Source: Streptomyces sp. NRRL F-5727 (GTDB lineage: Bacteria > Actinomycetota > Actinomycetes > Streptomycetales > Streptomycetaceae). Taken from it: a stretch of 64,000 bases of DNA. Below the pieces are notes generated by a model. The model did not search any database, was not told the origin of the DNA, and was given only the letters and a program-made list of their open reading frames with translations. Positions within the stretch are counted from its first letter, which is position 1. The number at the start of each line of letters is the position of its first letter. The DNA is taken from the NCBI RefSeq assembly GCF_000719555.1, contig NZ_JOGX01000008.1:62001-126000 (forward strand). Direction: 5' to 3'. Below are positions 1 through 64,000 of the stretch, one piece after another. A program made the position numbers and the translations under genes.

Positions 1-188
1 CTGATGCCGTGGATGGCGGACGCCTGCTCGGGGATGCGGACACCGGGGTCGGCGAGCCAGTCCCGCTGCCGGACCACCGCTCCGCGGTGGACGCCGACGA
101 TCGACGCGGTGACGATGCGGGATTCGAGCGGGTCCGTCCCCGTCGTCTCCAGGTCGAAGCCGACCAGTGGTTCCCCATGCCAGGCCAT
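1..188 (-). CDS. DEDDh 3'-5' exonuclease (DNA polymerase III epsilon-like), partial
   Basis: Only the first 62 or so codons lie in the window; the gene runs off the left edge. The protein begins MAWHGEPLVGFDLETTGTDP, which contains the ExoI motif FDLETTGT of DEDDh exonucleases (D and E bind the catalytic metals), and continues with a segment ending QASAIHGI, typical of the epsilon/DnaQ exonuclease fold. Members remove nucleotides 3'-5' in proofreading or repair; which role applies here cannot be told from the fragment. The start is supported by an AGGAGG ribosome site a few bases upstream of the ATG. Confidence 0.85.
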   Translation of the reverse strand, partial: MAWHGEPLVGFDLETTGTDPLESRIVTASIVGVHRGAVVRQRDWLADPGVRIPEQASAIHGI

Positions 189-275
189 CGGGTCCTCCTA
201 ACGTGATCTCCCCCGTGGTGCTCACACCCTCGCACGCGCCTCTGACAACGCGGCCGGAGGGGCGGGGCTCCGGGG

Positions 276-1559
276 TCAGGAAACGGGCCGGGAGTCCAGC
301 CAGACGGACTCGAACTCCTCCCGGTAGGTCTCGAAGAGACCGTGGTCCGCGTCACGTCCGGGGCCGTCGGGGCGGACGACGGTCCGGCCGCCGCCGCGCA
401 GCACGAGGACGGGGGCCTCCATGCCGCGGGCCCTGCGGAGGTAGGACTGGACGACGCCGACCCCGTCGGGGCCGTCGCCGTCGACGAGGTAGGCGGTGAA
501 GCGGGGGGTCTCGTCGAAGACGTGGATCTGGAAGGCGTCGGGGTCGCGGAGCTTGGAGCGGACCCGGCGCATGTGCAGGATGTTCATCTCGACGGACCGG
601 CTCAGCTCGCCCTTCCTGATGCCGAGCTCCCGCTCGCGGCGCTTGACGGCGCTGCTGGCGGGGTTGAGGAAGAGGAGCCGTATCCGGCAGCCGGACTCGG
701 CGAGGCGGACCATGCGGCGGCCGGAGAAGTTCTGCACGAGCAGATTGAGACCTATGCCGGTGGCGTCGAGGCGGCGGGCGCCGCCGAAGAGGTCCTCGGC
801 GGGGAGCTGGCGCTGGAGCCGGACGCGGTCGGGGTGGACGGAGACGACGTCGGCGTACCGGTCGCCGACGAGGTCCTCGACGGCGTCGACGGGCAGCCGG
901 TCGGCGGAGGGGGCGCCGGCGCCGCTGCCGAGGATCTCCAGGATGCGGGCGGAGGCCCGTTCGGCCTGGGCGAGGACGGTGGGTGAGAGGGCCCGGTTGC
1001 GGGAGACGACGTTCCGGGTCACCTCCAGTTCGTCGAGGGCGAGTTCGACCTCGCGCCGGTCGTCGAAGTAGGGCTCGAAGCAGGGCCAGTGCTGCACCAT
1101 CAGCTCGCGGAGCTGGGGCAGGGTGAGGAAGGAGAGGACGTTGTCGTCGGCGGGGTCGAGGAGGTAGCCCTTGCGGCGGGAGACCTCGCGGACGGCGACG
1201 GCCCGGCGGACCCATTCCTGGCCGGCCGGGCCGGCGGCGGCGACGACCCACTCGTCGCCGTGGACGGGTTCGTAGACCGGCCGGAGGACGGCGGCGACGA
1301 CGGCCCGCATCCGCTGTTCGACGAGATTGAGCCAGATGTAGGCGCGGCCGGCGCGCTGGGCGCGGGTGCGGACCTCGCTCCACGCCTCGGCGCCCCAGTC
1401 GAGTTCGGCGCCGATCTCCACCGGGCGGACCACGGGGACCGCGCCGGGGGTGACGGTGCCCGGGGGGAGGATCACCGTGGGCGGCGCCTCTCCAGGGTCG
1501 GCCGGTCCCCCCTCGTGACCCGCGTCACCTGGGGGCAGCTCAAGACCTCCCGAGCTCAC
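276..1559 (-). CDS. SAV2148 family HEPN-domain protein
   Basis: A 427-residue cytosolic protein whose start and body (VSSGGLELPPGD..., SEVRTRAQRAGRAYIWLNLVEQRMRAVVAA, C-terminal PVLVLRGGGRTVVRP) match the actinobacterial family I know as SAV2148 HEPN proteins. The first third holds an acidic/Pro-rich leader and the helical HEPN-like part; the C-terminal half looks like an alpha/beta domain (LNLLVQNFSGRRMVRLAESGCRIRLLFLNP) that could be PLD-like. HEPN domains often act as RNases or in nucleotide transfer, but the role here is not established. I chose GTG at 1559 rather than the longer reading to 1871 because codons upstream lose third-position G/C bias, and a GAAGGCGG lies upstream of the GTG. 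Confidence 0.8.
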   Translation of the reverse strand: MSSGGLELPPGDAGHEGGPADPGEAPPTVILPPGTVTPGAVPVVRPVEIGAELDWGAEAWSEVRTRAQRAGRAYIWLNLVEQRMRAVVAAVLRPVYEPVHGDEWVVAAAGPAGQEWVRRAVAVREVSRRKGYLLDPADDNVLSFLTLPQLRELMVQHWPCFEPYFDDRREVELALDELEVTRNVVSRNRALSPTVLAQAERASARILEILGSGAGAPSADRLPVDAVEDLVGDRYADVVSVHPDRVRLQRQLPAEDLFGGARRLDATGIGLNLLVQNFSGRRMVRLAESGCRIRLLFLNPASSAVKRRERELGIRKGELSRSVEMNILHMRRVRSKLRDPDAFQIHVFDETPRFTAYLVDGDGPDGVGVVQSYLRRARGMEAPVLVLRGGGRTVVRPDGPGRDADHGLFETYREEFESVWLDSRPVS

Positions 1560-1883
1560 CCGCGCACCGCCTTCTGCTCTGGACGCGCCCGTCCCGATTC
1601 TTCCGACAAGATCAAGGAAGGGTACTCCGGGAGCGGGAGGCGGTGCAGCAGGATCGTCCGGCCGCTTGCCCAACTCGGCGTCGTCGGCCGTCCGTTCCGG
1701 GGGGCGAGATCGGGCGGAGTGAGGGGATTCATAGCGGTTGCGTCCCCGGGCGCGGGCTGGACGCCCTGCCGGTGGACGGGCATGGGCCGCCGGTCCTCGT
1801 CCCGGGCGACCGGGTGGAACCCGAAGTTGACCCATGCGGCCGGTTTGCTCGGAGTCTCCCCGTTGACCCATTTGTCCACGCCG
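1560..1883. other. gene-free stretch upstream of the HEPN gene
   Basis: About 320 bases with no convincing gene. Open frames on both strands lack the third-position G/C bias of the neighbours. It presumably carries the promoter of the minus-strand HEPN gene; the part nearest its start (about 1590-1630) is relatively A/T-rich for this window. No clear -10/-35 pair or hairpin was identified. Confidence 0.4.
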
Positions 1884-2174
1884 TCAGCGGCGTTGGCGAC
1901 GTTGGCCGGCGTTCGCCGAAGCGGACCCCGGGCGCCGCGGACCCTCCCGGCCGGGGACGGGGCGGGCGAGTCCGGCGCCGGTGCCGCGGTCGCCCTCGGC
2001 GGGGTCGCCCGTCGGCGCCGTCGGCGCCCTGCGGGGTGTCCGTCCCGCCGGCGGTGCGGGACGCGCCGGGCGCCCCGCGGGGAGGGGCGACACGCCCGCG
2101 GCGGCGGCCCCCGTCACCGCGGTGGCCGCTCCGGCCATCTCCTTCCCCAGGTGGCGGCGCGCTATTTCGTACAC
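1884..2174 (-). CDS. small Pro/Ala/Arg-rich hypothetical protein (doubtful)
   Basis: A possible 96-residue protein starting at GTG (VYEIARRHLGKEMAGAATAV...) with a purine-rich GAGGGGGAAAT just upstream and good G/C bias at third codon positions. After a short N-terminal helix (about residues 1-28) it becomes low-complexity, rich in Pro, Ala, Gly and Arg. No family is recognised. It is divergent from glgX and could equally be an artefact of the GC-rich intergenic region, so it is listed with low confidence. Confidence 0.3.
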   Translation of the reverse strand: MYEIARRHLGKEMAGAATAVTGAAAAGVSPLPAGRPARPAPPAGRTPRRAPTAPTGDPAEGDRGTGAGLARPVPGREGPRRPGSASANAGQRRQRR

Positions 2175-2310
2175 ATTTCCCCCTCTATCCCCCGCTTGGC
2201 CCGCGGTCACCCGACAGGACGGGCGAGTTCCTGGGAGGTTGCGCCTCTTTCGGGCAGGATCTGGCCGAAGAGCACGCATGAACCCGGACAGAAGAGGAAG
2301 ATTCGTATCC

Positions 2311-4431
<2,121 letters not shown>

Positions 4432-4565
4432 CCGCCGCGGCCCGGAGGAGCGTCGTCACCCGGACGGCGTACGCGGGGCGGGCGGCCGCGTCCGTTCGGC
4501 GGCGCCCGTGCGGGTGGTGCTCGGCCTCCGGGCGGCGCCGGTCGCCGCATCTCCGTGTGGGCGGC

Positions 4566-4608
4566 CGTTCCGCGCGGGGCTGGGGGGACCCCCAGCCCCG
4601 GCGGAACG
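4566..4608. terminator. hairpin after glgX
   Basis: A long, nearly perfect inverted repeat: CGTTCCG...GGGGCTGGGG pairs with CCCCAGCCCC...CGGAACG around a GGAC loop, with one small mismatch region. It lies 135 bases downstream of the glgX stop and before treY, without a following T-run, as is usual for streptomycete terminators. Confidence 0.55.
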
Positions 4609-4656
4609 ATCGCCCCCGACGAAGCGGCGGTGGCGGACGGCGGCCGGAAGCGGCGC

Positions 4657-4678
4657 GATGCACCCGAACGGGTGCATC
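4657..4678. promoter_or_regulatory. perfect 9-bp inverted repeat upstream of treY
   Basis: GATGCACCC-GAAC-GGGTGCATC, with perfect 9-base arms, ends 43 bases before the treY ATG. It could be a dimeric-repressor operator or a leader hairpin. The even symmetry and short spacer favour a protein-binding site; there is no direct evidence of which regulator. Confidence 0.45.
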
Positions 4679-4721
4679 GGGTGATGACACGGAGGCTTCC
4701 GTACGGGGTACGTACGTTCGC

Positions 4722-7073
4722 ATGACGTCCCACCGCCACGCGCCCGCCGTCGTGCCCACCGCCACCTACCGGCTCCAGCTCCAGCCCGCGTTCCCGTTCG
4801 CCGCCGCCGAACGGGCCGTGCCGCACCTGGCCGGGCTGGGCGTCTCGCATCTGCACCTCTCCCCCGTCCTGGAGGCGGTGCCCGGCTCCGCCCACGGGTA
4901 CGACGTCACCGACCACCGGTCGGTCCGGGCCGAGCTGGGCGGCGAGGCGGGGCTGCGCTCGCTCGCCGCCACCGCCCGCGCCCACGGCCTCGGCCTGGTG
5001 GTGGACCTGGTGCCCAACCACATGGCGGCCTCCCCGCGCCACAACCACGCGCTGCGGGAGGTCCTGCGGCACGGCCCGGACTCGCCGTACGCCCGCTGGT
5101 TCGACCTCGACCGGTCGGCCGGCGACGGCGACCGGCTGCTGCTCCCGGTGCTGCCCGCGCGGCTGTCGGAGGTACGGGACCGGCTGCGGGTGGAGGACGG
5201 CGTGCTGCGCCTGGACGGGCAGGAGTTCCCGCTCCGCGAGGGCACCGAGGGCCTGCCGCTGGACGAGCTCCTCGCCGCCCAGTGGTACCGGCTCGGCTGG
5301 TGGCGGCTGGCCCGCACCGAGCTGGGCTACCGGCGCTTCTTCACCGTGTCGGACCTGATCGGGGTGCGGGTGGAGGACCCGGAGGTGTTCGCGGCGAGCC
5401 ACGCGAAGATCCTGGAGCTGGTCGCCGACGGGGTGATCGAGGGGCTGCGCATCGACCACCCGGACGGACTCGCGGACCCGCAGGGCTACCTGGAGCGGCT
5501 GGCGGAGGCGACCGGCGGCCGGTGCTGGACGGTGGTCGAGAAGATCCTCACCGGCCCCGAGACCCTGCCGGACGCCTGGCCGGTCGCCGGGACCACCGGC
5601 TACGACGCCCTGCGGCTGGTCGACGGCGTCCTCACCGACCCGGAGGGTGCCGCCGAACTCACCGACCTGTACCGGGAGTTCGCCGGCCGCTCGGCGGACC
5701 GGGGCGGCGAGTGGGAGGCGACCGCCCGGCGCGCCGCGTACGAGGTGGTGCGGCACGACCTGGCGGCCGAGACGGCCGTCCTGACCCGGGCGGCGGCCCG
5801 GCTGTGCGCCGCCGATCCGGCGCTCCAGGACCACGCGCCCTGGGCCCTGCGCACCGCGATCGAGGAACTGCTCGTCCGCGTGCCGGTCTACCGGCCCTAC
5901 CGGACCGGCGCCGAGCGGGTGCTGACCCCCGAGGCGGCCCGGGGCGCGCGGGCCGCGTTCGCGGTGCCGGAGGAGGCCGCGGCCGTGGACACCGTCCGGG
6001 GCCTGCTCCTCGGCACCCACGGCGACTCCCCCGGACACCGGGCGTTCCGGGCCCGGTTCGCCCAGACGTCCTCGGCGCTGCGGGCCAAGTCCACCGAGGA
6101 CACCGCCTTCTACCGGTACGCCCCGCTGCTCTCGGCCAACGAGGTCGGCGGCGATCCGGGCCGGCCTGCCGTCGGCGTCGCGGAGTTCCACGCCGCCTGC
6201 GCGCGGCTGGCCCGCGACTGGCCGGCCGGCGGCACGGTCCTCACCACCCACGACACCAAGCGCAGTGCGGACGTGCGGGCGGCGATCGCGGTGCTCGCCC
6301 AGTGTCCGGACGTGTGGGCCGGGTTGCTGGCCGAGGTCGCCGGGATCCCGGCGCCGGACCCGCACCTCGCCTGGACGGCCTGGCAGACCGCCTTCGGCTT
6401 CGGCACCCCGGACCCGGAGCGGATCGGCCCCGCGGTGCTCAAGGCGGTGCGGGAGGAGGGGCTGCGGACCTCCTGGACCGAGCAGGACCCGGCGTACGAG
6501 CGGGCGGTGGCCGACTTCGTCGCCGCCGGGCCCGGTCGCGTACCACTGCGGACGGCGTCCGAGGCGGCGTTCGCGCTGGAGCCGCACATCCGGGCGCACG
6601 CGGACGGCGCGGCGCTGGTCCAGCTGACCATGCCGGGCGTGCCGGAGCTGTACCAGCACACCGAGCGGGAGTACCGGGCGCTGGTCGACCCGGACAACCG
6701 GGCCCCGTTCGCGCCGGGCCCGGACGACGGGCGGACGGCGCTGGTCCGGGCCGCGCTGCGGCTGCGCCGGGAGCGTCCGGCGGCCTTCGGCCCGGGCGGG
6801 ACCTATCTGCCGCTGGCGGCCGAGGGCCCGGGGGCCGCGCACTGTCTGGCCTTCGCCCGCTCGGGCGAGGTGGTCACCGCGGTGACCCGGCTCTCGCTGC
6901 GGCTCGCGGAGGCGGGCGGCTGGCGGGACACGGAGCTGGTGCTGCCGGACGGGCGGTGGGCCGATGTCCTCGACGGGGTACGGGAGTTCACCGGCGGCCC
7001 GGCGAGCGAGCTGAAGCTGGCGGAGCTGTTCGCGGACCGCCCGGTCGCCCTCCTCGCGCGGATCCGGTCCTGA
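4722..7073 (+). CDS. treY: malto-oligosyltrehalose synthase TreY
   Basis: A 783-residue GH13 enzyme that isomerises the reducing-end alpha-1,4 bond of maltodextrins to alpha,alpha-1,1, giving maltooligosyl-trehalose. It opens with the family signature PTATYRLQLQPAFPF and GVSHLHLSPVLEAVPGSAHG. Catalytic motifs are GLRIDHPDGLADP (nucleophile about D245), WTVVEKIL (about E273) and TTHDTKRSADVR (about D511), and the end has the typical LTMPGVPELYQ and LVDPDNRAP segments. The ATG at 4722 was chosen because codons upstream run into the intergenic hairpins; a GTG at 4752 is a possible internal start. Its product is cleaved by TreZ, encoded at 11016-12767 with four genes in between. Confidence 0.95.
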   Translation: MTSHRHAPAVVPTATYRLQLQPAFPFAAAERAVPHLAGLGVSHLHLSPVLEAVPGSAHGYDVTDHRSVRAELGGEAGLRSLAATARAHGLGLVVDLVPNHMAASPRHNHALREVLRHGPDSPYARWFDLDRSAGDGDRLLLPVLPARLSEVRDRLRVEDGVLRLDGQEFPLREGTEGLPLDELLAAQWYRLGWWRLARTELGYRRFFTVSDLIGVRVEDPEVFAASHAKILELVADGVIEGLRIDHPDGLADPQGYLERLAEATGGRCWTVVEKILTGPETLPDAWPVAGTTGYDALRLVDGVLTDPEGAAELTDLYREFAGRSADRGGEWEATARRAAYEVVRHDLAAETAVLTRAAARLCAADPALQDHAPWALRTAIEELLVRVPVYRPYRTGAERVLTPEAARGARAAFAVPEEAAAVDTVRGLLLGTHGDSPGHRAFRARFAQTSSALRAKSTEDTAFYRYAPLLSANEVGGDPGRPAVGVAEFHAACARLARDWPAGGTVLTTHDTKRSADVRAAIAVLAQCPDVWAGLLAEVAGIPAPDPHLAWTAWQTAFGFGTPDPERIGPAVLKAVREEGLRTSWTEQDPAYERAVADFVAAGPGRVPLRTASEAAFALEPHIRAHADGAALVQLTMPGVPELYQHTEREYRALVDPDNRAPFAPGPDDGRTALVRAALRLRRERPAAFGPGGTYLPLAAEGPGAAHCLAFARSGEVVTAVTRLSLRLAEAGGWRDTELVLPDGRWADVLDGVREFTGGPASELKLAELFADRPVALLARIRS

Positions 7074-7112
7074 CCGCATACTGGCGAGCACGAGCAACAG
7101 GGGGGGAAGCCG

Positions 7113-7331
7113 ATGGCGATGGGAATTCTGTTCGGGGTCCTGGGGGGACTCGTCGTGGTGCTGGTGGTGGTGCTGACGCGCCGCGGCAGGTCCACGACGG
7201 AGCACGCGGAGGGGCTGCGCATCGAGGAGCGGGCCCGCCTCCAGGCGTCCCAGGACCGCGTCTCGTACAACGCGTGGGCGGTGCACAACGCGCCGCCGAA
7301 CCAGTCCGACGCCTACCGGCGGCGCGGCTGA
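7113..7331 (+). CDS. small single-pass membrane protein
   Basis: A 72-residue protein starting MAMGILFGVLGGLVVVLVVV, one transmembrane helix at about residues 3-21 followed by basic residues (TRRGR) and a polar cytosolic tail with many charged residues ending SDAYRRRG. The start has a GGGGGAAG ribosome site 5-10 bases upstream. It sits 39 bases after treY in the same direction and may be co-transcribed, then ends in a convergent terminator. No family or function is recognised. Confidence 0.7.
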   Translation: MAMGILFGVLGGLVVVLVVVLTRRGRSTTEHAEGLRIEERARLQASQDRVSYNAWAVHNAPPNQSDAYRRRG

Positions 7332-7340
7332 CGGGAGCGG

Positions 7341-7364
7341 GGCGGGGGCCCGAGGGCCCCCGCC
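7341..7364. terminator. bidirectional terminator between convergent genes
   Basis: GGCGGGGGCCC and GGGCCCCCGCC form perfect arms separated only by GA (effective loop about six bases). The hairpin lies between the stops of the small membrane protein gene and the Ser-rich secreted protein gene. Confidence 0.6.
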
Positions 7365-7371
7365 GGTCGGG

Positions 7372-7875
7372 TCAGATGCGGCTGGCGCGCGTGACCTCGC
7401 ACTTGGTGTACTCGGAGCCGTCGCCGGTGCCCGGGTACGGGGTGGTGAGCTCGGCGGTCTCGGAGGCGCCCGCCGCGACGGCGATGCCGGCCTTGAACGC
7501 GGTCGCGGAGGTCGCGCCGGCGCCGGTGAACTTCATGGTGACGGAGTAGTCGTAGTCGAGCGCTCCGTCGTTCTTCACCGTGATCCGGGCGGTGAGGTTC
7601 TTGGTCGCCGGGTCGTAGGCGCACTTGTCGATGGTGACGTCGCGGGACGCCTTGTCGGCGCTGCCGCCGCCGCCGGGGACGGAGCCGCCGGAGCTGGAGC
7701 CGGAGCCGTCGTTGTCGTGGCTGCCGCCGCTGGAGCTGGAGCTGGAGCTGGAGCTGGAGCTGGAGCTCGAACCGCTGCTGCCGTCGCAGCCGGCGCCGTT
7801 CGAACCGCGGGCGCCGGTGAGGGCGAAGACGGCGATGCCGAAGACGGCGATCGCGCGGGCATGACGAAGCTTCAC
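7372..7875 (-). CDS. secreted protein with poly-Ser linker
   Basis: A 167-residue exported protein. After VKLRHARAIAVFGIAVFALTG (basic start plus hydrophobic core, a signal peptide) comes a cysteine and a low-complexity Ser/Gly linker (about residues 31-75), then a small beta-rich domain (DVTIDKCAYDPATKN to the C-terminus) with two cysteines, C at about 79 and about 160, that could form a disulfide. The C-terminal domain reads like the FxLYD/BACON-type immunoglobulin-like domains (NLTARITVKNDG, MKFTGAG), but this is tentative. The cysteine near residue 30 lacks a classical lipobox. GTG at 7875 has GGGGAAC upstream; the longer ATG reading would spoil the signal peptide. Confidence 0.7.
   Translation of the reverse strand: MKLRHARAIAVFGIAVFALTGARGSNGAGCDGSSGSSSSSSSSSSSSSSGGSHDNDGSGSSSGGSVPGGGGSADKASRDVTIDKCAYDPATKNLTARITVKNDGALDYDYSVTMKFTGAGATSATAFKAGIAVAAGASETAELTTPYPGTGDGSEYTKCEVTRASRI
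7730..7765. repeat. 6 x CTGGAG hexamer repeat
   Basis: Six exact tandem copies of CTGGAG on the plus strand, encoding Ser-Ser pairs on the minus strand inside the linker of the secreted protein. Because the unit is a multiple of three, gain or loss of copies changes linker length without a frameshift. Confidence 0.85.
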
Positions 7876-7965
7876 TTGATCGTTCCCCGTTGGAAGTCGT
7901 GCGTGCGAAAAGGACTCGTTTGACGAGCGCACGTCACCCTAGCAGCGGGGCGGCACCGTGAAGAA

Positions 7966-9201
7966 TCAGCCGTTCGGCAGGACCACCAGCGTGCGCGGGG
8001 CCCGGGTGATGAGCCCGGTCTGCGCCGGGCGGAAGCCGTCGGCCAGCCGCAGCCGGGGCATCGCCTGGAAGAGCGCGCGGACCGCGTACTCCGCCTCCAG
8101 GCCGGCCAGGATCACCGCCGGGCAGAAGCCGGGGCCGTAGGTGAGCTGGTGCGGGTCGTCGCGGAGCGGGTCGAAGCGGTCCGGCTCGCGGAACCGCTCC
8201 GGGTCCCGTCCGGCCGCGCCGATGAGCAGCGCGACCGAGGAGCCGCCGGGCAGCACCCCGCCGCTGACCGGCACGTCCTCGCGGGTGCGCCGGACGGCGA
8301 TCTGCACCGGCGGGTCGCGGCGCAGCGACTCCGCCCACGCCCGGGCCACCAGGCCCGCCGGGGCGTCGCGCAGGGCGGCGACCTGGTCGGGGTCGGCGAG
8401 GACGTTGCCGAGGAAGGAGGCCAGCGCCTTCTCCCGGACCGCGATCTGCCCGCCGCACTCCCCGGCCAGCGCCGTCGCGGCCCGGCCCCGTACCAGCCGC
8501 ATCATGTCCAGGTACGGGACGCCGACGGCGGCGGCGACGGTGCCGGCCGGCAGCCAGTGGCAGAAGTCGGCCACCAGGTCGGCCCGTTCGCGGCCGGCGA
8601 TCCGGCGGGCCAGCACGAAGGCGGTGCGTTCCGCCACGGACCGCAGCTCGCCGAGGTCCACGTCGGTGTGGGCCCGGGCGCAGGCCGGGTCGCCGGGCCG
8701 GTGGCCGTGGGTGAAGCGGGGGTCGGTGAGGGCGGTGGCCACGTCGGCGTACCGGCTGAGGACCCAGGCCCGCAGCAGCGGGTCGTAGGTGAGCGGGAAC
8801 TCCTCGCGCAGCCTGCGGTGCACGGGGTGCGGGTCGAGGGCGGCGCCGGGGTCCAGCGGGCTCGGGGCGACGGTCCGCCCGCCGGGCGGCGCGGTCGGGT
8901 CGGCCACGGGCCGCACCCGTCCGGGCCCTGCGGCGGCCCGTCCGGCGGGGGCCATGGCGGGCACCCGCTCCCAGGGCCCCTCGCCCGTCCGGCCTTCCGT
9001 GTCGCGGCTCGGCTCGTCGCGCATCGTGCCCCCTGTCGTTCGGCCCCCGGCCGGCTCGTACGGTTCGATCGACTCGATCGGCCGGATCGGCTCGACCGGT
9101 GCGATCGGTGCGTACGGCTCGTCCGGCGGTGACGGACCGCGGCCGGAGTCGTGGCGCGCGTCCCCCCAGCCCATCACCCGCGCCCCCGCACCGCCCGTCA
9201 C
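7966..9201 (-). CDS. divergent cytochrome P450
   Basis: A cytochrome P450 of about 411 residues with the heme-thiolate loop LTYGPGFCPAVILAGLEAEYAV (invariant Cys present) and the K-helix ExxR as ESLR in AWAESLRRDPPVQ. The usual I-helix oxygen-activation motif (A/G-G-x-D/E-T) is not seen: the segment between GECGGQIAVREK and HPDQ-like DPDQVAALR is shortened. It may therefore not be a standard monooxygenase. Start is uncertain: GTG 9201 keeps a coding-like N-terminal extension with (I/V/Y)-x-P triplets; ATG 9024 has a better AGGGGG ribosome site and would give 352 residues. It follows the FHA gene on the same strand. Confidence 0.75.
   Translation of the reverse strand: MTGGAGARVMGWGDARHDSGRGPSPPDEPYAPIAPVEPIRPIESIEPYEPAGGRTTGGTMRDEPSRDTEGRTGEGPWERVPAMAPAGRAAAGPGRVRPVADPTAPPGGRTVAPSPLDPGAALDPHPVHRRLREEFPLTYDPLLRAWVLSRYADVATALTDPRFTHGHRPGDPACARAHTDVDLGELRSVAERTAFVLARRIAGRERADLVADFCHWLPAGTVAAAVGVPYLDMMRLVRGRAATALAGECGGQIAVREKALASFLGNVLADPDQVAALRDAPAGLVARAWAESLRRDPPVQIAVRRTREDVPVSGGVLPGGSSVALLIGAAGRDPERFREPDRFDPLRDDPHQLTYGPGFCPAVILAGLEAEYAVRALFQAMPRLRLADGFRPAQTGLITRAPRTLVVLPNG
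9062..9124. repeat. 7 x imperfect 9-bp repeat
   Basis: Seven imperfect 9-base units of the form GGYNCGATC. Read on the minus strand in the P450 frame they give a Pro-rich three-residue repeat (YAP-IAP-VEP-IRP-IES-IEP-YEP). That frame has the best third-position G/C of the three, which supports translation as an N-terminal tail. Confidence 0.6.
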
Positions 9202-9278
9202 GTTCCGCCGAACGGGTGAGGGCGCACCCGCCCTGACCTGGCCGGTCGGCCGAGGCGCGTCCGTCGGCGGAGAGCGCG

Positions 9279-9827
9279 TCAGTCGACGGAGAGCCGGAAG
9301 CTCATCTCGCCGAAGCCGACGACGTCACCGGCCCGCACCACGACGGCACCGACGACCCGGCGGCCGTTGACGGTGGTGCCGTTGGTGGAGCCGAGGTCGC
9401 GCAGCACCCACAGCCCGCTCTGCATCGAGAGCTCGGCGTGCAGCCGGGACGCCGTCTCGTGGCTGAGCCGCAGCCCGTTCACCGGGTCGCGGCCGATCCG
9501 CAGCGGGTACGGCCCCGGCTGCGGCAGCAGCAGCTTCGGCAGCCGCTCGGCGTGCCAGGCGCGGCGGAGGCGGGCGGTGAAGCCCGAGACGGCCTCGACG
9601 GCGCCGATCACCCGCCGGCTCCAGCCGCTCTCGCCGCGCAGGTCGGCGGTGAGCACGGCGAGTTCGTCGGGGCGGCGGGCCTGGAGGGCCCGCTCCATCC
9701 GGAAGAGGAAGGTGTCGTGCGAGAGTCGGCCCTGTGCGGCGCCCTCCCGGAGCAGCACCAGCGCGCGGTCCCGCTCGGCGTCGGTCAGCCGGGGGGAGGG
9801 CGCCGGAGGCTCGTAAGGGGTCGTCAC
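9279..9827 (-). CDS. DUF1707 + FHA domain protein
   Basis: A 182-residue protein with an N-terminal DUF1707-like SHOCT-type helical segment (RLTDAERDRALVLLREGAAQGRLSHDTFLFRMERALQA, about residues 12-50) and a C-terminal FHA domain (about 105-182) with the conserved signature LRIGRDPVNGLRLSHETASRLHAEL and LGSTNGTTVNGRRV. FHA domains bind phosphothreonine peptides, so it likely reads Ser/Thr kinase output. GTG at 9827 puts the DUF1707 part right at the N-terminus. It lies upstream of the P450 gene in the same direction. Confidence 0.85.
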   Translation of the reverse strand: MTTPYEPPAPSPRLTDAERDRALVLLREGAAQGRLSHDTFLFRMERALQARRPDELAVLTADLRGESGWSRRVIGAVEAVSGFTARLRRAWHAERLPKLLLPQPGPYPLRIGRDPVNGLRLSHETASRLHAELSMQSGLWVLRDLGSTNGTTVNGRRVVGAVVVRAGDVVGFGEMSFRLSVD

Positions 9828-9978
9828 ACCGTGATTGTCCGTGCGCCCGGGCCGGGCTGTCCAGAAGCGGCCCGTCCCGGGGGCGTACCGGCTCCGGCAC
9901 AAATCCCCGCGCCACCGTCACAAGATCACTGTTACGGTCTGCGGGCTCGCTCACACAGACCCCTGGGGGAACCACCGC

Positions 9979-10947
9979 ATGACCGACGGCCTCGTCGTCC
10001 GCCCGCTCGCCGGGCCCGAGGAACTGGACCTGTTCCTCGGCCTCACGTACACGCTCGACCACGAACTCGCCGACGACCTCGGCACCGGCCGCCGCCGCCC
10101 GGAGTGGCTCTGGGTGGCCCTCCGCGACGGCCGGCTGCTCGGCCGGATCGCCTGGTGGACCAAGAAGGACGGCGGCGAACCGCTCGCCCTCGACTTCTTC
10201 GACCTCGACCCGGAGCTGCCGGCCGAGGAGGCGGCGGAGGTGGGCCGGCGGCTGCTGCGCACCGCCATGGCCGCCGTCGTACCGGCCGGCACCGTGCCGC
10301 CGGAGTTCAACCGCTATCTGCCCGCCGACTGGCGGGAGGTCCCGGAGACCCGCGACCGGGTGGAGCTGCTGCTCTCCCTCCTCGCGGAGACGGGGGGCCG
10401 GCCGCTGGTCGAGCGGCTGCGCCTGGAGTGGCTGCCCGGCACCCCGGTGGCGGAGCGCACCGGCCGGCTCGTGTTCCGCCCGGTGCGGGACCGGGAGGAC
10501 CTGCTGGCGCTGATGACCCCGGTGATGGAGGGGACGCTCGACGCGCACGGGCAGGCCGACCTGGGCGAGGGGCTGTCCCTCCGAGAGGCCGCCGAGCGCC
10601 ACTACGACGAGGAGTTCCCGCACTACACCTCGCCGCGCGAGTGGTGGCAGGTGGCGGAACTGGCGGGCACGGGCGAGCCGGTCGGCTTCGTGATCCCCGC
10701 CCGCAACTCCTACAACCCGATCATCGCCTACATCGGGGTGCTGCCCGCCCACCGGGGCCACGGGTACATCGACGAGATCCTCGCCGAGGGCACCCGGATC
10801 CTCGCCGACGCGGGCGTGCCGCGCGTGCGGGCCGCGACCGACCTGGGGAACGTGCCGATGGCGGCGGCGTTCGCCCGCGCCGGATACGTGAACTTCCAGC
10901 GCCAGATCGACTACGTGTGGGACGCACCGGGCGCGTCGCGGTCCTGA
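9979..10947 (+). CDS. GNAT family N-acetyltransferase (two-domain)
   Basis: A 322-residue protein with two GNAT-like halves. The C-terminal half carries the acetyl-CoA binding segment IAYIGVLPAHRGHGYIDEILAEGTRILADAG (Q/RxxGxG/A-like RGHGY) followed by VRAATDLGNVPMAAAFARAGY, typical of motifs A and B; the N-terminal half (LVVRPLAGPEELDLFLGL...) resembles the degenerate first domain of tandem GNATs. Substrate unknown. ATG 9979 is preceded by TGGGGGAACC. The gene is divergent from the FHA gene; it ends 68 bases before treZ and could share its transcript. Confidence 0.85.
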   Translation: MTDGLVVRPLAGPEELDLFLGLTYTLDHELADDLGTGRRRPEWLWVALRDGRLLGRIAWWTKKDGGEPLALDFFDLDPELPAEEAAEVGRRLLRTAMAAVVPAGTVPPEFNRYLPADWREVPETRDRVELLLSLLAETGGRPLVERLRLEWLPGTPVAERTGRLVFRPVRDREDLLALMTPVMEGTLDAHGQADLGEGLSLREAAERHYDEEFPHYTSPREWWQVAELAGTGEPVGFVIPARNSYNPIIAYIGVLPAHRGHGYIDEILAEGTRILADAGVPRVRAATDLGNVPMAAAFARAGYVNFQRQIDYVWDAPGASRS

Positions 10948-11015
10948 CTGCCAGGATGGGAGCGACGTAGCCGACCGCACCGACGACCGTACCGACGTCT
11001 GCGAGGAGATCCGCC

Positions 11016-12767
11016 GTGCTCTTCGAGGTCTGGGCACCGCACGCCCGCGACCGGGTGACCCTGGAGATCGACGGCAGCGGGCACCCGCTGGACCGGGACC
11101 CGCTGCGGGAGGGCTGGTGGACCGGCACCGTGCCGGCCGCCGACGGCGACCGGTACGGCTTCCGTATCGACGGCGGTCCCGTCCGACCCGATCCGCGCGG
11201 CCGCAGGCTGCCGGACGGGCCGGACGGGCTCAGCGCCGTCGTCGACCACGCGGCCTACGCCTGGCGCCACGAGCCGCCCCGGCTGCGGCTGCGCGGCGCG
11301 GTCCTGTACGAGCTGCACGTCGGCACCTTCACCCCGGAGGGCACCCTCGACGCCGCCGCGGCCCGGCTCGGGGAGCTCGCCGGGCTCGGCATCACCCATG
11401 TGGAGCTGATGCCGCTCTGCCCGTTCCCCGGGGTGCGCGGCTGGGGGTACGACGGGGTGGCGCCGTGGGCGGTGCACGAGCCGTACGGCGGGCCCGCGGC
11501 GCTGAAGCGGTTCACCGACACCGCGCACGGCCTGGGCATGGGCGTCGTCCTCGACGTGGTCCACAACCACCTGGGCCCGTCCGGCAACTACCTCCCGGTC
11601 TACGGGCCGTACTTCACCGAGACCCACCACACGCCGTGGGGCGCGGCGGTGAACCTGGACGCGCCGGGTTCGGACGAGGTGCGGGCGTACTTCCTGGGCA
11701 GCGCGCTCGCCTGGCTGCGGGACTACCGGATCGACGGGCTGCGGCTCGACGCGGTGCACGCGCTCGCCGACGACCGCGCCCTCACCTTCCTGGAGGAACT
11801 GTCGGCGGCGGTCGACGAGTTGGCGAAGGAGCAGGGCCGCCAGCACTTCCTGATCGCCGAGTCCGACCTCGCCGACCCGCGCACCACCACCCCGCGCGCG
11901 CTCGGCGGCCTCGGCCTGCACGCGCAGTGGAACGACGACTTCCACCACGCCCTGCACTGCGCGCTGACGGGTGAGTCGCAGGGCTACTACGCCGACTTCG
12001 CGCGCGCCCCGATGGCCGCGCTCGCCAAGACCCTCACCCGGGTGTTCTTCCACGACGGCACGTACTCCTCCTTCCGCGGCCGGCACCACGGCCGCCCGGT
12101 GGACCGGGAGCGCACCCCCGCCCACCGCTTCCTGGGCTATGCGCAGACCCACGACCAGATCGGCAACCGGGCGCTGGGGGACCGCCTTTCGGCCTCCCTC
12201 TCCCCCGGCCTGCTGGCCTGCGCGGCGACGCTGGTGCTCACCGGCCCGTCGGTGCCGATGCTGTTCATGGGCGAGGAGTGGGGCGCCCGCACCCCCTGGC
12301 AGTACTTCACCGACCACACCGATCCGGAGCTGGCGGAGGCCGTCCGTCGGGGCAGGCGACGGGAGTTCGCGGCGCACGGCTGGGACGAGTCCGAGGTGCC
12401 CGATCCGCAGGACCCGGCGACCCGGGACCGCTCGGTGCTCGACCGGACGGAGCGCGAGCGGGACCCGCACCGGCGGCTGCTCGCCTGGCACCGGGAGCTG
12501 ATCGCGCTGCGCCGCACGCTGCCGGACCTGACCGACCCGGACCTGGGCGGGGTGAAGGTGGCCTTCGACGAGGAGGCCCGCTGGCTGGTCTTCCGGCGGG
12601 GTGACGTCCGGGTCGCGGTCAACCTGGGCAAGGAGCCGGCCGCGATCCCGCTGGGCTCCAACGGCCGGGACCGGGTCCTCGCCGCCTGGGAGCCGACCGA
12701 GGCGCCCGCCCGGGACGGGCTGCTGCGCCTCGGCGGCGAGTCGGCGGTGGTCCTCGCCGACGGGTAG
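11016..12767 (+). CDS. treZ: malto-oligosyltrehalose trehalohydrolase TreZ
   Basis: A 583-residue GH13 enzyme that cleaves the alpha-1,4 bond next to the trehalosyl end made by TreY and releases trehalose. It has an N-terminal beta domain (FEVWAPHARDRVTLEI) and the catalytic motifs DVVHNHLGPSGNY, DGLRLDAVHAL (about D245), FLIAESDLADP (about E282) and YAQTHDQIGNR (about D380), plus MGEEWGARTPWQYF, a family hallmark. Start GTG 11016 has GAGGAG ten bases upstream. Unlike many actinobacteria, treY is not adjacent but about 4 kb upstream. Confidence 0.95.
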   Translation: MLFEVWAPHARDRVTLEIDGSGHPLDRDPLREGWWTGTVPAADGDRYGFRIDGGPVRPDPRGRRLPDGPDGLSAVVDHAAYAWRHEPPRLRLRGAVLYELHVGTFTPEGTLDAAAARLGELAGLGITHVELMPLCPFPGVRGWGYDGVAPWAVHEPYGGPAALKRFTDTAHGLGMGVVLDVVHNHLGPSGNYLPVYGPYFTETHHTPWGAAVNLDAPGSDEVRAYFLGSALAWLRDYRIDGLRLDAVHALADDRALTFLEELSAAVDELAKEQGRQHFLIAESDLADPRTTTPRALGGLGLHAQWNDDFHHALHCALTGESQGYYADFARAPMAALAKTLTRVFFHDGTYSSFRGRHHGRPVDRERTPAHRFLGYAQTHDQIGNRALGDRLSASLSPGLLACAATLVLTGPSVPMLFMGEEWGARTPWQYFTDHTDPELAEAVRRGRRREFAAHGWDESEVPDPQDPATRDRSVLDRTERERDPHRRLLAWHRELIALRRTLPDLTDPDLGGVKVAFDEEARWLVFRRGDVRVAVNLGKEPAAIPLGSNGRDRVLAAWEPTEAPARDGLLRLGGESAVVLADG

Positions 12768-12774
12768 CGGCCCG

Positions 12775-13905
12775 TCAGTCGACGAGGGCCATCTCGTGCG
12801 GGGTGTTGTTGAAGCGGTGGCCGGTGCCGTCCTCGGTCAGGGTGACGATGTCCTCGATGCGGACGCCGAAGCGGCCCGGCAGGTAGACGCCGGGTTCGAT
12901 GGAGAAGCACATGCCGGGGACGACGGGCCGCTCCTCGCCCTCGATCATGTAGGGCGGTTCGTGGGTGGTGACGCCGATGCCGTGGCCGGTGCGGTGGATG
13001 AAGTACTCGCCGTACCCGGCGTCGGTGATGACCTTGCGGGCGGCACGGTCCACGTCCTGGCAGGCGATGCCGGACTTCACGGCCTCGAAGCCGGCCTGCT
13101 GGGCCTCGCGGACGAGGTCGTGGATCCGGCGCTCCTCGTCGGTGGGTTCGCCGACGTGGACGGTGCGGGTGGTGTCGGAGCCGTAGCCGTGCTTGAGGCC
13201 GCCGAAGTCGAGGACGACCATGTCGCCGCGTTCGATGACCCGCTCGCCGGCCTCGTGGTGCGGGTTGGCGCCGTTGGGTCCGGAGCCGACGACGGTGAAG
13301 TCGACCTGGGAGTGGCCGAACTCCAGGAGCAGCGCGGCGAGGTCGGCGGCGACCTCGGTCTCGCGGCGGCCCGCGAACCGGACCTTGAGGATCTCCCCGT
13401 ACGCCCGGTCGGCGGCGGCCCCGGCGGCGGCGATCCGGGCCAGCTCGTGCGCGTCCTTCACGGCCCGCAGCATCGGCAGGGCCTCGGTGAGGGAGACGTA
13501 CGAGGTGGACGGCAGGGCCTGCTGGAGGCCGAGGAGGTGCATGGCCCAGGCGTTGTCGCTGACGCCGAAGCGCCCCTCGACGTCGAGGAGCGGGGCGGTG
13601 ACGGCGTACGGGTCCTTGCCGTCGGTCCAGTCGCGGAGGGTCAGCGCGGGCGCGCCGACGGCCTTCTCCGCGTCGGGGGCCTCCAGGGTGGGGACGACGA
13701 GGACGGGGTCCTGGCCGGGGGCGACGACGAGGACGGTGAGCCGTTCGGTGATCGCGGTCGGCTGGTAGCCGGTGAGGTAGACGAGGTCGGGGCCGGGGGC
13801 GACGAGCAGCCCGGCGAGTCCGGCGTCGGCGGCGGAGGCGGCCGCCCGGTCCATCCGGGCCCGGTAGTCGTCGGCGGTGAAGGGGGTGGGGGCGTCGGTC
13901 GGCAT
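12775..13905 (-). CDS. M24 family aminopeptidase P / Xaa-Pro peptidase
   Basis: A 376-residue cytosolic metallopeptidase of pita-bread fold. The N-terminal creatinase-like domain (about 1-140) is followed by the catalytic domain with the five metal ligands in VVLDFGG (D), SDTTRTVHVG (D), HRTGHGIGV (H), FSIEPGVYLPG (E) and VRIEDIV (E). It should cleave an N-terminal residue preceding proline. The ATG at 13905 has AAGGAG nearby. The gene converges with treZ, whose stop is only seven bases away, so the two transcripts must overlap or terminate inside each other. Confidence 0.9.
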   Translation of the reverse strand: MPTDAPTPFTADDYRARMDRAAASAADAGLAGLLVAPGPDLVYLTGYQPTAITERLTVLVVAPGQDPVLVVPTLEAPDAEKAVGAPALTLRDWTDGKDPYAVTAPLLDVEGRFGVSDNAWAMHLLGLQQALPSTSYVSLTEALPMLRAVKDAHELARIAAAGAAADRAYGEILKVRFAGRRETEVAADLAALLLEFGHSQVDFTVVGSGPNGANPHHEAGERVIERGDMVVLDFGGLKHGYGSDTTRTVHVGEPTDEERRIHDLVREAQQAGFEAVKSGIACQDVDRAARKVITDAGYGEYFIHRTGHGIGVTTHEPPYMIEGEERPVVPGMCFSIEPGVYLPGRFGVRIEDIVTLTEDGTGHRFNNTPHEMALVD

Positions 13906-13961
13906 GGGGGCTCCTTCGCGGCGGCGGGCGGGCGGCGTCCTCCAGCATCCTGCCCGCCGGG

Positions 13962-13985
13962 CCCGGCCGCCGCGACCGGGCCGGG
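13962..13985. terminator. short hairpin after the 319-residue protein gene
   Basis: CCCGGCC and GGCCGGG form a 7-bp stem with a ten-base loop just downstream of the minus-strand stop at 13991. It is plausible as a weak terminator separating that gene from the M24 peptidase gene. Confidence 0.35.
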
Positions 13986-13990
13986 TGCCG

Positions 13991-14950
13991 TCAGCGCGGG
14001 CCCGGCCCCTGGGCGATCAGCCGTTCGAGCAGGTCCTGGAAGTCGTCGCCGACGACGATCCGCAGCTCGCCGCGCTCCTCGTCGTGCTCGCTGAGCTGGG
14101 TGAGGGTGCCGTCCCGCCACCAGAAGACGTAGGGGCTGATGGCGCCCGGCGTGTCCTCGTACTCGGAGGCGGCGAAGGAGGCCATCGCGCCGAGCGCGGG
14201 GATGATCGTGGTGTCCCGGATGGGGTGGAACGCGATCTGGTGCCGGAAGGGCACCGCGACGAGGGCGCCGTGTTCGCCGAGCGGCAGGCCGGTGACCCGC
14301 TGGGCCAGGGCGTCGAGGTCGAGGACCCGGCTGGCGGTGTAGAAGGAGTCGCCGACGACGACCTCGAAGGTCATGCCGTCGGCGTCGCGGACGGTCTCGT
14401 GCTCCTCGACGGGCAGTCCGCGCAGGTTCTTCAGGGCGCGGGCGCGCAGCTGGGCGGGGTCGCCGATCCGGTCGAGGGCGTCGTCGGTGAGCATCATGAC
14501 GCTCTCCGGCAGGTCGAGCGCCAGCACCTCGTAGAGCCCGGGGGCGAGCGTCCGGGCGTAGCCGAAGGCGCCGGGGTCGATGCCCTCGGCGTTGACGACC
14601 CGGGGGTAGAGCTGGGCGCGGATCTGCTCGGGCGGCAGCGTGTCGAGGGCGGACGGGCCGTCCAGGGTCCGCACCACGAGGGTGACGTGCCGGCGGATCA
14701 GCTCGGGCCAGACGCGGGGGCCGCGCCGGTCCCGGTGGCAGACGGCGGCGAGGTTGCCGAGGCCGAAGCGGCGCTGCCTGTCGTCCTGGACGGAGGCCGC
14801 GTAGACGGTGACCTCCAGGCCGAGTTCGGCGAACGCCTCGCGGACGGTGGCCCGGAAGAGCGCGGCCTCGCGCTCGGAGAAGTAGGCGAACTCCGGATCC
14901 CTCGGCGCGTCCTCGCCGTCCCGCCTGGGTCTCCTGCGCAGCCACCCCAC
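13991..14950 (-). CDS. conserved hypothetical protein, DUF1444-like
   Basis: A 319-residue soluble protein with no signal or membrane segment. Features include REAALFRATVREAFAELGLEVTVY near the start, DDRQRRFGLGNLAAVCHRD, and a C-terminal DDFQDLLERLIAQG. The overall pattern (FGLGNLA..., LTDDALDRIG, FHPIRDTTIIPALGAMAS) recalls the YtpQ/DUF1444 group, whose function is unknown; the match is from memory and not certain. The minus-strand genes at 14950, 15566 and 16675 are closely spaced, but only short gaps and no overlaps link them. Confidence 0.65.
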   Translation of the reverse strand: MGWLRRRPRRDGEDAPRDPEFAYFSEREAALFRATVREAFAELGLEVTVYAASVQDDRQRRFGLGNLAAVCHRDRRGPRVWPELIRRHVTLVVRTLDGPSALDTLPPEQIRAQLYPRVVNAEGIDPGAFGYARTLAPGLYEVLALDLPESVMMLTDDALDRIGDPAQLRARALKNLRGLPVEEHETVRDADGMTFEVVVGDSFYTASRVLDLDALAQRVTGLPLGEHGALVAVPFRHQIAFHPIRDTTIIPALGAMASFAASEYEDTPGAISPYVFWWRDGTLTQLSEHDEERGELRIVVGDDFQDLLERLIAQGPGPR

Positions 14951-15029
14951 GTCAGCCCGCCTTCCGTCGCCGTTGCGTTCAGCGTAGCGAGTGGGCGCCC
15001 GCCTCCACCGGCCGCCCTGCGAAGTCGGC

Positions 15030-15566
15030 TCAGGAGCCGTCGGGGGCGGTGAGGAGGGCGCGGGCGTAGTGGGCGAGGGAGCGGTTGTAGCGGGGCAGCA
15101 GCGGGGCGAGGGCGCCGAGGGCGAGCGAGGCGGCCTCCCGGTCGCGGCCGGTGTCGGCGAGCGCGAGGGCGAGGAAGGCGTCGACGGCCGGGGCGAGCGC
15201 CCGCTCGTCGGCGTCGAGCCGTTCGGCGGGCAGGCCCCGCTCGACGGTGAGCAGGTCCACGCTCCGGTCGGGCCGCCCGAGGTTCCGCAGGCTGCTCGCC
15301 AGCTGGATGACGGCCCGGCGGCGGCGCAGCCCGGTGAGGCCGAGTCCGAGCGCGCGCTCGTAGAAGGTGACGGCCTCGACGGGCAGCCCGGTGGAGTCGT
15401 GGGCGGCGCCCTGCTCGAAGAGGGCGGCTGCGTCGTCCTCTCCCCGCTCGGCGGCGAGGTCCGCGATCCGGGCCCGGAAGTCCTCGGGCCCGTACGCGTC
15501 GATCTGCTCCCAGAGGGCGGCGACCCGCTCCTCCCATCCGGCGACGCCGGCGCGCTCGTCGTTCAT
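15030..15566 (-). CDS. tetratricopeptide repeat protein (TPR_5 type)
   Basis: A 178-residue all-helical protein. Repeats are visible in DDAAALFEQGAAHDSTGLPVEAVTFYERALGLGL, RRRAVIQLASSLRNLGRPDRSVDLL and AVDAFLALALADTGRDREAASLALGALAP, the pattern of the small TPR_5 proteins common in Streptomyces. TPRs bind partner proteins; the partner is unknown. It lies 20 bases downstream of the next minus-strand gene and 79 bases upstream of the 319-residue protein gene. Confidence 0.8.
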   Translation of the reverse strand: MNDERAGVAGWEERVAALWEQIDAYGPEDFRARIADLAAERGEDDAAALFEQGAAHDSTGLPVEAVTFYERALGLGLTGLRRRRAVIQLASSLRNLGRPDRSVDLLTVERGLPAERLDADERALAPAVDAFLALALADTGRDREAASLALGALAPLLPRYNRSLAHYARALLTAPDGS

Positions 15567-15586
15567 GGCGTCACCCTACTCGGCGG

Positions 15587-16675
15587 TCAGTCGCCGCCTC
15601 CGCCGCCACCGCCGTCGCCGCCACCGCCGCCTCCGCCGTCGCTCCCGCCGTCACCGCCGCCGGAGTCGCCCGCGTCGCCGCCGTCGGAGCCCCAGCCGTC
15701 GCCGCCGCCGGGTTCGTTGTCGGCGCTGCTGGTGCCGAGGTTGCTGAACCAGGGACGCAGCCAGTCGGTGTCCGTGGCGGCGGGCTCGTAGCCCTCGCTC
15801 GGGCGCCACTGGGCGGGGAAGCGGGCGAGTCCTGTGGTGTCGCCGAGGCCGAAGGCGGCGGAGAAGGCGTGCGCCATGACCGCGTCCAGCGGGTCGGAGG
15901 TCTCCAGACCGACGGGTCCGAGCGGCAGCAGGAGCTCGTCGGGCCGGGCGGAGGAGCGGCGGCGCGGGGGCCGGGCGAGCAGGGCGACCTGCCGGCCGTC
16001 GCGGAACAGTCGCGAGCTGGTCGCGCTCTGCCGCCACAGCTCCCAGCGCTGACCGGGGAGTTCGGCCTGCACGAAGCTCCGGGACTTGCGGAGCTTGCGC
16101 CGCTCCAGGTGCAGCTCGGCCGGGGTGTCGCCGACGGTGAGCGTGAGGCCGCGGGAGGGGTGGGCCTCGTCGGGGTGGAAGCCGAAGGGCGCCCGGATCC
16201 GTACGACGGGGGCGTACGGGCCCCACACGTCGACCCGGACCAGGCGCCGGTCGACGGCGACGGTGACGTCCCCGGTGGGCCCGGGCGCGGTCCGCCGGGC
16301 CAGCCACAGCGGCACGCCCTCGGCGGCGGCCCGCCGCCCCAGCTCGGCGACCCGCTCGGGACCGCCGCTCAGCCGGACGGCGAGCTCTCCCAGCTGCCGC
16401 GCGAAGTCGGCGGCCCGGCGCACCTTGAGCGGGGTGCTGGTGCCGGAGACGCGCGTCAGCGGGACGACGCCGGCTCCTTCCTCCAGCCGTTCCAGGGGGC
16501 GCTCGGACCCGCCGCCGCCGAGCCACTGCCCGCGCCGGTACGCCTCGGCCATCGCGGCCAGGTTCAGCTCGCCGAGCGGCGTGGTCCGGCCGCCCCTGCG
16601 GATGCCCGTCTCGGTCAGTTCGACCGTCCTGGCCAGCGGGTTCCGCGACCGCTCGCCGTACAGAATCTCCGTCAC
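15587..16675 (-). CDS. hypothetical protein with Gly/Asp-rich C-terminal tail
   Basis: A 362-residue protein of unknown function. The first 315 residues look like a folded, Arg-rich domain (PLGELNLAAMAEAYRRGQWL, VTVAVDRRLVRVDVWGPYAPVVRIRAPFGFHPDE). No signal peptide or membrane helix is apparent. The final 45 or so residues are almost only Gly, Asp and Ser in runs of four to eight Gly broken by Asp, coded by a GCC/GTC-type low-complexity tract at about 15590-15720. Such tails are common in actinobacterial DUF2207/TIGR04222-like proteins, but this one lacks their membrane parts. Confidence 0.65.
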   Translation of the reverse strand: MTEILYGERSRNPLARTVELTETGIRRGGRTTPLGELNLAAMAEAYRRGQWLGGGGSERPLERLEEGAGVVPLTRVSGTSTPLKVRRAADFARQLGELAVRLSGGPERVAELGRRAAAEGVPLWLARRTAPGPTGDVTVAVDRRLVRVDVWGPYAPVVRIRAPFGFHPDEAHPSRGLTLTVGDTPAELHLERRKLRKSRSFVQAELPGQRWELWRQSATSSRLFRDGRQVALLARPPRRRSSARPDELLLPLGPVGLETSDPLDAVMAHAFSAAFGLGDTTGLARFPAQWRPSEGYEPAATDTDWLRPWFSNLGTSSADNEPGGGDGWGSDGGDAGDSGGGDGGSDGGGGGGGDGGGGGGGD

Positions 16676-16749
16676 CCGTTCCCCCTGTCGTCAGGTACAT
16701 GGTGACGGACGACGATGACCGGCGGCTGGTTCCCCTGCCCGTGGGCCGG

Positions 16750-17376
16750 TCAGCCCAGGGGGACGACGAGGTCGGCGCGGTGGCGGCCCGCCGCGACCAG
16801 CCGGGCGTTGGCCTCGTCGGAGCGGGCCACCCACTCCTCCGCCTCGGGTGCGGCCTTGCCGAAGCGGACGTGTCGGGCGACGAGCCGGGGGACGCGGACG
16901 GCGTCGGGCAGGTCGAGGTACCAGACCTCGTCGAGGAGGGGCCGGACGGCGGCCCAGGAACCGTCCTCGTGGAGGAGGTAGTTGCCCTCGGTGACGACGA
17001 GCGGGATCCCGGGCGGGACGGCGATCGACCCGGCGACCGGCTCCTCCAGGGCGCGGTCGAAGGCGGGCGCGTAGACGACGGTGCCGGCCTCGGGGGTCCG
17101 CAGCCGGGCGAGCAGGGCCGCGTACCCGGCGGCGTCGAAGGTGTCGGGCGCGCCCTTGCGCCCGGCGCGTCCGAGCCGCGCCAGCTCGGCCCCGGCGAGG
17201 TGGAAGCCGTCCATCGGCACGAGCACGGCGAGCCCGTCGAGCCGCTCGACGAGCCGCCCGGCGAGCGTGGACTTCCCGGCCCCGGGCGGCCCGGCGAGCC
17301 CCAGCACACGCCGTCCCCCGCGCCGGGCGAGCCCGCGCGCCCGCTCGACGAGCCGGTCGAACCCCTCTGCGTCCAT
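16750..17376 (-). CDS. nucleoside/nucleotide kinase family protein (uridine kinase-like)
   Basis: A 208-residue P-loop kinase of the PRK/uridine kinase/PanK group. It has the Walker A motif GPPGAGKST at about residues 30-38, a substrate-side segment VPMDGFHLAGAEL, and VVTEGNYLLHEDGSW with the conserved EGNYL of this family, followed by a lid-like VPRLVARHVRFGKAAPEAEEWV. The substrate is unknown; sugar or nucleoside phosphorylation is typical. The gene sits 74 bases downstream of the 362-residue protein gene, in the opposite-looking order (its 5' end faces the plus-strand VOC gene), so 17377-17563 is a divergent promoter region. Confidence 0.85.
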   Translation of the reverse strand: MDAEGFDRLVERARGLARRGGRRVLGLAGPPGAGKSTLAGRLVERLDGLAVLVPMDGFHLAGAELARLGRAGRKGAPDTFDAAGYAALLARLRTPEAGTVVYAPAFDRALEEPVAGSIAVPPGIPLVVTEGNYLLHEDGSWAAVRPLLDEVWYLDLPDAVRVPRLVARHVRFGKAAPEAEEWVARSDEANARLVAAGRHRADLVVPLG

Positions 17377-17462
17377 GGGTGGGATTCTCGCACCGCGCGC
17401 CCGCCGGGCACCCCTCGCGCGGACCCCCGTCCCGCCCTGTCCGGACCCGCCTCCGTCCCTCC

Positions 17463-17504
17463 CCCGACCCTCGTGCCGACCCTCGCCGGGTCGAGGGTCG
17501 GGGC
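17463..17504. promoter_or_regulatory. 11-bp inverted repeat with nested direct repeats in divergent intergenic region
   Basis: CCCCGACCCTC (17463-17473) and GAGGGTCGGGG (17494-17504) are perfect inverse copies. The 20-base spacer holds another CGACCCTCG direct copy and a GGGTCG. It lies between the divergent kinase and VOC genes, where an operator or a 5' hairpin of the VOC transcript would be expected. Confidence 0.4.
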
Positions 17505-17563
17505 GGCGGCGACGCGGGTCCGCGCGGGTGGGTTCCGTCCGGTTCGCCCATTACGTTGGGGTG

Positions 17564-17986
17564 ATGCCGTCCATCGCACTCGTCACGCTCCTCGTCCGTG
17601 ATTACGACGAGGCCATCGCCTTCTACACCGACGCCCTCGGCTTCGACCTCGTCGAGGACACCGACCGGGGCAACGGCACCCGCTGGGTCGTCGTCCGCCC
17701 GCGCGGTGCCGGCGGCCTCGGCGGGATCGGGAACGCGGGTCTGCTGCTGGCCCGTGCCCGGAACGACGACGAGGAGGCCGCCGTCGGCAACCAGTCGGGC
17801 GGCCGGGTCGCCTTCTTCCTGCACACCGACGACTTCGCCCGCGACCACGAGCGGATGACGGCCGCCGGGGTGAAGTTCCTGGAGGAGCCCCGGCACGAGC
17901 CGTACGGCTCCGTCGCCGTCTTCGAGGACCTGTACGGCAACCGCTGGGACCTCCTCCAGCCGGCGGACGCGCCCGCCGGCATGTGA
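17564..17986 (+). CDS. VOC family (glyoxalase/bleomycin-resistance fold) protein
   Basis: A 140-residue protein with two beta-alpha-beta-beta-beta modules: IALVTLLVRDYDEAIAFYTDALGFDLVEDT and GVKFLEEPRHEPYGSVAVFEDLYGNRWDLLQ. It has the typical C-terminal metal ligand E in VFEDLYGNRWDL. VOC proteins bind metals and catalyse isomerisation, dioxygenation or drug sequestration; the specific function cannot be told. ATG 17564 directly follows an in-frame GTG at 17561; no Shine-Dalgarno is visible, so the mRNA may be leaderless. Confidence 0.85.
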   Translation: MPSIALVTLLVRDYDEAIAFYTDALGFDLVEDTDRGNGTRWVVVRPRGAGGLGGIGNAGLLLARARNDDEEAAVGNQSGGRVAFFLHTDDFARDHERMTAAGVKFLEEPRHEPYGSVAVFEDLYGNRWDLLQPADAPAGM

Positions 17987-18258
17987 GGGCGCCTCCCGGT
18001 ACGGGGGAGCGCTACCGGGACATGAGGCCGGAGCCGCCCCTGCCGCCCTCGACGCGGACGACGGGGGCGTGGCGGTCCGCGTTCCCCTCCGGGCCGCCCC
18101 GCTGCACCACCGTCCATGGGTCCCCCGTCCTCGTGCGCGTGTCTCGCACGCGCGTCGGCGTGCGCCCGTGAAGCACACGCGCCCCTCCGGGACAGACGAG
18201 ATACGGCCACCCGCGCCGACGCGGGAAAAACCGGTGTCGCGGGCCGCGCCCCGCTCCC

Positions 18259-18264
18259 TACACT
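18259..18264 (+). promoter_or_regulatory. candidate -10 box for the leader peptide / EF-G paralogue transcript
   Basis: TACACT matches the streptomycete vegetative -10 consensus. A TGTCGC 18 bases upstream could serve as a poor -35. If used, transcription would start near 18271 and give a leader of about 240 bases before the EF-G start, containing the peptide at 18331-18411. The stretch 17987-18258 holds no gene that I can support. Confidence 0.35.
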
Positions 18265-18330
18265 CCCGTCACGGCGCACCGAACCGCCGCGCCGCCGCGA
18301 GCCGTTCGACCGAGCCGGGAGGAGCCGACC

Positions 18331-18411
18331 ATGCGTCACCAGTACGCCGTCGCCGTCCTCCCCCGTGCCCGCCGGTACGACGTGATCCTCGCCTCTTCCG
18401 CCTGCCGGTGA
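18331..18411 (+). CDS. putative 26-residue leader peptide upstream of the EF-G paralogue
   Basis: An ATG-initiated 26-codon frame (MRHQYAVAVLPRARRYDVIL then ASSACR) with an excellent GGGAGGAG ribosome site at the right spacing, better than that of the downstream gene. It ends 101 bases before the EF-G-like start. Its stop codon lies in the 5' arm of a hairpin (GGTGACGG 18407-18414 with CCGTCATC 18423-18430, one G-U pair), the layout expected if ribosome position on the leader controls folding of the downstream RNA. Inferred as a translational-attenuation leader; the peptide resembles no family known to me. Confidence 0.5.
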   Translation: MRHQYAVAVLPRARRYDVILASSACR

Positions 18412-18512
18412 CGGCTGCGCGCCCGTCATCGCAGGCCCGCTGACGCCTTCCCGCGTCCGGGAATCGCGCTGCCCTGTCTTCGTCTCCACGCAGCAGCGAA
18501 AGGCACACCACC

Positions 18513-20531
18513 GTGCGCTCCCTTCCGAACCCCCAGGTCCGCAACCTCGGCATCCTCGCCCACGTCGACGCGGGCAAGACCACCGTCACCGAGCGGATCC
18601 TCTTCCTGACCGGCGCCGTCCACAAGCGGGGCGAGGTCCACGACGGCACCACCGTCACCGACTTCGACCCGCAGGAGCGGGAGCGGGGCATCACGATCTC
18701 CGCCGCCGCCGTCACCTGCTCCTGGGCCGGTCACGAGCTCACGCTCATCGACACGCCCGGCCACGTCGACTTCTCCGACGAGGTCGAGCGCGCGCTCCGC
18801 GTCCTCGACGGCGCCGTGGCCGTCTTCGACGCGGTCGCGGGCGTCGAGCCGCAGAGCGAGTCGGTGTGGCGGCAGGCCGACCGGTACGGGGTGCCCAGGA
18901 TCGCGTTCGTCAACAAGATGGACCGGGCGGGCGCCGACCTGGACGCGGCCGTCGCCTCGATCCGGGCCCGCCTCGGCACCGTCCCGCTCCCCGTCCAGCT
19001 GCCCCTCGGCCGGGAGGACGACTTCCGGGGCGTCGTGGACCTGGTCCGGATGCGGGCGTACGGGTGGGAGGACGGCACTTTCGCCGAGACCGACGTCCCG
19101 GCAGCCCACCGGGACGAGGCCGTGCGCCGCCGACGCCTCCTGGAGGAGGCGGTGGCGGAGCTGCATCCGGACGCCCTGGACGAGTTCTGCGTCACCGGCT
19201 CGCTGGCGGAGGGGACGCTGGTCCGGGCGCTGCGGGAGTTGACCCTGCAGGGCGCGGCCGTGGTGGTGCTGTGCGGTGCGGCGTACCGCGACCGGGGGGT
19301 GGAACCGCTCCTCGACGCGGTCGTCGCCTATCTGCCCGCCCCCGCCGACCGGCCGCCGGTCGGCGGGGGCGAGCGGGCGGCCGACCCGGACGCGCCGCTC
19401 GTGGCGCTCGCGTTCAAGGTGAGCGCGGCGCCGACCGGCCGGATGACGTACGTCCGCGTCTACGCGGGCACGCTCCGCCAGGGCTCCACCGTGCTCGACA
19501 CGGCCACCGGCCGGACCGAGCGGATCTCCCGCGTGCTGCGCGTGCAGGCCGACCGGACGGTCGACGTGCCCGGTGCGGCCGCCGGGGAGATCGTCGCCGT
19601 GGTCGGTCCGAAGACCGTCCGCGCCGGGGCCACCCTGTGCGCCCCGGAGGCGCCGGTCGTCCTCGAACCGCCGGTGCCCGCCGCCCCGGTGGTCTCGGTG
19701 GCCGTGGAGGCGCGCCGCTCCACCGACACCGGCCGGCTGGCGACGGCCCTCGCCCGGCTCGCCGAGGAGGACCCGTCGCTGGTGGTGCGGACCGACCCGG
19801 AGACGGGCCAGACCGTGCTGTCGGGCCTCGGCGAGCTGCACCTGGAGGTCGCGGTGGAGAAGCTGCGGCGCGAGCGCGGCCTGGAGGTCACGGCGGGCCG
19901 CCCGCAGGTCGCGTACCGCGAGACGGTGACGAAGGGCGTGACGGGCCTGCTGTACCGGCACGTCAAACAGGACGGCGGCGCGGGCCAGTTCGCCCACGTC
20001 GTCATCGACGTCCAGCCCCTGTCCGGAGCGGACGGAGCGGAGGGAGAGGAGGAGTTCGTGTTCACGTCGACGGTCACCGGCGGGCGGGTCCCGCAGGAGT
20101 ACGTCCGCGCGGTCGAGGCCGGCTGCCGGGACGCGCTCGCCGACGGCCCGCTCGGCGGCCACCCGGTGACGGGCGTCCGCGTCACGCTGACGGACGGGGC
20201 GACGCACCCGAAGGACTCGTCGGAGCTCGCGTTCCGCGCCGCCGGCCGGTTCGCGCTCCGCGAGGCGCTCCGGTCGAGCGTCCTGGCGCTGCTCGAACCG
20301 GTCGCCGAGGTGACGGTGACCGTGCCCGGCGACTCCGTCGGCACGGTCCTCGGCGACCTCGCGGCCCGCCGGGGCCGGGTCACCGACTCCGAGGTCCGCG
20401 GCGGTACGTCGGTGGTGACGGCGACGGTCCCGCTGGCCGAACTCTTCGGCTACGCGACCCGCCTCCGCGGCCGCACCCAGGGCCGCGGCACCTTCACCAC
20501 CCGCCCGGCCGGCTACGCCCCGGCGCCGTAG
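18513..20531 (+). CDS. elongation factor G paralogue (FusA2 type)
   Basis: A 672-residue translational GTPase with all G motifs: [10 protein letters not shown] (G1), RERGITI (G2), DTPGHVDF (G3), NKMD (G4), then domains II-V ([79 protein letters not shown]). It is slightly shorter than housekeeping EF-G (about 700) and matches the second EF-G found in many Streptomyces. The paralogue may act in ribosome protection or stress translation. Start GTG 18513 follows GAAAGG. No tuf or ribosomal-protein genes are nearby, unlike the str-operon fusA. A strong terminator follows. Confidence 0.9.
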
Positions 20532-20538
20532 CTCCACC

Positions 20539-20586
20539 GCCGGGGGCACGCTCGCTCCTCGAACCGTCAGCGAGCGTGCCTCCGGC
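20539..20586. terminator. terminator after the EF-G paralogue
   Basis: An 18-bp stem with a single G-U pair: GCCGGGGGCACGCTCGCT pairs with AGCGAGCGTGCCTCCGGC around a 12-base loop, starting eight bases after the stop. Confidence 0.7.
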
Positions 20587-20611
20587 GCGAGTTGCGCACC
20601 GCCTGCCGCGG

Positions 20612-20968
20612 GTGAACCTGGTGGAGGAGGGACCGGAGCGGCTTCCCTCCGGGGGGCGTCACGATCCCTCCGACCGGAACGGAGCACCGCCATGGTTCTG
20701 GTTCGACCACCTCGCATCGCTGAACGAGACCCGCTGTCTCGACGGGAACACGGGCACCGGCACGGTCCAGCTCGCGAAGAACACCGACCTACCGTTCACC
20801 GGCACCCGCCGGCTGCGCTCGGTCCCGGGCGACCGGCTCGTCTTCACCTGCCTGGGCGTCTCCCACGGGCCGAGGACGCTCGACGGCCGGCCGGGGCCCG
20901 ACTCCGTGCAACTCAGGCCGCACACCGACTTCCCGGGAACGAGGCGGGAGACCGTCACACCCTTCTGA
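20612..20968 (+). CDS. beta-repeat protein, possibly truncated
   Basis: The last 85 or so residues clearly look protein-coding: two copies of a ~45-residue repeat, first around RCLDGNTGTGTVQLAKNTDLPFTGT, second around RTLDGRPGPDSVQLRPHTDFPGT. This repeat is known to me from streptomycete secreted or surface proteins of unknown function. There is no convincing start: GTG 20612 gives 118 residues but no ribosome site and a non-coding-like N-terminus. It is probably the tail of a decayed longer gene. Its last 14 bases overlap the convergent ATP-binding protein gene. Confidence 0.4.
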   Translation: MNLVEEGPERLPSGGRHDPSDRNGAPPWFWFDHLASLNETRCLDGNTGTGTVQLAKNTDLPFTGTRRLRSVPGDRLVFTCLGVSHGPRTLDGRPGPDSVQLRPHTDFPGTRRETVTPF

Positions 20969-21398
20969 GGTCCAGCTCGGCCCGCACCGTCTTCCCGACC
21001 GGTACGCGGTCGAGCACCTCCCACCGCGTGGCCAGCGCGCCGACGAGCACCAGCCCCCGCCCGCCCTCGTCGAGCGGCCCCGCCGCCGTCCGGGCCTCCG
21101 GCCGCCGCTCGCCCCGGGTGTCGGAGACGTCGATCCGCAGGTGCAGCCCGGGCGAGTACAGCAGCGCCAGCTCACAGTCCCGCCTCGGGACACGCCCGTG
21201 CAGGACCGCGTTGGCGGCGAGCTCGGCGACGATCAGCGCGGAGGTGTCGGACAGCTCGGCGCCGTACGGGACACCCCACTCGTGGAGCTGGTGGAGGGCC
21301 AGCCGGCGGGCCATGCGGGCGCCGCGTGGCGTGGAGCTGAAGCGTTGCGCGAACATACGTACGGTGACGGGTCGTCTGCGCGCCATGGGGATCGTCAT
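20955..21398 (-). CDS. RsbW-like ATP-binding protein (HATPase_c)
   Basis: A 147-residue GHKL-fold protein: N-box in SALIVAELAANAVLHGR (E and N bind Mg-ATP), G1-like RIDVSDTRGE and G2-like DEGGRGLVLVGALATRW. This matches the small anti-sigma-factor-like ATPases that Streptomyces encodes in large numbers, often beside DUF397/XRE pairs. Role is probably serine kinase or anti-anti-sigma partner switching. ATG 21398 or the ATG at 21386 may be used; neither has a clear ribosome site. It is divergent from the XRE gene with a 148-base shared promoter region. Confidence 0.85.
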   Translation of the reverse strand: MTIPMARRRPVTVRMFAQRFSSTPRGARMARRLALHQLHEWGVPYGAELSDTSALIVAELAANAVLHGRVPRRDCELALLYSPGLHLRIDVSDTRGERRPEARTAAGPLDEGGRGLVLVGALATRWEVLDRVPVGKTVRAELDLRRV

Positions 21399-21476
21399 GT
21401 GGCCAATTTCGCGGCGATCATGGCGAGTTACCAGCTACTCGACTCGTACGCTGCGGCCTGTACGGGTCACCTCGCT

Positions 21477-21497
21477 GGACTGTACCGGTGACAGTCC
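21477..21497. promoter_or_regulatory. perfect inverted repeat upstream of the XRE regulator gene
   Basis: GGACTGT-ACCGGTG-ACAGTCC: perfect 7-base arms with a 7-base spacer, 50 bases upstream of the XRE GTG and in the divergent promoter region. A likely operator, possibly autoregulatory. Confidence 0.45.
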
Positions 21498-21546
21498 GTG
21501 AACCTGGATGGGTTCAACGCGAGCACGCTGTGCGGGAGGTGGCGGG

Positions 21547-22380
21547 GTGACGGACGACGTTCCCAAGGGAAGCGCACCGGAGACGTCAGAGAGCCTGAAG
21601 GCTTTCGGGGAAGTGGTCAAGGTCTTCCGCAAGCGGGCGGGCCTGACCCAGGAACAGTTCGCGCCGAAGGTGGGCTACTCGGTGCCGATGGTGGCGTCGA
21701 TCGAGCAGGGCCGCCGACTGCCGTCGAAGGGGTTCGTGGAGAAGGCGGAGGAGGTGCTGGACGCGTTCGGGGTGATCCGGGCGGCGGCGAAGCATCTGAC
21801 GCGCAGGGCGGGGTTGGCGAAGTGGTTCGAGGAGTGGGCGGAGCTGGAGCCGCTTGCGGTGACGCTGTACACCTTCGAGAGCAGGATGGTCCCGGAGCTG
21901 TTCCAAACGCCTGCGTACGCCCGCACGCTCTTCGAGAAGCAGATCCCGGCGATGAGCGACGACAAGATCGAGTCGAACCTGGTCACCCGTGTGGAGCGGG
22001 CGAGCATCCTCACGGAACGCCCGGAAACGATCTACAGCTTTGTCGTCGAGGAACACGCCCTGCGTCGCCAGGTGGCCAGCGCGGAGGTCATGCGGGAGCA
22101 GATCGACCACATCCTCGCCTTCGGCGAACGCCGCAATATCGACGTCCAGATCATGCCGCAGTCACGCGGGTACCACGCCGGCCTCGGCGGCCCCTTGTGC
22201 CTCTTGGAGACCGAGGACAACGCCTGGTACGCCTACTGCGAAGGGCAGGGAACCGGCCAGCTCAGCTCCGACCCCAAAGAGGTCAGCATGCTCCAGCAGC
22301 GGTATGCCAGGATGCGGGCACAGGCTCTGTCTGTCGAGGCATCCGTGGGCCTGTTGCGGGAGATCCGAGGAGCACTATGA
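21547..22380 (+). CDS. XRE-family regulator with Scr1/DUF5753 domain
   Basis: A 277-residue regulator. The HTH (about residues 22-75: FGEVVKVFRKRAGLTQEQFAPKVGYSVPMVASIEQGRRLPSKGF) is followed by a DUF5753 domain (about 95-277: WFEEWAELEPLAVTLYTFESRMVPELFQTPAYAR, IDVQIMPQSRGYHAGLGGPLCLLE). This family is always found next to small DUF397 proteins, with which it forms regulator/anti-regulator-type pairs in streptomycete differentiation. GTG 21547 with GGGAGGTGG was chosen over the upstream ATG 21508, whose extension is low-complexity. The stop overlaps the DUF397 ATG. Confidence 0.9.
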   Translation: MTDDVPKGSAPETSESLKAFGEVVKVFRKRAGLTQEQFAPKVGYSVPMVASIEQGRRLPSKGFVEKAEEVLDAFGVIRAAAKHLTRRAGLAKWFEEWAELEPLAVTLYTFESRMVPELFQTPAYARTLFEKQIPAMSDDKIESNLVTRVERASILTERPETIYSFVVEEHALRRQVASAEVMREQIDHILAFGERRNIDVQIMPQSRGYHAGLGGPLCLLETEDNAWYAYCEGQGTGQLSSDPKEVSMLQQRYARMRAQALSVEASVGLLREIRGAL

Positions 22381-22616
22381 GCACGACTGAACTGGCCTGG
22401 TTCAAGAGCAGCCACAGCACCGGGGACGGCGGCAACTGCCTGGAGGTCGCCCTCTCCTGGCACAAGTCCAGCTACAGCAGCGGCGACGGTGACAACTGTG
22501 TCGAGGTCGCCACCTGCCCCTCCACCGTCCACGTCCGCGACTCCAAGGTTCCGGACGGCCCGCAGTTCACCGTGGCGCCGGCCGCCTGGACGGAGTTCGT
22601 CGCCCAGCTCGCCTGA
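22377..22616 (+). CDS. DUF397 protein with duplicated core motif
   Basis: A 79-residue protein translationally coupled (ATGA) to the XRE gene. DUF397 proteins normally have one W-x-KSS-(H/Y)S-x-G-D/N-G-x-NC-x-EVA motif; here it occurs twice in tandem, LAWFKSSHSTGDGGNCLEVA and LSWHKSSYSSGDGDNCVEVA, followed by the usual VHVRDSKVPDGPQFTVAPAAWTEFV ending. The pair presumably acts as a signalling partner of the XRE/Scr1 protein. Confidence 0.88.
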   Translation: MSTTELAWFKSSHSTGDGGNCLEVALSWHKSSYSSGDGDNCVEVATCPSTVHVRDSKVPDGPQFTVAPAAWTEFVAQLA

Positions 22617-22635
22617 GGGGCGGCTGTGTCAGGAT

Positions 22636-22679
22636 GCGTGTACCTGCCCCCTACCGCACACGGGCGGGCCGGTACACGC
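22636..22679. promoter_or_regulatory. 9-bp inverted repeat between DUF397 and SDR genes
   Basis: GCGTGTACC (22636-22644) and GGTACACGC (22671-22679) are perfect inverse copies with a 26-base spacer. It begins 20 bases after the DUF397 stop and ends 22 bases before the SDR ATG. It may be an operator for the SDR gene or a long-loop terminator. Confidence 0.4.
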
Positions 22680-22700
22680 ACGTCCTGAGGAGCGACACGC

Positions 22701-23477
22701 ATGAGCAGCGACTACCTCTCCGGCCTCTTCTCCCTGGAGGGCCGCACCGCCCTGGTCACGGGCGGGAGTTCCGGCATCGGCCGGGCGATCGCGGGCGCGC
22801 TGGCGCGGGCCGGGGCGAGCGTGGTGGTGCTGGCGCGCGGGGAGGCGGAGCTGGTCGCGACCGTCGAGGAGCTGACGGCCGACGGGTGCCGCGCCGCCTG
22901 GGTGAGCGCGGACCTGGGAACCCGCGACGGGATCAAGGCGGGCGCGGAGGCGGCCACCGAGGCGTTCGGGGAGCCGGACATCGTGGTCAACTCGGCCGGG
23001 ATCAACCTGCGCCCGCCCTTCGGCGAGCTGGGCGAGGAGGTCTGGGACACCACGATGACGGTGAACCTGGAGGCGCCGTTCCTGCTGGGGCAGCGGTTCG
23101 GGCCGGGGATGGCCGAGCGCGGCTTCGGCCGGTTCATCCACGTGACCTCCCAGCAGGCGCACCGGGCGTTCGTGCAGAGCGGGGCGTACGGGGTGTCCAA
23201 GGGCGCGCTGGAGTCGCTGGCGCGCTCGCAGGCCGAGGCGTGGTCCCCGTACGGCGTCACCGCCAACACGCTGGTTCCCGGCTTCGTGATGACCGCCCTG
23301 AACCGGCGGCTGTCCTCGGACCCGGAGAAGGTCGCGGCGCTGGCGGCCCGCACGATGGTGGGCCGCAACGGCCTGGCCGAGGACTTCGCGGGCGCGGCCG
23401 TCTTCCTCGCGAGCAGCGCCTCCGCGTACGTCACGGGCCACTCGCTCTTCGTCGACGGCGGCTTCTCGGTGCACTGA
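22701..23477 (+). CDS. SDR family oxidoreductase
   Basis: A 258-residue classical short-chain dehydrogenase/reductase. It has the cofactor motif TGGSSGIG (residues about 20-27), NSAG (NNAG variant), and the catalytic S...Y-x-x-x-K as HVTSQQAHRAFVQSGAYGVSKGA. The Arg in VLARGEAE after beta-2 suggests NADP(H). It is closest in style to 3-oxoacyl-ACP reductase/gluconate dehydrogenase-like SDRs; the substrate is unknown. The ATG has a TGAGGAG ribosome site. Terminated by the strong hairpin downstream. Confidence 0.9.
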   Translation: MSSDYLSGLFSLEGRTALVTGGSSGIGRAIAGALARAGASVVVLARGEAELVATVEELTADGCRAAWVSADLGTRDGIKAGAEAATEAFGEPDIVVNSAGINLRPPFGELGEEVWDTTMTVNLEAPFLLGQRFGPGMAERGFGRFIHVTSQQAHRAFVQSGAYGVSKGALESLARSQAEAWSPYGVTANTLVPGFVMTALNRRLSSDPEKVAALAARTMVGRNGLAEDFAGAAVFLASSASAYVTGHSLFVDGGFSVH

Positions 23478-23488
23478 CGCCGCTCGAC

Positions 23489-23527
23489 GGACGGCCCGCG
23501 CCGCAGGGGATGCGGCGCGGGCCGTCC
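23489..23527. terminator. bidirectional terminator between SDR and secreted nuclease genes
   Basis: GGACGGCCCGCGCCGC and GCGGCGCGGGCCGTCC form a perfect 16-bp stem with a 7-base loop between two convergent stops. Confidence 0.75.
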
Positions 23528-23539
23528 CTGTCCGGAGGG

Positions 23540-24757
23540 TCAGGGTTCGACGGTGACCGTCGACCACCCGCGGTAGAAGGCGTGGTCCGACAGCTTCAGG
23601 TACTTGCCGTTGGCGTCCTTGGCGGCGTCGGCCTTGTTGTACGTGATCTTCGTGCGCGCGGCGTCGCTGAAGTACAGGGGGTACACACCGCCGCTGAGCG
23701 TGCCGGTCGTCGTGGCCTCGGAGAAGAAGAGGTGGTCGATCTTGCTGTTGCGCTGGTCGTCATCGAGCGTCGACAGGTCGAGGAGGGTGGACTCGCCGCT
23801 GCGGCAGGTCGTGGAGGGGGCGACGCAGTCCGGCTCCGGCATGGTCCAGAGGGCGGGGTCGGGGCCGGTGCCGTCGGGGTCCCTGTCGTCGGTGGTGTCG
23901 GCTTCGTAGAACCGGCCGATGCCCCCGCCGGGCGCGGCGGTGGAACGGTAGAAGCTGTCCAGGGCCGGGCCCTTGTGCGGCTGCGGGACGGAGTTGAAGT
24001 CCCCGCCCACCACGACGACCTTGCCGGCGTCGATGTCCTCGTCGAGTTCGGAGGCGAGACGCGCCGCCTGCGCGGAGCGGGCCCGGTCGTTGACGCCCTC
24101 GGGGTCGTCCCAGGCGCGCAGGTGCACGCTGCAGCCCTTCACCTTGCCGGGGACGCCGGTGAGGGTCGCGTCATGGCAGAGGGCGTTGAACGTCCGCGGC
24201 AGCGGGATGGGGTTGCCGCTGGAGTCGATCTGGTGGCTCTCGCCGCCGAGGGGGATCTCGTCCTTCGGGCCCAGTGCCCCACGGGCACCGAGGACCTGGC
24301 CGACCCAGCAGCGCCTGTCGTCGTTGTTCGGGTCGCTGTCCTCGTTCACCACGCAGTTGGACTGACCACAGCTCGGGTAGTTGGTGAGCAGAGGCGTGAA
24401 GCTGAACTCGTAGGTACCCGCGTACTTGCTCTGGAACCACTCGAACTGCGAGTAGCACACCTCCTGGAGCATGATCAGGTGCACCGGCGCGAACCTGGTG
24501 ATCTCGTTCTCGACGTGCTGCAGCAGGTCGGTGCCGCCCTTGTTGCAGTAGCCGCCGCACATGTTGAAGGTGACCGACCGGAGCTGGACCTGGGTTCCGG
24601 GCCCGGCGTCGGCCGCCGCGTCCGTCGTCGTGCGCTCCGTCTGCGTCACCGCCGGGCGGTCCGCCCGCAGCCAGTCCGCCCCGCTCTGGGCCAGACCCGC
24701 CATCAGGACGACGGAGAGGGCGACCGCGAAGGCCGCCAGAATCCCGCGTATTCTCAT
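23540..24757 (-). CDS. secreted endonuclease/exonuclease/phosphatase (DNase I fold)
   Basis: A 405-residue exported protein. ATG 24757 (AAGGAAA upstream) gives a clear signal peptide MRIRGILAAFAVALSVVL...; the fold is shown by VTFNMCGGYCNKGG (first Asn), HLIMLQEVCY (catalytic Glu), VVVVGGDFNSVPQ (Asp/Asn) and the terminal KLSDHAFY (SDH motif). Substrates could be DNA, phosphoinositides or sphingomyelin. Several cysteines (CGGYCN, CGQSNC, CWVG, CSVH, CVAPSTTC) suggest disulfides in the extracellular domain. Confidence 0.88.
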   Translation of the reverse strand: MRIRGILAAFAVALSVVLMAGLAQSGADWLRADRPAVTQTERTTTDAAADAGPGTQVQLRSVTFNMCGGYCNKGGTDLLQHVENEITRFAPVHLIMLQEVCYSQFEWFQSKYAGTYEFSFTPLLTNYPSCGQSNCVVNEDSDPNNDDRRCWVGQVLGARGALGPKDEIPLGGESHQIDSSGNPIPLPRTFNALCHDATLTGVPGKVKGCSVHLRAWDDPEGVNDRARSAQAARLASELDEDIDAGKVVVVGGDFNSVPQPHKGPALDSFYRSTAAPGGGIGRFYEADTTDDRDPDGTGPDPALWTMPEPDCVAPSTTCRSGESTLLDLSTLDDDQRNSKIDHLFFSEATTTGTLSGGVYPLYFSDAARTKITYNKADAAKDANGKYLKLSDHAFYRGWSTVTVEP

Positions 24758-24841
24758 CGCTTTCCTTGTGTCGAACTCGGCAAAGACGATGAGTCTATGC
24801 ACCGCGTGAACATGTCATGTGGGCAGGTGAGGGGAGAGCGC

Positions 24842-25549
24842 ATGGGCACCGTGGCACCGGTGTCGCTGGTCACGGGCGGCAACCGTGGCATCGGCCGCGA
24901 GACCGCGCGGCAGCTCGCCGGGCTCGGGCACACCGTCCTGCTGTCCGCCCGCCGTCCGGAGGACGCCGAACGGGCCGTCGCCGAGCTGGCCCCGGAGGTG
25001 CCCGGCACGCTGGTGCCGTGCCGGCTGGACGTGACCGACGCCGAGGACGTCCGCGCCCTCGCCCGGCGCGTGGAGGAGGAGTTCGGACGCCTCGACGTCC
25101 TCGTCAACAACGCGGCCGTCAACTACGACACCACCCGGCGGGCCGCCACGGTCGACCTCGACGAGGTCCGCCACACCCTGGAGACCAACCTCTTCGGCGC
25201 CTGGCGGACCGCGCAGGCGTTCCTGCCGCTGCTGCGCCGGTCGTCCCGTCCCCGCGTGGTGAACGTGTCCAGCGAGTCCGGCTCGCTGGCGAGCATGTCC
25301 GGCGGCACCCCGGCGTACGGCGTCTCGAAGGCCGCCCTCAACGCCCTGACCCGCAAACTGGCCGACGAACTGCGCGCCGACCGGATCCTGGTCAACGCCG
25401 TCTGCCCGGGCTGGATCGCCACCGACATGGGCGGCCCGGGCGGCGACCCCGTCGACGAGGGCGCCGCGAGTGTCGTCTGGGCCGCGACCCTGCCCGACTC
25501 CGGCCCGACCGGCGGCTTCTTCCGGCACGGGGAACCCCTGGCCTGGTGA
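24842..25549 (+). CDS. SDR family oxidoreductase (second)
   Basis: A 235-residue NAD(P)-dependent short-chain dehydrogenase with TGGNRGIGRETA near the N-terminus, VLVNNAAV (NNAG-type), NVSSESGSLA (catalytic Ser), AYGVSKAALNALTRKLA (Y-x-x-x-K) and the NAVCPGWIATDMGG loop. Arg-Arg after beta-2 (SARRPED) suggests NADP(H), as in carbonyl reductases. The ATG has GGGGAGAG upstream. It is divergent from the secreted nuclease gene with an 84-base intergenic region. Unrelated in detail to the SDR at 22701 (different NNAG and C-terminus). Confidence 0.9.
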   Translation: MGTVAPVSLVTGGNRGIGRETARQLAGLGHTVLLSARRPEDAERAVAELAPEVPGTLVPCRLDVTDAEDVRALARRVEEEFGRLDVLVNNAAVNYDTTRRAATVDLDEVRHTLETNLFGAWRTAQAFLPLLRRSSRPRVVNVSSESGSLASMSGGTPAYGVSKAALNALTRKLADELRADRILVNAVCPGWIATDMGGPGGDPVDEGAASVVWAATLPDSGPTGGFFRHGEPLAW

Positions 25550-25898
25550 CGGCGGCGCCACAGCCATGACGAACTGTCGCTTTTCGGCCGGTTCGAGACG
25601 AACGACCGCGCCGGCTCCTGCACATGTTCGCGAGGGCCGCTCACACGTGCGACAGAAGCGGCCGTGCGTCGGCGTCCGGCTCGTACCGCAGCCGCACCGA
25701 CCTTCCCCGTTCGGGTCGTGATCGTTCCCGGTCTCGGCAGCCGGCCCCTCTCGCGCACCCCTGCCGAGCAGGGGAGATCAGTCGACTTGGCAAGGGTGGC
25801 CAAGATCGCCCGGTTGCGTTCGACCACCACTGGAGTATCTCGCTCCGCTTATGACTGAATACCCGGCGTCACCTCTCGCTCTCCGAAAGGGCACAGCC
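25550..25898. other. intergenic region upstream of the first SGNH hydrolase gene
   Basis: About 350 bases without a gene. It holds a hairpin CCCCTG-CCGAG-CAGGGG (25758-25774) that could end upstream transcription and a small inverted repeat CTTGGC-AAGGGTG-GCCAAG (25786-25804) that could be an operator; the A/T-richer stretch near 25835-25860 is the best place for a promoter. No start codon with coding bias was seen. Confidence 0.45.
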
Positions 25899-26939
25899 AT
25901 GTCTTCCGTCATGCGCAAGACGCCGACCACCCCCAGGGCTCGACGGCTGGCCGCCGCAGCCGTCGCGCTGGGCGGCTGCCTGACCCTCGCCGTCCCGGCG
26001 GCAACCGCCGGCGCGGCACCCGCCGACCCGGTGAAGACCGTCTTCTTCGGCGACTCCTACACCGCCAACTACGGCATCGCCCCCGTCAACGACCAGGACA
26101 ACGTGAAGCTCTTCTGCTTCCAGGCGACGCAGAACTACCCCGCCGTCGCCACCCGGAGCCTGGCGAGCAAGGGCGTCACGCTCGACGTCCAGTCGGACGT
26201 CTCCTGCGGAGGCGCGCTCGTCGAACACTTCTGGAAGGAGCAGCAGCTGCTCGGCGGCGCGAGCGTTCCGGCTCAGCAGGGCGCGCTGAAGGAGGACACC
26301 CAGCTGGTTGTGGGCGGTGTGGGCGGCAACACGGTGGGCTTCACCAGCATCATCAAGCAGTGCTCCGCCAGGCTCCGGGGCGACGAGGGGGCGCTGCTGC
26401 CCGGCTCGCCGGTGGACCCGGAGTCGCCCGCGGCCGAGTGCAAGACCTTCTTCGAGTCGGGAGACGGAAAGGCTTGGCTGGACTACCAGTTCGAGCGGGT
26501 CGAAGGGGACCTGGCGGAGATGTTCCAGCGCATGGCCTATTTCGCTCCGGACGCCGAGCGCGTCCTGGTCGGCTACCCCCGGCTCGTGCCCACGGACACG
26601 GCCACGTGCCTGACCGCGGCCCCCGGCCAGACGGAACTGCCGTTCGCCGACATCCCCCAGGACGCGCTGCCGGTCCTGGACCAGGTCCAGAAGCGGCTGG
26701 ACGACGTCATGAAGCAGGCCGCCGCGGACGACGAGGCCGCCTTCGTGGGCCTCTACGACCACACGGGGAACAACACGGCGTGCGACGGCGCCGACCGGGG
26801 CATCGGCGGCCTGCTGGAGAACTCCAAGCTCGAACTCCTCGGCCAGGCGCTCCCGTGGTACGCACACCCCAACGAGAAGGGCCGCGATTTCCAGGCCCAG
26901 CGCGTGGCCGCCAAGATCGAGGAAGTCCTCAACCGCTGA
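25899..26939 (+). CDS. secreted SGNH hydrolase / esterase
   Basis: A 346-residue exported esterase-like protein. A signal peptide with basic start and AAAAVALGGCLTLAVPAATAGAAP ends at about residue 40 (alanine-rich cleavage site). SGNH blocks: FFGDSYTANYG (nucleophile Ser), VSCGGA (Gly), GVGGNTVGF (Asn) and the catalytic YAHPNEKGRD (D/H region). Several cysteines suggest disulfides. The ATG follows GAAAGGG. Such enzymes hydrolyse lipids or acetylated polysaccharides outside the cell. A second, related hydrolase lies at 27777. Confidence 0.88.
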   Translation: MSSVMRKTPTTPRARRLAAAAVALGGCLTLAVPAATAGAAPADPVKTVFFGDSYTANYGIAPVNDQDNVKLFCFQATQNYPAVATRSLASKGVTLDVQSDVSCGGALVEHFWKEQQLLGGASVPAQQGALKEDTQLVVGGVGGNTVGFTSIIKQCSARLRGDEGALLPGSPVDPESPAAECKTFFESGDGKAWLDYQFERVEGDLAEMFQRMAYFAPDAERVLVGYPRLVPTDTATCLTAAPGQTELPFADIPQDALPVLDQVQKRLDDVMKQAAADDEAAFVGLYDHTGNNTACDGADRGIGGLLENSKLELLGQALPWYAHPNEKGRDFQAQRVAAKIEEVLNR

Positions 26940-26962
26940 CCGGCGACACCGCCGCGTCTCCC

Positions 26963-27598
26963 CTAGGTGCGCGGTCGGTAGGCGAAGCCGTTCAGGGGTG
27001 CGAGGACCTTCCAGCCCAGCGTCTCGTAGAGGGCGCGGCCCGGGACGGTCGCGCCCAGGAGGCCCTGGGGCACTCCGTGGGCGAGCGCCGCGTCGGTGAG
27101 GGTGCCCATCACCACCGTCCCCAAGCCCCGGCGCCGGTGGGACGGTTCGGTGACGATCTGGTCGTAGACGCAGGCGGTGTCGGTCAGTCCGGCGAGGCCG
27201 GACGCGGCGAGTTCCCCGTCCGCTCCCAGGACCCGCACCGAGACGACCCCCTCGGCGGTCTCGACGGTGGCGGTGTAGCCCTCCGGCATCCGCACGTCCG
27301 ACGGGCGCAGGTCGACGGCCATGAGGAAGCAGGGGTCGACGGGCTCCCACGGGGGCGGGAACCACGGGGCCATGGCGTCCTGCGGCAGGAACGCCTTGAC
27401 GACCGTGGTGGGTTCGGTGATCGAGTCGACGAGCGCGCGGGCGGTGACGGCGTCCGTGCCGTCCCCGAGGAGCACGTGCCGCACGGTCTAGGTCGGCTGT
27501 CCGACCTCGAGGCGCAGCCCCCAGGGCACGTCCACGGGCTGGGGGATCCGCCGGCACACGGCCCATCCCTCGGCCCACCGCCGTCCTGTCTCCGTCAT
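26963..27598 (-). pseudogene. GNAT acetyltransferase interrupted by an in-frame amber codon
   Basis: Read from ATG 27598 the gene encodes MTETGRRWAEGWAVCRRIPQ..., a GNAT-type N-terminus, but meets TAG at codon 37 (27488-27490) and then continues in the same frame for 174 more codons with TARALVDSITEPTTVVKAF, VYDQIVTEPSHRRRGLGTVVMGTLTDAAL (acetyl-CoA loop RRRGLG) and YETLGWKVLAPL. Thus a complete 211-residue GNAT is broken by one codon. A GTG at 27484 could restart translation and give 173 residues, which keep the acetyl-CoA fold but lose the first strand. Pseudogene, readthrough or restart cannot be distinguished here. Confidence 0.75.
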
Positions 27599-27678
27599 GG
27601 GCCGCACTTTACGGGGAGACCGGCGGCGGCATCGATGATGTGATCATTTAGCTCGATCGGGGGTGATCCACCCGATTC

Positions 27679-27697
27679 GCGGAACTGATCGTTCCGC
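27679..27697. promoter_or_regulatory. inverted repeat upstream of the second SGNH gene
   Basis: GCGGAAC-TGATC-GTTCCGC, perfect 7-base arms, in the divergent region between the broken GNAT gene and the second SGNH gene, about 80 bases before the latter's ATG. A candidate operator. Confidence 0.35.
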
Positions 27698-27776
27698 AAC
27701 CTGGATGATCTTGATCGTTGCCTTCGCCCGGGGCCACATGCCGCCTCGGGCGTCATTTGCCGATCCTGGAGGATCC

Positions 27777-28814
27777 ATGCGACACCCCGTCTCCCGCCTG
27801 CGCCTGCGCGCCCTCACCGTGGGGCTCGCGCTGGCCGCGTCCGCCCTCCTGCCCGCCGGCTCCGCCGGTGCGGCCGACCCGTACGAGTGGGCCGCGCTGG
27901 GCGACTCGTACACCGCCGGCGGCTTCGTCGGCGACCCGCTGCCCGCCCTCGGCGACCCGGCGCGGGACGGCTGCGACCGCACCAGCGACGCCTACCCCGG
28001 CCTGGTCGAGCGGGAGCTGGAGGAGTTCCCGCCCGGCAGGGCCGTCCACCTGACCAACGTCAGCTGCGGCAACGCCACCATCAAGAACATCGCCACCGAG
28101 AAGCAGACGCCGATCAGCCCGGTCCAGCCGCCCGCCGGCGGCTGGACCGCCGTGGACACGCAGATCAAGCGGGCCGGCCTGAACGCCGAGACCGACGTCG
28201 TCACCATCGGCGTCGGCGGCAACAGCCTGCCCTTCGGCGGCATGCTCCTCAAGTGCCTCGAAGAGGGCGCCTCGGCCACCGGCTCCTGCCGCGAGCACTA
28301 CACCAACCCGCCGGAGGGAGAGGAGAGCATCCAGCAGAAGCTCGACCGGGTCCAGGACGAGTACATCGAGATGCTGGCCGCGGTGCACGAGGCCGCGCCC
28401 AACGCCAAGGTGATCACCGTCGGTTACCCGGCCGTCCTGCCGGAGGACGGCAGTGACTGCAACCGTCTCGCCCTCACCGAGCTCAGCCTGATCAAGCACG
28501 CGGACGTCGACTGGCTCCGCGAGGACGTGCTGAAGCAGCTGAACCACAGGATCCAGCAGGTCACGAACTTCTTCGGCGACCGCTACGTCGACGTCTACTC
28601 CTCCAGCATGGGCCACGACGCCTGCCAGCCCGCCGAGGAGAAGTGGGTCGAGGGCATCTGCGGCGACGCCGCCGACTACTGGACCACCAGCGTCGGCGCG
28701 CTGAACTGCGCCGTCGTCGGCAAGCGCGCCACCCTGGTCCACCCGAACGCGGCCGGGTACGCCAACACCGCCGCGCACGTGGAGCGCGCCATCCGCATCG
28801 CCCTCCTCAGCTAG
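27777..28814 (+). CDS. secreted SGNH hydrolase (second)
   Basis: A 345-residue exported SGNH hydrolase. Start ATG 27777 has a textbook CTGGAGGATCC ribosome site and a signal peptide (RLRLRALTVGLALAASALLPAGSAGAA). Blocks: ALGDSYTAGGF (Ser), VSCGNATIK (Gly), GVGGNSLPFGG (Asn), LVHPNAAGY (Asp/His). Cysteine-rich like the first hydrolase. It shares the same overall design as the gene at 25899, so the pair probably arose by duplication or both target similar extracellular esters. Confidence 0.88.
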   Translation: MRHPVSRLRLRALTVGLALAASALLPAGSAGAADPYEWAALGDSYTAGGFVGDPLPALGDPARDGCDRTSDAYPGLVERELEEFPPGRAVHLTNVSCGNATIKNIATEKQTPISPVQPPAGGWTAVDTQIKRAGLNAETDVVTIGVGGNSLPFGGMLLKCLEEGASATGSCREHYTNPPEGEESIQQKLDRVQDEYIEMLAAVHEAAPNAKVITVGYPAVLPEDGSDCNRLALTELSLIKHADVDWLREDVLKQLNHRIQQVTNFFGDRYVDVYSSSMGHDACQPAEEKWVEGICGDAADYWTTSVGALNCAVVGKRATLVHPNAAGYANTAAHVERAIRIALLS

Positions 28815-28833
28815 CCGGCCGAACCCCGCACCG

Positions 28834-28871
28834 GAGCCCCGGGACCCGCGCGCACGCGCGGCCCGGGGCTC
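28834..28871. terminator. terminator between convergent genes
   Basis: GAGCCCCGGG (28834-28843) and CCCGGGGCTC (28862-28871) form a perfect 10-bp stem; the 18-base loop itself contains self-complementary CGCG runs. It separates the second SGNH gene and the nitroreductase gene. Confidence 0.65.
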
Positions 28872-28879
28872 TCCCCTTC

Positions 28880-29533
28880 CTACGCGAAGGAGAGACGTCC
28901 GGTGCGCTCCCGCTTCAGCTCGAAGAAGTGCGGGTTCCCCGCCAGGACGCGGACCGCGTCGAAGAGCTCCGCGGCCTGCTCGCCGCGCGGGATGGCGTTG
29001 AGCACCGGGCCGAAGAAGGGGGTGCCGTCGAGGTGGAGGGTGGGCGTGCCGACGTAGCCGCCCGAGGCCGGGTCCGTGCCGGCGTCGTGGCTCCGCTGGA
29101 GACCGGCGTCGTACGCGTCGGTGTGCGCGGCGGCGGCCAGTTGGGCGGGGAGGCCGAGCTCGGCCAGCACCTCGGCGGTCACCCGGTCGAAGTCCTTGTC
29201 GCCGCCCTGGTGGATGCGGGTCCCGTACGCCGTGTACAGGTCACGGAGGATCCCGTCGCCGCTCCGCTCGGCCGCCGCCACGGCGACCCGCGCCGGACCG
29301 AGCGAACGGTCGACCAGGTCCCGGTACCAGTCGGGGAGTTCGTTGCCCACGTTGTGCAGGTACAGGCTCATGACGTGGAAGCGGACGTCCAGGTCCCGCA
29401 GCCGCTCCACCTCCAGGATCCACCGGGAGGTGATCCACGCGAACGGGCAGGCGGGGTCGAACCAGAAGTCCACCCGGGTGCGGGTGGCGGCGGTCGCGGG
29501 GGCGAGGGGGCGAGGGGCTGCGTCGATCGTCAT
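28880..29533 (-). CDS. mycothiol-dependent nitroreductase Rv2466c-family (DsbA fold)
   Basis: A 217-residue thioredoxin-like DsbA-type protein. Start sequence FWFDPACPFAWITSRWI matches the mycothiol-dependent nitroreductase/reductase (Mrx2, Rv2466c-like) family, in which the active-site motif is CPxC or a one-cysteine form; here it is CPFA, with only the first Cys. The rest (NVGNELPDWYRDLVD, GTPTLHLDGTPFFGPVLNAIPRG) is typical, with the cis-Pro in GTPTL. It presumably uses mycothiol to reduce substrates in oxidative stress. Confidence 0.85.
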   Translation of the reverse strand: MTIDAAPRPLAPATAATRTRVDFWFDPACPFAWITSRWILEVERLRDLDVRFHVMSLYLHNVGNELPDWYRDLVDRSLGPARVAVAAAERSGDGILRDLYTAYGTRIHQGGDKDFDRVTAEVLAELGLPAQLAAAAHTDAYDAGLQRSHDAGTDPASGGYVGTPTLHLDGTPFFGPVLNAIPRGEQAAELFDAVRVLAGNPHFFELKRERTGRLSFA

Positions 29534-29656
29534 AATGTCCAGCCTGCCGCGCGGGCGGCCCAGAAGCATGGGCAACTTCCGTACCGTCTCACTGGGCCAC
29601 TTCGCGCGCGTGCGCCTGCCCGCGCGCCCGTGCGCCCGCGCGTGCTTCGATGCCGC

Positions 29657-30059
29657 ATGAAGATCGACAGCGCTCGCGCCGCCGTCCGGCCCCGGACCGA
29701 CGCCGACCTCGCGGCCCCGGGAGCACGACGGGGCGCCCGGGGTGGGGAGCGCGGCCACGGGCAGGGGCGTCGACCAGGCCGCCATGGTCAACCGGCTGTA
29801 CGTGTCCCCCGCCGCGCGCGGCCACGGCGCCGGCGCGCCGCTGCCGGCCGAGGCGGTCGCCCCGGCCCGGGCCCTCGGCCTGCGGGCGGTGCCCGACGTG
29901 GCCGCCCACGACACCGCGGCGACCGCCCTGTACGAGCGGCTCGGTCGGCACCGGATGGCGACGGTCGCGCAGGACTGGGGGCCGCACGGGCTGGTGGACG
30001 TCCACTGCTGCGCGGCACCCGACCCGCACCCTCCGCATTCGGTCGGGCACCCTCGGTGA
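29657..30059 (+). pseudogene. degenerate GNAT acetyltransferase
   Basis: The start (MKIDSARAAVRPRTDADLAA) fits the beginning of a GNAT protein, but the frame then runs out of sense. From 29742 a different frame encodes the GNAT C-terminal half, VNRLYVSPAARGHGAG, APARALGLRAVPDVAAHDTAATALYERLG and HGLVDVHCCAAP. Roughly 50-60 residues of the middle strands are missing and the two halves are in different frames, so a deletion with frameshift has destroyed the gene. It is the second damaged acetyltransferase within 3 kb. A hairpin with a T-rich tail follows. Confidence 0.7.
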
Positions 30060-30067
30060 GCCGCATC

Positions 30068-30090
30068 AAAGGGCCTGCGCCTGGCCTTTT
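30068..30090 (+). terminator. hairpin with T-run upstream of the GTPase/kinase operon
   Basis: AAAGGGCC and GGCCTTTT can pair around a 7-base loop (one bulged G) and are followed by TTTTCTT, the classical factor-independent layout that is rare in this window. It isolates the operon starting at 30148 from the upstream pseudogene. Confidence 0.5.
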
Positions 30091-30147
30091 CTTCTGCTGA
30101 GATGTACCCCTTGCGAAGCGGGGAGCGCGAGCGCGAAGGGTCGGGGG

Positions 30148-32355
30148 ATGCGGCGGGGGTTCGGTGAACGGCTGGGCCTGCCCGGCGCCCTGGGTCCGTT
30201 ACCGCTCGCCCCGCTGGTGACCGAGTACCGCGAACTGACGGAGACGCAGACGGCGGCGGGGTTACGGTACGCGGGCGAGGCGCTGACGGACCCTCAGGAC
30301 GCGGCTGACGGAAGCGCGTTCGTCTCCGTGCTCGACGGGGTCGCGCTGTGCTCCCCGCGCCGGCGGCGGCTGCTCGACGGGGCCGCCCTGGACGCCCTCG
30401 CCGACGCGCGTCCCGCGCACGCGCCGGTGCTGCGGCTGCTCGCCGCGATCCGGCGGCGCGACCCGGCGCTGCTCCGGCGGGTCCTCCTCTACCAGCTCCT
30501 CCCCCTGCTCCGGCAGGGCGCCACCGGCCTCGGGCTCGACCCCGCCGAGGTCCGCCTGCTGACGAAGGCGCTGCCGTCCGTGCCGGTCCTGGACGACCGG
30601 CAGCGGAAGGCAGCCGAATCGCTCGCCCGGCTCTGGTCGACGCGGCGGCTGCGCGGCTGCGACCGCGCGGTGGCGGCCGTCGGGCCGGGCGCGCTGTACG
30701 CCGATCCGTGGCTCGCCGCCTTCGACGTGCGGCTGCACCGGCAGCTCGACCGCTGCGACCGGATGCTCGCCGAGGCGGCGGCCGGCACCGACCCCGCCGA
30801 GGCCGAGGCCCGCTATCTGCGGGTCCTGGCCGTCGCCGCCGACGACGACGAGGCCGTGCGGGGGCTGATCCGGCTCGGCACCGCGCCGGACGGCGGCGAC
30901 TCCGGGCTGACCGCCCGGCCCGTCGGCGGCGGCGCGGTGACGCTCTCCTGGCCCGACACGCCGGGCGTCCGCTGGCGGGTCCTCCGCGACGGCCCCGCCC
31001 TGGACCGGCCGGACCCGGTGCGCGGCGCCGTCGGCGCGGGCGGGGCCGTCTGCGCCGCCGTGGACACCGACCCGCCGGTGGGGCTCCGGGTGCGGTACGC
31101 CGCCTTCCCCGTACGGGACGGGCAGCCCACGGCGGCGCCGTTCGTGTCGCGGGCGCTGCTGGTCGCGCCCGCCGTCGAGGACGTCACCGTCGAGGACGGG
31201 CCGGCGCGGCTCACCGTCCGGTGGCGGCTCCCCCGTACCGCCACCGGCGTCGTCGTGGCCCTCGCCGGACCCCGCGCCGCCGCCGGCCGCCACACCCTCG
31301 GCCGCGTCGAGCAGCACGTCTTCACCGGTCTGGAACCCGGCGCGTACACGGTTCGCCTGACGGCCCGTCACCCCTCGCCCGCCGGCGGGACCGTGGACGC
31401 GCCGGAGGTGGCGGGGAGCGGCACCGTGCACGCGTGGCCCCGGCTGCTCACCGGGCTCACCGCCGAGCCCGGGCCCGCGGAAGGGGTGCGGTTCGCCGGG
31501 CACGGCGGCGAGGGCGCCGAGGTGCGGCTCGTGGTGTGGCCCGAAGGGGCCGCGCCCGCGCCCGGGACCGAGCTGCGCACCGCCGACCTGCCCGCGCCGC
31601 TGCCCTGGGCCCGGTACGGGGACCCCGGCTTCACCACGCCGGACGACGCCTTCGCCGGGCTCGTCAGCGCGGCGACCGTGCTCGGCGAGCGGGCGCTCGC
31701 CGGACCGGGGGTGCGGCTCGACGTGCCGGGCCCGGCGGGCGCGCCCCGGGCCGTGCGCGAACCCGGCGGGCGGGTGCGGCTGTTCTTCGACTGGCCGTCC
31801 GGGGCCGGGACCGTGCGCGCCGCCTGGGACGGCGGCGACCTGACCGCCAGCCGCAGCCGGTACGTCCGGGAAGGGCTCCGGCTGCCGCTCGGCCCCGGCC
31901 CGGCGCGCGTCACGCTCCAGCCGCTCGCGCCCGACGAGCGGCCCGGCTCCGCCGTCCCCGTCCGCCGGGCGCCCGTCGCGGTGGACGTGCCCGGGGAGGC
32001 CGTGGTGCGCTACCGGCTGCTGACCCGGCGGCGCCGGCTCGGCCGCCGGGCCGTGCCGTACGCCGTCGAGATCAGCGCGCACGGTCACGACCCGGCCGTG
32101 CCGCTGCCCTCCTTCGTCCTCGTCCACCGGGGCGGCGACCGGGCCTCCGCCCGGCCCCGGCACGCCGAGGACGGCACCGAACTGCTCAGGGTCGACGGCG
32201 CGAAGCTCGCCGCCGCCCCGCTCCAGACCCGGGCGCTCCCGCCGGCCCCCGACCTCTCCCGCCCGCCGTACGCGCTCCGCGCCTTCCTGCTGGGCGACGG
32301 CGCCGGAGCCGTACGACTCGAAGAACCCGCCCTCACGACCCTGGTGGTGCGCTGA
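30148..32355 (+). CDS. hypothetical multi-domain beta-rich protein, first gene of the GTPase/kinase operon
   Basis: A 735-residue protein without signal peptide or membrane helix. The first ~250 residues are helical (RYAGEALTDPQDAADGSAFVSVLDG, EARYLRVLAVAADDDEAVRGLIRLG), followed by several beta-sandwich modules resembling fibronectin type III: LTARPVGGGAVTLSWPDTPGVRWRVLRDG and DVTVEDGPARLTVRWRLPRTATGVV...LEPGAYTVRLTARH. ATG 30148 has GAAGGG upstream. Its stop is one base before the next ATG. It is probably the large structural or sensor subunit of the system encoded downstream; no enzymatic motif is seen. Confidence 0.7.
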   Translation: MRRGFGERLGLPGALGPLPLAPLVTEYRELTETQTAAGLRYAGEALTDPQDAADGSAFVSVLDGVALCSPRRRRLLDGAALDALADARPAHAPVLRLLAAIRRRDPALLRRVLLYQLLPLLRQGATGLGLDPAEVRLLTKALPSVPVLDDRQRKAAESLARLWSTRRLRGCDRAVAAVGPGALYADPWLAAFDVRLHRQLDRCDRMLAEAAAGTDPAEAEARYLRVLAVAADDDEAVRGLIRLGTAPDGGDSGLTARPVGGGAVTLSWPDTPGVRWRVLRDGPALDRPDPVRGAVGAGGAVCAAVDTDPPVGLRVRYAAFPVRDGQPTAAPFVSRALLVAPAVEDVTVEDGPARLTVRWRLPRTATGVVVALAGPRAAAGRHTLGRVEQHVFTGLEPGAYTVRLTARHPSPAGGTVDAPEVAGSGTVHAWPRLLTGLTAEPGPAEGVRFAGHGGEGAEVRLVVWPEGAAPAPGTELRTADLPAPLPWARYGDPGFTTPDDAFAGLVSAATVLGERALAGPGVRLDVPGPAGAPRAVREPGGRVRLFFDWPSGAGTVRAAWDGGDLTASRSRYVREGLRLPLGPGPARVTLQPLAPDERPGSAVPVRRAPVAVDVPGEAVVRYRLLTRRRRLGRRAVPYAVEISAHGHDPAVPLPSFVLVHRGGDRASARPRHAEDGTELLRVDGAKLAAAPLQTRALPPAPDLSRPPYALRAFLLGDGAGAVRLEEPALTTLVVR

Positions 32356-32356
32356 C

Positions 32357-33607
32357 ATGACGACGGTCATCTGCCCCTACTGCTTTCATCGCGCGCAGGC
32401 CGCACGGCTCCCGTACCGCTGTCTGATGGCGCGGACCGGGCTGCGCGGCGGCTCGCCCTGCGATCCCGAACGGGACGACCGCTGGGCGAGCTTCACGGGC
32501 GCGACCCACGCCCCGGCGGCCTACCTGAAGGGCCCGGTCTTCGTCGCGCCGCGGTCCTTCGGCGGGCTGCGCGGACCCGGGCCGCGCGCCGAGTGCCCGC
32601 ACTGCGGGGTGCCCACCCCGGTCCGGGTGTGCGCCAACTGCCACAGCGACCTGCCCAGCGACTACTGCGAGCAGGACAGCCGGATCATCGCCCTGGTCGG
32701 CGCGAAGGCGTCCGGCAAGAGCACCTACGTCTCCGTCCTCGTCAACGAGCTCCGCCACCGGGTGGGGCAGGCGTACGGGGCGGCGCTCGCCGCCATGGGC
32801 GACGAGAGCCAGCGGCGCGACCGGGAGATGGCCGAGGACCTGTACGAGCGGCTGCGGCTGCCCGACGCCACCATCCCGTCCGCCGTCGGCTTCAACGACC
32901 CGCTGCTGTACCGGCTGAGCCTGCCCCGCAAGGGCTTCGGACGCGACGGCAGCCGGCACACGGCGCTGGTCTTCTTCGACGCGGCCGGCGAGGACCTCAA
33001 GTCGGCCGAGGCGATGAACCGCTACACCCAGTACCTGAGCGCCGCCCACGGCATCGTGCTGCTCGTCGACCCCCTCCAGCTCGGCGCCGTCCGCGACACC
33101 CTCGGGAACGCCGACGGGCCGATGCCCGCCAAGGACATCCCCGCCCTCCAGATCGCCGCCGACATCGCCACCCAGCTCCGCTCGCACGGACACGGCGGCT
33201 CCCGCGGCCGGGTCGGGATCCCGCTCGCCGTCGCCGTCACCAAGACGGACACCGTGCGCGGACTGCTCGACCCCCACTCGCCGCTCCTCGGCAACGCCCC
33301 GCACTCCGGCGGCCGGTTCGACGAGGCCGACCGGCTCGCCGTCCACGAGGAGACCCGCTCGCTCCTGGAGGGCTGGGACTCGGGGGCGCTCTGGCGGCAG
33401 CTTGAGCGGGACTTCTCCGACGTGTCCCTCTTCGGGCTCTCCGCGCTCGGCGCGCCACCGCCCGCCGACGCCCCCGCCGACGTGCCCGCCGCCGGACCCC
33501 AGCCGATCCGGGTCGAGGACCCGCTGCTGTGGCTGCTCGCCCGGCGCGGGCTGCTGCCCGTCGCCCGGCCGCCGCGCGAGAACGGCAAGGGGGTGCCGGC
33601 CGCGTGA
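32357..33607 (+). CDS. zinc-ribbon TRAFAC-type GTPase (double-GTPase system, soluble)
   Basis: A 416-residue P-loop GTPase-like protein. N-terminal zinc-binding segments CPYC...C and CPHCGVPTPVRVCANC (about residues 6-95) precede Walker A GAKASGKST (115-123), the switch-II region FFDAAGED (D208), and a TKTD guanine-specificity motif (D298, NKxD variant). The G-domain is followed by a C-terminal LLWLLARRGLLP helix. These features match the DO-GTPase-like families paired with GAP1 proteins. Predicted soluble; GTP hydrolysis is inferred. The stop overlaps the next start (GTGA). Confidence 0.8.
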   Translation: MTTVICPYCFHRAQAARLPYRCLMARTGLRGGSPCDPERDDRWASFTGATHAPAAYLKGPVFVAPRSFGGLRGPGPRAECPHCGVPTPVRVCANCHSDLPSDYCEQDSRIIALVGAKASGKSTYVSVLVNELRHRVGQAYGAALAAMGDESQRRDREMAEDLYERLRLPDATIPSAVGFNDPLLYRLSLPRKGFGRDGSRHTALVFFDAAGEDLKSAEAMNRYTQYLSAAHGIVLLVDPLQLGAVRDTLGNADGPMPAKDIPALQIAADIATQLRSHGHGGSRGRVGIPLAVAVTKTDTVRGLLDPHSPLLGNAPHSGGRFDEADRLAVHEETRSLLEGWDSGALWRQLERDFSDVSLFGLSALGAPPPADAPADVPAAGPQPIRVEDPLLWLLARRGLLPVARPPRENGKGVPAA

Positions 33608-36090
33608 GCCTCCTCCAGATGCACTACACCTCGGCGCCGCCCGGCCCCGACGGCTCCGGCTTCCGCTTCACCGCCGTCAGCCCCGGCGTACCGCACTCCG
33701 TACTGCGCGAGGCCGAACAGCTCGTCGGGTACGAGCCGCCCCGGGACGCCCCCGCCCGCCCGTCCGAGGCCGAACTCGCCACGTTCCCCGAGATGTTCGG
33801 CTTCGCCCGGCTCTCCGACGGCAGCGGGCTGCTCAGCCGCACCGTCTACACCGGCGCCGACTACAGCGGCCGGTGGGGCAACTTCCACGCCCACGCCGTC
33901 CTCGTACCCGCCGGCGAACCACTCCCCGGCGACCTGCCGCCGATCGCGCTGTGGGGCGCGGCCGAGTGGACCGACCGCTCACCCGAGGCCGGCACCCCGC
34001 CCGCCCCGCTGGCCCGGCTCACCCCCCGGCTCCCCGCCGGAATCGGCGACGAACTGGCCCGGTTCGCCTCCGCGTCGGGGCCCCGGCTCGCCGCCGTCCT
34101 CGCCGACCTGCGGCGCGTCACCGAGGACCCCGCCGCCCCGCAGGTGGTGCTCGCCGAGAGCGACACCCGGAGGGTCGCCCACTGGCTGCTGCTCGCCTCC
34201 GCGGCGCTGCCCCGGGACGCCGCCCGCGGCCTCACCTTCACCACCTACACCCGGCGGCCCCAGCACGCCCGCCAGCAGGTCGTCGGCGTCCGCCCCGAGG
34301 ACGCCCGGGCCGTGACCGGGCAGCCGCACCGGTACGCCGTCCACGACCGCACCGACAGCCACGCCGAGCCGCCCGCCACCGCGGACCTGTGGGCGCTCAC
34401 CGCCGCCGCCGTCTGGGCGGCCGGCGCCGACGCGCTCTTCAAGCGGGCCGAGGACCTGCCCGGCGCCGAGCCGTTCGCCGTCGGGCCGCTCGCCACGCTC
34501 GCGCTCGCCGACGGCGTGCCCGTCCCCGCCGACGCGTACGCCCCGGCCGCCGCCTGGACGACCGGCCACCACCACGCCCTCGGCGAGGACGAGCTGGAGT
34601 CCTTCCTGCGGGCCGTCTGCGCCGAGGGCCGCCCCGGCTCCCTCGCCCCGGACGCCCTCGCCGCCCTGCTCGGCGCGCTCCGCGACACCGTCCCGCTCGC
34701 CGTGACCGCCCCGATCACCGCCCGGCTCGTCGAGGCCGCCGTCCGGGACCCCGCCCTCGCGCCGCCGCCGCTGCCGCCGGGCGCGCTGCCGGAGCCGTAC
34801 CGCGGCCGGCTCACCGACGGGCTCGGGGAGGACGTCCGGGCCGGACTCGGCACGCCCGGCACCCCGCTGCCCCGCACCGCCGGACTGCTGCGGATCGCCG
34901 CGACCCTCGGCATCGACCACGACGACCTGATCCCCGGGCTCGCCGACCGGCTGTGCCGGCGGATCATGGACGGCGCCACCACGACGGGCTCCGGCACCGG
35001 AGCCGTACCGGAACTCCTCGACGTCCTGGACGAGTCCGCGCCGCTGCGGATCGCGCTCCTCGACCTGCTGGAGGCCCGGGCCGCCGACCATCCGGCGGCC
35101 GTGGCCGCCGCGCTGCGCACCGCCCGGCTGCCGCGCGACGGGCTCGGACACCGACCCCACCTGCGGATGTGCGCGGCCCTCGACACCTCCGGGGCCCGGG
35201 CCGGGAACCGGACGCCCGCCCTGCACGCGCTGCTGCGCGCCTCCGGCGGATCCCACCTGGTCACCCCGCTGCTGCTGCGCACCGCGGTGAGCCTGCTCTG
35301 GCAGGACCGCGCGCCGACGGCCGAGGAGGCGTCCCAGCTCCTCGGCGAGAGCGGCGCCGAGGTCCACCAGCTCGCCGGCACCTGGAACGACCTGGTGAGC
35401 GCCGCCGTCGACGCCCCCGCCGACGACACCGCCGCGCCCACCCTCGCCAAGCAGCTCCTCAGGTACGGGCGGGACGCGGTGGGCCGCGCCGCCTACCACG
35501 ACCTGGCGCTGCTCGCCCACGTCCACACCATGGAGCACGCCGACACCGACCCGAGCGCCCCCCACGGCAACCTCGTCGAACGCGCCCGGTCCCTCTCCTC
35601 CCAGGCCCGCCCGGCCACCCAGCAGCGGGCCGCACGGGCCCTCGCCCGGCTGCTGCTGCGGGCCGACCGGCCCGCCCGGGAGCTCCAGGCCCTCGCGTAC
35701 AGCAACGACCCGGGCCTGATCGACGCCTACGCCGACGCGGCCCGCTCCCCCGTCCTCACCGACTTCCTCACCGTCCCGTCCCGCCTCGCCGACTGCTACC
35801 TCGCCTGGAACCTGCACCAGGGCGCGGGCCCGGTCTGGAACCTGACCCGCCGCACCCTGCTGGAGGAGGTGCTGCGGCCCGCCGCGCGGAAGATGCCCGA
35901 CGACCAGCTGCGGCTCGCCGCCGAGCACGTCGGACGGTACGGCGCCGCCCACCGGGAGCTCTTCGAGGAGTGGGCCCGGCCGGCCGGCGGCGTGAAGCAG
36001 CTCCTCCGCCGGATCGGCGGACGCCGGCAGGAGCGGCCCCGGGAACCGCGGTGGGGCGACGTCGAACCGCCCCGGGACGGGGGGAGGTGA
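33604..36090 (+). CDS. GAP1-type GTPase-associated protein
   Basis: An 828-residue protein starting at the GTG overlapping the previous stop. The N-terminal domain (about 1-150: LLQMHYTSAPPGPDGSGFRFTAVSPGVPHSVLREAEQLVGYEPP, FGFARLSDGSGLLSRTVYTGADYSGRWGNFHAHAVLVP) matches the GAP1-N2 domain, and the long helical middle and C-terminal regions fit GAP1-M and GAP1-C. GAP1 proteins were predicted to regulate or be regulated by the neighbouring GTPases. No catalytic motif is recognised. It is flanked on both sides by GTPase genes, as expected for this system. Confidence 0.82.
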   Translation: MSLLQMHYTSAPPGPDGSGFRFTAVSPGVPHSVLREAEQLVGYEPPRDAPARPSEAELATFPEMFGFARLSDGSGLLSRTVYTGADYSGRWGNFHAHAVLVPAGEPLPGDLPPIALWGAAEWTDRSPEAGTPPAPLARLTPRLPAGIGDELARFASASGPRLAAVLADLRRVTEDPAAPQVVLAESDTRRVAHWLLLASAALPRDAARGLTFTTYTRRPQHARQQVVGVRPEDARAVTGQPHRYAVHDRTDSHAEPPATADLWALTAAAVWAAGADALFKRAEDLPGAEPFAVGPLATLALADGVPVPADAYAPAAAWTTGHHHALGEDELESFLRAVCAEGRPGSLAPDALAALLGALRDTVPLAVTAPITARLVEAAVRDPALAPPPLPPGALPEPYRGRLTDGLGEDVRAGLGTPGTPLPRTAGLLRIAATLGIDHDDLIPGLADRLCRRIMDGATTTGSGTGAVPELLDVLDESAPLRIALLDLLEARAADHPAAVAAALRTARLPRDGLGHRPHLRMCAALDTSGARAGNRTPALHALLRASGGSHLVTPLLLRTAVSLLWQDRAPTAEEASQLLGESGAEVHQLAGTWNDLVSAAVDAPADDTAAPTLAKQLLRYGRDAVGRAAYHDLALLAHVHTMEHADTDPSAPHGNLVERARSLSSQARPATQQRAARALARLLLRADRPARELQALAYSNDPGLIDAYADAARSPVLTDFLTVPSRLADCYLAWNLHQGAGPVWNLTRRTLLEEVLRPAARKMPDDQLRLAAEHVGRYGAAHRELFEEWARPAGGVKQLLRRIGGRRQERPREPRWGDVEPPRDGGR

Positions 36091-36097
36091 CCGCGCG

Positions 36098-37702
36098 ATG
36101 GACGGTGGAGACCTGACCTGGCTGATCGTCGTCGTGGTGGCCGCGGTGTGGGCCGTCACGGCCCTCGTGGTCTGCGTGTTCCGGGCGTTCTGGAAACTGC
36201 TCGCCGCCACCTCGCGGGCGGCCGTCACCGCGCTCGGTCCGCTCGGCGCCGGCCGAGCGGACCAGCGGGTGATCCCGATCGGCGCCGAGCCCGCCCACCC
36301 CTCGTACTGGGCCCGGCAGTTGTGGATCGACACGGCCGGCGTCGTCGGCGCCGGGCTGAGGACCCCGTGGCGGGTCTGGCACCACCACTGGATGAAGCGG
36401 GTGGTCGCCCGGCTGTTCCAGGGGCGGCGGCCGACCGGCGGACAGCGCGGGGGCAACCCGTTCACCCGGGCGTGGCTCTGGCTGATGGCCCCCGGCACGG
36501 CGCTCGGCGCGACCGTCGCCGTGCTGCTCGTCGCGGTGCTGCACACCGCCGCGCTGCTCCTCTTCGGGGTGCTCGTCGGCCTCCTGTGGGCCGGCTGGGC
36601 CGCCGCCGTCGGGCTGCTGCGCGGGGCGGAGCGGGCCCGGCTGCTCCTCTTCCGGATCCGGCCGGTCTGCCCGCACCCCGGCTGCCACCGGCCGGTGCCG
36701 CTGGCCGCCCACCGCTGCCCGCACTGCCCCACCGCGACCCACCGGGAGCTGCGGCCCGGACGGTACGGCGTCTTCCGGCACACCTGCGAGTGCGGGCAGC
36801 GGCTGCCCGCCTCCCCGCTCACCGGCCGCGGCCGGATCGCCGCCGAATGCCCCTCCTGCGACCGGCCGCTGCCGCCCGCGGCGGCGACCACCCGGGTGGT
36901 CCACGTGCCGCTGATCGGCGCCTCCTCCTCCGGCAAGACCATGCTGATGGCCGCCGTGGTCGCCGGACTGCGGTCCTGGGCGACGAACGGGAGGCTCACC
37001 CTCGACTACGCCTCCGACGCCGACCGGCACGACAGCGCCCTCCTCGACCAGCGGCTGCGGGACGACGACTGGGCGCTGAAGACCCAGGGCGACCAGCGGG
37101 CCTGGATGATCCTCGTCGGCAAGGGCCGGCAGCGCCGGCTGCTCTACCTGTACGACCCGATGGGCGAGGCGCTCCAGGGCGCCGACCGGCTGCGCGAGCA
37201 GCAGTACCTCGCCCACGCCGACGGCGTCCTCTTCGTGGTCGACGTCCTCGCCGACCGGGCCGTACGGCAGCGCATCGCCGACGCCGACGGCACGGTCGCC
37301 GCCGAGGCCCGGCCCGCCGCCCAGGGACCCGTCGAGACCTTCGACGGGCTCAGCGGCGAACTCACCGCACTCGTCGGACGGAGGGGGAGACTGCCCGTGG
37401 CCGTCGTCGTCACCAAACGGGACGTGCTGGACCGGATCCCGTCGCTGCCGCCCGCGGGCGCCGAGGTCGACACCTGGCTGACCACGCTCGGCCTCGGCGG
37501 GCTCGTCCGCAACTTCACCCACCAGTTCAGGACCGCCCGCTACTGGTCCGTCAGCGCCTTCACCGCCACCGGCACCGGCGCCCTCGACCCCGAGGGCCGG
37601 CGGGCCGCCGAGCCCGTGCTCTGGCTGCTCGCCCGGTCCGGGCTGCGGGTCGGCGCGCTGGTCGACGCGCGGGACGGCGGAGCGGGGGTGCGCGGCCGAT
37701 GA
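36098..37702 (+). CDS. membrane-anchored zinc-ribbon TRAFAC-type GTPase
   Basis: A 534-residue protein with one N-terminal helix (LIVVVVAAVWAVTALVVCVF, residues about 7-26) and a hairpin of two helices (about 131-185: ALGATVAVLLVAVLHTAALLL, VLVGLLWAGWAAAVGLL), then two zinc ribbons (CPHPGCHRPVPLAAHRCPHC; CECGQRLP...CPSC), then a GTPase domain with Walker A GASSSGKT (274-281), YDPMGEA (D353) and TKRD (D442). Membrane anchoring distinguishes it from the soluble partner at 32357. It begins seven bases after the GAP1 stop and ends at ATGA with the next gene. Confidence 0.8.
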   Translation: MDGGDLTWLIVVVVAAVWAVTALVVCVFRAFWKLLAATSRAAVTALGPLGAGRADQRVIPIGAEPAHPSYWARQLWIDTAGVVGAGLRTPWRVWHHHWMKRVVARLFQGRRPTGGQRGGNPFTRAWLWLMAPGTALGATVAVLLVAVLHTAALLLFGVLVGLLWAGWAAAVGLLRGAERARLLLFRIRPVCPHPGCHRPVPLAAHRCPHCPTATHRELRPGRYGVFRHTCECGQRLPASPLTGRGRIAAECPSCDRPLPPAAATTRVVHVPLIGASSSGKTMLMAAVVAGLRSWATNGRLTLDYASDADRHDSALLDQRLRDDDWALKTQGDQRAWMILVGKGRQRRLLYLYDPMGEALQGADRLREQQYLAHADGVLFVVDVLADRAVRQRIADADGTVAAEARPAAQGPVETFDGLSGELTALVGRRGRLPVAVVVTKRDVLDRIPSLPPAGAEVDTWLTTLGLGGLVRNFTHQFRTARYWSVSAFTATGTGALDPEGRRAAEPVLWLLARSGLRVGALVDARDGGAGVRGR

Positions 37703-37893
37703 CCGTGGTCACCCCCCGGGTCTCCCGCTCCCGCAAGGCCGTCCTCGTCCTGCTGCGGACGGCCACCGGCCTCGTCCTCGCGGCGGCGGCGCTCGGCGCG
37801 GTCTACGGACTGCCCGGGCTCGTCGACGCGATCGTCCGGCTCGCCGGGGACGTCCCCGGCCTCTGGGAGGAGCTGACGGCCGACAGCCCCTGA
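37699..37893 (+). CDS. small membrane protein in GTPase/kinase operon
   Basis: A 64-residue protein overlapping the previous stop (ATGA). A basic N-terminus (RVSRSRK) precedes one hydrophobic helix VLLRTATGLVLAAAALGAVYG (about 14-34) and an amphipathic acidic tail (LVDAIVRLAGDVPGLWEEL). It could recruit or anchor the GTPase at the membrane. Short, but its overlap and codon bias support it. Confidence 0.65.
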   Translation: MTVVTPRVSRSRKAVLVLLRTATGLVLAAAALGAVYGLPGLVDAIVRLAGDVPGLWEELTADSP

Positions 37894-37943
37894 CCCGCCT
37901 TCCGTCCCCTTCCCTTCCCCTATCCCTGTTCCAGGAGGACATC

Positions 37944-38642
37944 GTGACCGACCTCCCCGGCGGTGCCATGGCGAACCGCCCGGTGCACTTCATCTGGCTG
38001 CTCGACACCTCGTACTCGATGCTCGGCGAGAAGATCGGACAGCTCAACTACGCGATCCGGGAGGCGATCCCGGAGATGCAGTCGGTGGCCCGCGACAACC
38101 CGGCCGCCCAGCTCCTGCTCCGCACCATCACCTTCTCGACCACCGCCCGCTGGCACCACAAGGACCCGGTCGAGGTGGACTCCTTCACCTGGCAGGACGT
38201 GGCCCCCGACGGCACCACCAACCTCGGCGAGGCGCTCCACCTGGTCGCCGGCGAGCTGCGGACCCCGCCCATGCCGGAGCGGGCCCTCAAGCCGGTGATC
38301 GCGCTGGTCTCCGACGGCGCCCCGACCGACGACTGGCGGGCCGGGCTGCGTGCCATCGAGGCCACCCCGTGGGGCCGCAAGGCCGTCCGGGTGGCCATCG
38401 CGATCGGCGCGGACGCCGACCGGGGCGTCCTCCAGGAGTTCCTGGCCAACCCGGAGCTGCGCCCGCTGGACGCCAACAGCCCCAAGCAGCTCGCCGCCGC
38501 GATCCGCTGGGCGTCGACGGCCGCGGTGAAGGCCGCCTCGCAGCCCGTCGCCGGGGGCCACGTGGGCGACGGCCCCACCAAGCCCGCCGCCCCCTACGCG
38601 CCGCCGGTCCTCGCCGACGACGACGAAGACGACGTGTGGTGA
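37944..38642 (+). CDS. TerY-like vWA domain protein
   Basis: A 232-residue von Willebrand A domain protein. MIDAS metal-binding residues are present: DTSYSM (D21-x-S-x-S), TT in GTTNLGEALHL (about 91), and SDGAPTDDW (D124). The fold is like TerY of the tellurium-stress TerY-P triads; the C-terminus ends in an acidic DDDEDDVW tail. TerY proteins are thought to bind a metal-dependent ligand that links the kinase and phosphatase. GTG 37944 has CAGGAGG upstream. The stop overlaps the PP2C start. Confidence 0.85.
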   Translation: MTDLPGGAMANRPVHFIWLLDTSYSMLGEKIGQLNYAIREAIPEMQSVARDNPAAQLLLRTITFSTTARWHHKDPVEVDSFTWQDVAPDGTTNLGEALHLVAGELRTPPMPERALKPVIALVSDGAPTDDWRAGLRAIEATPWGRKAVRVAIAIGADADRGVLQEFLANPELRPLDANSPKQLAAAIRWASTAAVKAASQPVAGGHVGDGPTKPAAPYAPPVLADDDEDDVW

Positions 38643-39619
38643 GCCCCCTGGCGGACTGGGAGACACTCTGCGAGAGCGTCCAGGGGCTCGGCAAGAAGCT
38701 CAACCAGGACCGGGGCCGGGTGCGGGGCACGGGATCGGCGGAGGACCCCCTGATCCTCACCGTGGCGGACGGGCACGGCTCCGCGTCCTACCCGCGCAGC
38801 GACGTCGGGGCGCACTTCGCCGCGGCCCTCTTCGTCGACAAGGGGCGGGAGTTCGGCAGCTGCCTCGGCCCCGGCAGCCCCGGGGGCCGGCTGAGCCGGC
38901 TGCACGACTACGCCCGGTACGAGCTGCCGGAGCGGCTGGTGCGGGACTGGCAGACGCGGGTGTGGGAGCACTGGCACCGCCAGCCCGGCCCGGAGGGGGC
39001 GGACGCGCCCCGGGAGGACGTGCTGCGGCTGTACGGCTCCACGCTCGTGGGGGCCGTCGTGGTCCCCGGCCTGTTCGTCGCCTGGCAGTTGGGCGACGGG
39101 GAGCTCACGGTTGTGGACGAGGGCGGGCGGGTGCGGCTGCCGCTCGCCCCGGAGCGGGCCGAACTCGGGGACGAGACGGCCTCCTTGTGCCTGCCGGAGG
39201 CGTGGCGGCTGGTCCGGGTGCACTGGGAGCCGCTGCCCGACCCGGAGCGGGGGCCCCGGCTGCTCGCGCTGTCGACGGACGGCCTGTCGAAGAGCTTCGC
39301 CTCGGACGCGGGGTTCACCGCGTTCACGGCGGGGCTGTACGAGCGGCTGGCCGGCCGGGGCGTGCCGGGGATCGCCGAGGACGTGCCGCGCTGGCTGGCG
39401 GAGGCGTCCCGGCACTCCGGCGACGACACCACCCTGGCCCTCGCCCACCGCGCGGAGCGGGACGACGACCCCAGGGCGGCGTGGGCGTCGGCGCCGGAGG
39501 CGGCGCGGCCCTGGGGCCCGGAGCCCGCGGCGGAACCGGAGCCGGGGCCCGTGGCGGAGCCGGACGCCGGGGTGCCGGACGGCACGACGAACGACGACGA
39601 GGAGACGGAACGACGATGA
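38639..39619 (+). CDS. PP2C-type protein phosphatase
   Basis: A 326-residue PPM phosphatase starting at GTG overlapping the vWA stop. Metal-binding aspartates: NQDRG near the N-terminus, VADGHG (D44), STDGLSKSF (D214), GDDTTLAL (D262, D263), as required for Mn/Mg-dependent Ser/Thr dephosphorylation. A Pro/Ala/Glu-rich C-terminal tail (about 280-326) ends in acidic residues. It would reverse phosphorylation by the kinase encoded immediately downstream, whose ATG overlaps its stop. Confidence 0.88.
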   Translation: MSPLADWETLCESVQGLGKKLNQDRGRVRGTGSAEDPLILTVADGHGSASYPRSDVGAHFAAALFVDKGREFGSCLGPGSPGGRLSRLHDYARYELPERLVRDWQTRVWEHWHRQPGPEGADAPREDVLRLYGSTLVGAVVVPGLFVAWQLGDGELTVVDEGGRVRLPLAPERAELGDETASLCLPEAWRLVRVHWEPLPDPERGPRLLALSTDGLSKSFASDAGFTAFTAGLYERLAGRGVPGIAEDVPRWLAEASRHSGDDTTLALAHRAERDDDPRAAWASAPEAARPWGPEPAAEPEPGPVAEPDAGVPDGTTNDDEETERR

Positions 39620-40953
39620 GTGGCATGCTCGACAACGGGGACACCCTGACGACCGACACCGGGGAGACGCTCGTCGTCGACCGCCTGCTCGGCCAGGGCG
39701 GCCAGGGCGAGGTCTACCGGGTGACGCTTCCGGACGGCTCCGCCAAGGCGCTCAAGTGGTACTACCCCGAGAGCGCGACCCCGCAGCAGCGGCAGGTGGT
39801 CGAGGACCTGGTGGCCCGGGACTTCAAGGACGACCGCTTCCTGTGGCCGACCGCGTTCGTCGGCGCGGCCCAGGACCGCTTCGGCTATCTGATGGACGTG
39901 CGGCCGGACCGCTTCCGCGGGCTGCCCGAGCTGTTCCGGCGGACGGTCACCACCAGCTTCCGCGAGCTGCTGACCGCGTGCCTGTACACGGTGGAGGCGT
40001 ACCAGGCGCTGCACTCGCGCGGGATCGCCTACCGGGACATCTCCTGGGGCAACATCTTCTTCGACCCGGCCACCGGCGAGGTGCTGGTCTGCGACAACGA
40101 CAACGCGGTGGTGGAGGGCGACCAGAGCGGCATCTCCGGCACGATGGGCTTCATGGCGCCCGAGCTGGTGCGCGGCGACCCGGGGGCCATGCCGGGCACG
40201 CAGAGCGACCTGCACTCGCTGTCGGTGCTGCTGTTCATGTTCCTGACGAACCACCACCCCTTCAAGGGCAGGCGCGAGTTGGCGATCCGCTGCCTGGACG
40301 AGCACGCGGAGCGCAAGCTGTACGGGCGCGACCCGCTCTTCCTCTTCGACCCGGACGACCCGGACAACCGCCCGGACCCGGTGGAGCACACGACCGTGCT
40401 GGCGCTGTGGCCGCTGGTCCCGCCGTCGCTCCAGCGGCTGTTCACGCAGAACTTCACGGTCGGGCTGCGGGAGCCGTCGGCGCGGGTCCGCGAGTCGCAG
40501 TGGCGGGACGCGCTGCGGGCGGCCCGGGACGCGGTCGTGGAGTGCCCGAACTGCGGTCGGCAGAACATGACCGAGCCGGGCACGGCGACGCCCGGGAACT
40601 GCTGGAAGGACGCGGCGCCGCTGGTGCTGCCGCCCCGGCTCGTGGTGACCACCCCGCCGCCCCGGACGGAGCGGCACGTCCTGCTGGGACGGGCGGCGCG
40701 GATCCACCGCCACCACCTGGCGGCCGAGCCGACCCGGCACGACTACTCGGACGGCAGCCTCGTCGCCGAGCTGGTCGAGCACCCGCAGAAGCCGGGCCGG
40801 TACGGGCTCGCCAACCGCTCGGCGGACGCCTGGACCGGCACCCGCTCCGACGGCACCAGCCAGCGGATCGTGCCGGGCCAGACGGTGCCGCTGCGCTCCG
40901 GCCTCGCGCTCGAACTGGCCGACGGGGCCCGGGCCGTGGTCCGCGCCCGCTGA
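39616..40953 (+). CDS. Ser/Thr protein kinase with C-terminal zinc/FHA-like region
   Basis: A 445-residue protein with a eukaryotic-type kinase domain: glycine loop GQGGQGEVY (about 27-35), AKALKWYY with Lys47, catalytic loop YRDISWGN (D141, N146; HRD changed to YRD), and DND (160-162) in place of DFG. The activation segment GTMGFMAPELV fits. After residue about 300 comes a zinc-finger fragment CPNCGRQ...C and a beta-rich part (LLGRAARIHRHHLAAEP..., SLVAELVEHP, YGLANRSADAWTG, LRSGLALELADG) resembling a degenerate FHA domain. It is the third member of the triad. Lys, Asp and Asn are present, so activity is likely. Confidence 0.85.
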   Translation: MSGMLDNGDTLTTDTGETLVVDRLLGQGGQGEVYRVTLPDGSAKALKWYYPESATPQQRQVVEDLVARDFKDDRFLWPTAFVGAAQDRFGYLMDVRPDRFRGLPELFRRTVTTSFRELLTACLYTVEAYQALHSRGIAYRDISWGNIFFDPATGEVLVCDNDNAVVEGDQSGISGTMGFMAPELVRGDPGAMPGTQSDLHSLSVLLFMFLTNHHPFKGRRELAIRCLDEHAERKLYGRDPLFLFDPDDPDNRPDPVEHTTVLALWPLVPPSLQRLFTQNFTVGLREPSARVRESQWRDALRAARDAVVECPNCGRQNMTEPGTATPGNCWKDAAPLVLPPRLVVTTPPPRTERHVLLGRAARIHRHHLAAEPTRHDYSDGSLVAELVEHPQKPGRYGLANRSADAWTGTRSDGTSQRIVPGQTVPLRSGLALELADGARAVVRAR

Positions 40954-40977
40954 CCCGGACGGCGCCGCGCGGGCCGC

Positions 40978-41157
40978 TCAGCCGCCGAGGAGGGCCGTGA
41001 TCCGCTGGACCAGGGCCATGCCGCCGCTGCCGACCGTCACGTACGGCTCGACGGCGGCGAGCGCGGTGCGCACCCGGCCCTGGTCGACCGGGCGGCCCTC
41101 CTTCTCGGCGCCGGCGAGTTCGTCCCGTACGGCCTCCGCGCGGGCGAACCGGACGCC
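40978..41157 (-). pseudogene. C-terminal gene fragment
   Basis: A 59-codon reading frame (VRFARAEAVRDELAGAEKEG...TALAAVEPYVTVGSGGMALV then QRITALLGG) with good codon bias and a natural stop, but preceded in frame by TAG at 41158-41160 and lacking a start with a ribosome site. It has the look of the conserved C-terminus of a helical actinobacterial protein whose 5' part is gone. It could be a remnant of an effector or transposed gene near the GTPase operon. Confidence 0.45.
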
Positions 41158-41183
41158 CTAGGGGGACCGACCGCAGACGTGTG

Positions 41184-41594
41184 TCAGGCGTCTTCCGCGG
41201 GCTTCAGGCGCAGCGAGATGGAGTTGATGCAGTACCGCTGGTCCGTGGGGGTCGGGTAGCCCTCGCCCTCGAAGACGTGGCCCAGGTGGGAGCCGCAGCG
41301 GGCGCAGCGGACCTCCGTGCGGACCATGCCGTGGGAGGTGTCGGCGAGCAGCTCGACGGCGTCGCTGTCCTTCGGGTCGAAGAAGGACGGCCAGCCGCAG
41401 TGCGACTCGAACTTCTCCTTCGACGTGAAGAGCTCGGCCCCGCAGCCGCGGCAGGAGTAGACGCCCTCCGTCCTGGTGTCCGTGTACTCACCGCGGAAGG
41501 CGGGCTCGGTGCCGGCCAGCCGGAGCACCTGGTACTCCGACGGGGTCAGCTGCGCCTGCCACTCCTCGTCCGACTTCTCGACCTCGTACGCCAT
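41184..41594 (-). CDS. msrB: peptide-methionine (R)-S-oxide reductase
   Basis: A 136-residue MsrB that reduces methionine-R-sulfoxide in proteins. Zinc ligands appear as two CxxC pairs, CRGC and CARC; the catalytic Cys is in RYCINSISLRL near the C-terminus; the signature GWPSFF and GHVFEGEGYPTPTDQRYC are complete. It is transcribed on the minus strand 15 bases downstream of murC, probably as one unit. Confidence 0.95.
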   Translation of the reverse strand: MAYEVEKSDEEWQAQLTPSEYQVLRLAGTEPAFRGEYTDTRTEGVYSCRGCGAELFTSKEKFESHCGWPSFFDPKDSDAVELLADTSHGMVRTEVRCARCGSHLGHVFEGEGYPTPTDQRYCINSISLRLKPAEDA

Positions 41595-41609
41595 CGTGCG
41601 TCCACTCCC

Positions 41610-43007
41610 TCAGTTCGCCAGGCGGGCCAGGATCCGCGGACCGAGGTCCGTGACGTCGCCCGCGCCCATGGTCAGAACGAAGTCACCGGGGCGGACCATT
41701 CCCGCGATCACCTCGGGGACGGCGGTCTTGTCGTGGACGGCGGTGACGTCGGCGCCGGCCGCGCGGGCCGCGTCGAGGATCAGCTCGCTGGTGACGCCGG
41801 GGATCGGGTCCTCGCGGGCCGGGTAGATGTCGAGGACCACGGAGGCGTCGGCGAGGGCGAGGGCGTCGCCCATCTCCTTGCCCAGCTCCTGGGTGCGGGA
41901 GAAGAGGTGCGGCTGGAAGACGACGAGGAGGCGGGAGCCCGCGGCGGCGCCGCGCATGGCCTCCAGGTCGGCGGTCATCTCGGTGGGGTGGTGCGCGTAC
42001 GAGTCGATGACCTGGACGCCGGCGGCCTCGCCCTTGAGCTGGAGGCGGCGGCCGACGCCGGTGTAGGCGGTGAGGGCCTGGGCGAGGGCGGCCGGGTCGA
42101 GGCCCGCGCGGGCGCCGGCGGCGAGGGCCGCGGCGGCGTTGTGGGCGTAGTGGCGGCCGGGGACGGAGACGGTGAAGGTGTGCTCGGTGCCGTCGAGGGC
42201 GACGGTGACCTCGCTCTTCATCCCGTTCGGGACGATCTTGAGGATGCGGGCGTCGGAGTCCTCGCCCTCGCCGACGGTGACGATGGCGAGGTCCTGGCGG
42301 CCCTCGGCGGCGACGCGGCGGGCCAGCTCGCGGGCGCCGGCGTGCTCGCCGACGACGAGGGTGCCGCCGGGGCGGATCTTCGCGGCGAACTTCTCGAAGG
42401 ACTCGTAGATCTCGTCCATGGAGGCGTAGTTCGCGTGGTGGTCGAGCTCGACGTTGAGGACGATCGCGACCCGGGGGTCGTACTTCTGGAAGCTGCGGTC
42501 GCTCTCGTCCGCCTCGGCGACGAACACCTCGCCGGCGCCGTGCCGGGCGTTGGTGCCGGGGCCGGCGAGGTCGCCGCCGATCGCGTACGAGGGGTCGGCG
42601 CCGAGCTCGGTGAGGGCGACGGCCAGCATCGAGGTGGTGGTGGTCTTGCCGTGGGTGCCGGCGACGGCGATCGCGGTCAGCCCGTCCATGAGGGAGGCGA
42701 GCGCGTCGGAGCGGTGCACGACCGGGATGCCGAGCTCGGCGGCGCGGGCCAGCTCGGGGTTGTCGGCGCGGATGGCGCTGGAGACGACGACGGCGGAGGC
42801 GTCGTCGGCGAGGTGGTCGGCGGCGTGGCCGATGTGCACGGTGACGCCGTGGGCGCGGAGCGCCTCGGCGGTCGGGGAGTCCTTGGCGTCGCTGCCGGCG
42901 ACCTTGGCGCCGCGCTGGGCGAGGATCTTCGCGATGCCCGACATTCCGGCACCGCCGATGCCGATGAAGTGCGGCCGTTCCATGGCGGCAGGGATGGCGG
43001 GTGCCAT
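41610..43007 (-). CDS. murC: UDP-N-acetylmuramate--L-alanine ligase MurC
   Basis: A 465-residue ATP-dependent ligase that adds L-Ala to UDP-MurNAc in peptidoglycan synthesis. Domain 1: HFIGIGGAGMSGIA; ATP-binding GTHGKTTTTSML; Mg/substrate residues in FVAEADESDRSF and VLNVELDHHANY; domain 3 near VQVIDSYAHHPTEMTADL. The ATG has GGGGAGAG upstream. It is isolated from the dcw cluster here, as in other Streptomyces, and lies between the hypothetical protein gene at 43110 and msrB. Confidence 0.95.
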   Translation of the reverse strand: MAPAIPAAMERPHFIGIGGAGMSGIAKILAQRGAKVAGSDAKDSPTAEALRAHGVTVHIGHAADHLADDASAVVVSSAIRADNPELARAAELGIPVVHRSDALASLMDGLTAIAVAGTHGKTTTTSMLAVALTELGADPSYAIGGDLAGPGTNARHGAGEVFVAEADESDRSFQKYDPRVAIVLNVELDHHANYASMDEIYESFEKFAAKIRPGGTLVVGEHAGARELARRVAAEGRQDLAIVTVGEGEDSDARILKIVPNGMKSEVTVALDGTEHTFTVSVPGRHYAHNAAAALAAGARAGLDPAALAQALTAYTGVGRRLQLKGEAAGVQVIDSYAHHPTEMTADLEAMRGAAAGSRLLVVFQPHLFSRTQELGKEMGDALALADASVVLDIYPAREDPIPGVTSELILDAARAAGADVTAVHDKTAVPEVIAGMVRPGDFVLTMGAGDVTDLGPRILARLAN

Positions 43008-43065
43008 GCGGTTCTCTCCCCGGGTGTGCGTACGACGTGTCGGCTCCAGCCTAGTGGCTGGAACC

Positions 43066-43101
43066 GGAGGGCCCGGGGACGCGGCGCGCCCCGGGCCCTC
43101 C
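43066..43101. terminator. terminator upstream of murC (ending the gene at 43110-43580)
   Basis: GGAGGGCCCGGGG (43066-43078) and CCCCGGGCCCTCC (43089-43101) give a perfect 13-bp stem with a 10-base loop, just downstream of the minus-strand stop at 43110. Confidence 0.65.
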
Positions 43102-43109
43102 GCCCGCCG

Positions 43110-43580
43110 TCACTCGCTGTGCGCGAACAGCTTCAGGACGGGGACGCCGACCTTGTGGCGGGCGCGGGAGGCCCAGTCGCGGTGGAAGAACTCCTCCACG
43201 TAGTGCGGGGCGGTGAGGACGATCACCTCGTCCGCCTCCGCCTCGTCGACGACGGCCTTCATCTTGTCGAGGGGGTGGTCCTCGACCACCTGTCCGACCG
43301 CTTCGCAGCCCGCCTCTCTCAGGGCCCTGAGCGAGTGCTCCAGGGCCAGCTCGGCCGGCTTGCGGGCCTCCTTCCCCTCCGGTTCGTCGCCCTCCCGGGT
43401 CGCCTCCTTGAGCTCACCCATGGCGACGTCGTCGATGGCGCGCAGCAGGAGATCGGCCTGGTCACCGCGCGGCTGCATGAGCACGATGAAGGACACGGTC
43501 TCGTCGCCGTGCAGGGTGGTGACGAATTCCACGTCCATGGACGTCAGGGGCTTCTCGATCATCAGAACGCTTGTGAACAC
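43110..43580 (-). CDS. conserved hypothetical protein (often misannotated as indole-3-glycerol phosphate synthase)
   Basis: A 156-residue protein starting FTSVLMIEKPLTSMDVEFVTTLHGDETVSFIVLMQ and ending YVEEFFHRDWASRARHKVGVPVLKLFAHSE. The beta-alpha pattern and KMKAVVDEAEADEVIVLTAPHYV resemble a universal-stress-like nucleotide-binding fold. It has none of the TrpC catalytic motifs, so I do not adopt that label sometimes seen in Streptomyces. GTG 43580 matches the start of homologues I recall; an ATG four codons later is possible. Expression may depend on the hairpin at 43611-43628. Confidence 0.7.
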   Translation of the reverse strand: MFTSVLMIEKPLTSMDVEFVTTLHGDETVSFIVLMQPRGDQADLLLRAIDDVAMGELKEATREGDEPEGKEARKPAELALEHSLRALREAGCEAVGQVVEDHPLDKMKAVVDEAEADEVIVLTAPHYVEEFFHRDWASRARHKVGVPVLKLFAHSE

Positions 43581-43610
43581 CTCAGGAGCCCTTCTGCGGA
43601 AACCATCCTT

Positions 43611-43628
43611 CCCCGTGACCGCACGGGG
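43611..43628. promoter_or_regulatory. 7-bp hairpin upstream of the hypothetical protein gene
   Basis: CCCCGTG-ACCG-CACGGGG, perfect arms, 31 bases upstream of the minus-strand GTG at 43580. A possible leader hairpin or operator. Confidence 0.35.
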
Positions 43629-43661
43629 ACTGCGACTGTGATTGTGCCCAGCCGACGCTAA

Positions 43662-43680
43662 GCGGAACGGGAAATTCCGC
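43662..43680. terminator. weak hairpin after the RibD-like gene
   Basis: GCGGAA and TTCCGC form a 6-bp stem with a 7-base loop just downstream of the minus-strand stop at 43687, with a short A/T-rich centre. A possible terminator of the pyrimidine reductase gene or an operator for the next gene. Confidence 0.35.
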
Positions 43681-43686
43681 CGATTG

Positions 43687-44472
43687 TCAGATCCGACGGT
43701 AGCGGCTGAAGAGGAAGCCGTCCTGCTCCAGCAGAGAAGCCAGCCCAAAGCGTGTCGGAAGGGCGAGCGAAGGCCCGTGGGCGATCCGCTGGGCATCACC
43801 CGCGGTCATGGTCGGGGAGACCGTCAGGCACAGCTCGTCGAGCACCCCGGCGGCGGTGAACTGGCCGAGCAGCCGGGGCCCGCCCTCGGTGAGCTGCCGG
43901 CGCAGCCCGCGCTCGGCGAGGAGCGCGACCGCGCGGGCCGGGTCCACGGCGGCCCCGTCGCCGGCGAGCAGCACCTCGACGCCCGCGGCCCGCGCGGCGG
44001 CGATCCGGTCGGCGGGGGCGCCCGCGCCGGTCACGATCAGGGTCGGGACCAGCGGGGAGGTGTAGAGGGGGAGCGCGAGGTCCAGGTCGAGCGAGGCGGT
44101 CACGACCGCGATCGCGGGAGCGGGGCCCTGGCCGGCGGCGGCACGCCGGGCGGCGAAGACCTCCCGGGCCCGGGCCGGCCGGTACCCCTCCAGACGCACC
44201 GTCTCGGCCCCGACCACCACGACGTCCGCGAGCCCCCGCAGGGTGCCGAAGATCCGCATGTCGGTGTCGGAGGAGAGCGGCTGCGAGCGGCCCTCGTGCT
44301 GGCCCGCCCCGTCGAGCGAGGAGACCATGTTGGCCCGCAGCCAGCGCTCCTCCCCCTCCGGGTACGCGTAGGCGTCGGCCAGCTCGTCGAGGGACCACTC
44401 CCGGTCGGCGCCGGCGTCGCTGACCTGGGTCTTCGAGGCTGTCATGTCCGTCACAGGGAAGAGCTGTCGCAT
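43687..44472 (-). CDS. pyrimidine reductase family protein (RibD C-terminal-like)
   Basis: A 261-residue NADPH-dependent dihydrofolate-reductase-fold protein. Signatures: RANMVSSLDGAGQHEGRSQPLSSDTDMRIFGTLRGLADVVVVGAETVRLEGY (substrate/NADPH site) and RQLTEGGPRLLGQF followed by ELCLTVSPTMTAGDAQRIAHGP, as in RibD C-terminal and related actinobacterial reductases. It may reduce a pyrimidine or deazaflavin precursor; the exact substrate is unknown. The ATG at 44472 is only 36 bases from the divergent zapE start; an alternative ATG at 44445 would leave more promoter space. Confidence 0.85.
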   Translation of the reverse strand: MRQLFPVTDMTASKTQVSDAGADREWSLDELADAYAYPEGEERWLRANMVSSLDGAGQHEGRSQPLSSDTDMRIFGTLRGLADVVVVGAETVRLEGYRPARAREVFAARRAAAGQGPAPAIAVVTASLDLDLALPLYTSPLVPTLIVTGAGAPADRIAAARAAGVEVLLAGDGAAVDPARAVALLAERGLRRQLTEGGPRLLGQFTAAGVLDELCLTVSPTMTAGDAQRIAHGPSLALPTRFGLASLLEQDGFLFSRYRRI

Positions 44473-44508
44473 TCTCGCAGTCTGACACGGCGCTTACAGT
44501 GGGGAACT

Positions 44509-45594
44509 GTGTCGACCCGTGCCCTGAACGAAGCCGCCTCCGCAGCGGCGACCCCGCTCTCGCTGTGCTCGCGCGAGCCCCACGTCCCCGCCGACCGGCT
44601 GGTCGCGGAGATGGTCCCGCCGCCGCGCTTCGACTCGGTGCGCTTCGACACGTACCTCCCCGACCCGAACCAGCCCAGCCAGTGCGAGGCCGTCAAGGCG
44701 CTCTCCGGCTTCGCCGAGTCCCTCGGCGGGGCGCACGCGACCGGCGCCGGCCGGCGCCGCTGGTTCGCCCGCAAGCCCGCCGCCCCGGCCGCCCCGCGCG
44801 GGGTCTACCTCGACGGCGGCTACGGCGTCGGCAAGACCCACCTGCTCGCCTCCCTGTGGCACGCCACGCCCGCCGAACCCGCGCTGAAGGCGTTCGGCAC
44901 CTTCGTGGAGCTGACGAACCTGGTCGGCGCGCTCGGCTTCCAGCAGACCGTGCAGACGCTGAGCGGACACCGCCTCCTCTGCATCGACGAGTTCGAGCTG
45001 GACGACCCGGGCGACACCGTCCTCGTCTCCAGCCTGCTGGGCAAGCTGGTCGAGGCCGGCGTGGCGCTCGCCGCCACCTCGAACACGCTGCCGGGCAAGC
45101 TCGGCGAGGGCCGCTTCGCCGCCGCCGACTTCCTCCGCGAGATCCAGGGCCTCTCCGCGCACTTCCGGCCGCTGCGGATCGACGGCGAGGACTACCGCCA
45201 CCGGGGCCTGCCCGAGGCCCCCGCGCCCCACTCCGACCAGGTCGTCACGGAGGCCGCGTACCGCGTCCCGGGCGCCTCCCTCGACGACTTCCCGCACCTC
45301 CTCGCCCACCTGGCCAAGGTCCACCCGAGCCGGTACGGCGCCCTCACCGACGACCTGACGGCGGTCTGCCTCACCGACGTCGGCCCGGTCCCGGACCAGT
45401 CGACCGCGCTGCGGCTCGTCGTCCTCGCCGACCGCCTCTACGACCGCGAGATACCGGTGCTCGCCTCCGGACTCCCGTTCGACCGGTTGTTCAGCGAGGA
45501 GATGCTGAACGGCGGCTACCGCAAGAAGTACTTCCGCGCCATCTCCCGGCTCACCGCCCTGGCACGGGACGCAAAGGGGCTCGTGGCGCAGTAG
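44509..45594 (+). CDS. zapE: cell division protein ZapE (AFG1-like ATPase)
   Basis: A 361-residue AAA ATPase of the AFG1/ZapE family. N-terminal RFDSVRFDTYLPDPNQPSQCEAVKALSGF; Walker A DGGYGVGKTHLLASL; Walker B LLCIDEFELDDPGDT; sensor AATSNTLPGKLGEGRF; and the C-terminal HRGLPEAPAPHSDQVV and FSEEMLNGGYRKKYFRAISRL. ZapE destabilises FtsZ polymers in E. coli; its actinobacterial role is inferred. A TTACAGT, ten bases before the GTG, looks like a -10, so the mRNA may be nearly leaderless. Confidence 0.9.
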   Translation: MSTRALNEAASAAATPLSLCSREPHVPADRLVAEMVPPPRFDSVRFDTYLPDPNQPSQCEAVKALSGFAESLGGAHATGAGRRRWFARKPAAPAAPRGVYLDGGYGVGKTHLLASLWHATPAEPALKAFGTFVELTNLVGALGFQQTVQTLSGHRLLCIDEFELDDPGDTVLVSSLLGKLVEAGVALAATSNTLPGKLGEGRFAAADFLREIQGLSAHFRPLRIDGEDYRHRGLPEAPAPHSDQVVTEAAYRVPGASLDDFPHLLAHLAKVHPSRYGALTDDLTAVCLTDVGPVPDQSTALRLVVLADRLYDREIPVLASGLPFDRLFSEEMLNGGYRKKYFRAISRLTALARDAKGLVAQ

Positions 45595-45628
45595 GTTGGG
45601 GGCCATACCCGATCGAAAGGGATCCACC

Positions 45629-46054
45629 ATGGCCACCGTCCGTCACGCCCACACCGTCTGGCAGGGCGACCTCCTCAAGGGCTCCGGCGTCGTCACCCTC
45701 GACTCGTCCGGACTCGGCTCGTACGACGTCTCCTGGCCGGCCCGTGCCGAGGAGCCGAACGGCAAGACCAGCCCCGAGGAGCTCATCGCCGCCGCGCACT
45801 CCTCCTGCTTCTCCATGGCCTTCTCCAACGGCCTGGCCAAGGCGGGCAACCCGCCCACCCGCCTGGAGACCAAGGCGGACGTCACCTTCCAGCCGGGCGA
45901 GGGCATCACCGGCATCCACCTCACCGTGCGCGGCGAGGTCCCCGGTCTGGACGCGGACCAGTTCCAGTCCCTCGCCGAGGAGGCCAAGAAGAACTGCCCG
46001 GTCAGCCAGGCGCTCACCGGCACGACGATCACGCTGACGGCCGAACTGGCCTGA
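45629..46054 (+). CDS. OsmC/Ohr family peroxiredoxin-like protein
   Basis: A 141-residue OsmC-fold protein with the N-terminal active cysteine in AAHSSCFSMAFSNGLAKAG and the second cysteine in KKNCPVSQALTGT, the pair that forms the redox disulfide with the Arg/Glu around it. It probably reduces organic hydroperoxides. ATG 45629 follows GAAAGG. It may be co-transcribed with zapE (34-base gap). Confidence 0.9.
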   Translation: MATVRHAHTVWQGDLLKGSGVVTLDSSGLGSYDVSWPARAEEPNGKTSPEELIAAAHSSCFSMAFSNGLAKAGNPPTRLETKADVTFQPGEGITGIHLTVRGEVPGLDADQFQSLAEEAKKNCPVSQALTGTTITLTAELA

Positions 46055-46064
46055 CGTCCCGTCA

Positions 46065-46080
46065 CCCTGTTTCCACAGGG
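46065..46080. terminator. short hairpin after the OsmC gene
   Basis: CCCTGT-TTCC-ACAGGG: a 6-bp stem with a TTCC loop starting 11 bases after the stop. Weak but well placed. The remaining ~110 bases to the PhoX-like gene hold no other clear signal. Confidence 0.4.
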
Positions 46081-46190
46081 GCGGAATTAGGCCATCCGAG
46101 GCCCCGTGGACCCGCGTCACGGCATCACGCAGACCACCGCGTGGTACATGAAGCGGGTCCACACCTGTTCCGGCGGGAAGGCCCTCCTCC

Positions 46191-47564
46191 ATGGCAGTGA
46201 CACGACGTCAGATCCTGGCCCGCACCGGCGCGTCCGTCGCCGGGATCGCCTTCACCGGCGCCCTGGCCGACCTCTTCGCCGGCTCCCCCGCCGCCGCCGA
46301 ACCGCGCGGCGGATACGGCCCGCTCCTCCCCGACCCGGCCGGTCTGCTCGACCTCCCCGCCGGCTTCTCCTACCGGGTCCTCTCCCGCGAGGGCGACCCG
46401 CTCCGCTCCGGCGAGGGCACGGTCCCCGGCCGCTTCGACGGCATGAGCGCCTTCGCGGGCCCGCGCGGCGGCGTCCGCCTCGTCCGCAACCACGAGAACC
46501 GCCCCGACGCGCCGCTCGCCGTCCCGCACGCGCCCGGCCTGGTCTACGACCGGGGCGGCAGGGGCGGCTGCACCGTCCTCGGCCTCGACGCCACCGGCGA
46601 GGTGCTCCAGGGCGCGGCCGGCGAGCGCGTCGGCATCGCCGGCACCGCGGTCAACTGCGCGGGCGGCCCCACCCCCTGGGGCACCTGGCTGACCTGCGAG
46701 GAGACCGAGGACAAGGCGGGCAGCAAGGGGTACGAGAAGGACCACGGCTTCGTCTTCGAGGTCGACCCGGCCGACCCGCTCCGCACCGGGGCCGTGCCGC
46801 TCACCGCGCTGGGCCGCTTCGCGCACGAGGCCGTCGCCGTCGACCCGTACACCGGGATCGTCTACGAGACGGAGGACGCCTTCGACCGCCCCTTCGGCCT
46901 CTTCTACCGCTTCCTCCCCGAGCGCCCCCTCGGCGGCACCGGCTCGCTGCGCGCCGGCGGCACCCTGGAGGCCCTGCGCGTGCCCGGCGTGCCGGACCTG
47001 TCGGTCGTCCAGGAGGCCGGGGCGGTCTTCGACTCCGTCGAGTGGGTGCCGGTGCCGGACCCGCAGGCGGTCTCGACGCCCATCCGCTTCCAGGACTTCG
47101 GGCGGGGCGGGATCACCCACGCGCAGAAGCTGGAGGGCTGCTACTGGGGCGGCCGCTGCGTCTACTTCGTCTCCTCCTTCGCCCGGGCCTCCGACGGCTC
47201 CGGCGCCACCCACTACGGGCAGGTGTGGAAGTACGACCCGCACCGCCGACGGCTCACCCTCGCCGTCGTCTTCGGCCCGGACACCGACCTCCGGCTGCCC
47301 GGCGAGTCCCCCGACAACATCTGCCTGGCCCCCACCGGCGGCCTGATGGTCTGCGAGGACGGCGACGGCGCCCAGCACGTCTTCGGGGTGAGCCGGCGGG
47401 GCGAGGTGTACGCCGTCGCCAGGGGTGCTCAAGACATCGGCGACCCCGGGGCGCCGGAGTGGGGCGAGTTCGCGGGCGTCACCTTCTCCCCCGACGGCGC
47501 CACGATGTACGTGAACTGCTACACCCCCGGCACCACCTTCGCCGTCACCGGCCCCTGGCGCTGA
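46191..47564 (+). CDS. PhoX-like secreted phosphatase (DUF839)
   Basis: A 457-residue protein with a twin-arginine signal (VTRRQILARTGASVAGIAFTGALADLF) and the DUF839/PhoX body: RLVRNHENRPDAPL, TAVNCAGGPTPWGTWLTCEETE, GRFAHEAVAVDPYTGIVYETEDAF, SPDNICLAPTGGLMVCEDGDG, FAGVTFSPDGATMYVNCYTPGTTFAVTGPW. PhoX enzymes are Ca/Fe-dependent, Tat-exported alkaline phosphatases that release phosphate from organic esters. A PHO box was looked for upstream and not convincingly found. It ends at a strong terminator before a polyphosphate kinase gene. Confidence 0.88.
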   Translation: MAVTRRQILARTGASVAGIAFTGALADLFAGSPAAAEPRGGYGPLLPDPAGLLDLPAGFSYRVLSREGDPLRSGEGTVPGRFDGMSAFAGPRGGVRLVRNHENRPDAPLAVPHAPGLVYDRGGRGGCTVLGLDATGEVLQGAAGERVGIAGTAVNCAGGPTPWGTWLTCEETEDKAGSKGYEKDHGFVFEVDPADPLRTGAVPLTALGRFAHEAVAVDPYTGIVYETEDAFDRPFGLFYRFLPERPLGGTGSLRAGGTLEALRVPGVPDLSVVQEAGAVFDSVEWVPVPDPQAVSTPIRFQDFGRGGITHAQKLEGCYWGGRCVYFVSSFARASDGSGATHYGQVWKYDPHRRRLTLAVVFGPDTDLRLPGESPDNICLAPTGGLMVCEDGDGAQHVFGVSRRGEVYAVARGAQDIGDPGAPEWGEFAGVTFSPDGATMYVNCYTPGTTFAVTGPWR

Positions 47565-47595
47565 CCCCCGGTCCGCCCGGGGCGCACTCGCGGAC

Positions 47596-47623
47596 TCCCC
47601 CGATCCGGCGCAGGATCGGGGGA
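47596..47623. terminator. terminator after the PhoX-like gene
   Basis: TCCCCCGATCC and GGATCGGGGGA form a perfect 11-bp stem with a 6-base loop, 31 bases before the PPK2 GTG. Confidence 0.65.
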
Positions 47624-47653
47624 GGGCGAGCAGCACGGCGGAAGGGGCGCGCG

Positions 47654-48544
47654 GTGGCGAAGAAGGACGGGAAGCAGGGTGGGGCCGGGCGGGCCGGGTC
47701 CCTCGGCGAGGCGCTGCGGCTGCCGCCGGGCGAGCCCGTCGACCTCTCCGCGTACGACCCCCGGGCCACCCCGCGCGCCCCGGAGGGCGGCCCCGACCGC
47801 AAGACGACCGGGCGCGCCGCCACCGCCCTCCTGGGCCCGCGGCTCGCCGGCCTCCAGGAGCGGCTGTACGCGTCGAGCACGGCCGGCGACCGGCGCCGGG
47901 TGCTCCTCGTCCTCCAGGGCATGGACACCAGCGGCAAGGGCGGCACGGTCAAGCACGTCATCGGCACCCTCAACCCCTCCGGCTGCCGGATCCACGCCTT
48001 CAAGGCACCCACGCCGGAGGAGCGCGCCCACCCCTTCCTGTGGCGGATCACCCGGGCGCTGCCGCTGCCGGGCGAGATCGGCATCTTCGACCGCTCGCAC
48101 TACGAGGACGTCCTCATCGCCCGGGTCCGCGAGCTGGTCCCGCGCGAGGAGGTCGAGCGGCGCTACGAGGAGATCGGACGCTTCGAGCGCGCGCTCACCG
48201 ACGAGGGCGTGACGGTCGTGAAGGTCTTCCTGCACCTGTCGTACGAGGAGCAGCGCAGCCGCCTCCTGGAGCGCCTGGACAACCCGGAGAAGCACTGGAA
48301 GTTCGACCCGGGCGACATCGAGGAGCGGACCCGCTGGCCCGCCTACCAGGAGGCGTACGAGCTGGCGCTGGAGCGCTGCTCGACCCCCGCCACGCCCTGG
48401 TACCTGGTCCCGGCGGACCGCAAGTGGTACCGGAACTGGGCCGTCAGCACGCTGCTCCTGGAGCATCTGGAGGCGCTGGACCCGCAGTACCCGGCGGGCG
48501 GCTTCGACGTGGCGGAGTGCCGGCGGCTGCTGCTCGCGACCTGA
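47654..48544 (+). CDS. ppk2: polyphosphate kinase 2 family protein
   Basis: A 296-residue PPK2 that transfers phosphate between polyphosphate and nucleotides. Walker A-like GMDTSGKGGTVKHV, the substrate-binding FDRSHYEDVLIARV, the lid KFDPGDIEERTRW and the terminal DRKWYRNWAVSTLLLEHL are complete. It probably makes NDP/NTP from polyP. GTG 47654 has GGAAGGGG upstream. Its position behind a phosphatase gene hints at phosphate metabolism. Confidence 0.92.
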   Translation: MAKKDGKQGGAGRAGSLGEALRLPPGEPVDLSAYDPRATPRAPEGGPDRKTTGRAATALLGPRLAGLQERLYASSTAGDRRRVLLVLQGMDTSGKGGTVKHVIGTLNPSGCRIHAFKAPTPEERAHPFLWRITRALPLPGEIGIFDRSHYEDVLIARVRELVPREEVERRYEEIGRFERALTDEGVTVVKVFLHLSYEEQRSRLLERLDNPEKHWKFDPGDIEERTRWPAYQEAYELALERCSTPATPWYLVPADRKWYRNWAVSTLLLEHLEALDPQYPAGGFDVAECRRLLLAT

Positions 48545-48614
48545 GCCGCGCAGCCCTGAGCCCTGACGGGTGACGCGGCGCGCCGCGCCCCGGGGTCCGA
48601 CGGCGGGGCTTCAC

Positions 48615-48626
48615 ATCCGATCGGAT
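48615..48626. promoter_or_regulatory. 12-bp perfect palindrome upstream of the deacetylase lipoprotein gene
   Basis: ATCCGATCGGAT is its own reverse complement and ends 11 bases before the GTG start. It overlaps a TAACTT that could be a -10 for a near-leaderless transcript, so a repressor bound there would block transcription. Confidence 0.35.
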
Positions 48627-48637
48627 AACTTCCGTTC

Positions 48638-49516
48638 GTGACCATTTCTGTACGTAAAGTGGCGGCGCTCGGTCTGCTCGGCGCCGTTCTCGTCGGCTGC
48701 GGCGGGGGCGCCGACACCGCTTCGCCCGTCGTGGACCGGACCTCCGCCGCGGCGACGGCCGAGCCGACCGCGGCCCCGGGTGCCAAGCCCGCGAAGCCCG
48801 CGCCCGCCGCGCCGCCCACGATGGCGGCCGGGCCCCAGGGGCGTACGCCCGTCTACGAACGGCGGACCGGCCGGGGTACCGAGAAGGTGGTCGCGCTCAC
48901 CTTCGACGCCGACATGACCGCCGACCAGGGCCCCCGGGCGGCGCGCGGCGAGCGCTTCGACAACCCGGAGCTCATCGCGACCCTGCGCCGGCTGAAGGTG
49001 GACGCGACGATCTTCATGACCGGCCGCTGGGCGGAGGAGTACCCCGACCAGGTCCGCTCCATCGGCACCGACCCCCGCTTCGAGATCGCCAACCACTCCT
49101 ACAGCCACTACGCCTTCGCCGAGCCCTGCTACGGCCTGCCGACCGTGGCGAAGCCGGACATGGCGGCGGACGTGCGGCGCGCCTTCGACTCCTTCCGGGA
49201 CGCGGGCGCCGTCAACGTCGTGCCCTACTTCCGCTTCCCCGGCGGCTGTCACGACGACACCGCGCTGGACGCGCTCGCCCCGGCCCGGGTCACCGCCGTC
49301 CAGTGGGACGTGGTCGGCGGGGACGCCTTCGCGAAGGACCCGGACGCGGTGGCGGAGCAGGTGCTCTCCGGGGTCCGCCCGGGCTCGCTGGTCGTCCTCC
49401 ACTGCACCCGCAGCGCCGCCCCCGCCACGGAGCGCGCGATCCGCCGGATCGTCCCCGAACTCCGCGCCCGCGGCTACCGCTTCGTGAAGGTCTCCGAGCT
49501 GATGCGCGCGGGCTGA
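48638..49516 (+). CDS. polysaccharide deacetylase lipoprotein
   Basis: A 292-residue protein with a signal peptide ending in the lipobox LVGC (MTISVRKVAALGLLGAVLVGC) and a flexible Ala/Pro linker to about residue 70, then a NodB domain: VVALTFDADMT (TFDD-type), ANHSYSHYAF (HxxxH metal ligands), YFRFPGGCHDD, and LVVLHCTRS. It likely de-N-acetylates a cell-wall or extracellular polysaccharide and is anchored by the lipid. GTG at 48638. Confidence 0.9.
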   Translation: MTISVRKVAALGLLGAVLVGCGGGADTASPVVDRTSAAATAEPTAAPGAKPAKPAPAAPPTMAAGPQGRTPVYERRTGRGTEKVVALTFDADMTADQGPRAARGERFDNPELIATLRRLKVDATIFMTGRWAEEYPDQVRSIGTDPRFEIANHSYSHYAFAEPCYGLPTVAKPDMAADVRRAFDSFRDAGAVNVVPYFRFPGGCHDDTALDALAPARVTAVQWDVVGGDAFAKDPDAVAEQVLSGVRPGSLVVLHCTRSAAPATERAIRRIVPELRARGYRFVKVSELMRAG

Positions 49517-49538
49517 GCGGGCGGGGCCGGGCCTCCGG

Positions 49539-49727
49539 TCAGCCGGAGCAGGCGGTGCGCTGGGCCTCCTGCCACTCGCAGACCGGGCACAGGACGACGC
49601 CCTTGACCGACGCGGCGTACTCCGTCGGCTCCAGGCACAGCACGCACCGCGCGTAGGGGCCCTCGGCCGCCTTCGGCGGACGGGGCGCGGGCTCGGGGGT
49701 GCAGAAGGCGCCGGATTCCGTGGTCAT
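49539..49727 (-). CDS. small CxxC zinc-ribbon-like protein
   Basis: A 62-residue protein with two CxxC pairs, RCVLCLEP and LCPVCEWQEA, and MTTESGAFCTPEPAPRPPK at the start. It looks like a zinc-ribbon regulator of the small actinobacterial kind; its function is unknown. Convergent with the deacetylase gene. Confidence 0.6.
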   Translation of the reverse strand: MTTESGAFCTPEPAPRPPKAAEGPYARCVLCLEPTEYAASVKGVVLCPVCEWQEAQRTACSG

Positions 49728-49943
49728 GACACCGAGGCTACTCCGGTACCGGTCCCGGTCCGGTACGGCTCCGGCCCCGGCCCTCACTCCAGGCGCGCGG
49801 CCGCCCGGTGAGGGCGCGGGCGGTGGCGGCCAGGACCCCGGCGGGCAGGGCGTCCGGGCCGCTCGTCCCGGCGAGGTCGCCGGTCGCCGTCACCGCCGCG
49901 GCCACACGATCGGGCTGTCGGACCGCGGTGGCAGACTTGCCGC

Positions 49944-50699
49944 GTGAGCAGCCACGACACCGAACCGAACACCGAACCGCGCACGGATCCGAGCGCCGAT
50001 CCCCGGGACGACAAGCCGCAGTTCGTCCTGCCCCTGGTGGTGCGCATCGAGAAGGACGCGCCCCCGGCCCGTACGGACGCCCTGGAGACCGCGGCCCGGG
50101 CCGTGCTCCGGCTCCTGACCGACGAGCGGGCGGCCGGCGAGGGGGAATGGGCGCGGGCCGTCGCCGACTGGGAGGACGCCCGCATCCGCAAGGTCGTCCG
50201 GCGGGCGCGCGGCGCGGAGTGGCGGCGCGCCGGGGCCCTGCCCGGCATCACCGTGACCGGCGCGGCGGCGGAGGTACGGGTCTTCCCGCCGGTGCCCCTC
50301 GACGGCTGGCCCAAGGAGCTGGCCAAGCTCCAGGTCTCCGGCACCGACCTCGACGACCCGGCCGCGCCCGGCCCCGTCCCGGACGGCGCGGCCGTGCTCT
50401 GGCTCAATCCGGGGCTCGCGATGTCGGCGGGCAAGGCGATGGCGCAGGCCGGGCACGGCGCCCAGCTCCTGTGGTGGGCGCTGGACGGGGCCGCCCGTAC
50501 GGCCTGGCGGGAGGCCGGCTTCCCGCTCGCCGTCCGCACGGCGGCCGAGGCCGACTGGCCCGCGCTGGCCGCGAGCGGCCTCCCGGTCGTCCGGGACGCC
50601 GGCTTCACGGAGATCGCGCCGGGCAGCGCCACGGTGGTGTCGGCGTTCCCCGGCGTCCTGGACGCTCCCGGGGCGCCGGTGGCCGGGAACCTCAAATGA
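49944..50699 (+). CDS. PTH2-like peptidyl-tRNA hydrolase
   Basis: A 251-residue protein. The C-terminal half carries LNPGLAMSAGKAMAQAGHGAQLLWWAL, matching the Pth2 signature (GxxMxxGKxxAQxxHA), and FPLAVRTAAEADWPALAASGLPVVRDAGFTEIAPGSATVVSAFPG, the typical ending. The N-terminal half (VLPLVVRIEKDAPPARTDALETAARAVLRLL) is an actinobacterial extension. It would cleave peptidyl-tRNA. GTG 49944 is used. The preceding ~220 bases hold no gene that I can support. Confidence 0.85.
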   Translation: MSSHDTEPNTEPRTDPSADPRDDKPQFVLPLVVRIEKDAPPARTDALETAARAVLRLLTDERAAGEGEWARAVADWEDARIRKVVRRARGAEWRRAGALPGITVTGAAAEVRVFPPVPLDGWPKELAKLQVSGTDLDDPAAPGPVPDGAAVLWLNPGLAMSAGKAMAQAGHGAQLLWWALDGAARTAWREAGFPLAVRTAAEADWPALAASGLPVVRDAGFTEIAPGSATVVSAFPGVLDAPGAPVAGNLK

Positions 50700-50781
50700 A
50701 GCTCTGAACCTCCTCCCTCCGGGGTTCGACCGGCACCGCCGGGGTCATCACGTGGATGACTGAGGACCGAAGGAGGGGGAC

Positions 50782-52335
50782 ATGACGGAACTCGGCATCG
50801 GCATCGGCTGGCGTCCGGAGATCGCGGACGCGGTCGAGGACCTGCCCGTCGACTGGGTGGAGGTCGTCGCGGAGAACGTGTGCGCCGGCCATCTGCCCGA
50901 CTCGCTCGCCCGGCTGCGGGCGCGCGGCGTCACCGTCGTACCGCACGGGGTGTCGCTGGGGCTCGGCGGGGCGGACCGCCCCGACCCCGAGCGACTGGCC
51001 GCGCTCGCGGAGAAGGCCGAGGCGCTGGGGGCGCCGCTCGTCACCGAGCACATCGCCTTCGTCCGGGCCGGCGGGCCGCTGACGGCGACGCCGCCGCTGG
51101 AGGCCGGGCACCTGCTGCCGGTCCCGCGCACCCGGGACGCCCTGGACGTGCTCTGCGAGAACGTGCGCATCGCGCAGGAGTCCCTGCCGGTGCCGCTGGC
51201 GCTGGAGAACATCGCCGCGCTGTTCTCCTGGCCGGACGAGGAGCTGTCGGAGGGGCGGTTCCTGGCGGAGCTGGTGGAGCGCACGGGGGTGCGACTCCTC
51301 ATCGACGTCGCCAACCTGCACACCAACCACCGCAACCGGGGCGAGGACCCGGCGCGGGCCCTCGCCGAACTGCCGGTGGAGGCCATCGCGTACGTGCACG
51401 TGGCGGGCGGTGTCGAGCGGGACGGGGTCTGGCACGACACCCACGCCCACCCGGTCCCGGCGCCGGTCCTGGACATCCTGGCCGACCTCGCCGGCCGGGT
51501 CGCCCCGCCGGGCGTCCTCCTGGAGCGCGACGACCACTTCCCGGCGGCGGATGAGCTGGCCGCCGAACTCGCCGCGATCCGTTCCACGGTGACGGCGGCC
51601 CGGCGCGCCCCGGCCCCGTCCGGCCCGCTCGCCGCCCGCCACGGCGCCGGTGCCGCCGCCCTGCGCGCCGGCCGCGCCCTCACCGGCGGCGACGCCCTGC
51701 ACATCGGCGCCGGCGCCCGTGTCTCGGGCGGCCCGATGCCGACCGCCCGGCCGGCTCCCGCCGCGCCGACCGGTCCGGCGGCCGGTCCGGCGGCCGGTCC
51801 GGTGGCCGGTCCGGTGGCCGGTCCGGCGGCCGGTCCGGTGGCTGGCCCGCCGACCGGTCCGGTGGCCGGTCCGGCGGCCGGTCCGGTGGCTGTTCTGGCG
51901 CGGCCCGAGGCCGCCGTCACGAGAGCCGCGCCCTCCGCGGACGCCGCCGCGCGGCAGCGGGTCGGGGTCGCGCAGGCGGCGGTGCTGTCGGCGCTGGTCG
52001 CGGGGACTCCGGTGCCCGAGGGCTTCGACGTGCGGCGGATGCGCGTGCAGAGCCGGGCGCTCGCCGCCAAGCGGGCCTCCGTCGTGGCGCGGATCGCGCC
52101 CGAGCTGCCGAGGATCCTCGGCGCGGAGTTCCGGCCCGCGTTCCTCGCCTACGCCCGCAGCCGGCCCATGCCGGGCAGCTACCGGCGGGACGCGCTCGAC
52201 TTCGTCGAGGGGCTGCTCCTCGACGAACAGCGGCCCGAGCGGCGGGAGCTGACCCGCTGGTGGCGGGAGCGGACCGAGACCCGGCCGGCCGGCCGGGTGG
52301 CGCGTGCCGCCCGGCGCGTGTTCGGGGGGCGGTGA
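50782..52335 (+). CDS. DUF692 (MbnB-like) enzyme fused to a C-terminal helical domain
   Basis: A 517-residue protein. Residues about 1-270 form the DUF692 TIM barrel with metal-site residues: [51 protein letters not shown] and LERDDHF. DUF692 enzymes (MbnB, TglH) use iron to oxidise cysteines in peptides. A Gly/Pro/Ala linker from a 12-bp repeat (51772-51891) connects to a helical domain (about 385-500: [50 protein letters not shown]) reminiscent of the DUF2063/MbnC-type partner. ATG 50782 with GGAGGGGGACATG. The following gene starts six bases after its stop. Confidence 0.85.
51772..51891 (+). repeat. 10 x 12-bp tandem repeat in the DUF692 linker
   Basis: Ten nearly exact tandem units of GGTCCGG(C/T)GGCC encode Gly-Pro-(Ala/Val)-Ala blocks. 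One unit (51844-51855) reads GGCCCGCCGACC. In-frame copy-number changes would alter the length of the linker between the two domains. Confidence 0.85.
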
Positions 52336-52340
52336 CCGTC

Positions 52341-53354
52341 ATGGACCTGCTCCTCCTGGCGCTCCACCTCGCCGCCGCAGCCGTGCTCGTCCGGCTGTTC
52401 GTGCTGGCCCGCCACATCCGGGGCGGGGGCGGCGGACCGCTCCACGACGTCTACGAGGCCGCGTTCCTCGGCGGCGGCCCCGGCCGGGTCGCCGACACGG
52501 CGCTCGCCGCCATGCACCTGGACGGCCGGATCGTCATCGGCGGCCCCGGGGTCGTCGCGGTCGTCCACCGGATCGCCCACGACCCGGTGGAGCGGGCCGT
52601 CCTCGACACCCACGCGGCCGCCCCGAGCGGCTCGCTGCGCGGGCTGCGCCTCGGGGTGATGACCCACCCGGCGGTGCAGGAGATCGGGGACGCGCTCGCC
52701 GGGCGGGGACTGGTGACCCTGCCGGGCCCCCGCCGCGCCCTGCGGCGCTGGTGCGTCGGTCTCGTCGTGGGCGCCGTCCTGCTGTTCCCGGTCGGCATCG
52801 CGGCCACCGTCGTCGAGTTCGCGGTGGACGGGCCCACCGTGCCGTTCGTCGTGAAGCTCCTGCCGCTCTTCTTCGTCTGCCTCGTCACCGCCCTGGTCTG
52901 CGGCACCACCTACACCCGGCAGGTCAGCACGGCGGGGCTCGCCGCGCTCGCCGCCTACCGGAGCGCGTACGGCTACGGCGGCGTCAACACCGTCGCCCTC
53001 GGCGGGATCCGGGCGCTGCCCGACCGCGACCTGGGGGAGCGGCTGCGGGACGCGGCCCGGCCCGACGGTTCGTTCCGCGGCGGCCGGAGCCGTACCGGGT
53101 CGTCGTCGCACCACTCCGACACCACCGCCGCCGCGGCCGTCGTCCTGTGGTGCGCGGGGGCGGCCACCGGCGGCGGGGACGGCTGGGGCTCGGACTCCGG
53201 GTCGGGCGGCTCGTCCTGCTCGTCCTCGTCCTGCGGGTCCTCCTCGTCGTGCGGCTCGTCCTCGTCCTCCTGCGGCTCGTCGTCGTCCTCGTGCGGTTCC
53301 TCGTCGTCCTCGTGCGGCGGAGGCGGCTCCTCCTGCGGAGGGGGCGGCGGCTGA
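52341..53354 (+). CDS. TIGR04222-like membrane protein with Ser/Gly/Cys-rich tail
   Basis: A 337-residue protein starting MDLLLLALHLAAAAVLVRLFVL (first helix), a TIGR04222-like core with GGGPLHDVYEAAFLGGGPGRVADTALAAMHLDGRI, two further helices (WCVGLVVGAVLLFPVGIAATVV, VKLLPLFFVCLVTALVCG), then a tail of about 50 residues: a Ser/Gly repeat with cysteines about every seven residues (SSC-GSSSSC-GSSSSSC..., seven in all) and a final GGGG. The tail could be a modification target of the adjacent DUF692 enzyme (inference). ATG 52341 was preferred to the GTG overlapping the previous stop. Confidence 0.82.
   Translation: MDLLLLALHLAAAAVLVRLFVLARHIRGGGGGPLHDVYEAAFLGGGPGRVADTALAAMHLDGRIVIGGPGVVAVVHRIAHDPVERAVLDTHAAAPSGSLRGLRLGVMTHPAVQEIGDALAGRGLVTLPGPRRALRRWCVGLVVGAVLLFPVGIAATVVEFAVDGPTVPFVVKLLPLFFVCLVTALVCGTTYTRQVSTAGLAALAAYRSAYGYGGVNTVALGGIRALPDRDLGERLRDAARPDGSFRGGRSRTGSSSHHSDTTAAAAVVLWCAGAATGGGDGWGSDSGSGGSSCSSSSCGSSSSCGSSSSSCGSSSSSCGSSSSSCGGGGSSCGGGGG
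53209..53352 (+). repeat. Ser/Gly/Cys heptad-like coding repeat
   Basis: A run of TCGTCCTCCTGCGGC-type units (21 bases for G-S5-C) makes up the 3' end of the TIGR04222-like gene. The spacing gives cysteines at nearly regular seven-residue steps. Confidence 0.8.
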
Positions 53355-53399
53355 GCCGTTCGGGTGGCGGGACCGGCGGTCCTGCCGTACAACTCGATC

Positions 53400-54119
53400 A
53401 TGGTCTGGATCCCGCTGCTCCTCGTCACGTGCGTCGTGACCGCCGTCGCCTGCGCCCGGCTCTGCCGGGCCGCGGTCGCCGCCGGCGGGCCCGGCGCCCT
53501 GGCGGCCGGGGAGGGCGAACTCACCCTGGGCGAGGCCGCGTTCCTCGCCGGCGGGCCGGGCCGGGTCACCGATCTGACACTGGTCTCGATGCACCGGGCG
53601 CGGCGGCTGCTGCTCGCGCACACCGGCTGGGCCACGGTCGTCGAGGGCTCCGGCGGCGGGGACGAGCTGGAGCGGGCGGTGCTCGGCGCGATCGGGCCGG
53701 ACGGCCAGGCGCCGGTGCCGCGGCTGCGCCCCGCGGTCGCCGCCGCCGCGTGCGTACGCCGGATCGAGGACGGGCTCGTGGAGCGGGGGCTCGCGGTGCC
53801 GGGGGCGGGCCGGCGGGAGGTCGCGGCCGGGCTGCGGGCGGTGCGCGGGTCCTGGTGGCTGGCGCTGGCGCTCGGGGCGGTGTCCGTGCCGCTGGCGGCG
53901 GAGGCCGAGCGGGCCGCGGCACTCGCCGGGTTCGCGCTGCCGCTGACGGCCTCGGGGCTCTGCTGGGCGATCGGCGGGCATCCGCGCGGCCGGTGGGCCT
54001 CGCACGCCGGTCAGCGGCTGCTCGCCGGGCTGTCGGCGGAGGATCCGCTCACCGCGCTCGCCACCCGGGGGCCGGTGGTGCTCGAACCGGAGCTGCGGGC
54101 CGCGCTGGGCGGGCCCTGA
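53400..54119 (+). CDS. TIGR04222-like membrane protein lacking the Cys tail
   Basis: A 239-residue paralogue of the preceding protein: a first helix (MVWIPLLLVTCVVTAVACARLC), GELTLGEAAFLAGGPGRVTDLTLVSMHRARRLLLAHTGWATVVEG (same motif as the partner) and two more helices (WWLALALGAVSVPLA, AALAGFALPLTASGLCWAI). It ends without a Ser/Gly/Cys tail. Start is uncertain: ATG 53400 has no good ribosome site and GTG 53364 is in frame. Terminator follows at 54134. Confidence 0.8.
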   Translation: MVWIPLLLVTCVVTAVACARLCRAAVAAGGPGALAAGEGELTLGEAAFLAGGPGRVTDLTLVSMHRARRLLLAHTGWATVVEGSGGGDELERAVLGAIGPDGQAPVPRLRPAVAAAACVRRIEDGLVERGLAVPGAGRREVAAGLRAVRGSWWLALALGAVSVPLAAEAERAAALAGFALPLTASGLCWAIGGHPRGRWASHAGQRLLAGLSAEDPLTALATRGPVVLEPELRAALGGP

Positions 54120-54133
54120 GAGGAAGGGACGCC

Positions 54134-54161
54134 GGTGCGGCGCGCTCGCGCGCGCCGCACC
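54134..54161. terminator. terminator after the DUF692/TIGR04222 cluster
   Basis: GGTGCGGCGCG and CGCGCCGCACC form a perfect 11-bp stem with a 6-base loop, 14 bases after the stop; convergent with the chdC gene and thus bidirectional. Confidence 0.65.
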
Positions 54162-54282
54162 CGGTGCCGGACCCGGTGTCGCTGGAGCGGCCGGCCATGG
54201 CGTGGCGGCCGTCTGATCTTCCGGGTCGAGGGGCGGACGCCCCGGCTGGGAGCCGGGGCGCCGCCAGGTCGTGGGGCGGCCG

Positions 54283-54996
54283 TCAGGCCAGGCCCGCCAC
54301 CAGGTCCGCGACGCTCTTGCGGCGGCCGGTGTAGAAGGGGACCTCCTCGCGGACGTGCATCCGCGCCTCGGAGGCGCGCAGGTGGCGCATGAGGTCGACG
54401 ATGCGGTGCAGCTCGTCGGCCTCGAAGGCGAGCAGCCACTCGTAGTCGCCGAGCGAGAAGGAGGCGACCGTGTTGGCCCGGACGTCCGGGAAGCCGCGGG
54501 CCATCTTGCCGTGGTCGGCGAGCATCCGGCGGCGGTCCTCGTCCGGCAGCAGGTACCAGTCGTAGGAGCGGACGAAGGGGTAGACCGAGACGTAGTCGCG
54601 CGGGGTCTCGTCGGCGAGGAACGCCGGGATGTGCGACTTGTTGAACTCGGCCGGGCGGTGCAGCGCCATGTTCGACCAGACCGGCTCCAGGGCGCGGCCC
54701 AGCCTCGTACGGCGGAAGAGGTTGTACGCCGCCTGGAGCTCGTCGCTCGTCTCGGCGTGCCACCAGATCATGACGTCGGCGTCGGCGCGCAGACCGGAGA
54801 GGTCGTACGTGCCGCGGACGGTGATGTCCTTGGCCGCGAGCTGGTCGAACAGCTCCTGGACCTCGTCGGCGTAGCCGGCTCGGTCGGCGGGCAGGACGTC
54901 GCGCAGCTTGAAGACGGACCACAGGGTGTAGCGGATGACCTCGTTGAGGTCCTTCGCCTTCTTACCGGCGTTCGGGATCTTTTCGGGCGCACTCAT
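54283..54996 (-). CDS. chdC: coproheme decarboxylase (HemQ / ChdC)
   Basis: A 237-residue chlorite-dismutase-fold protein. Motifs: [70 protein letters not shown] (contains the catalytic tyrosine region and the proximal-His helix), and [28 protein letters not shown]. It performs the last step of the coproporphyrin-dependent heme pathway. The start ATG 54996 lies 17 bases downstream of the cgoX stop, so the two genes form an operon. Confidence 0.92.
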
Positions 54997-55013
54997 ACGC
55001 CTATTCTCGCCCG

Positions 55014-56486
55014 TCACGAGGAGTGCCCCGCACCGGGGTGCCCCGTTTCCGGCGTGGCGATGATCTCGTCCGCGACGGCGTCGGCCGCGCGGTGCGCCGA
55101 GGCGACGCAGGCGGGGATGCCGACGCCGTCGTACGCGGCCCCGGCGAGGCGCAGTCCGGGCAGCCCGGCGAGGGCGGTACGGGCCCGGGCGACGCGGTCC
55201 AGGTGGCCGACCGGGTACTGGGGCAGGCCGTCGGTCCAGCGGGTGACGGTGGTGGCGACGGGGCGGGCGGCGAGCCCGGTGGCGGCGCCGAGGTCCTTGA
55301 GGGAGGCGGCGACCAGGTCCTCGTCGTCCCGGTGCAGCCACGCCTCCTCGCCGTGCCGGCCGACGGAGGTGCGGAGCACGAAGAGCTCGGGGGCGGCCTC
55401 GCCGACCCAGCGCCACTTCTGGCTGGAGAAGGTGGACGCCTTGATGGTGTGGCCGTCGACGGGCGGCACGAGGAAGCCGGAGCCGGGCAGCTCCGGCAGG
55501 TCCGCGCGGCGGAAGGCGAACGTCACCAGGGCCATGGAGGCGTACGCGATCGCGTCGAGGAGCGCGGCCGCCTCGGGGGCGAGGCCGCCGAGGAGGCGGG
55601 CGGCGACGGGCGCGGGGGCGGCGAGGACGACGGCGTCCGCGTCGAGGGTCCGCTCCGGGGTGACGACCCGCCAGCCGGCCCCGGCCTGCAGCAGCCCGGT
55701 CGCGGGGGTGTCGGTGAGGATCGTGCCGCCGGCGGCGCGGACGGCGTCGGCGACCGCGCCGGGGAGGGTGCCGACGCCGCCGTCGAGGCCGGCGAAGACG
55801 GACCCGCCGAGGCCGGTGGCCGCGCCCGCCGCGTCGGCGGGGACGGCGGCGCCGGCGGCCTGGACGGCGCGGACGGCCGCGGTGAGGGTGGGGTGGCGGC
55901 GGGCGGCCTCGAAGAGGGCGGGGACGGCGGCCCGCATCGAGATGCGGTAGGCGTCGCCGGCGTAGACGCCGCCGAGGAGCGGTTCGACGAGCCGGTCGAC
56001 GACCTCGTGACCCATGCGCTCGGCGACGTACGCGCCGATGGCGACGTCGTCGCCCGGCTCGGTGGGCGGCAGCTCCAGGTCCCGGCCGATCCTGCGCAGC
56101 GCCTCCGCGGAGAGGAGGCCGGCGACGGCTCCGGCGTCGCCGGGGACGCCCATGACGTGGCCCTTGGGCATCGGGACGAGACGGCCCCGGGACCAGACGG
56201 AGGCGGTGGTGGTGCCGGGGGCCCGGAGCCGGTCGCCGAGGCCGACCGCCTCGGCGAGGGCGACGGCCTCGGGGCGGCGGGCGAGCAGCGACTCGGCGCC
56301 GAGGTCCACGGGGGCGCCGGCGATCTCCCCGGCGAGGAGCTTGCCGCCCAGCCGGCCGCCGGCCTCCAGGAGGGTGACGCGCGCTCCGGCGGCGAGGAGC
56401 CGGCGGGCGGCGGCGAGGCCGGTGATGCCGCCGCCGACGACGACGGCGTGAGGTCCGGCGTGGGGTCCCGAGGTGTCCGCGTTCAT
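55014..56486 (-). CDS. cgoX: coproporphyrinogen III / protoporphyrinogen oxidase
   Basis: A 490-residue FAD enzyme of the HemY/CgoX group. N-terminal FAD fold [55 protein letters not shown]-terminal [28 protein letters not shown] contacts the flavin. It oxidises coproporphyrinogen III to coproporphyrin III, the substrate chain used with the adjacent chdC gene. ATG 56486, divergent from the DUF4349 lipoprotein gene (136-base spacer). Confidence 0.9.
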
Positions 56487-56622
56487 GGGACCACTCTCTC
56501 AAATCGCCCGCGCCGCCCCGTTCCGAGGCCGGACCGTGACCGCATCGCTACCGGGGAACGCAAACCCGGGGCGGGTCCCGCACGTCCTAGGAGCATCGGT
56601 TCCGGCGACCCTGGGGGGCTCG

Positions 56623-57729
56623 GTGCACATTTCGGACAGGACGACAAGGACGGCACGGCGCGGCAGAGCGGGGGCGGCGCTGCTGCTCGCCGCCTCGCTG
56701 GCGCTGACGGCGGGCTGCGGCGCGGGCTCCGCGGACTCGGGCGGTGACGCCAAGGGGTCCGCCGCGCAGGGCGAGCTCGACCACAAGGGGGCGGCGGACG
56801 GCACGACGGGCGGCGCCACGGGCGGCGCCACGGGCGGCTCCTCGGGCGCGGAGGCGGACGCGAAGCCGGGCACGGCGAAGCCGGGCGGGTCGCGGGCGCC
56901 CGCCGCACAGCACGTGATCCGTACGGCCTCGCTGTCGGTGGAGGTCGAGCGGGTGGCGGAGACCGCCGACCGGGTGCGGGCCGTGGCGACGGCGGCGGGC
57001 GGCCGGGTGGAGTCGGAGACGACCGAGCGCGTCGACGACGAGTACGACCACTCCACCATGGTGCTGCGAGTGCCGCAGGACCGGTACGACCGGGTCCTCG
57101 CCGAGCTGGCCGGCACCGGGAAGCTGCTGGCCCGCAAGGCGGAGGCGCAGGACGTCACCGACCAGGTGGTGGACGTGGAGAGCCGGATCGCCACCCAGCG
57201 GGCGAGCGTGGCCCGGGTGCGGGCGCTGATGGACCGGGCCGAGCGGCTGACCGACGTGGTCACGCTGGAGGGCGAGCTGAGCCGGCGGCAGGCCGATCTG
57301 GAGGCGCTGCTCGCCCAGCAGGCGTCCCTGAAGGACCGGACCTCGCTGGCGACGATCACGGTGAGCCTGAGCGAGAAGGCGCGGGTCACCGTCGAGGACG
57401 AGCGGACCGACGACAGCCGCCCGGCGGTCGGCGACGCCCTGTCGGGCGGCTGGAACGCGCTGGTCGCCGTGGTCGCCTGGACCCTGGTGGTGCTCGCGGC
57501 GCTCGCGCCGTGGCTGGCGGCCGCACTGGCCGCGTACGCGGTCTGGCGCTGGGGCGTCCGCCCGCGCCGCCGGGCCCGTGCCGCCGCCCCGGCACCCCGG
57601 CCCGCGCCCGTCCCCGCCGCCGTACCGGGGCAGGCGGCGCGGACGAACGCGGCCGGGCTCCCGCTGCCCGACGAGGCGCCCGACGGACAGCCCGCCGGAG
57701 CACCGGACGCGGAGGGCTCCGCGCCGTAG
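56623..57729 (+). CDS. DUF4349 lipoprotein
   Basis: A 368-residue membrane-associated protein. A signal peptide with lipobox LTAGC, then a Gly/Ser/Thr-rich linker (with a 12-bp GGCGGCGCCACG-type repeat at about 56810-56840), a DUF4349 domain (VIRTASLSVEVERVAETADRVRAVATAAGGRVESETTERV, coiled RASVARVRALMDRAERLTDVVTLEGELSRRQADLEALLAQQASLKDRT, LATITVSLSEKA), and a C-terminal membrane helix region (ALVAVVAWTLVVLAALAPWLAAALAAYAVW) with a basic tail. GTG 56623 with GGGGGG upstream. Function unknown. Confidence 0.88.
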   Translation: MHISDRTTRTARRGRAGAALLLAASLALTAGCGAGSADSGGDAKGSAAQGELDHKGAADGTTGGATGGATGGSSGAEADAKPGTAKPGGSRAPAAQHVIRTASLSVEVERVAETADRVRAVATAAGGRVESETTERVDDEYDHSTMVLRVPQDRYDRVLAELAGTGKLLARKAEAQDVTDQVVDVESRIATQRASVARVRALMDRAERLTDVVTLEGELSRRQADLEALLAQQASLKDRTSLATITVSLSEKARVTVEDERTDDSRPAVGDALSGGWNALVAVVAWTLVVLAALAPWLAAALAAYAVWRWGVRPRRRARAAAPAPRPAPVPAAVPGQAARTNAAGLPLPDEAPDGQPAGAPDAEGSAP

Positions 57730-57738
57730 CGTGGGCGC

Positions 57739-59112
57739 ATGAGCGAACGACTGGTGGTCATCGGGGGCGACGCGGCGGGCATGTCCGCCGCGTCGCAGGC
57801 GCGCAGGCTCAAGGGGCCGGACGAGCTGGAGATCACGGCCTTCGAGCGGGGCCGGTTCTCCTCGTACTCGGCCTGCGGCATCCCGTACTGGGTGGGCGGG
57901 GACGTGACCGGGCGCGGGGAGCTGATCGCCCGCTCCCCCGAGGAACACCGGGCGCGCGGGATCGACCTGCGGACCCGGACCGAGGTGACGGAGATCGACC
58001 TCGCCGGACAGCGGGTTCTGGCCAGGGACCTGGCGGCCGGTACGGAGGCGTGGACGGGCTTCGACAAGCTGGTGATCGCGACCGGGGCGCGCCCGGCCCG
58101 GCCGGCGGTGCCGGGGATCGACGCGGCCGGCGTGCACGGGGTGCAGACCCTGGAGGACGGGCAGGCGCTGCTGGACTCGCTCGCCGGGACGGCGGGGCGG
58201 CGGGCGGTGGTCGTCGGCGCCGGGTACATCGGCGTGGAGATGGCCGAGGCGCTGCTGAACCGGGGCTACGAGGTGACGGTCCTCAACCGCGGCGAGCAGC
58301 CGATGGCGACGCTCGACCCGGACATGGGACGCCTTGTGCACCGGGCGATGGACGGGCTCGGGATCCGTACGGTGGGCTCGTCGCCGGTGACGAAGATCCT
58401 CACCGGCGACGACGGCAGGGTCCGGGCGGTGGCGACGGACGCGGACGAGTACCCCGCGGACGTGGTGGTGCTCGGTACCGGCGTGGTGCCGGAGACCTCG
58501 CTGGCGGAGGCGGCGGGGCTGCCGCTCGGCGCGCACGGCGGGCTGCTGACCGACCTGGCGATGCGGGTGCGGGGGCACGGGAACGTGTGGGCGGGCGGTG
58601 ACTGCGTGGAGGTCCTGGACCTGGTGTCGGGGCGGGAGCGGCACGTGCCGCTGGGCACCCACGCCAACAAGCAGGGGCAGGTCATCGGCGCGAACGTGGG
58701 CGGCGACTACGCGACCTTCCCGGGGGTGGTGGGGACGGCGGTGTCGAAGGTCTGCGACCTGGAGATCGCCAGGACCGGGCTGCGGGAGAAGGACGCCCGG
58801 GAGGTGGGGCTGCGGTTCGTGACGGTGACGGTGGAGTCGACGAGCCGGGCCGGGTACTACCCGGGGGCGGCGCCGATGACGGTGAAGATGCTGGCCGAGC
58901 GGCGGACCGGGCGGCTGCTCGGGGTGCAGATCGTGGGCCGGGAGGGGGCGGCGAAGCGGGTGGACGTCGCGGCGGTGGCGCTGACGGCCCGGATGACGGT
59001 GGAGCAGATGACCGCGCTCGACCTGGGGTACGCGCCGCCGTTCTCCCCGGTGTGGGACCCGGTGCTGGTGGCGGCCCGGAAGGCGGTGGCGGCCGTTCGG
59101 GCGGCCGGATGA
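57739..59112 (+). CDS. FAD-dependent pyridine nucleotide-disulfide oxidoreductase (CoA-disulfide-reductase-like)
   Basis: A 457-residue flavoprotein. FAD-binding VVIGGDAAGMSAASQARRL; active cysteine in SSYSACGIPYWVGGDV (as in CoA-disulfide reductase/NADH oxidase); NAD-binding RAVVVGAGYIGVEMAEALLNRGYEVTVL; VWAGGDCVE (FAD ribityl); dimerisation region with EKDAREVGLRFVTV and a C-terminal PPFSPVWDPVLVAARKA containing the conserved Tyr-like GYAPPFSP. Likely NAD(P)H-dependent reduction of a thiol disulfide or oxygen. Its start lies nine bases after the DUF4349 stop. Confidence 0.9.
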   Translation: MSERLVVIGGDAAGMSAASQARRLKGPDELEITAFERGRFSSYSACGIPYWVGGDVTGRGELIARSPEEHRARGIDLRTRTEVTEIDLAGQRVLARDLAAGTEAWTGFDKLVIATGARPARPAVPGIDAAGVHGVQTLEDGQALLDSLAGTAGRRAVVVGAGYIGVEMAEALLNRGYEVTVLNRGEQPMATLDPDMGRLVHRAMDGLGIRTVGSSPVTKILTGDDGRVRAVATDADEYPADVVVLGTGVVPETSLAEAAGLPLGAHGGLLTDLAMRVRGHGNVWAGGDCVEVLDLVSGRERHVPLGTHANKQGQVIGANVGGDYATFPGVVGTAVSKVCDLEIARTGLREKDAREVGLRFVTVTVESTSRAGYYPGAAPMTVKMLAERRTGRLLGVQIVGREGAAKRVDVAAVALTARMTVEQMTALDLGYAPPFSPVWDPVLVAARKAVAAVRAAG

Positions 59113-59178
59113 CCCGAGCGGCAGAGTCACGCGCGGTGACGGGTTGCATGCGATACATCACCGTGCGTGACTCTTCAT

Positions 59179-59676
59179 ATGATCAGACATGCCGCGCGTG
59201 CGCTCTGCGCCGCCTCCCTCGTCATCGCCCCGCTCGCCCTGACCGCCACGCCCGCCCACGCGGCGACGGTCTGCCGCGTCAACGGCGTCCCCGCCTCGGG
59301 CCCGACGGTCAACGGCACCGCCGGGGACGACTTCATCGAGTGCTCCTCGGTGGACCCCGGCCACACCGTGAACGGCCTCGGCGGCCGTGACTACATCGTG
59401 CTGACCGGCCCGACCGCCGGCACCGTCACCGGCGGAGCGGGCCGCGACTACATCACCTCGCGGTCGGACGTCGTGGTCAGCGGCGTCATCGCCGGCAACG
59501 AGGACTCGGACTACCTCGTCGTCGACGGCCTGCTGGCCTCCGGCGGCGCCGTGCGCGGGAACCTCGGCAACGACTACGTCAAGGTCAACGTCAGCGACGG
59601 CACCACCAACGGCGGCGACGGCTTCGACGTCTGCCGGGTGACCACGGGCAACCCGCCGGTCAACTGCGAGTACTGA
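59179..59676 (+). CDS. secreted RTX-like/beta-helical repeat protein
   Basis: A 165-residue exported protein: signal peptide MIRHAARALCAASLVIAPLALTATPAHA followed by repeats such as VNGTAGDDFIEC, VNGLGGRDYIVL, VTGGAGRDYITS, GNEDSDYLVV and GNLGNDYVKV, each with GxxGxD-type Ca-binding loops like hemolysin RTX repeats. Two Cys pairs lie near the ends. ATG 59179 was chosen for its clean signal peptide; GTG 59167 is in frame. Function unknown. Confidence 0.75.
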   Translation: MIRHAARALCAASLVIAPLALTATPAHAATVCRVNGVPASGPTVNGTAGDDFIECSSVDPGHTVNGLGGRDYIVLTGPTAGTVTGGAGRDYITSRSDVVVSGVIAGNEDSDYLVVDGLLASGGAVRGNLGNDYVKVNVSDGTTNGGDGFDVCRVTTGNPPVNCEY

Positions 59677-59694
59677 CCCCACCCGGCACCGCCC

Positions 59695-59727
59695 CGCGGA
59701 CGGCTCGCGCTCAGCGGGCCGTCCGCG
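59695..59727. terminator. hairpin spanning the 3' end of hemE
   Basis: CGCGGACGGC (59695-59704) and GCCGTCCGCG (59718-59727) pair perfectly; the 13-base loop contains the hemE stop. It lies between two convergent genes and can serve both. Confidence 0.5.
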
Positions 59728-60787
59728 TGTGCACGTACTCGACCAGCCGCGTCAGGGCGTCCGGGTCCATCGACGGCATGACGCCGTGACCCAGGTTGAA
59801 GACGTGCCCCTCCAGATCCTTCGCGGCGGCCAGCACCTCGTCGGTCTTGGCCTCGACGACCTCGGTGGCGGCGAAGAGGACGGCCGGGTCGAGGTTGCCC
59901 TGGAGCGCCTTGCCGGGGCCGACGCGGCGGGCGGCCTCGTCGAGCGGGACGCGCCAGTCGACGCCGACGACGTCCGCGCCGGCCTCGCCCATGAGGCCGA
60001 GGAGCTCGCCGGTGCCGACGCCGAAGTGGATGCGGGGGACGCCGTAGCCGGCGACCGCGTCGAAGACCTTGGCGGAGGCCGGGAGGATCGAGCGGCGGTA
60101 GTCGGCGGGGGCGAGGGCGCCGACCCAGGAGTCGAAGAGCTGGATCGCGGAGGCGCCGGCCTCGATCTGCACCCTGAGGAAGGCGGAGGTGATCTCGGCG
60201 AGGCGGTCGAGCAGGTCGGCCCAGAGCTGCGGGTCGCCGTACATGAGCGCCTTGGTGTGCTCGTGGTTGCGGGAGGGGCCGCCCTCGACGAGGTAGCTCG
60301 CGAGGGTGAAGGGCGCGCCGGCGAAACCGATCAGCGGGGTGTCGCCGAGCTCCTCGGTGAGCATGCCGATGGCCTCGGTGACGTATCGGACGTCGTCCGG
60401 GGTGAGGTCGCGCAGCCGGTCGAGGTCGGCGCGGGTGCGGATCGGCTCGGCGACGACGGGGCCCACGCCGGGCTTGATGTCGAGGTCGACGCCGATGGCC
60501 TTGAGCGGGACGACGATGTCGCTGAAGAAGATGGCGGCGTCGACCTTGTGGCGGCGGACCGGCTGGAGCGTGATCTCCTTGACCAGCTCGGGCCGCATGC
60601 AGGACTCCAGCATGGGGATGCCCTCGCGGACCTTCAGGTACTCGGGGAGCGACCGCCCGGCCTGACGCATGAACCAGACGGGGGTGTGGGGCACGGGCTC
60701 ACGCCGGCACGCCTTGAGGAACGCGGAGTCGTACGTCCGCGACTGCTGCTTCGTCTGCTGGCCCGTCGGGCTGTCCATGGCACTCAC
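59711..60787 (-). CDS. hemE: uroporphyrinogen decarboxylase
   Basis: A 358-residue enzyme that decarboxylates uroporphyrinogen III to coproporphyrinogen III. Signatures: [80 protein letters not shown], and [26 protein letters not shown]; all are present. GTG 60787 was chosen because homologues I recall begin (M/V)SA...SPTGQQ; ATG 60778 is an alternative. Its product is the substrate of the CgoX/ChdC pathway encoded at 54283-56486. Confidence 0.93.
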
Positions 60788-60877
60788 GCCCAAATCTTCG
60801 CATGTGGCCGGAAGCCGCTCGTGCCGGGCGGGTGTCCCTCCCCGCATGGCGGCCCCGTTCCGCCTACTCTTCCCCGC

Positions 60878-61603
60878 ATGGCTGCGGCTCAGGGACATTT
60901 CTCCGATCATTCCGACGGCATTCGAGGGACGGGCGACAAGGCGGACAGTACGGCGGGGACCCCGGTGCCGACGGCGTTCCGGAGGGCGGTGGACGCCCTC
61001 CGGACGGCGCGGCTGCGGTCCGAGATGGAGATCGAGGCGACCCGCCCGCCGCAGCGGCTCGCGCCGTACGCGTACGCGGTGGAGGCGGCGGTCGTCGACG
61101 GCGAGGAGGACCTCGCGGACGGGCGCCTGGTGCTGCTGCACGACCCGGCGGGCCACGAGGCGTGGAAGGGCACCTTCCGGCTGGTGACGCTGGTGCGGGC
61201 GGAGCTGGAGCCGGAGATGGCGGCGGACCCGCTGCTGCCGGAGGTGTGCTGGTCCTGGCTGACCGGGGCGCTGGAGGCGCGCGGTCTCGCGTACGGGGAG
61301 GCGAGCGGGACCGTGACCATGGCGGGCTCGCACTACTTCGGGGGGCTCGCGGAGCGCCGGCCGGCCACCCAGATCGAGATCCGGGCGTCCTGGACGCCCC
61401 GGGAAGGGCTCGGCGGGGTGCCGGACACCGCGGCGCACCTGGCGGCCTGGTCGGACCTGCTCTGCCAGATCGCGGGCCTGCCGCCGGCCCCGGCCGATCC
61501 GCCGGGGGCGACCGGCCCGACGGGGGCGACGGGTCCGGCGGGGACGGTGTCGGGGGCGGGGGTCGTCTCGCTGCCCCAGCGGCGCGGACCGCAGGGCGCC
61601 TGA
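60878..61603 (+). CDS. DUF3000 protein
   Basis: A 241-residue soluble protein of the actinobacterial DUF3000 family: [105 protein letters not shown]. The C-terminus includes a collagen-like [13 protein letters not shown] segment. Function unknown. Divergent from hemE (90-base gap). A TACTCT eight bases before the ATG suggests a leaderless transcript. Confidence 0.85.
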
Positions 61604-61625
61604 CCCCGCGGTCCGGACCGGGTGT

Positions 61626-61654
61626 GCGAGGGGCCCTTCGGGGCCCCTTCTCGC
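61626..61654. terminator. terminator after the DUF3000 gene
   Basis: GGGGCCC-TTCG-GGGCCCC: a 7-bp stem with a TTCG tetraloop, extended by a GCGA/TCGC pair after a small bulge, 23 bases after the stop. Confidence 0.6.
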
Positions 61655-61878
61655 GTTCGTACAGGGGTCCCCCGTGGGGGTGAGGGAACGGGGGCCGCTC
61701 GTAGGATGATCGATCGCGCGTCCGAATTGCCCCAATTGTTACTCACTAAATCGTGATCTTTCCCTAAAGGCGGGCGGCCCTGCTGCCGAAGGAGTCATTG
61801 ACCCCTTCAGAGCACGGGTTCGCCCCCGGCTTCTTCCCCGAGCCGGCTCCGTCCCGCACCTTCCCCCCAGGAGGCCGA

Positions 61879-62544
61879 GTGTCCGTTCTGCTCGAGCAGC
61901 CCGCTAGCCTGGTCGCCTACCGCCCGAACAAGCCGACGGCCATGGTCGTCGTGGCCGACCCGCGCGTCCGCTCCACCGTCACCCGCCACCTGTGGGCGCT
62001 CGGCGTACGCGACGTGATCGAGGCGTCGTCCATCGCGGAGGCCCGTCCCCGCGTCGGCAACCCGCGCGACATCTGCGTGGCCGACGTCCACCTTCCCGAC
62101 GGCAGCGGCCTCACCCTGCTGTCCGAGACCCGCGCCGCCGGCTGGCCCAACGGCCTCGCCCTCTCGGCCGCCGACGACATCGGCGCGGTGCGCAACGCCC
62201 TCGCCGGCGGCGTGAAGGGTTACGTCGTCACCGGCACGCGGACCAATATCGGCCACCCGACGCGCCCCGGCGCCGCGCCCATCGGCGCCGCGGCCGCCCG
62301 GCTCGGCCACCGCCGCCCCCCGGGTGCCCCGAGCCACCCGGGCGGCTACCGCGAGCTCTCCGGCCGCGAGGTGGAGGTCCTCCGCCTGGTCGCCGAGGGC
62401 CAGTCCAACAAGGCCATCGGCGTCTCCATGGGACTCTCCGCGCTCACCGTGAAGAGCCACCTCGCCCGGATCGCCCGCAAGCTGGGCACCGGCGACCGGG
62501 CCGGCATGGTCGCCGTGGCCCTGCGGACCGGGATCATCCACTGA
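61879..62544 (+). CDS. LuxR-family response regulator
   Basis: A 221-residue orphan response regulator. The N-terminal receiver-like domain (AMVVVADPRVRSTVTRHLWALGVRDVIEASSIAEA, CVADVHLPDGSGLTLL with the phospho-Asp candidate, GGVKGYVVTG) is followed by a variable linker and a C-terminal LuxR HTH (YRELSGREVEVLRLVAEGQSNKAIGVSMGLSALTVKSHLARIARKLGTGDRA). No sensor kinase is nearby. GTG 61879 (AGGAGG upstream) was chosen; it matches the common MSVLLEQPASLVAY start. The adjacent A/T-rich region 61720-61770 probably holds its promoter. Confidence 0.9.
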   Translation: MSVLLEQPASLVAYRPNKPTAMVVVADPRVRSTVTRHLWALGVRDVIEASSIAEARPRVGNPRDICVADVHLPDGSGLTLLSETRAAGWPNGLALSAADDIGAVRNALAGGVKGYVVTGTRTNIGHPTRPGAAPIGAAAARLGHRRPPGAPSHPGGYRELSGREVEVLRLVAEGQSNKAIGVSMGLSALTVKSHLARIARKLGTGDRAGMVAVALRTGIIH

Positions 62545-62565
62545 CACGGCGGTGACGGAAACGCG

Positions 62566-62599
62566 GCGCCTGCCGACGGAACGTTCCGTCGGCAGGCGC
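62566..62599. terminator. perfect 34-bp palindromic terminator after the response regulator gene
   Basis: Two 17-base arms (GCGCCTGCCGACGGAAC and GTTCCGTCGGCAGGCGC) abut exactly. It starts 22 bases after the regulator stop and lies 27 bases before the RNase D start. Confidence 0.65.
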
Positions 62600-62625
62600 T
62601 TGCCGTCGGCGGATACCCTTGACAG

Positions 62626-63909
62626 GTGACCGACGCCCAAGAGACCGCAGCAGACACCGCACTGCGCACCACCGGGGGCGGCCCCCCGGACGAAAACGTC
62701 CCTGCGAATGGGCTTCCGATCCCGTTGCTGGAGCCCCGTGAGGGCATCCCGCCGGTCGTCGCGAGCGAGCAGGCCCTCGCCGAGGTGATCGCCGCCTTCG
62801 CCGCCGGGCGCGGGCCCGTCGCCGTCGACGCCGAGCGCGCCTCCGGCTACCGCTACGGCCAGCGCGCCTACCTCGTCCAGCTCCGCCGCGAGGGCGCGGG
62901 CACCGCACTGATCGACCCGGTCGGCTGCCCCGACCTCTCCGGCCTCGGAGCGGCCCTCGACGGCACCGAGTGGATCCTGCACGCGGCCACCCAGGACCTG
63001 CCCTGCCTCCGCGACATAGGCATGCGCCCCTCCTCGCTCTTCGACACCGAGCTGGCCGGCCGGCTCGCCGGCTTCCCCCGGGTCGGCCTCGGCGCGATGG
63101 TCGAGTCCGTCCTCGGCTACGCCCTGGAGAAGGGCCACTCGGCGGTCGACTGGTCCACCCGCCCCCTCCCCGAGCCCTGGCTGCGCTATGCGGCCCTGGA
63201 CGTCGAGCTCCTGGTCGACCTGCGCGACGCGCTGGAGAAGGAGCTGGACCGGCAGGGGAAGCTGGAGTGGGCCCGCGAGGAGTTCGACGCCATCGCCGCC
63301 GCCCCGCCCGCCCCGCCGCGCAAGGACCCCTGGCGCCGTACCTCCGGCATGCACAAGGTGCGCCGCCGCCGCCAGATGGCGGTGGTCCGCGAACTGTGGA
63401 CGGCCCGCGACCGGGTCGCCCAGCGGCGTGACGTCTCCCCCGGCAAGGTGCTCAGCGACGCGGCGATCGTCGAGGCGGCGCTCGCCGTCCCGGTGAACGT
63501 CGCCGCGCTCACCGCCCTGCCCGGTTTCGGCCACCGGATGGGCCGGCGCCAGCTGGAGCAGTGGCAGGCCGCCGTGGACCGCGCCCGCGCCCTCCCCGAG
63601 AACGAGCTGCCGCAGCCCGGCGCCCAGGTGGCCGGGCCGCCCCCGCCGCGCGCGTGGGCCGACAAGGACCCGGCGGCCGCCGCCCGCCTCTCGGCCGCCC
63701 GGGCCGGCGTCACGGCCCTCGCCGAGGAGCTGAACCTCCCGCAGGAGAACCTGATCACCCCGGACACCGTCCGCCGCATCTGCTGGGAGCCTCCGGCCCC
63801 GCCCACCCCGGACACGGTCGCCGCCGCCCTCACCACCCACGGCGCCCGGCCCTGGCAGGTCGAACTGGTGACGCCGCTCCTGGTGACGGCGCTGTCGGCG
63901 GGCGCGTAG
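62626..63909 (+). CDS. rnd: ribonuclease D (DEDD nuclease with HRDC domain)
   Basis: A 427-residue 3'-5' exoribonuclease. DEDD motifs: PVAVDAERASGYRYGQRAY (D-x-E), HAATQDLPCL (D), DTELAGRLAG, and RYAALDVELLVDLRDAL (Y-x-x-x-D); a HRDC-type helical domain (VRRRRQMAVVRELWTARDRVAQRRDVSPGKVLSDAAIVEAA) follows. It trims tRNA and other RNA 3' ends. GTG 62626 starts the annotated reading. Confidence 0.9.
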   Translation: MTDAQETAADTALRTTGGGPPDENVPANGLPIPLLEPREGIPPVVASEQALAEVIAAFAAGRGPVAVDAERASGYRYGQRAYLVQLRREGAGTALIDPVGCPDLSGLGAALDGTEWILHAATQDLPCLRDIGMRPSSLFDTELAGRLAGFPRVGLGAMVESVLGYALEKGHSAVDWSTRPLPEPWLRYAALDVELLVDLRDALEKELDRQGKLEWAREEFDAIAAAPPAPPRKDPWRRTSGMHKVRRRRQMAVVRELWTARDRVAQRRDVSPGKVLSDAAIVEAALAVPVNVAALTALPGFGHRMGRRQLEQWQAAVDRARALPENELPQPGAQVAGPPPPRAWADKDPAAAARLSAARAGVTALAEELNLPQENLITPDTVRRICWEPPAPPTPDTVAAALTTHGARPWQVELVTPLLVTALSAGA

Positions 63910-63920
63910 CCCTGCCGGAA

Positions 63921-63954
63921 GAGCCCCCGGCGCCCGGGACGGCGCCGGGGGCTC
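63921..63954. terminator. terminator after the RNase D gene
   Basis: GAGCCCCCGGCGCC and GGCGCCGGGGGCTC form a perfect 14-bp stem with a 6-base loop, 11 bases after the stop. Confidence 0.75.
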
Positions 63955-63976
63955 TCCCCTCTCCCGCGGCCGGTCC

Positions 63977-64000
63977 CTACGGGGCCGGGCTGAGGATGCC
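63977..64000 (-). CDS. possible 3' end of a minus-strand gene
   Basis: The last 24 bases read, on the minus strand, GILSPAP then TAG, and the terminator just before (63921-63954) would suit a convergent gene. Seven codons are too few to assign a product or to be sure it is coding. Confidence 0.25.
   Translation of the reverse strand, partial: GILSPAP

Follow-up and report, generated by a model that had tools for sequence, protein, structure and literature searches.

An eight-gene Streptomyces operon combining GAP1, a DO-GTPase pair and a vWA/PP2C/kinase trio, and an arginine loop of GAP1 that accompanies the GTPases

Gene content of the operon

Eight co-directional genes (g1 to g8), forming one Streptomyces operon, are located at positions 30148-40953 of the window, the 64,000-nucleotide stretch of DNA analysed here (Table 1). 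The initial annotation of this DNA had described eight genes on the same strand with five junctions that either overlap (ATGA/GTGA) or leave a 1-base gap, and this arrangement was confirmed. A promoter scan of the operon revealed no site of sigma-70 type, a result of little weight at such GC content.

Table 1. Genes of the operon, with positions in the window and assignments of their products
Gene	Position	Strand	Length (aa)	Product and features
g1	30148..32355	+	735	N-terminal helical domain, then FN3-type beta-sandwich repeats (about 255-735)
g2	32357..33607	+	416	Soluble DO-GTPase2; Pfam PF19993, E 1.7e-9
g3	33604..36090	+	828	GAP1 with N2, M and C domains; Pfam PF20013/20014/20052, all above cut-off
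g4	36098..37702	+	534	Membrane DO-GTPase2; Pfam PF19993, E 7.5e-12
g5	37699..37893	+	64	Small membrane protein; start within the g4 stop (ATGA)
g6	37944..38642	+	232	TerY-like vWA with full MIDAS; acidic C-terminal tail ending VW
g7	38639..39619	+	326	PP2C phosphatase; Pfam PF13672 (PP2C_2), E 2.9e-27
g8	39616..40953	+	445	Protein kinase; Pfam PF00069, E 1.4e-17

The product of g1, read earlier as a beta-sandwich protein, gave no match in the Pfam scan. Its FN3 assignment rests on the fold of the AF2 model (pLDDT 90.6), a helical N-terminus followed by FN3-like sandwiches, together with Foldseek and VIA, both of which match it to fibronectin FN3; the protein is a candidate sensor. The GAP1 protein with paired GTPases that had been proposed was recovered by Pfam in g2, g3 and g4. 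The two DO-GTPases carry ribbons and a Glu in the Walker B region, and one of them has membrane segments, as stated before. In g2, the N-terminal cysteines are arranged in pairs (C6/C9, C22/C35, C80/C83 and C92/C95), and these and the G motifs are kept across 19 sequences. The g4 product contains two hydrophobic stretches according to hydropathy (2-38 and 126-176), conserved cysteines between 191 and 254 and the GTPase domain at 270-494. The AF2 model of GAP1 (pLDDT 89.9) ends in a C-terminal helical solenoid; a loop in this model (Y82-N93, including Arg90) joins two strands. The small protein encoded by g5 starts with VTPxxxRxR/K, followed by a hydrophobic stretch at 13-46 (hydropathy).

The TerY-like vWA/PP2C/kinase trio of the initial annotation was also identified. 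The vWA protein scores slightly under the Pfam VWA cut-off, yet its MIDAS is complete and it shares 35-37% identity with plasmid TerY/vWA proteins; a PDB sequence search with it gave no match at E 1. Five Asp residues of the phosphatase (44, 153, 214, 262 and 263), which we take to be the PP2C metal site, are at least 97% conserved over 76 rows. The kinase consists of the kinase domain, a degenerate zinc ribbon and a C-terminal beta-rich domain. K47, D141, N146 and D160 are all retained in 81/81 rows, with DND replacing DFG around D160, while the fourth Cys of the ribbon is exchanged for Asp in 5/81 rows, the window included. Judged from its sequence, the kinase would be catalytically intact. 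The 60 matches listed in a PDB sequence search with it were generic kinases. NCBIfam, PADLOC and PHROGs returned kinase matches only for the operon proteins. Some of the PADLOC models matching g8 (mad6, PD-T4-6) belong to defence systems, the match being confined to the kinase domain.

Conservation, variants and chromosomal location

GAP1-C is present in 64/199 genomes of the genus, and the kinase, at E 1e-25, in 25/199 genomes of the genus and 9/394 of the class. For 24 of the 25 kinases in the genus, GAP1-C is found at a distance of 0.8 to 4.0 kb; the 25th is located on a contig of 5.3 kb. In a scan of named genomes, the best 80 of 232 kinase relatives were kept and sorted. In 76 of these 80, GAP1 and the trio are neighbours, and the other four loci are cut by contig ends, so that the merger of two modules claimed earlier stands, and adjacency in this genome only is rejected. 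Two main layouts were found. Type A (50 complete loci and 3 cut) comprises g1, g2, GAP1, g4, vWA, PP2C and kinase on the same strand. Type B (20 complete and 2 cut) comprises GAP1, vWA, PP2C, kinase and a convergent g1 homolog, and no DO-GTPase was found beside its GAP1. One locus, L137, contains only g1, GAP1, vWA and kinase. Types A and B are separate in the kinase tree, which was built with a careful method, and L137 falls within A.

The comparative calculations were made on subsets (45 rows, 51 rows, or 41 type-A loci plus the window). In the last of these, pairwise distances correlate between genes of both halves of the operon (r 0.74-0.97, with the species tree not factored in). Mean pairwise identity in the same set is 83.5% for vWA, 74.6% for the kinase, 73.5% for g2, 58.2% for PP2C, 56.2% for g4, 51.5% for GAP1 and 47.1% for g1, which ranks last among the seven genes compared. 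A small hydrophobic ORF between g4 and vWA was detected in 49/53 type-A loci by one filter; among the four loci missed by it, L093 gives a tblastn match to g5, L130 and L170 have a candidate ORF and L126 has none. The C-terminal residue of the vWA protein is Trp in 78/79 named loci (Phe in L171), preceded by an acidic stretch in most of them. This acidic-Trp tail is a candidate docking peptide.

The trio also occurs without GAP1. The most distant kinase carriers of the class (G364 and G553, kinase 45 and 41% identical) encode vWA and PP2C alongside, and no GAP1 or GTPase match was obtained in the 20 kb around the kinase. On a Methylomonas plasmid, the kinase is 39% identical over its full length, the vWA protein, which ends in DVW, 53.5% and the PP2C 29%; repeats of one small domain come after the trio, and no GAP1 is found among the ORFs listed around it. 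The trio is therefore a portable module, joined to GAP1 in the lineage of the window. The same loci, and type B with its trio but no GTPases, would also be expected if the two halves were separate systems that became neighbours by hitchhiking. Against the presence of both halves in all of the nearest named relatives (best 80 of 232) except those four cut by contig ends, this explanation is very improbable.

The operon of the window adjoins msrB-murC. GAP1 occupies 66 places in the genus. A listed msrB shares the contig at 35 of them and does not at 12, while the remaining 19 have no msrB position listed; the distance is up to 10 kb in 17 cases, up to 50 kb in 26 and up to 500 kb in 34, a count biased to short distances because both genes must share one contig. 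GAP1 genes of genomes without the kinase, referred to as lone GAP1, lie approximately 0.65 kb from msrB in three genomes (G170, G082, G155). That the window and several relatives have the operon adjacent to msrB-murC is one argument for a role in membrane signalling of a housekeeping or developmental kind (envelope stress, sporulation timing), comparable to the conservons and not involved in defence. Further arguments are that G042 (L185) has a conservon-like operon flanking msrB on the same side, and that kinase, vWA and soluble GTPase are well conserved. However, most sampled congeners do not have the system, which is therefore not essential, its distance to msrB differs between carriers, and GAP1 and the FN3 protein diverge rapidly. 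We consider such a role rather unlikely.

The patchy presence of the kinase and the low conservation of the FN3 and GAP1 genes speak for a conflict system, as predicted for GAP1-N2 systems, which are strongly associated with multicellular bacteria, in the available text of Kaur, Burroughs, Iyer and Aravind 2020 (PMC7159879). In that prediction, an invader is sensed by FN3 protein and GAP1, a threshold is set by the DO-GTPases, and the complex assembles into a superstructure or kills the cell. TerY-P-like modules are moreover reported as stand-alone antiphage systems, as cited in the part of PMC11090510 consulted. On the other hand, no effector domain was recognised in the operon with Pfam, PADLOC, NCBIfam or PHROGs, none of the system-specific anti-phage profiles of PADLOC was matched (kinase-domain matches in g8 only), no mobility or defence family was found in the seven flanking window proteins scanned, and many GAP1 genes are near the housekeeping genes msrB-murC. 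A literature search on DO-GTPase/GAP1 systems yielded, apart from unrelated papers (PMC8998981, and PMC1262709, a kinase survey of 2005), only the prediction of Kaur et al. and no experiment. The conflict system named as a candidate in the initial annotation is a prediction of that paper; that the operon is one is possible, at odds clearly below even.

An arginine loop of GAP1-N2 that follows the GTPases

In type A, the GAP1-N2 loop reads YTGxDYSGRxGNFHAHA (82-98 in the window) with the core R-x-G-N containing Arg90. This core is found in 48/48 GAP1 of type A, in 0/18 of type B, 0/1 of L137 and 0/18 lone GAP1. The type-A count leaves out L125, whose GAP1 is truncated at the edge of a contig, and L140, which has a misplaced start but carries the motif in its DNA; in the set used for the GAP1 tree it is 48/49. 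GTPase-less GAP1 shorter than 740 aa (L155, L157, L158 and L163) were excluded, and with these included a stricter motif is found in 0/23 GTPase-less GAP1. In lone GAP1, thirteen N2 columns flanking the loop are still 100% conserved, while most of 82-93 has collapsed. Pfam recognised GAP1-N2 in 19/19 type-A rows versus 3/21 GTPase-less rows. In the GAP1 tree (quick method, no bootstrap, 58/86 GAP1 rows), lone GAP1 branch from within type A, and L137 and L108 are sisters, so that the erosion is shared by two derived losses. Type B, with most of N2 altered, represents a deeper case.

The class-wide set comprised 50 loci, of which G364 has no N2, leaving 49 rows. R-x-G-N is present in 45 of them, families remote from type A included, in forms such as DPSGRPGN and DYSNRFGN. 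Since L220 and L228 denote the same gene (G411), these rows represent 44 genes, and for 43 of them a DO-GTPase was found, either in the genome (27) or next door (16). Type A accounts for five of the 43 (G505, G056, G544, G580 and the window), leaving 38 others. The single exception is G411, with R-x-G-N and no GTPase found in 18.4 kb. For the four class rows without the core (G551, G173, G457 and G528), no GTPase was found either. Overall, R-x-G-N is present in 86/86 GAP1 with a GTPase found (48 of type A and the 38 others) and missing from 44/45 without one, these rows being related and not 45 independent events. The 45 are 18 type-B rows, L137, 18 lone GAP1, the four class rows without the core, G029, G038, G171 and G411.

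The absence of GTPases was established over different ranges. DO-GTPase2 was searched genome-wide with no match in 14 lone-GAP1 genomes (ten of the 18 lone rows and G029, G038, G171 and G173), nor in five type-B/L137 genomes (that of L137 and type B in G093, G193, G081 and G413), and with two matches in each of eight type-A genomes. For the remaining eight lone rows and for G551, G457, G528 (on a contig of 6.6 kb) and G411, absence applies to the DNA retrieved around the gene; for most type-B rows it applies to tblastn with the type-A GTPases beside GAP1. Around 17 lone GAP1 (L192-L197, L248-L256, L258 and L259), stretches of up to 20 kb gave no match to the operon GTPases, vWA, PP2C or kinase. 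A search with PF19975 (DO-GTPase1) was uninformative, as it matched nowhere, controls included.

This correlation amounts to a natural experiment that separates GTPase-dependent from GTPase-independent features, singles out Arg90 and provides a concrete biochemical hypothesis for GAP1. At the level of sequence comparison, it is strong evidence that the R-x-G-N loop serves the GTPases, and the loop around Arg90 is the likely contact site of GAP1 with them.

The predicted fold of GAP1-N2/M weakly resembles longin-DENN regulators of GTPases and TagF of type VI secretion (T6SS), the best matches being entries of the DENND1A/B GEF domains. The GAP1 profiles gave one chance-level match each against PDB sequences and none to DENN or TagF, although remote homology may escape such a search, and Foldseek against viral models returned nothing below E 0.001. 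No paper was found in a literature search on bacterial, prokaryotic or archaeal DENN domains, and the words DENN and longin are absent from the main text of PMC7159879. It can be proposed tentatively that GAP1-N2/M is a bacterial arginine-finger regulator of longin-DENN type, acting on a Rag-like membrane-tethered GTPase pair and akin to TagF, with the kinase/PP2C/vWA trio as an assembly-control switch common to both machines. GAP1 could instead be a GEF or an effector, with the loop merely a binding element; the top fold matches are to GEF domains, and loss of the loop tracks loss of the partner while saying nothing on chemistry. A conserved Arg within a flexible loop, however, suits a finger, and the longin-DENN complexes FLCN-FNIP2 and C9orf72-SMCR8 are GAPs. 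We regard the GEF or effector role as possible but rather unlikely.

Proposed function and relation to known systems

The two GTPases, the PP2C and the kinase all keep their catalytic motifs, and in the nearest relatives the same eight genes are again found together. The preferred reading, to which we assign a probability of about 0.5, is that of a GTPase switch equipped with a dedicated regulator and a layer of control by phosphorylation, the whole being inherited as a single operon. GAP1 would be the direct partner of the DO-GTPase pair, contacting it via the R-x-G-N loop; Arg90 would most likely act as a GAP-type arginine finger in a longin-DENN-like N2/M module, and GAP1 would probably activate hydrolysis by the pair as set by the kinase/phosphatase switch. 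The GAP1-C solenoid and the fast-evolving FN3 protein may provide scaffold and sensing, while the membrane GTPase and g5 would anchor the complex at the membrane. The vWA protein may bind a peptide via its MIDAS and dock via its acidic-Trp tail. By analogy to PpkA/PppA in type VI secretion, kinase and PP2C might fix the assembly threshold. The earlier suggestion that phosphorylation gates the GTPases remains plausible, but type B keeps GAP1, vWA, PP2C and kinase with no DO-GTPase found, and the phospho-switch is therefore not tied to the GTPases alone.

The trio corresponds to the TerY-P triad of tellurite/Ter and CoCoNuT loci, described in the part of PMC11090510 consulted as a TerY-like vWA, a PP2C and a kinase with C-terminal ribbon, and all three parts are present in the window. 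The window kinase is, however, just 26% identical to one Raoultella ter-locus kinase, with ribbon and beta domain not convincingly aligned, and one TerY-type vWA read from a Raoultella plasmid does not have the acidic-Trp tail. The PADLOC TerY model matched the Methylomonas vWA (E 0.002); at E 1 it matched neither the window vWA nor four non-kinase proteins of the Raoultella ter locus. In comparison with the threonine phosphorylation pathway of T6SS (PpkA, PppA, TagF), no Fha or secretion family is among the Pfam matches of the operon, and no sequence similarity of GAP1 to TagF was detected.

With the longin-DENN regulators (FLCN-FNIP2, C9orf72-SMCR8, DENND1), GAP1 may have in common the fold of N2/M, for which the match is weak, a candidate finger Arg and, in its proposed role, action on membrane-associated GTPases. 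These examples are eukaryotic, their GTPases are not DO-GTPases, and GAP1 has the large helical solenoid in addition. If GAP1 is a relative, a regulator fold of eukaryotic membrane traffic and nutrient signalling has a bacterial counterpart beside a kinase/phosphatase switch.

The arrangement closest to that of the window was predicted by Kaur et al. 2020, as the "third theme" among GAP1-N2 systems. According to the available text of PMC7159879, it is actinobacterial and consists of ribbon DO-GTPases, one with TM helices, GAP1-N2/M/C, an FNIII protein, a kinase-ribbon-beta protein, PP2C and a standalone vWA. The operon matches it in GAP1-N2/M/C, DO-GTPase pair, FNIII protein, kinase-ribbon-beta, PP2C and standalone vWA, and is therefore a member of the predicted kind. 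The initial annotation had considered the eight-gene set possibly undescribed; the merger was in print, whereas its wording, that no version was experimentally described, holds. The same text is silent on the small membrane protein, the vWA tail, the Arg loop, the GTPase-less variant and the lone GAP1 near msrB-murC. As far as literature searches show, neither the loop correlation nor the possible longin-DENN/TagF relationship has been reported before; the GTPase-less variant, the lone GAP1 near msrB-murC, the conserved small membrane protein and the acidic-Trp tail are also new here. DO-GTPase/GAP1 systems occur across multicellular bacteria, with the prediction paper as the only literature found, and the operon of the window is a real and conserved one, the outline of which had already been predicted in print.

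Kinase zinc ribbon and a possible further GTPase gene

In the zinc ribbon of the operon's kinase, CWKD replaces the CWxC motif, the fourth cysteine having been lost in the clade of the window. An elongation-factor-G-like protein is encoded elsewhere in the window and is possibly a GTPase of the ribosomal-protection type.

Coordinates of the features discussed
Sequence	Feature	Positions	Content
Window	Kinase zinc ribbon	40543-40611	
Window	Elongation-factor-G-like gene	18513-20531	
Window	msrB-murC	41184-43007	
L080	Second GAP1 gene	1544-3970	
L185 (G042)	Conservon-like operon	3905-7818	NIT/HATPase sensor and small GTP-binding protein, separated by two small genes
L090 (CP157007.1)	vWA, PP2C, kinase and the ORFs after them	10581-18010	
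L247 (G364)	Distant kinase relative with vWA, PP2C	3089-10898	
L257 (G553)	Distant kinase relative with vWA, PP2C	7477-10497	

GAP1 loci and their surroundings

Throughout the genus, GAP1 genes of differing types cluster in the vicinity of msrB-murC, and in some genomes without the kinase a lone GAP1 gene almost adjoins msrB. In L185, which comes from a relative (G042) outside the set of genomes that matched GAP1-C, this side of msrB is occupied by a conservon-like operon. Near the type-A operon, the form that includes the DO-GTPase genes, there is in some genomes a second GAP1 gene (L080, L097, L105 and L139).

In type-B loci (L145, L151, L168 and L171, at 13.5-16 kb), the homolog of the FN3-repeat gene g1 is convergent with the kinase gene and often preceded by a gene for a protein of approximately 450-530 amino acids, which gave weak matches only and no clear family. 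In L151 a small gene adjoining the latter encodes an AsnC-type regulator.

Kinase, vWA and PP2C genes without GAP1

In L247 and L257, distant kinase relatives are accompanied by opposite-strand genes for vWA and PP2C (two vWA matches in L247), and the 20 kb covered at each locus contained no GAP1 match. On a Methylomonas plasmid (L090) that encodes vWA, PP2C and kinase of the operon type, the ORFs listed near these genes likewise include no GAP1. Several ORFs follow this trio, each containing a copy of one small domain (MLD.HPR.QLCF...), and the series looks like an effector-associated-domain array.
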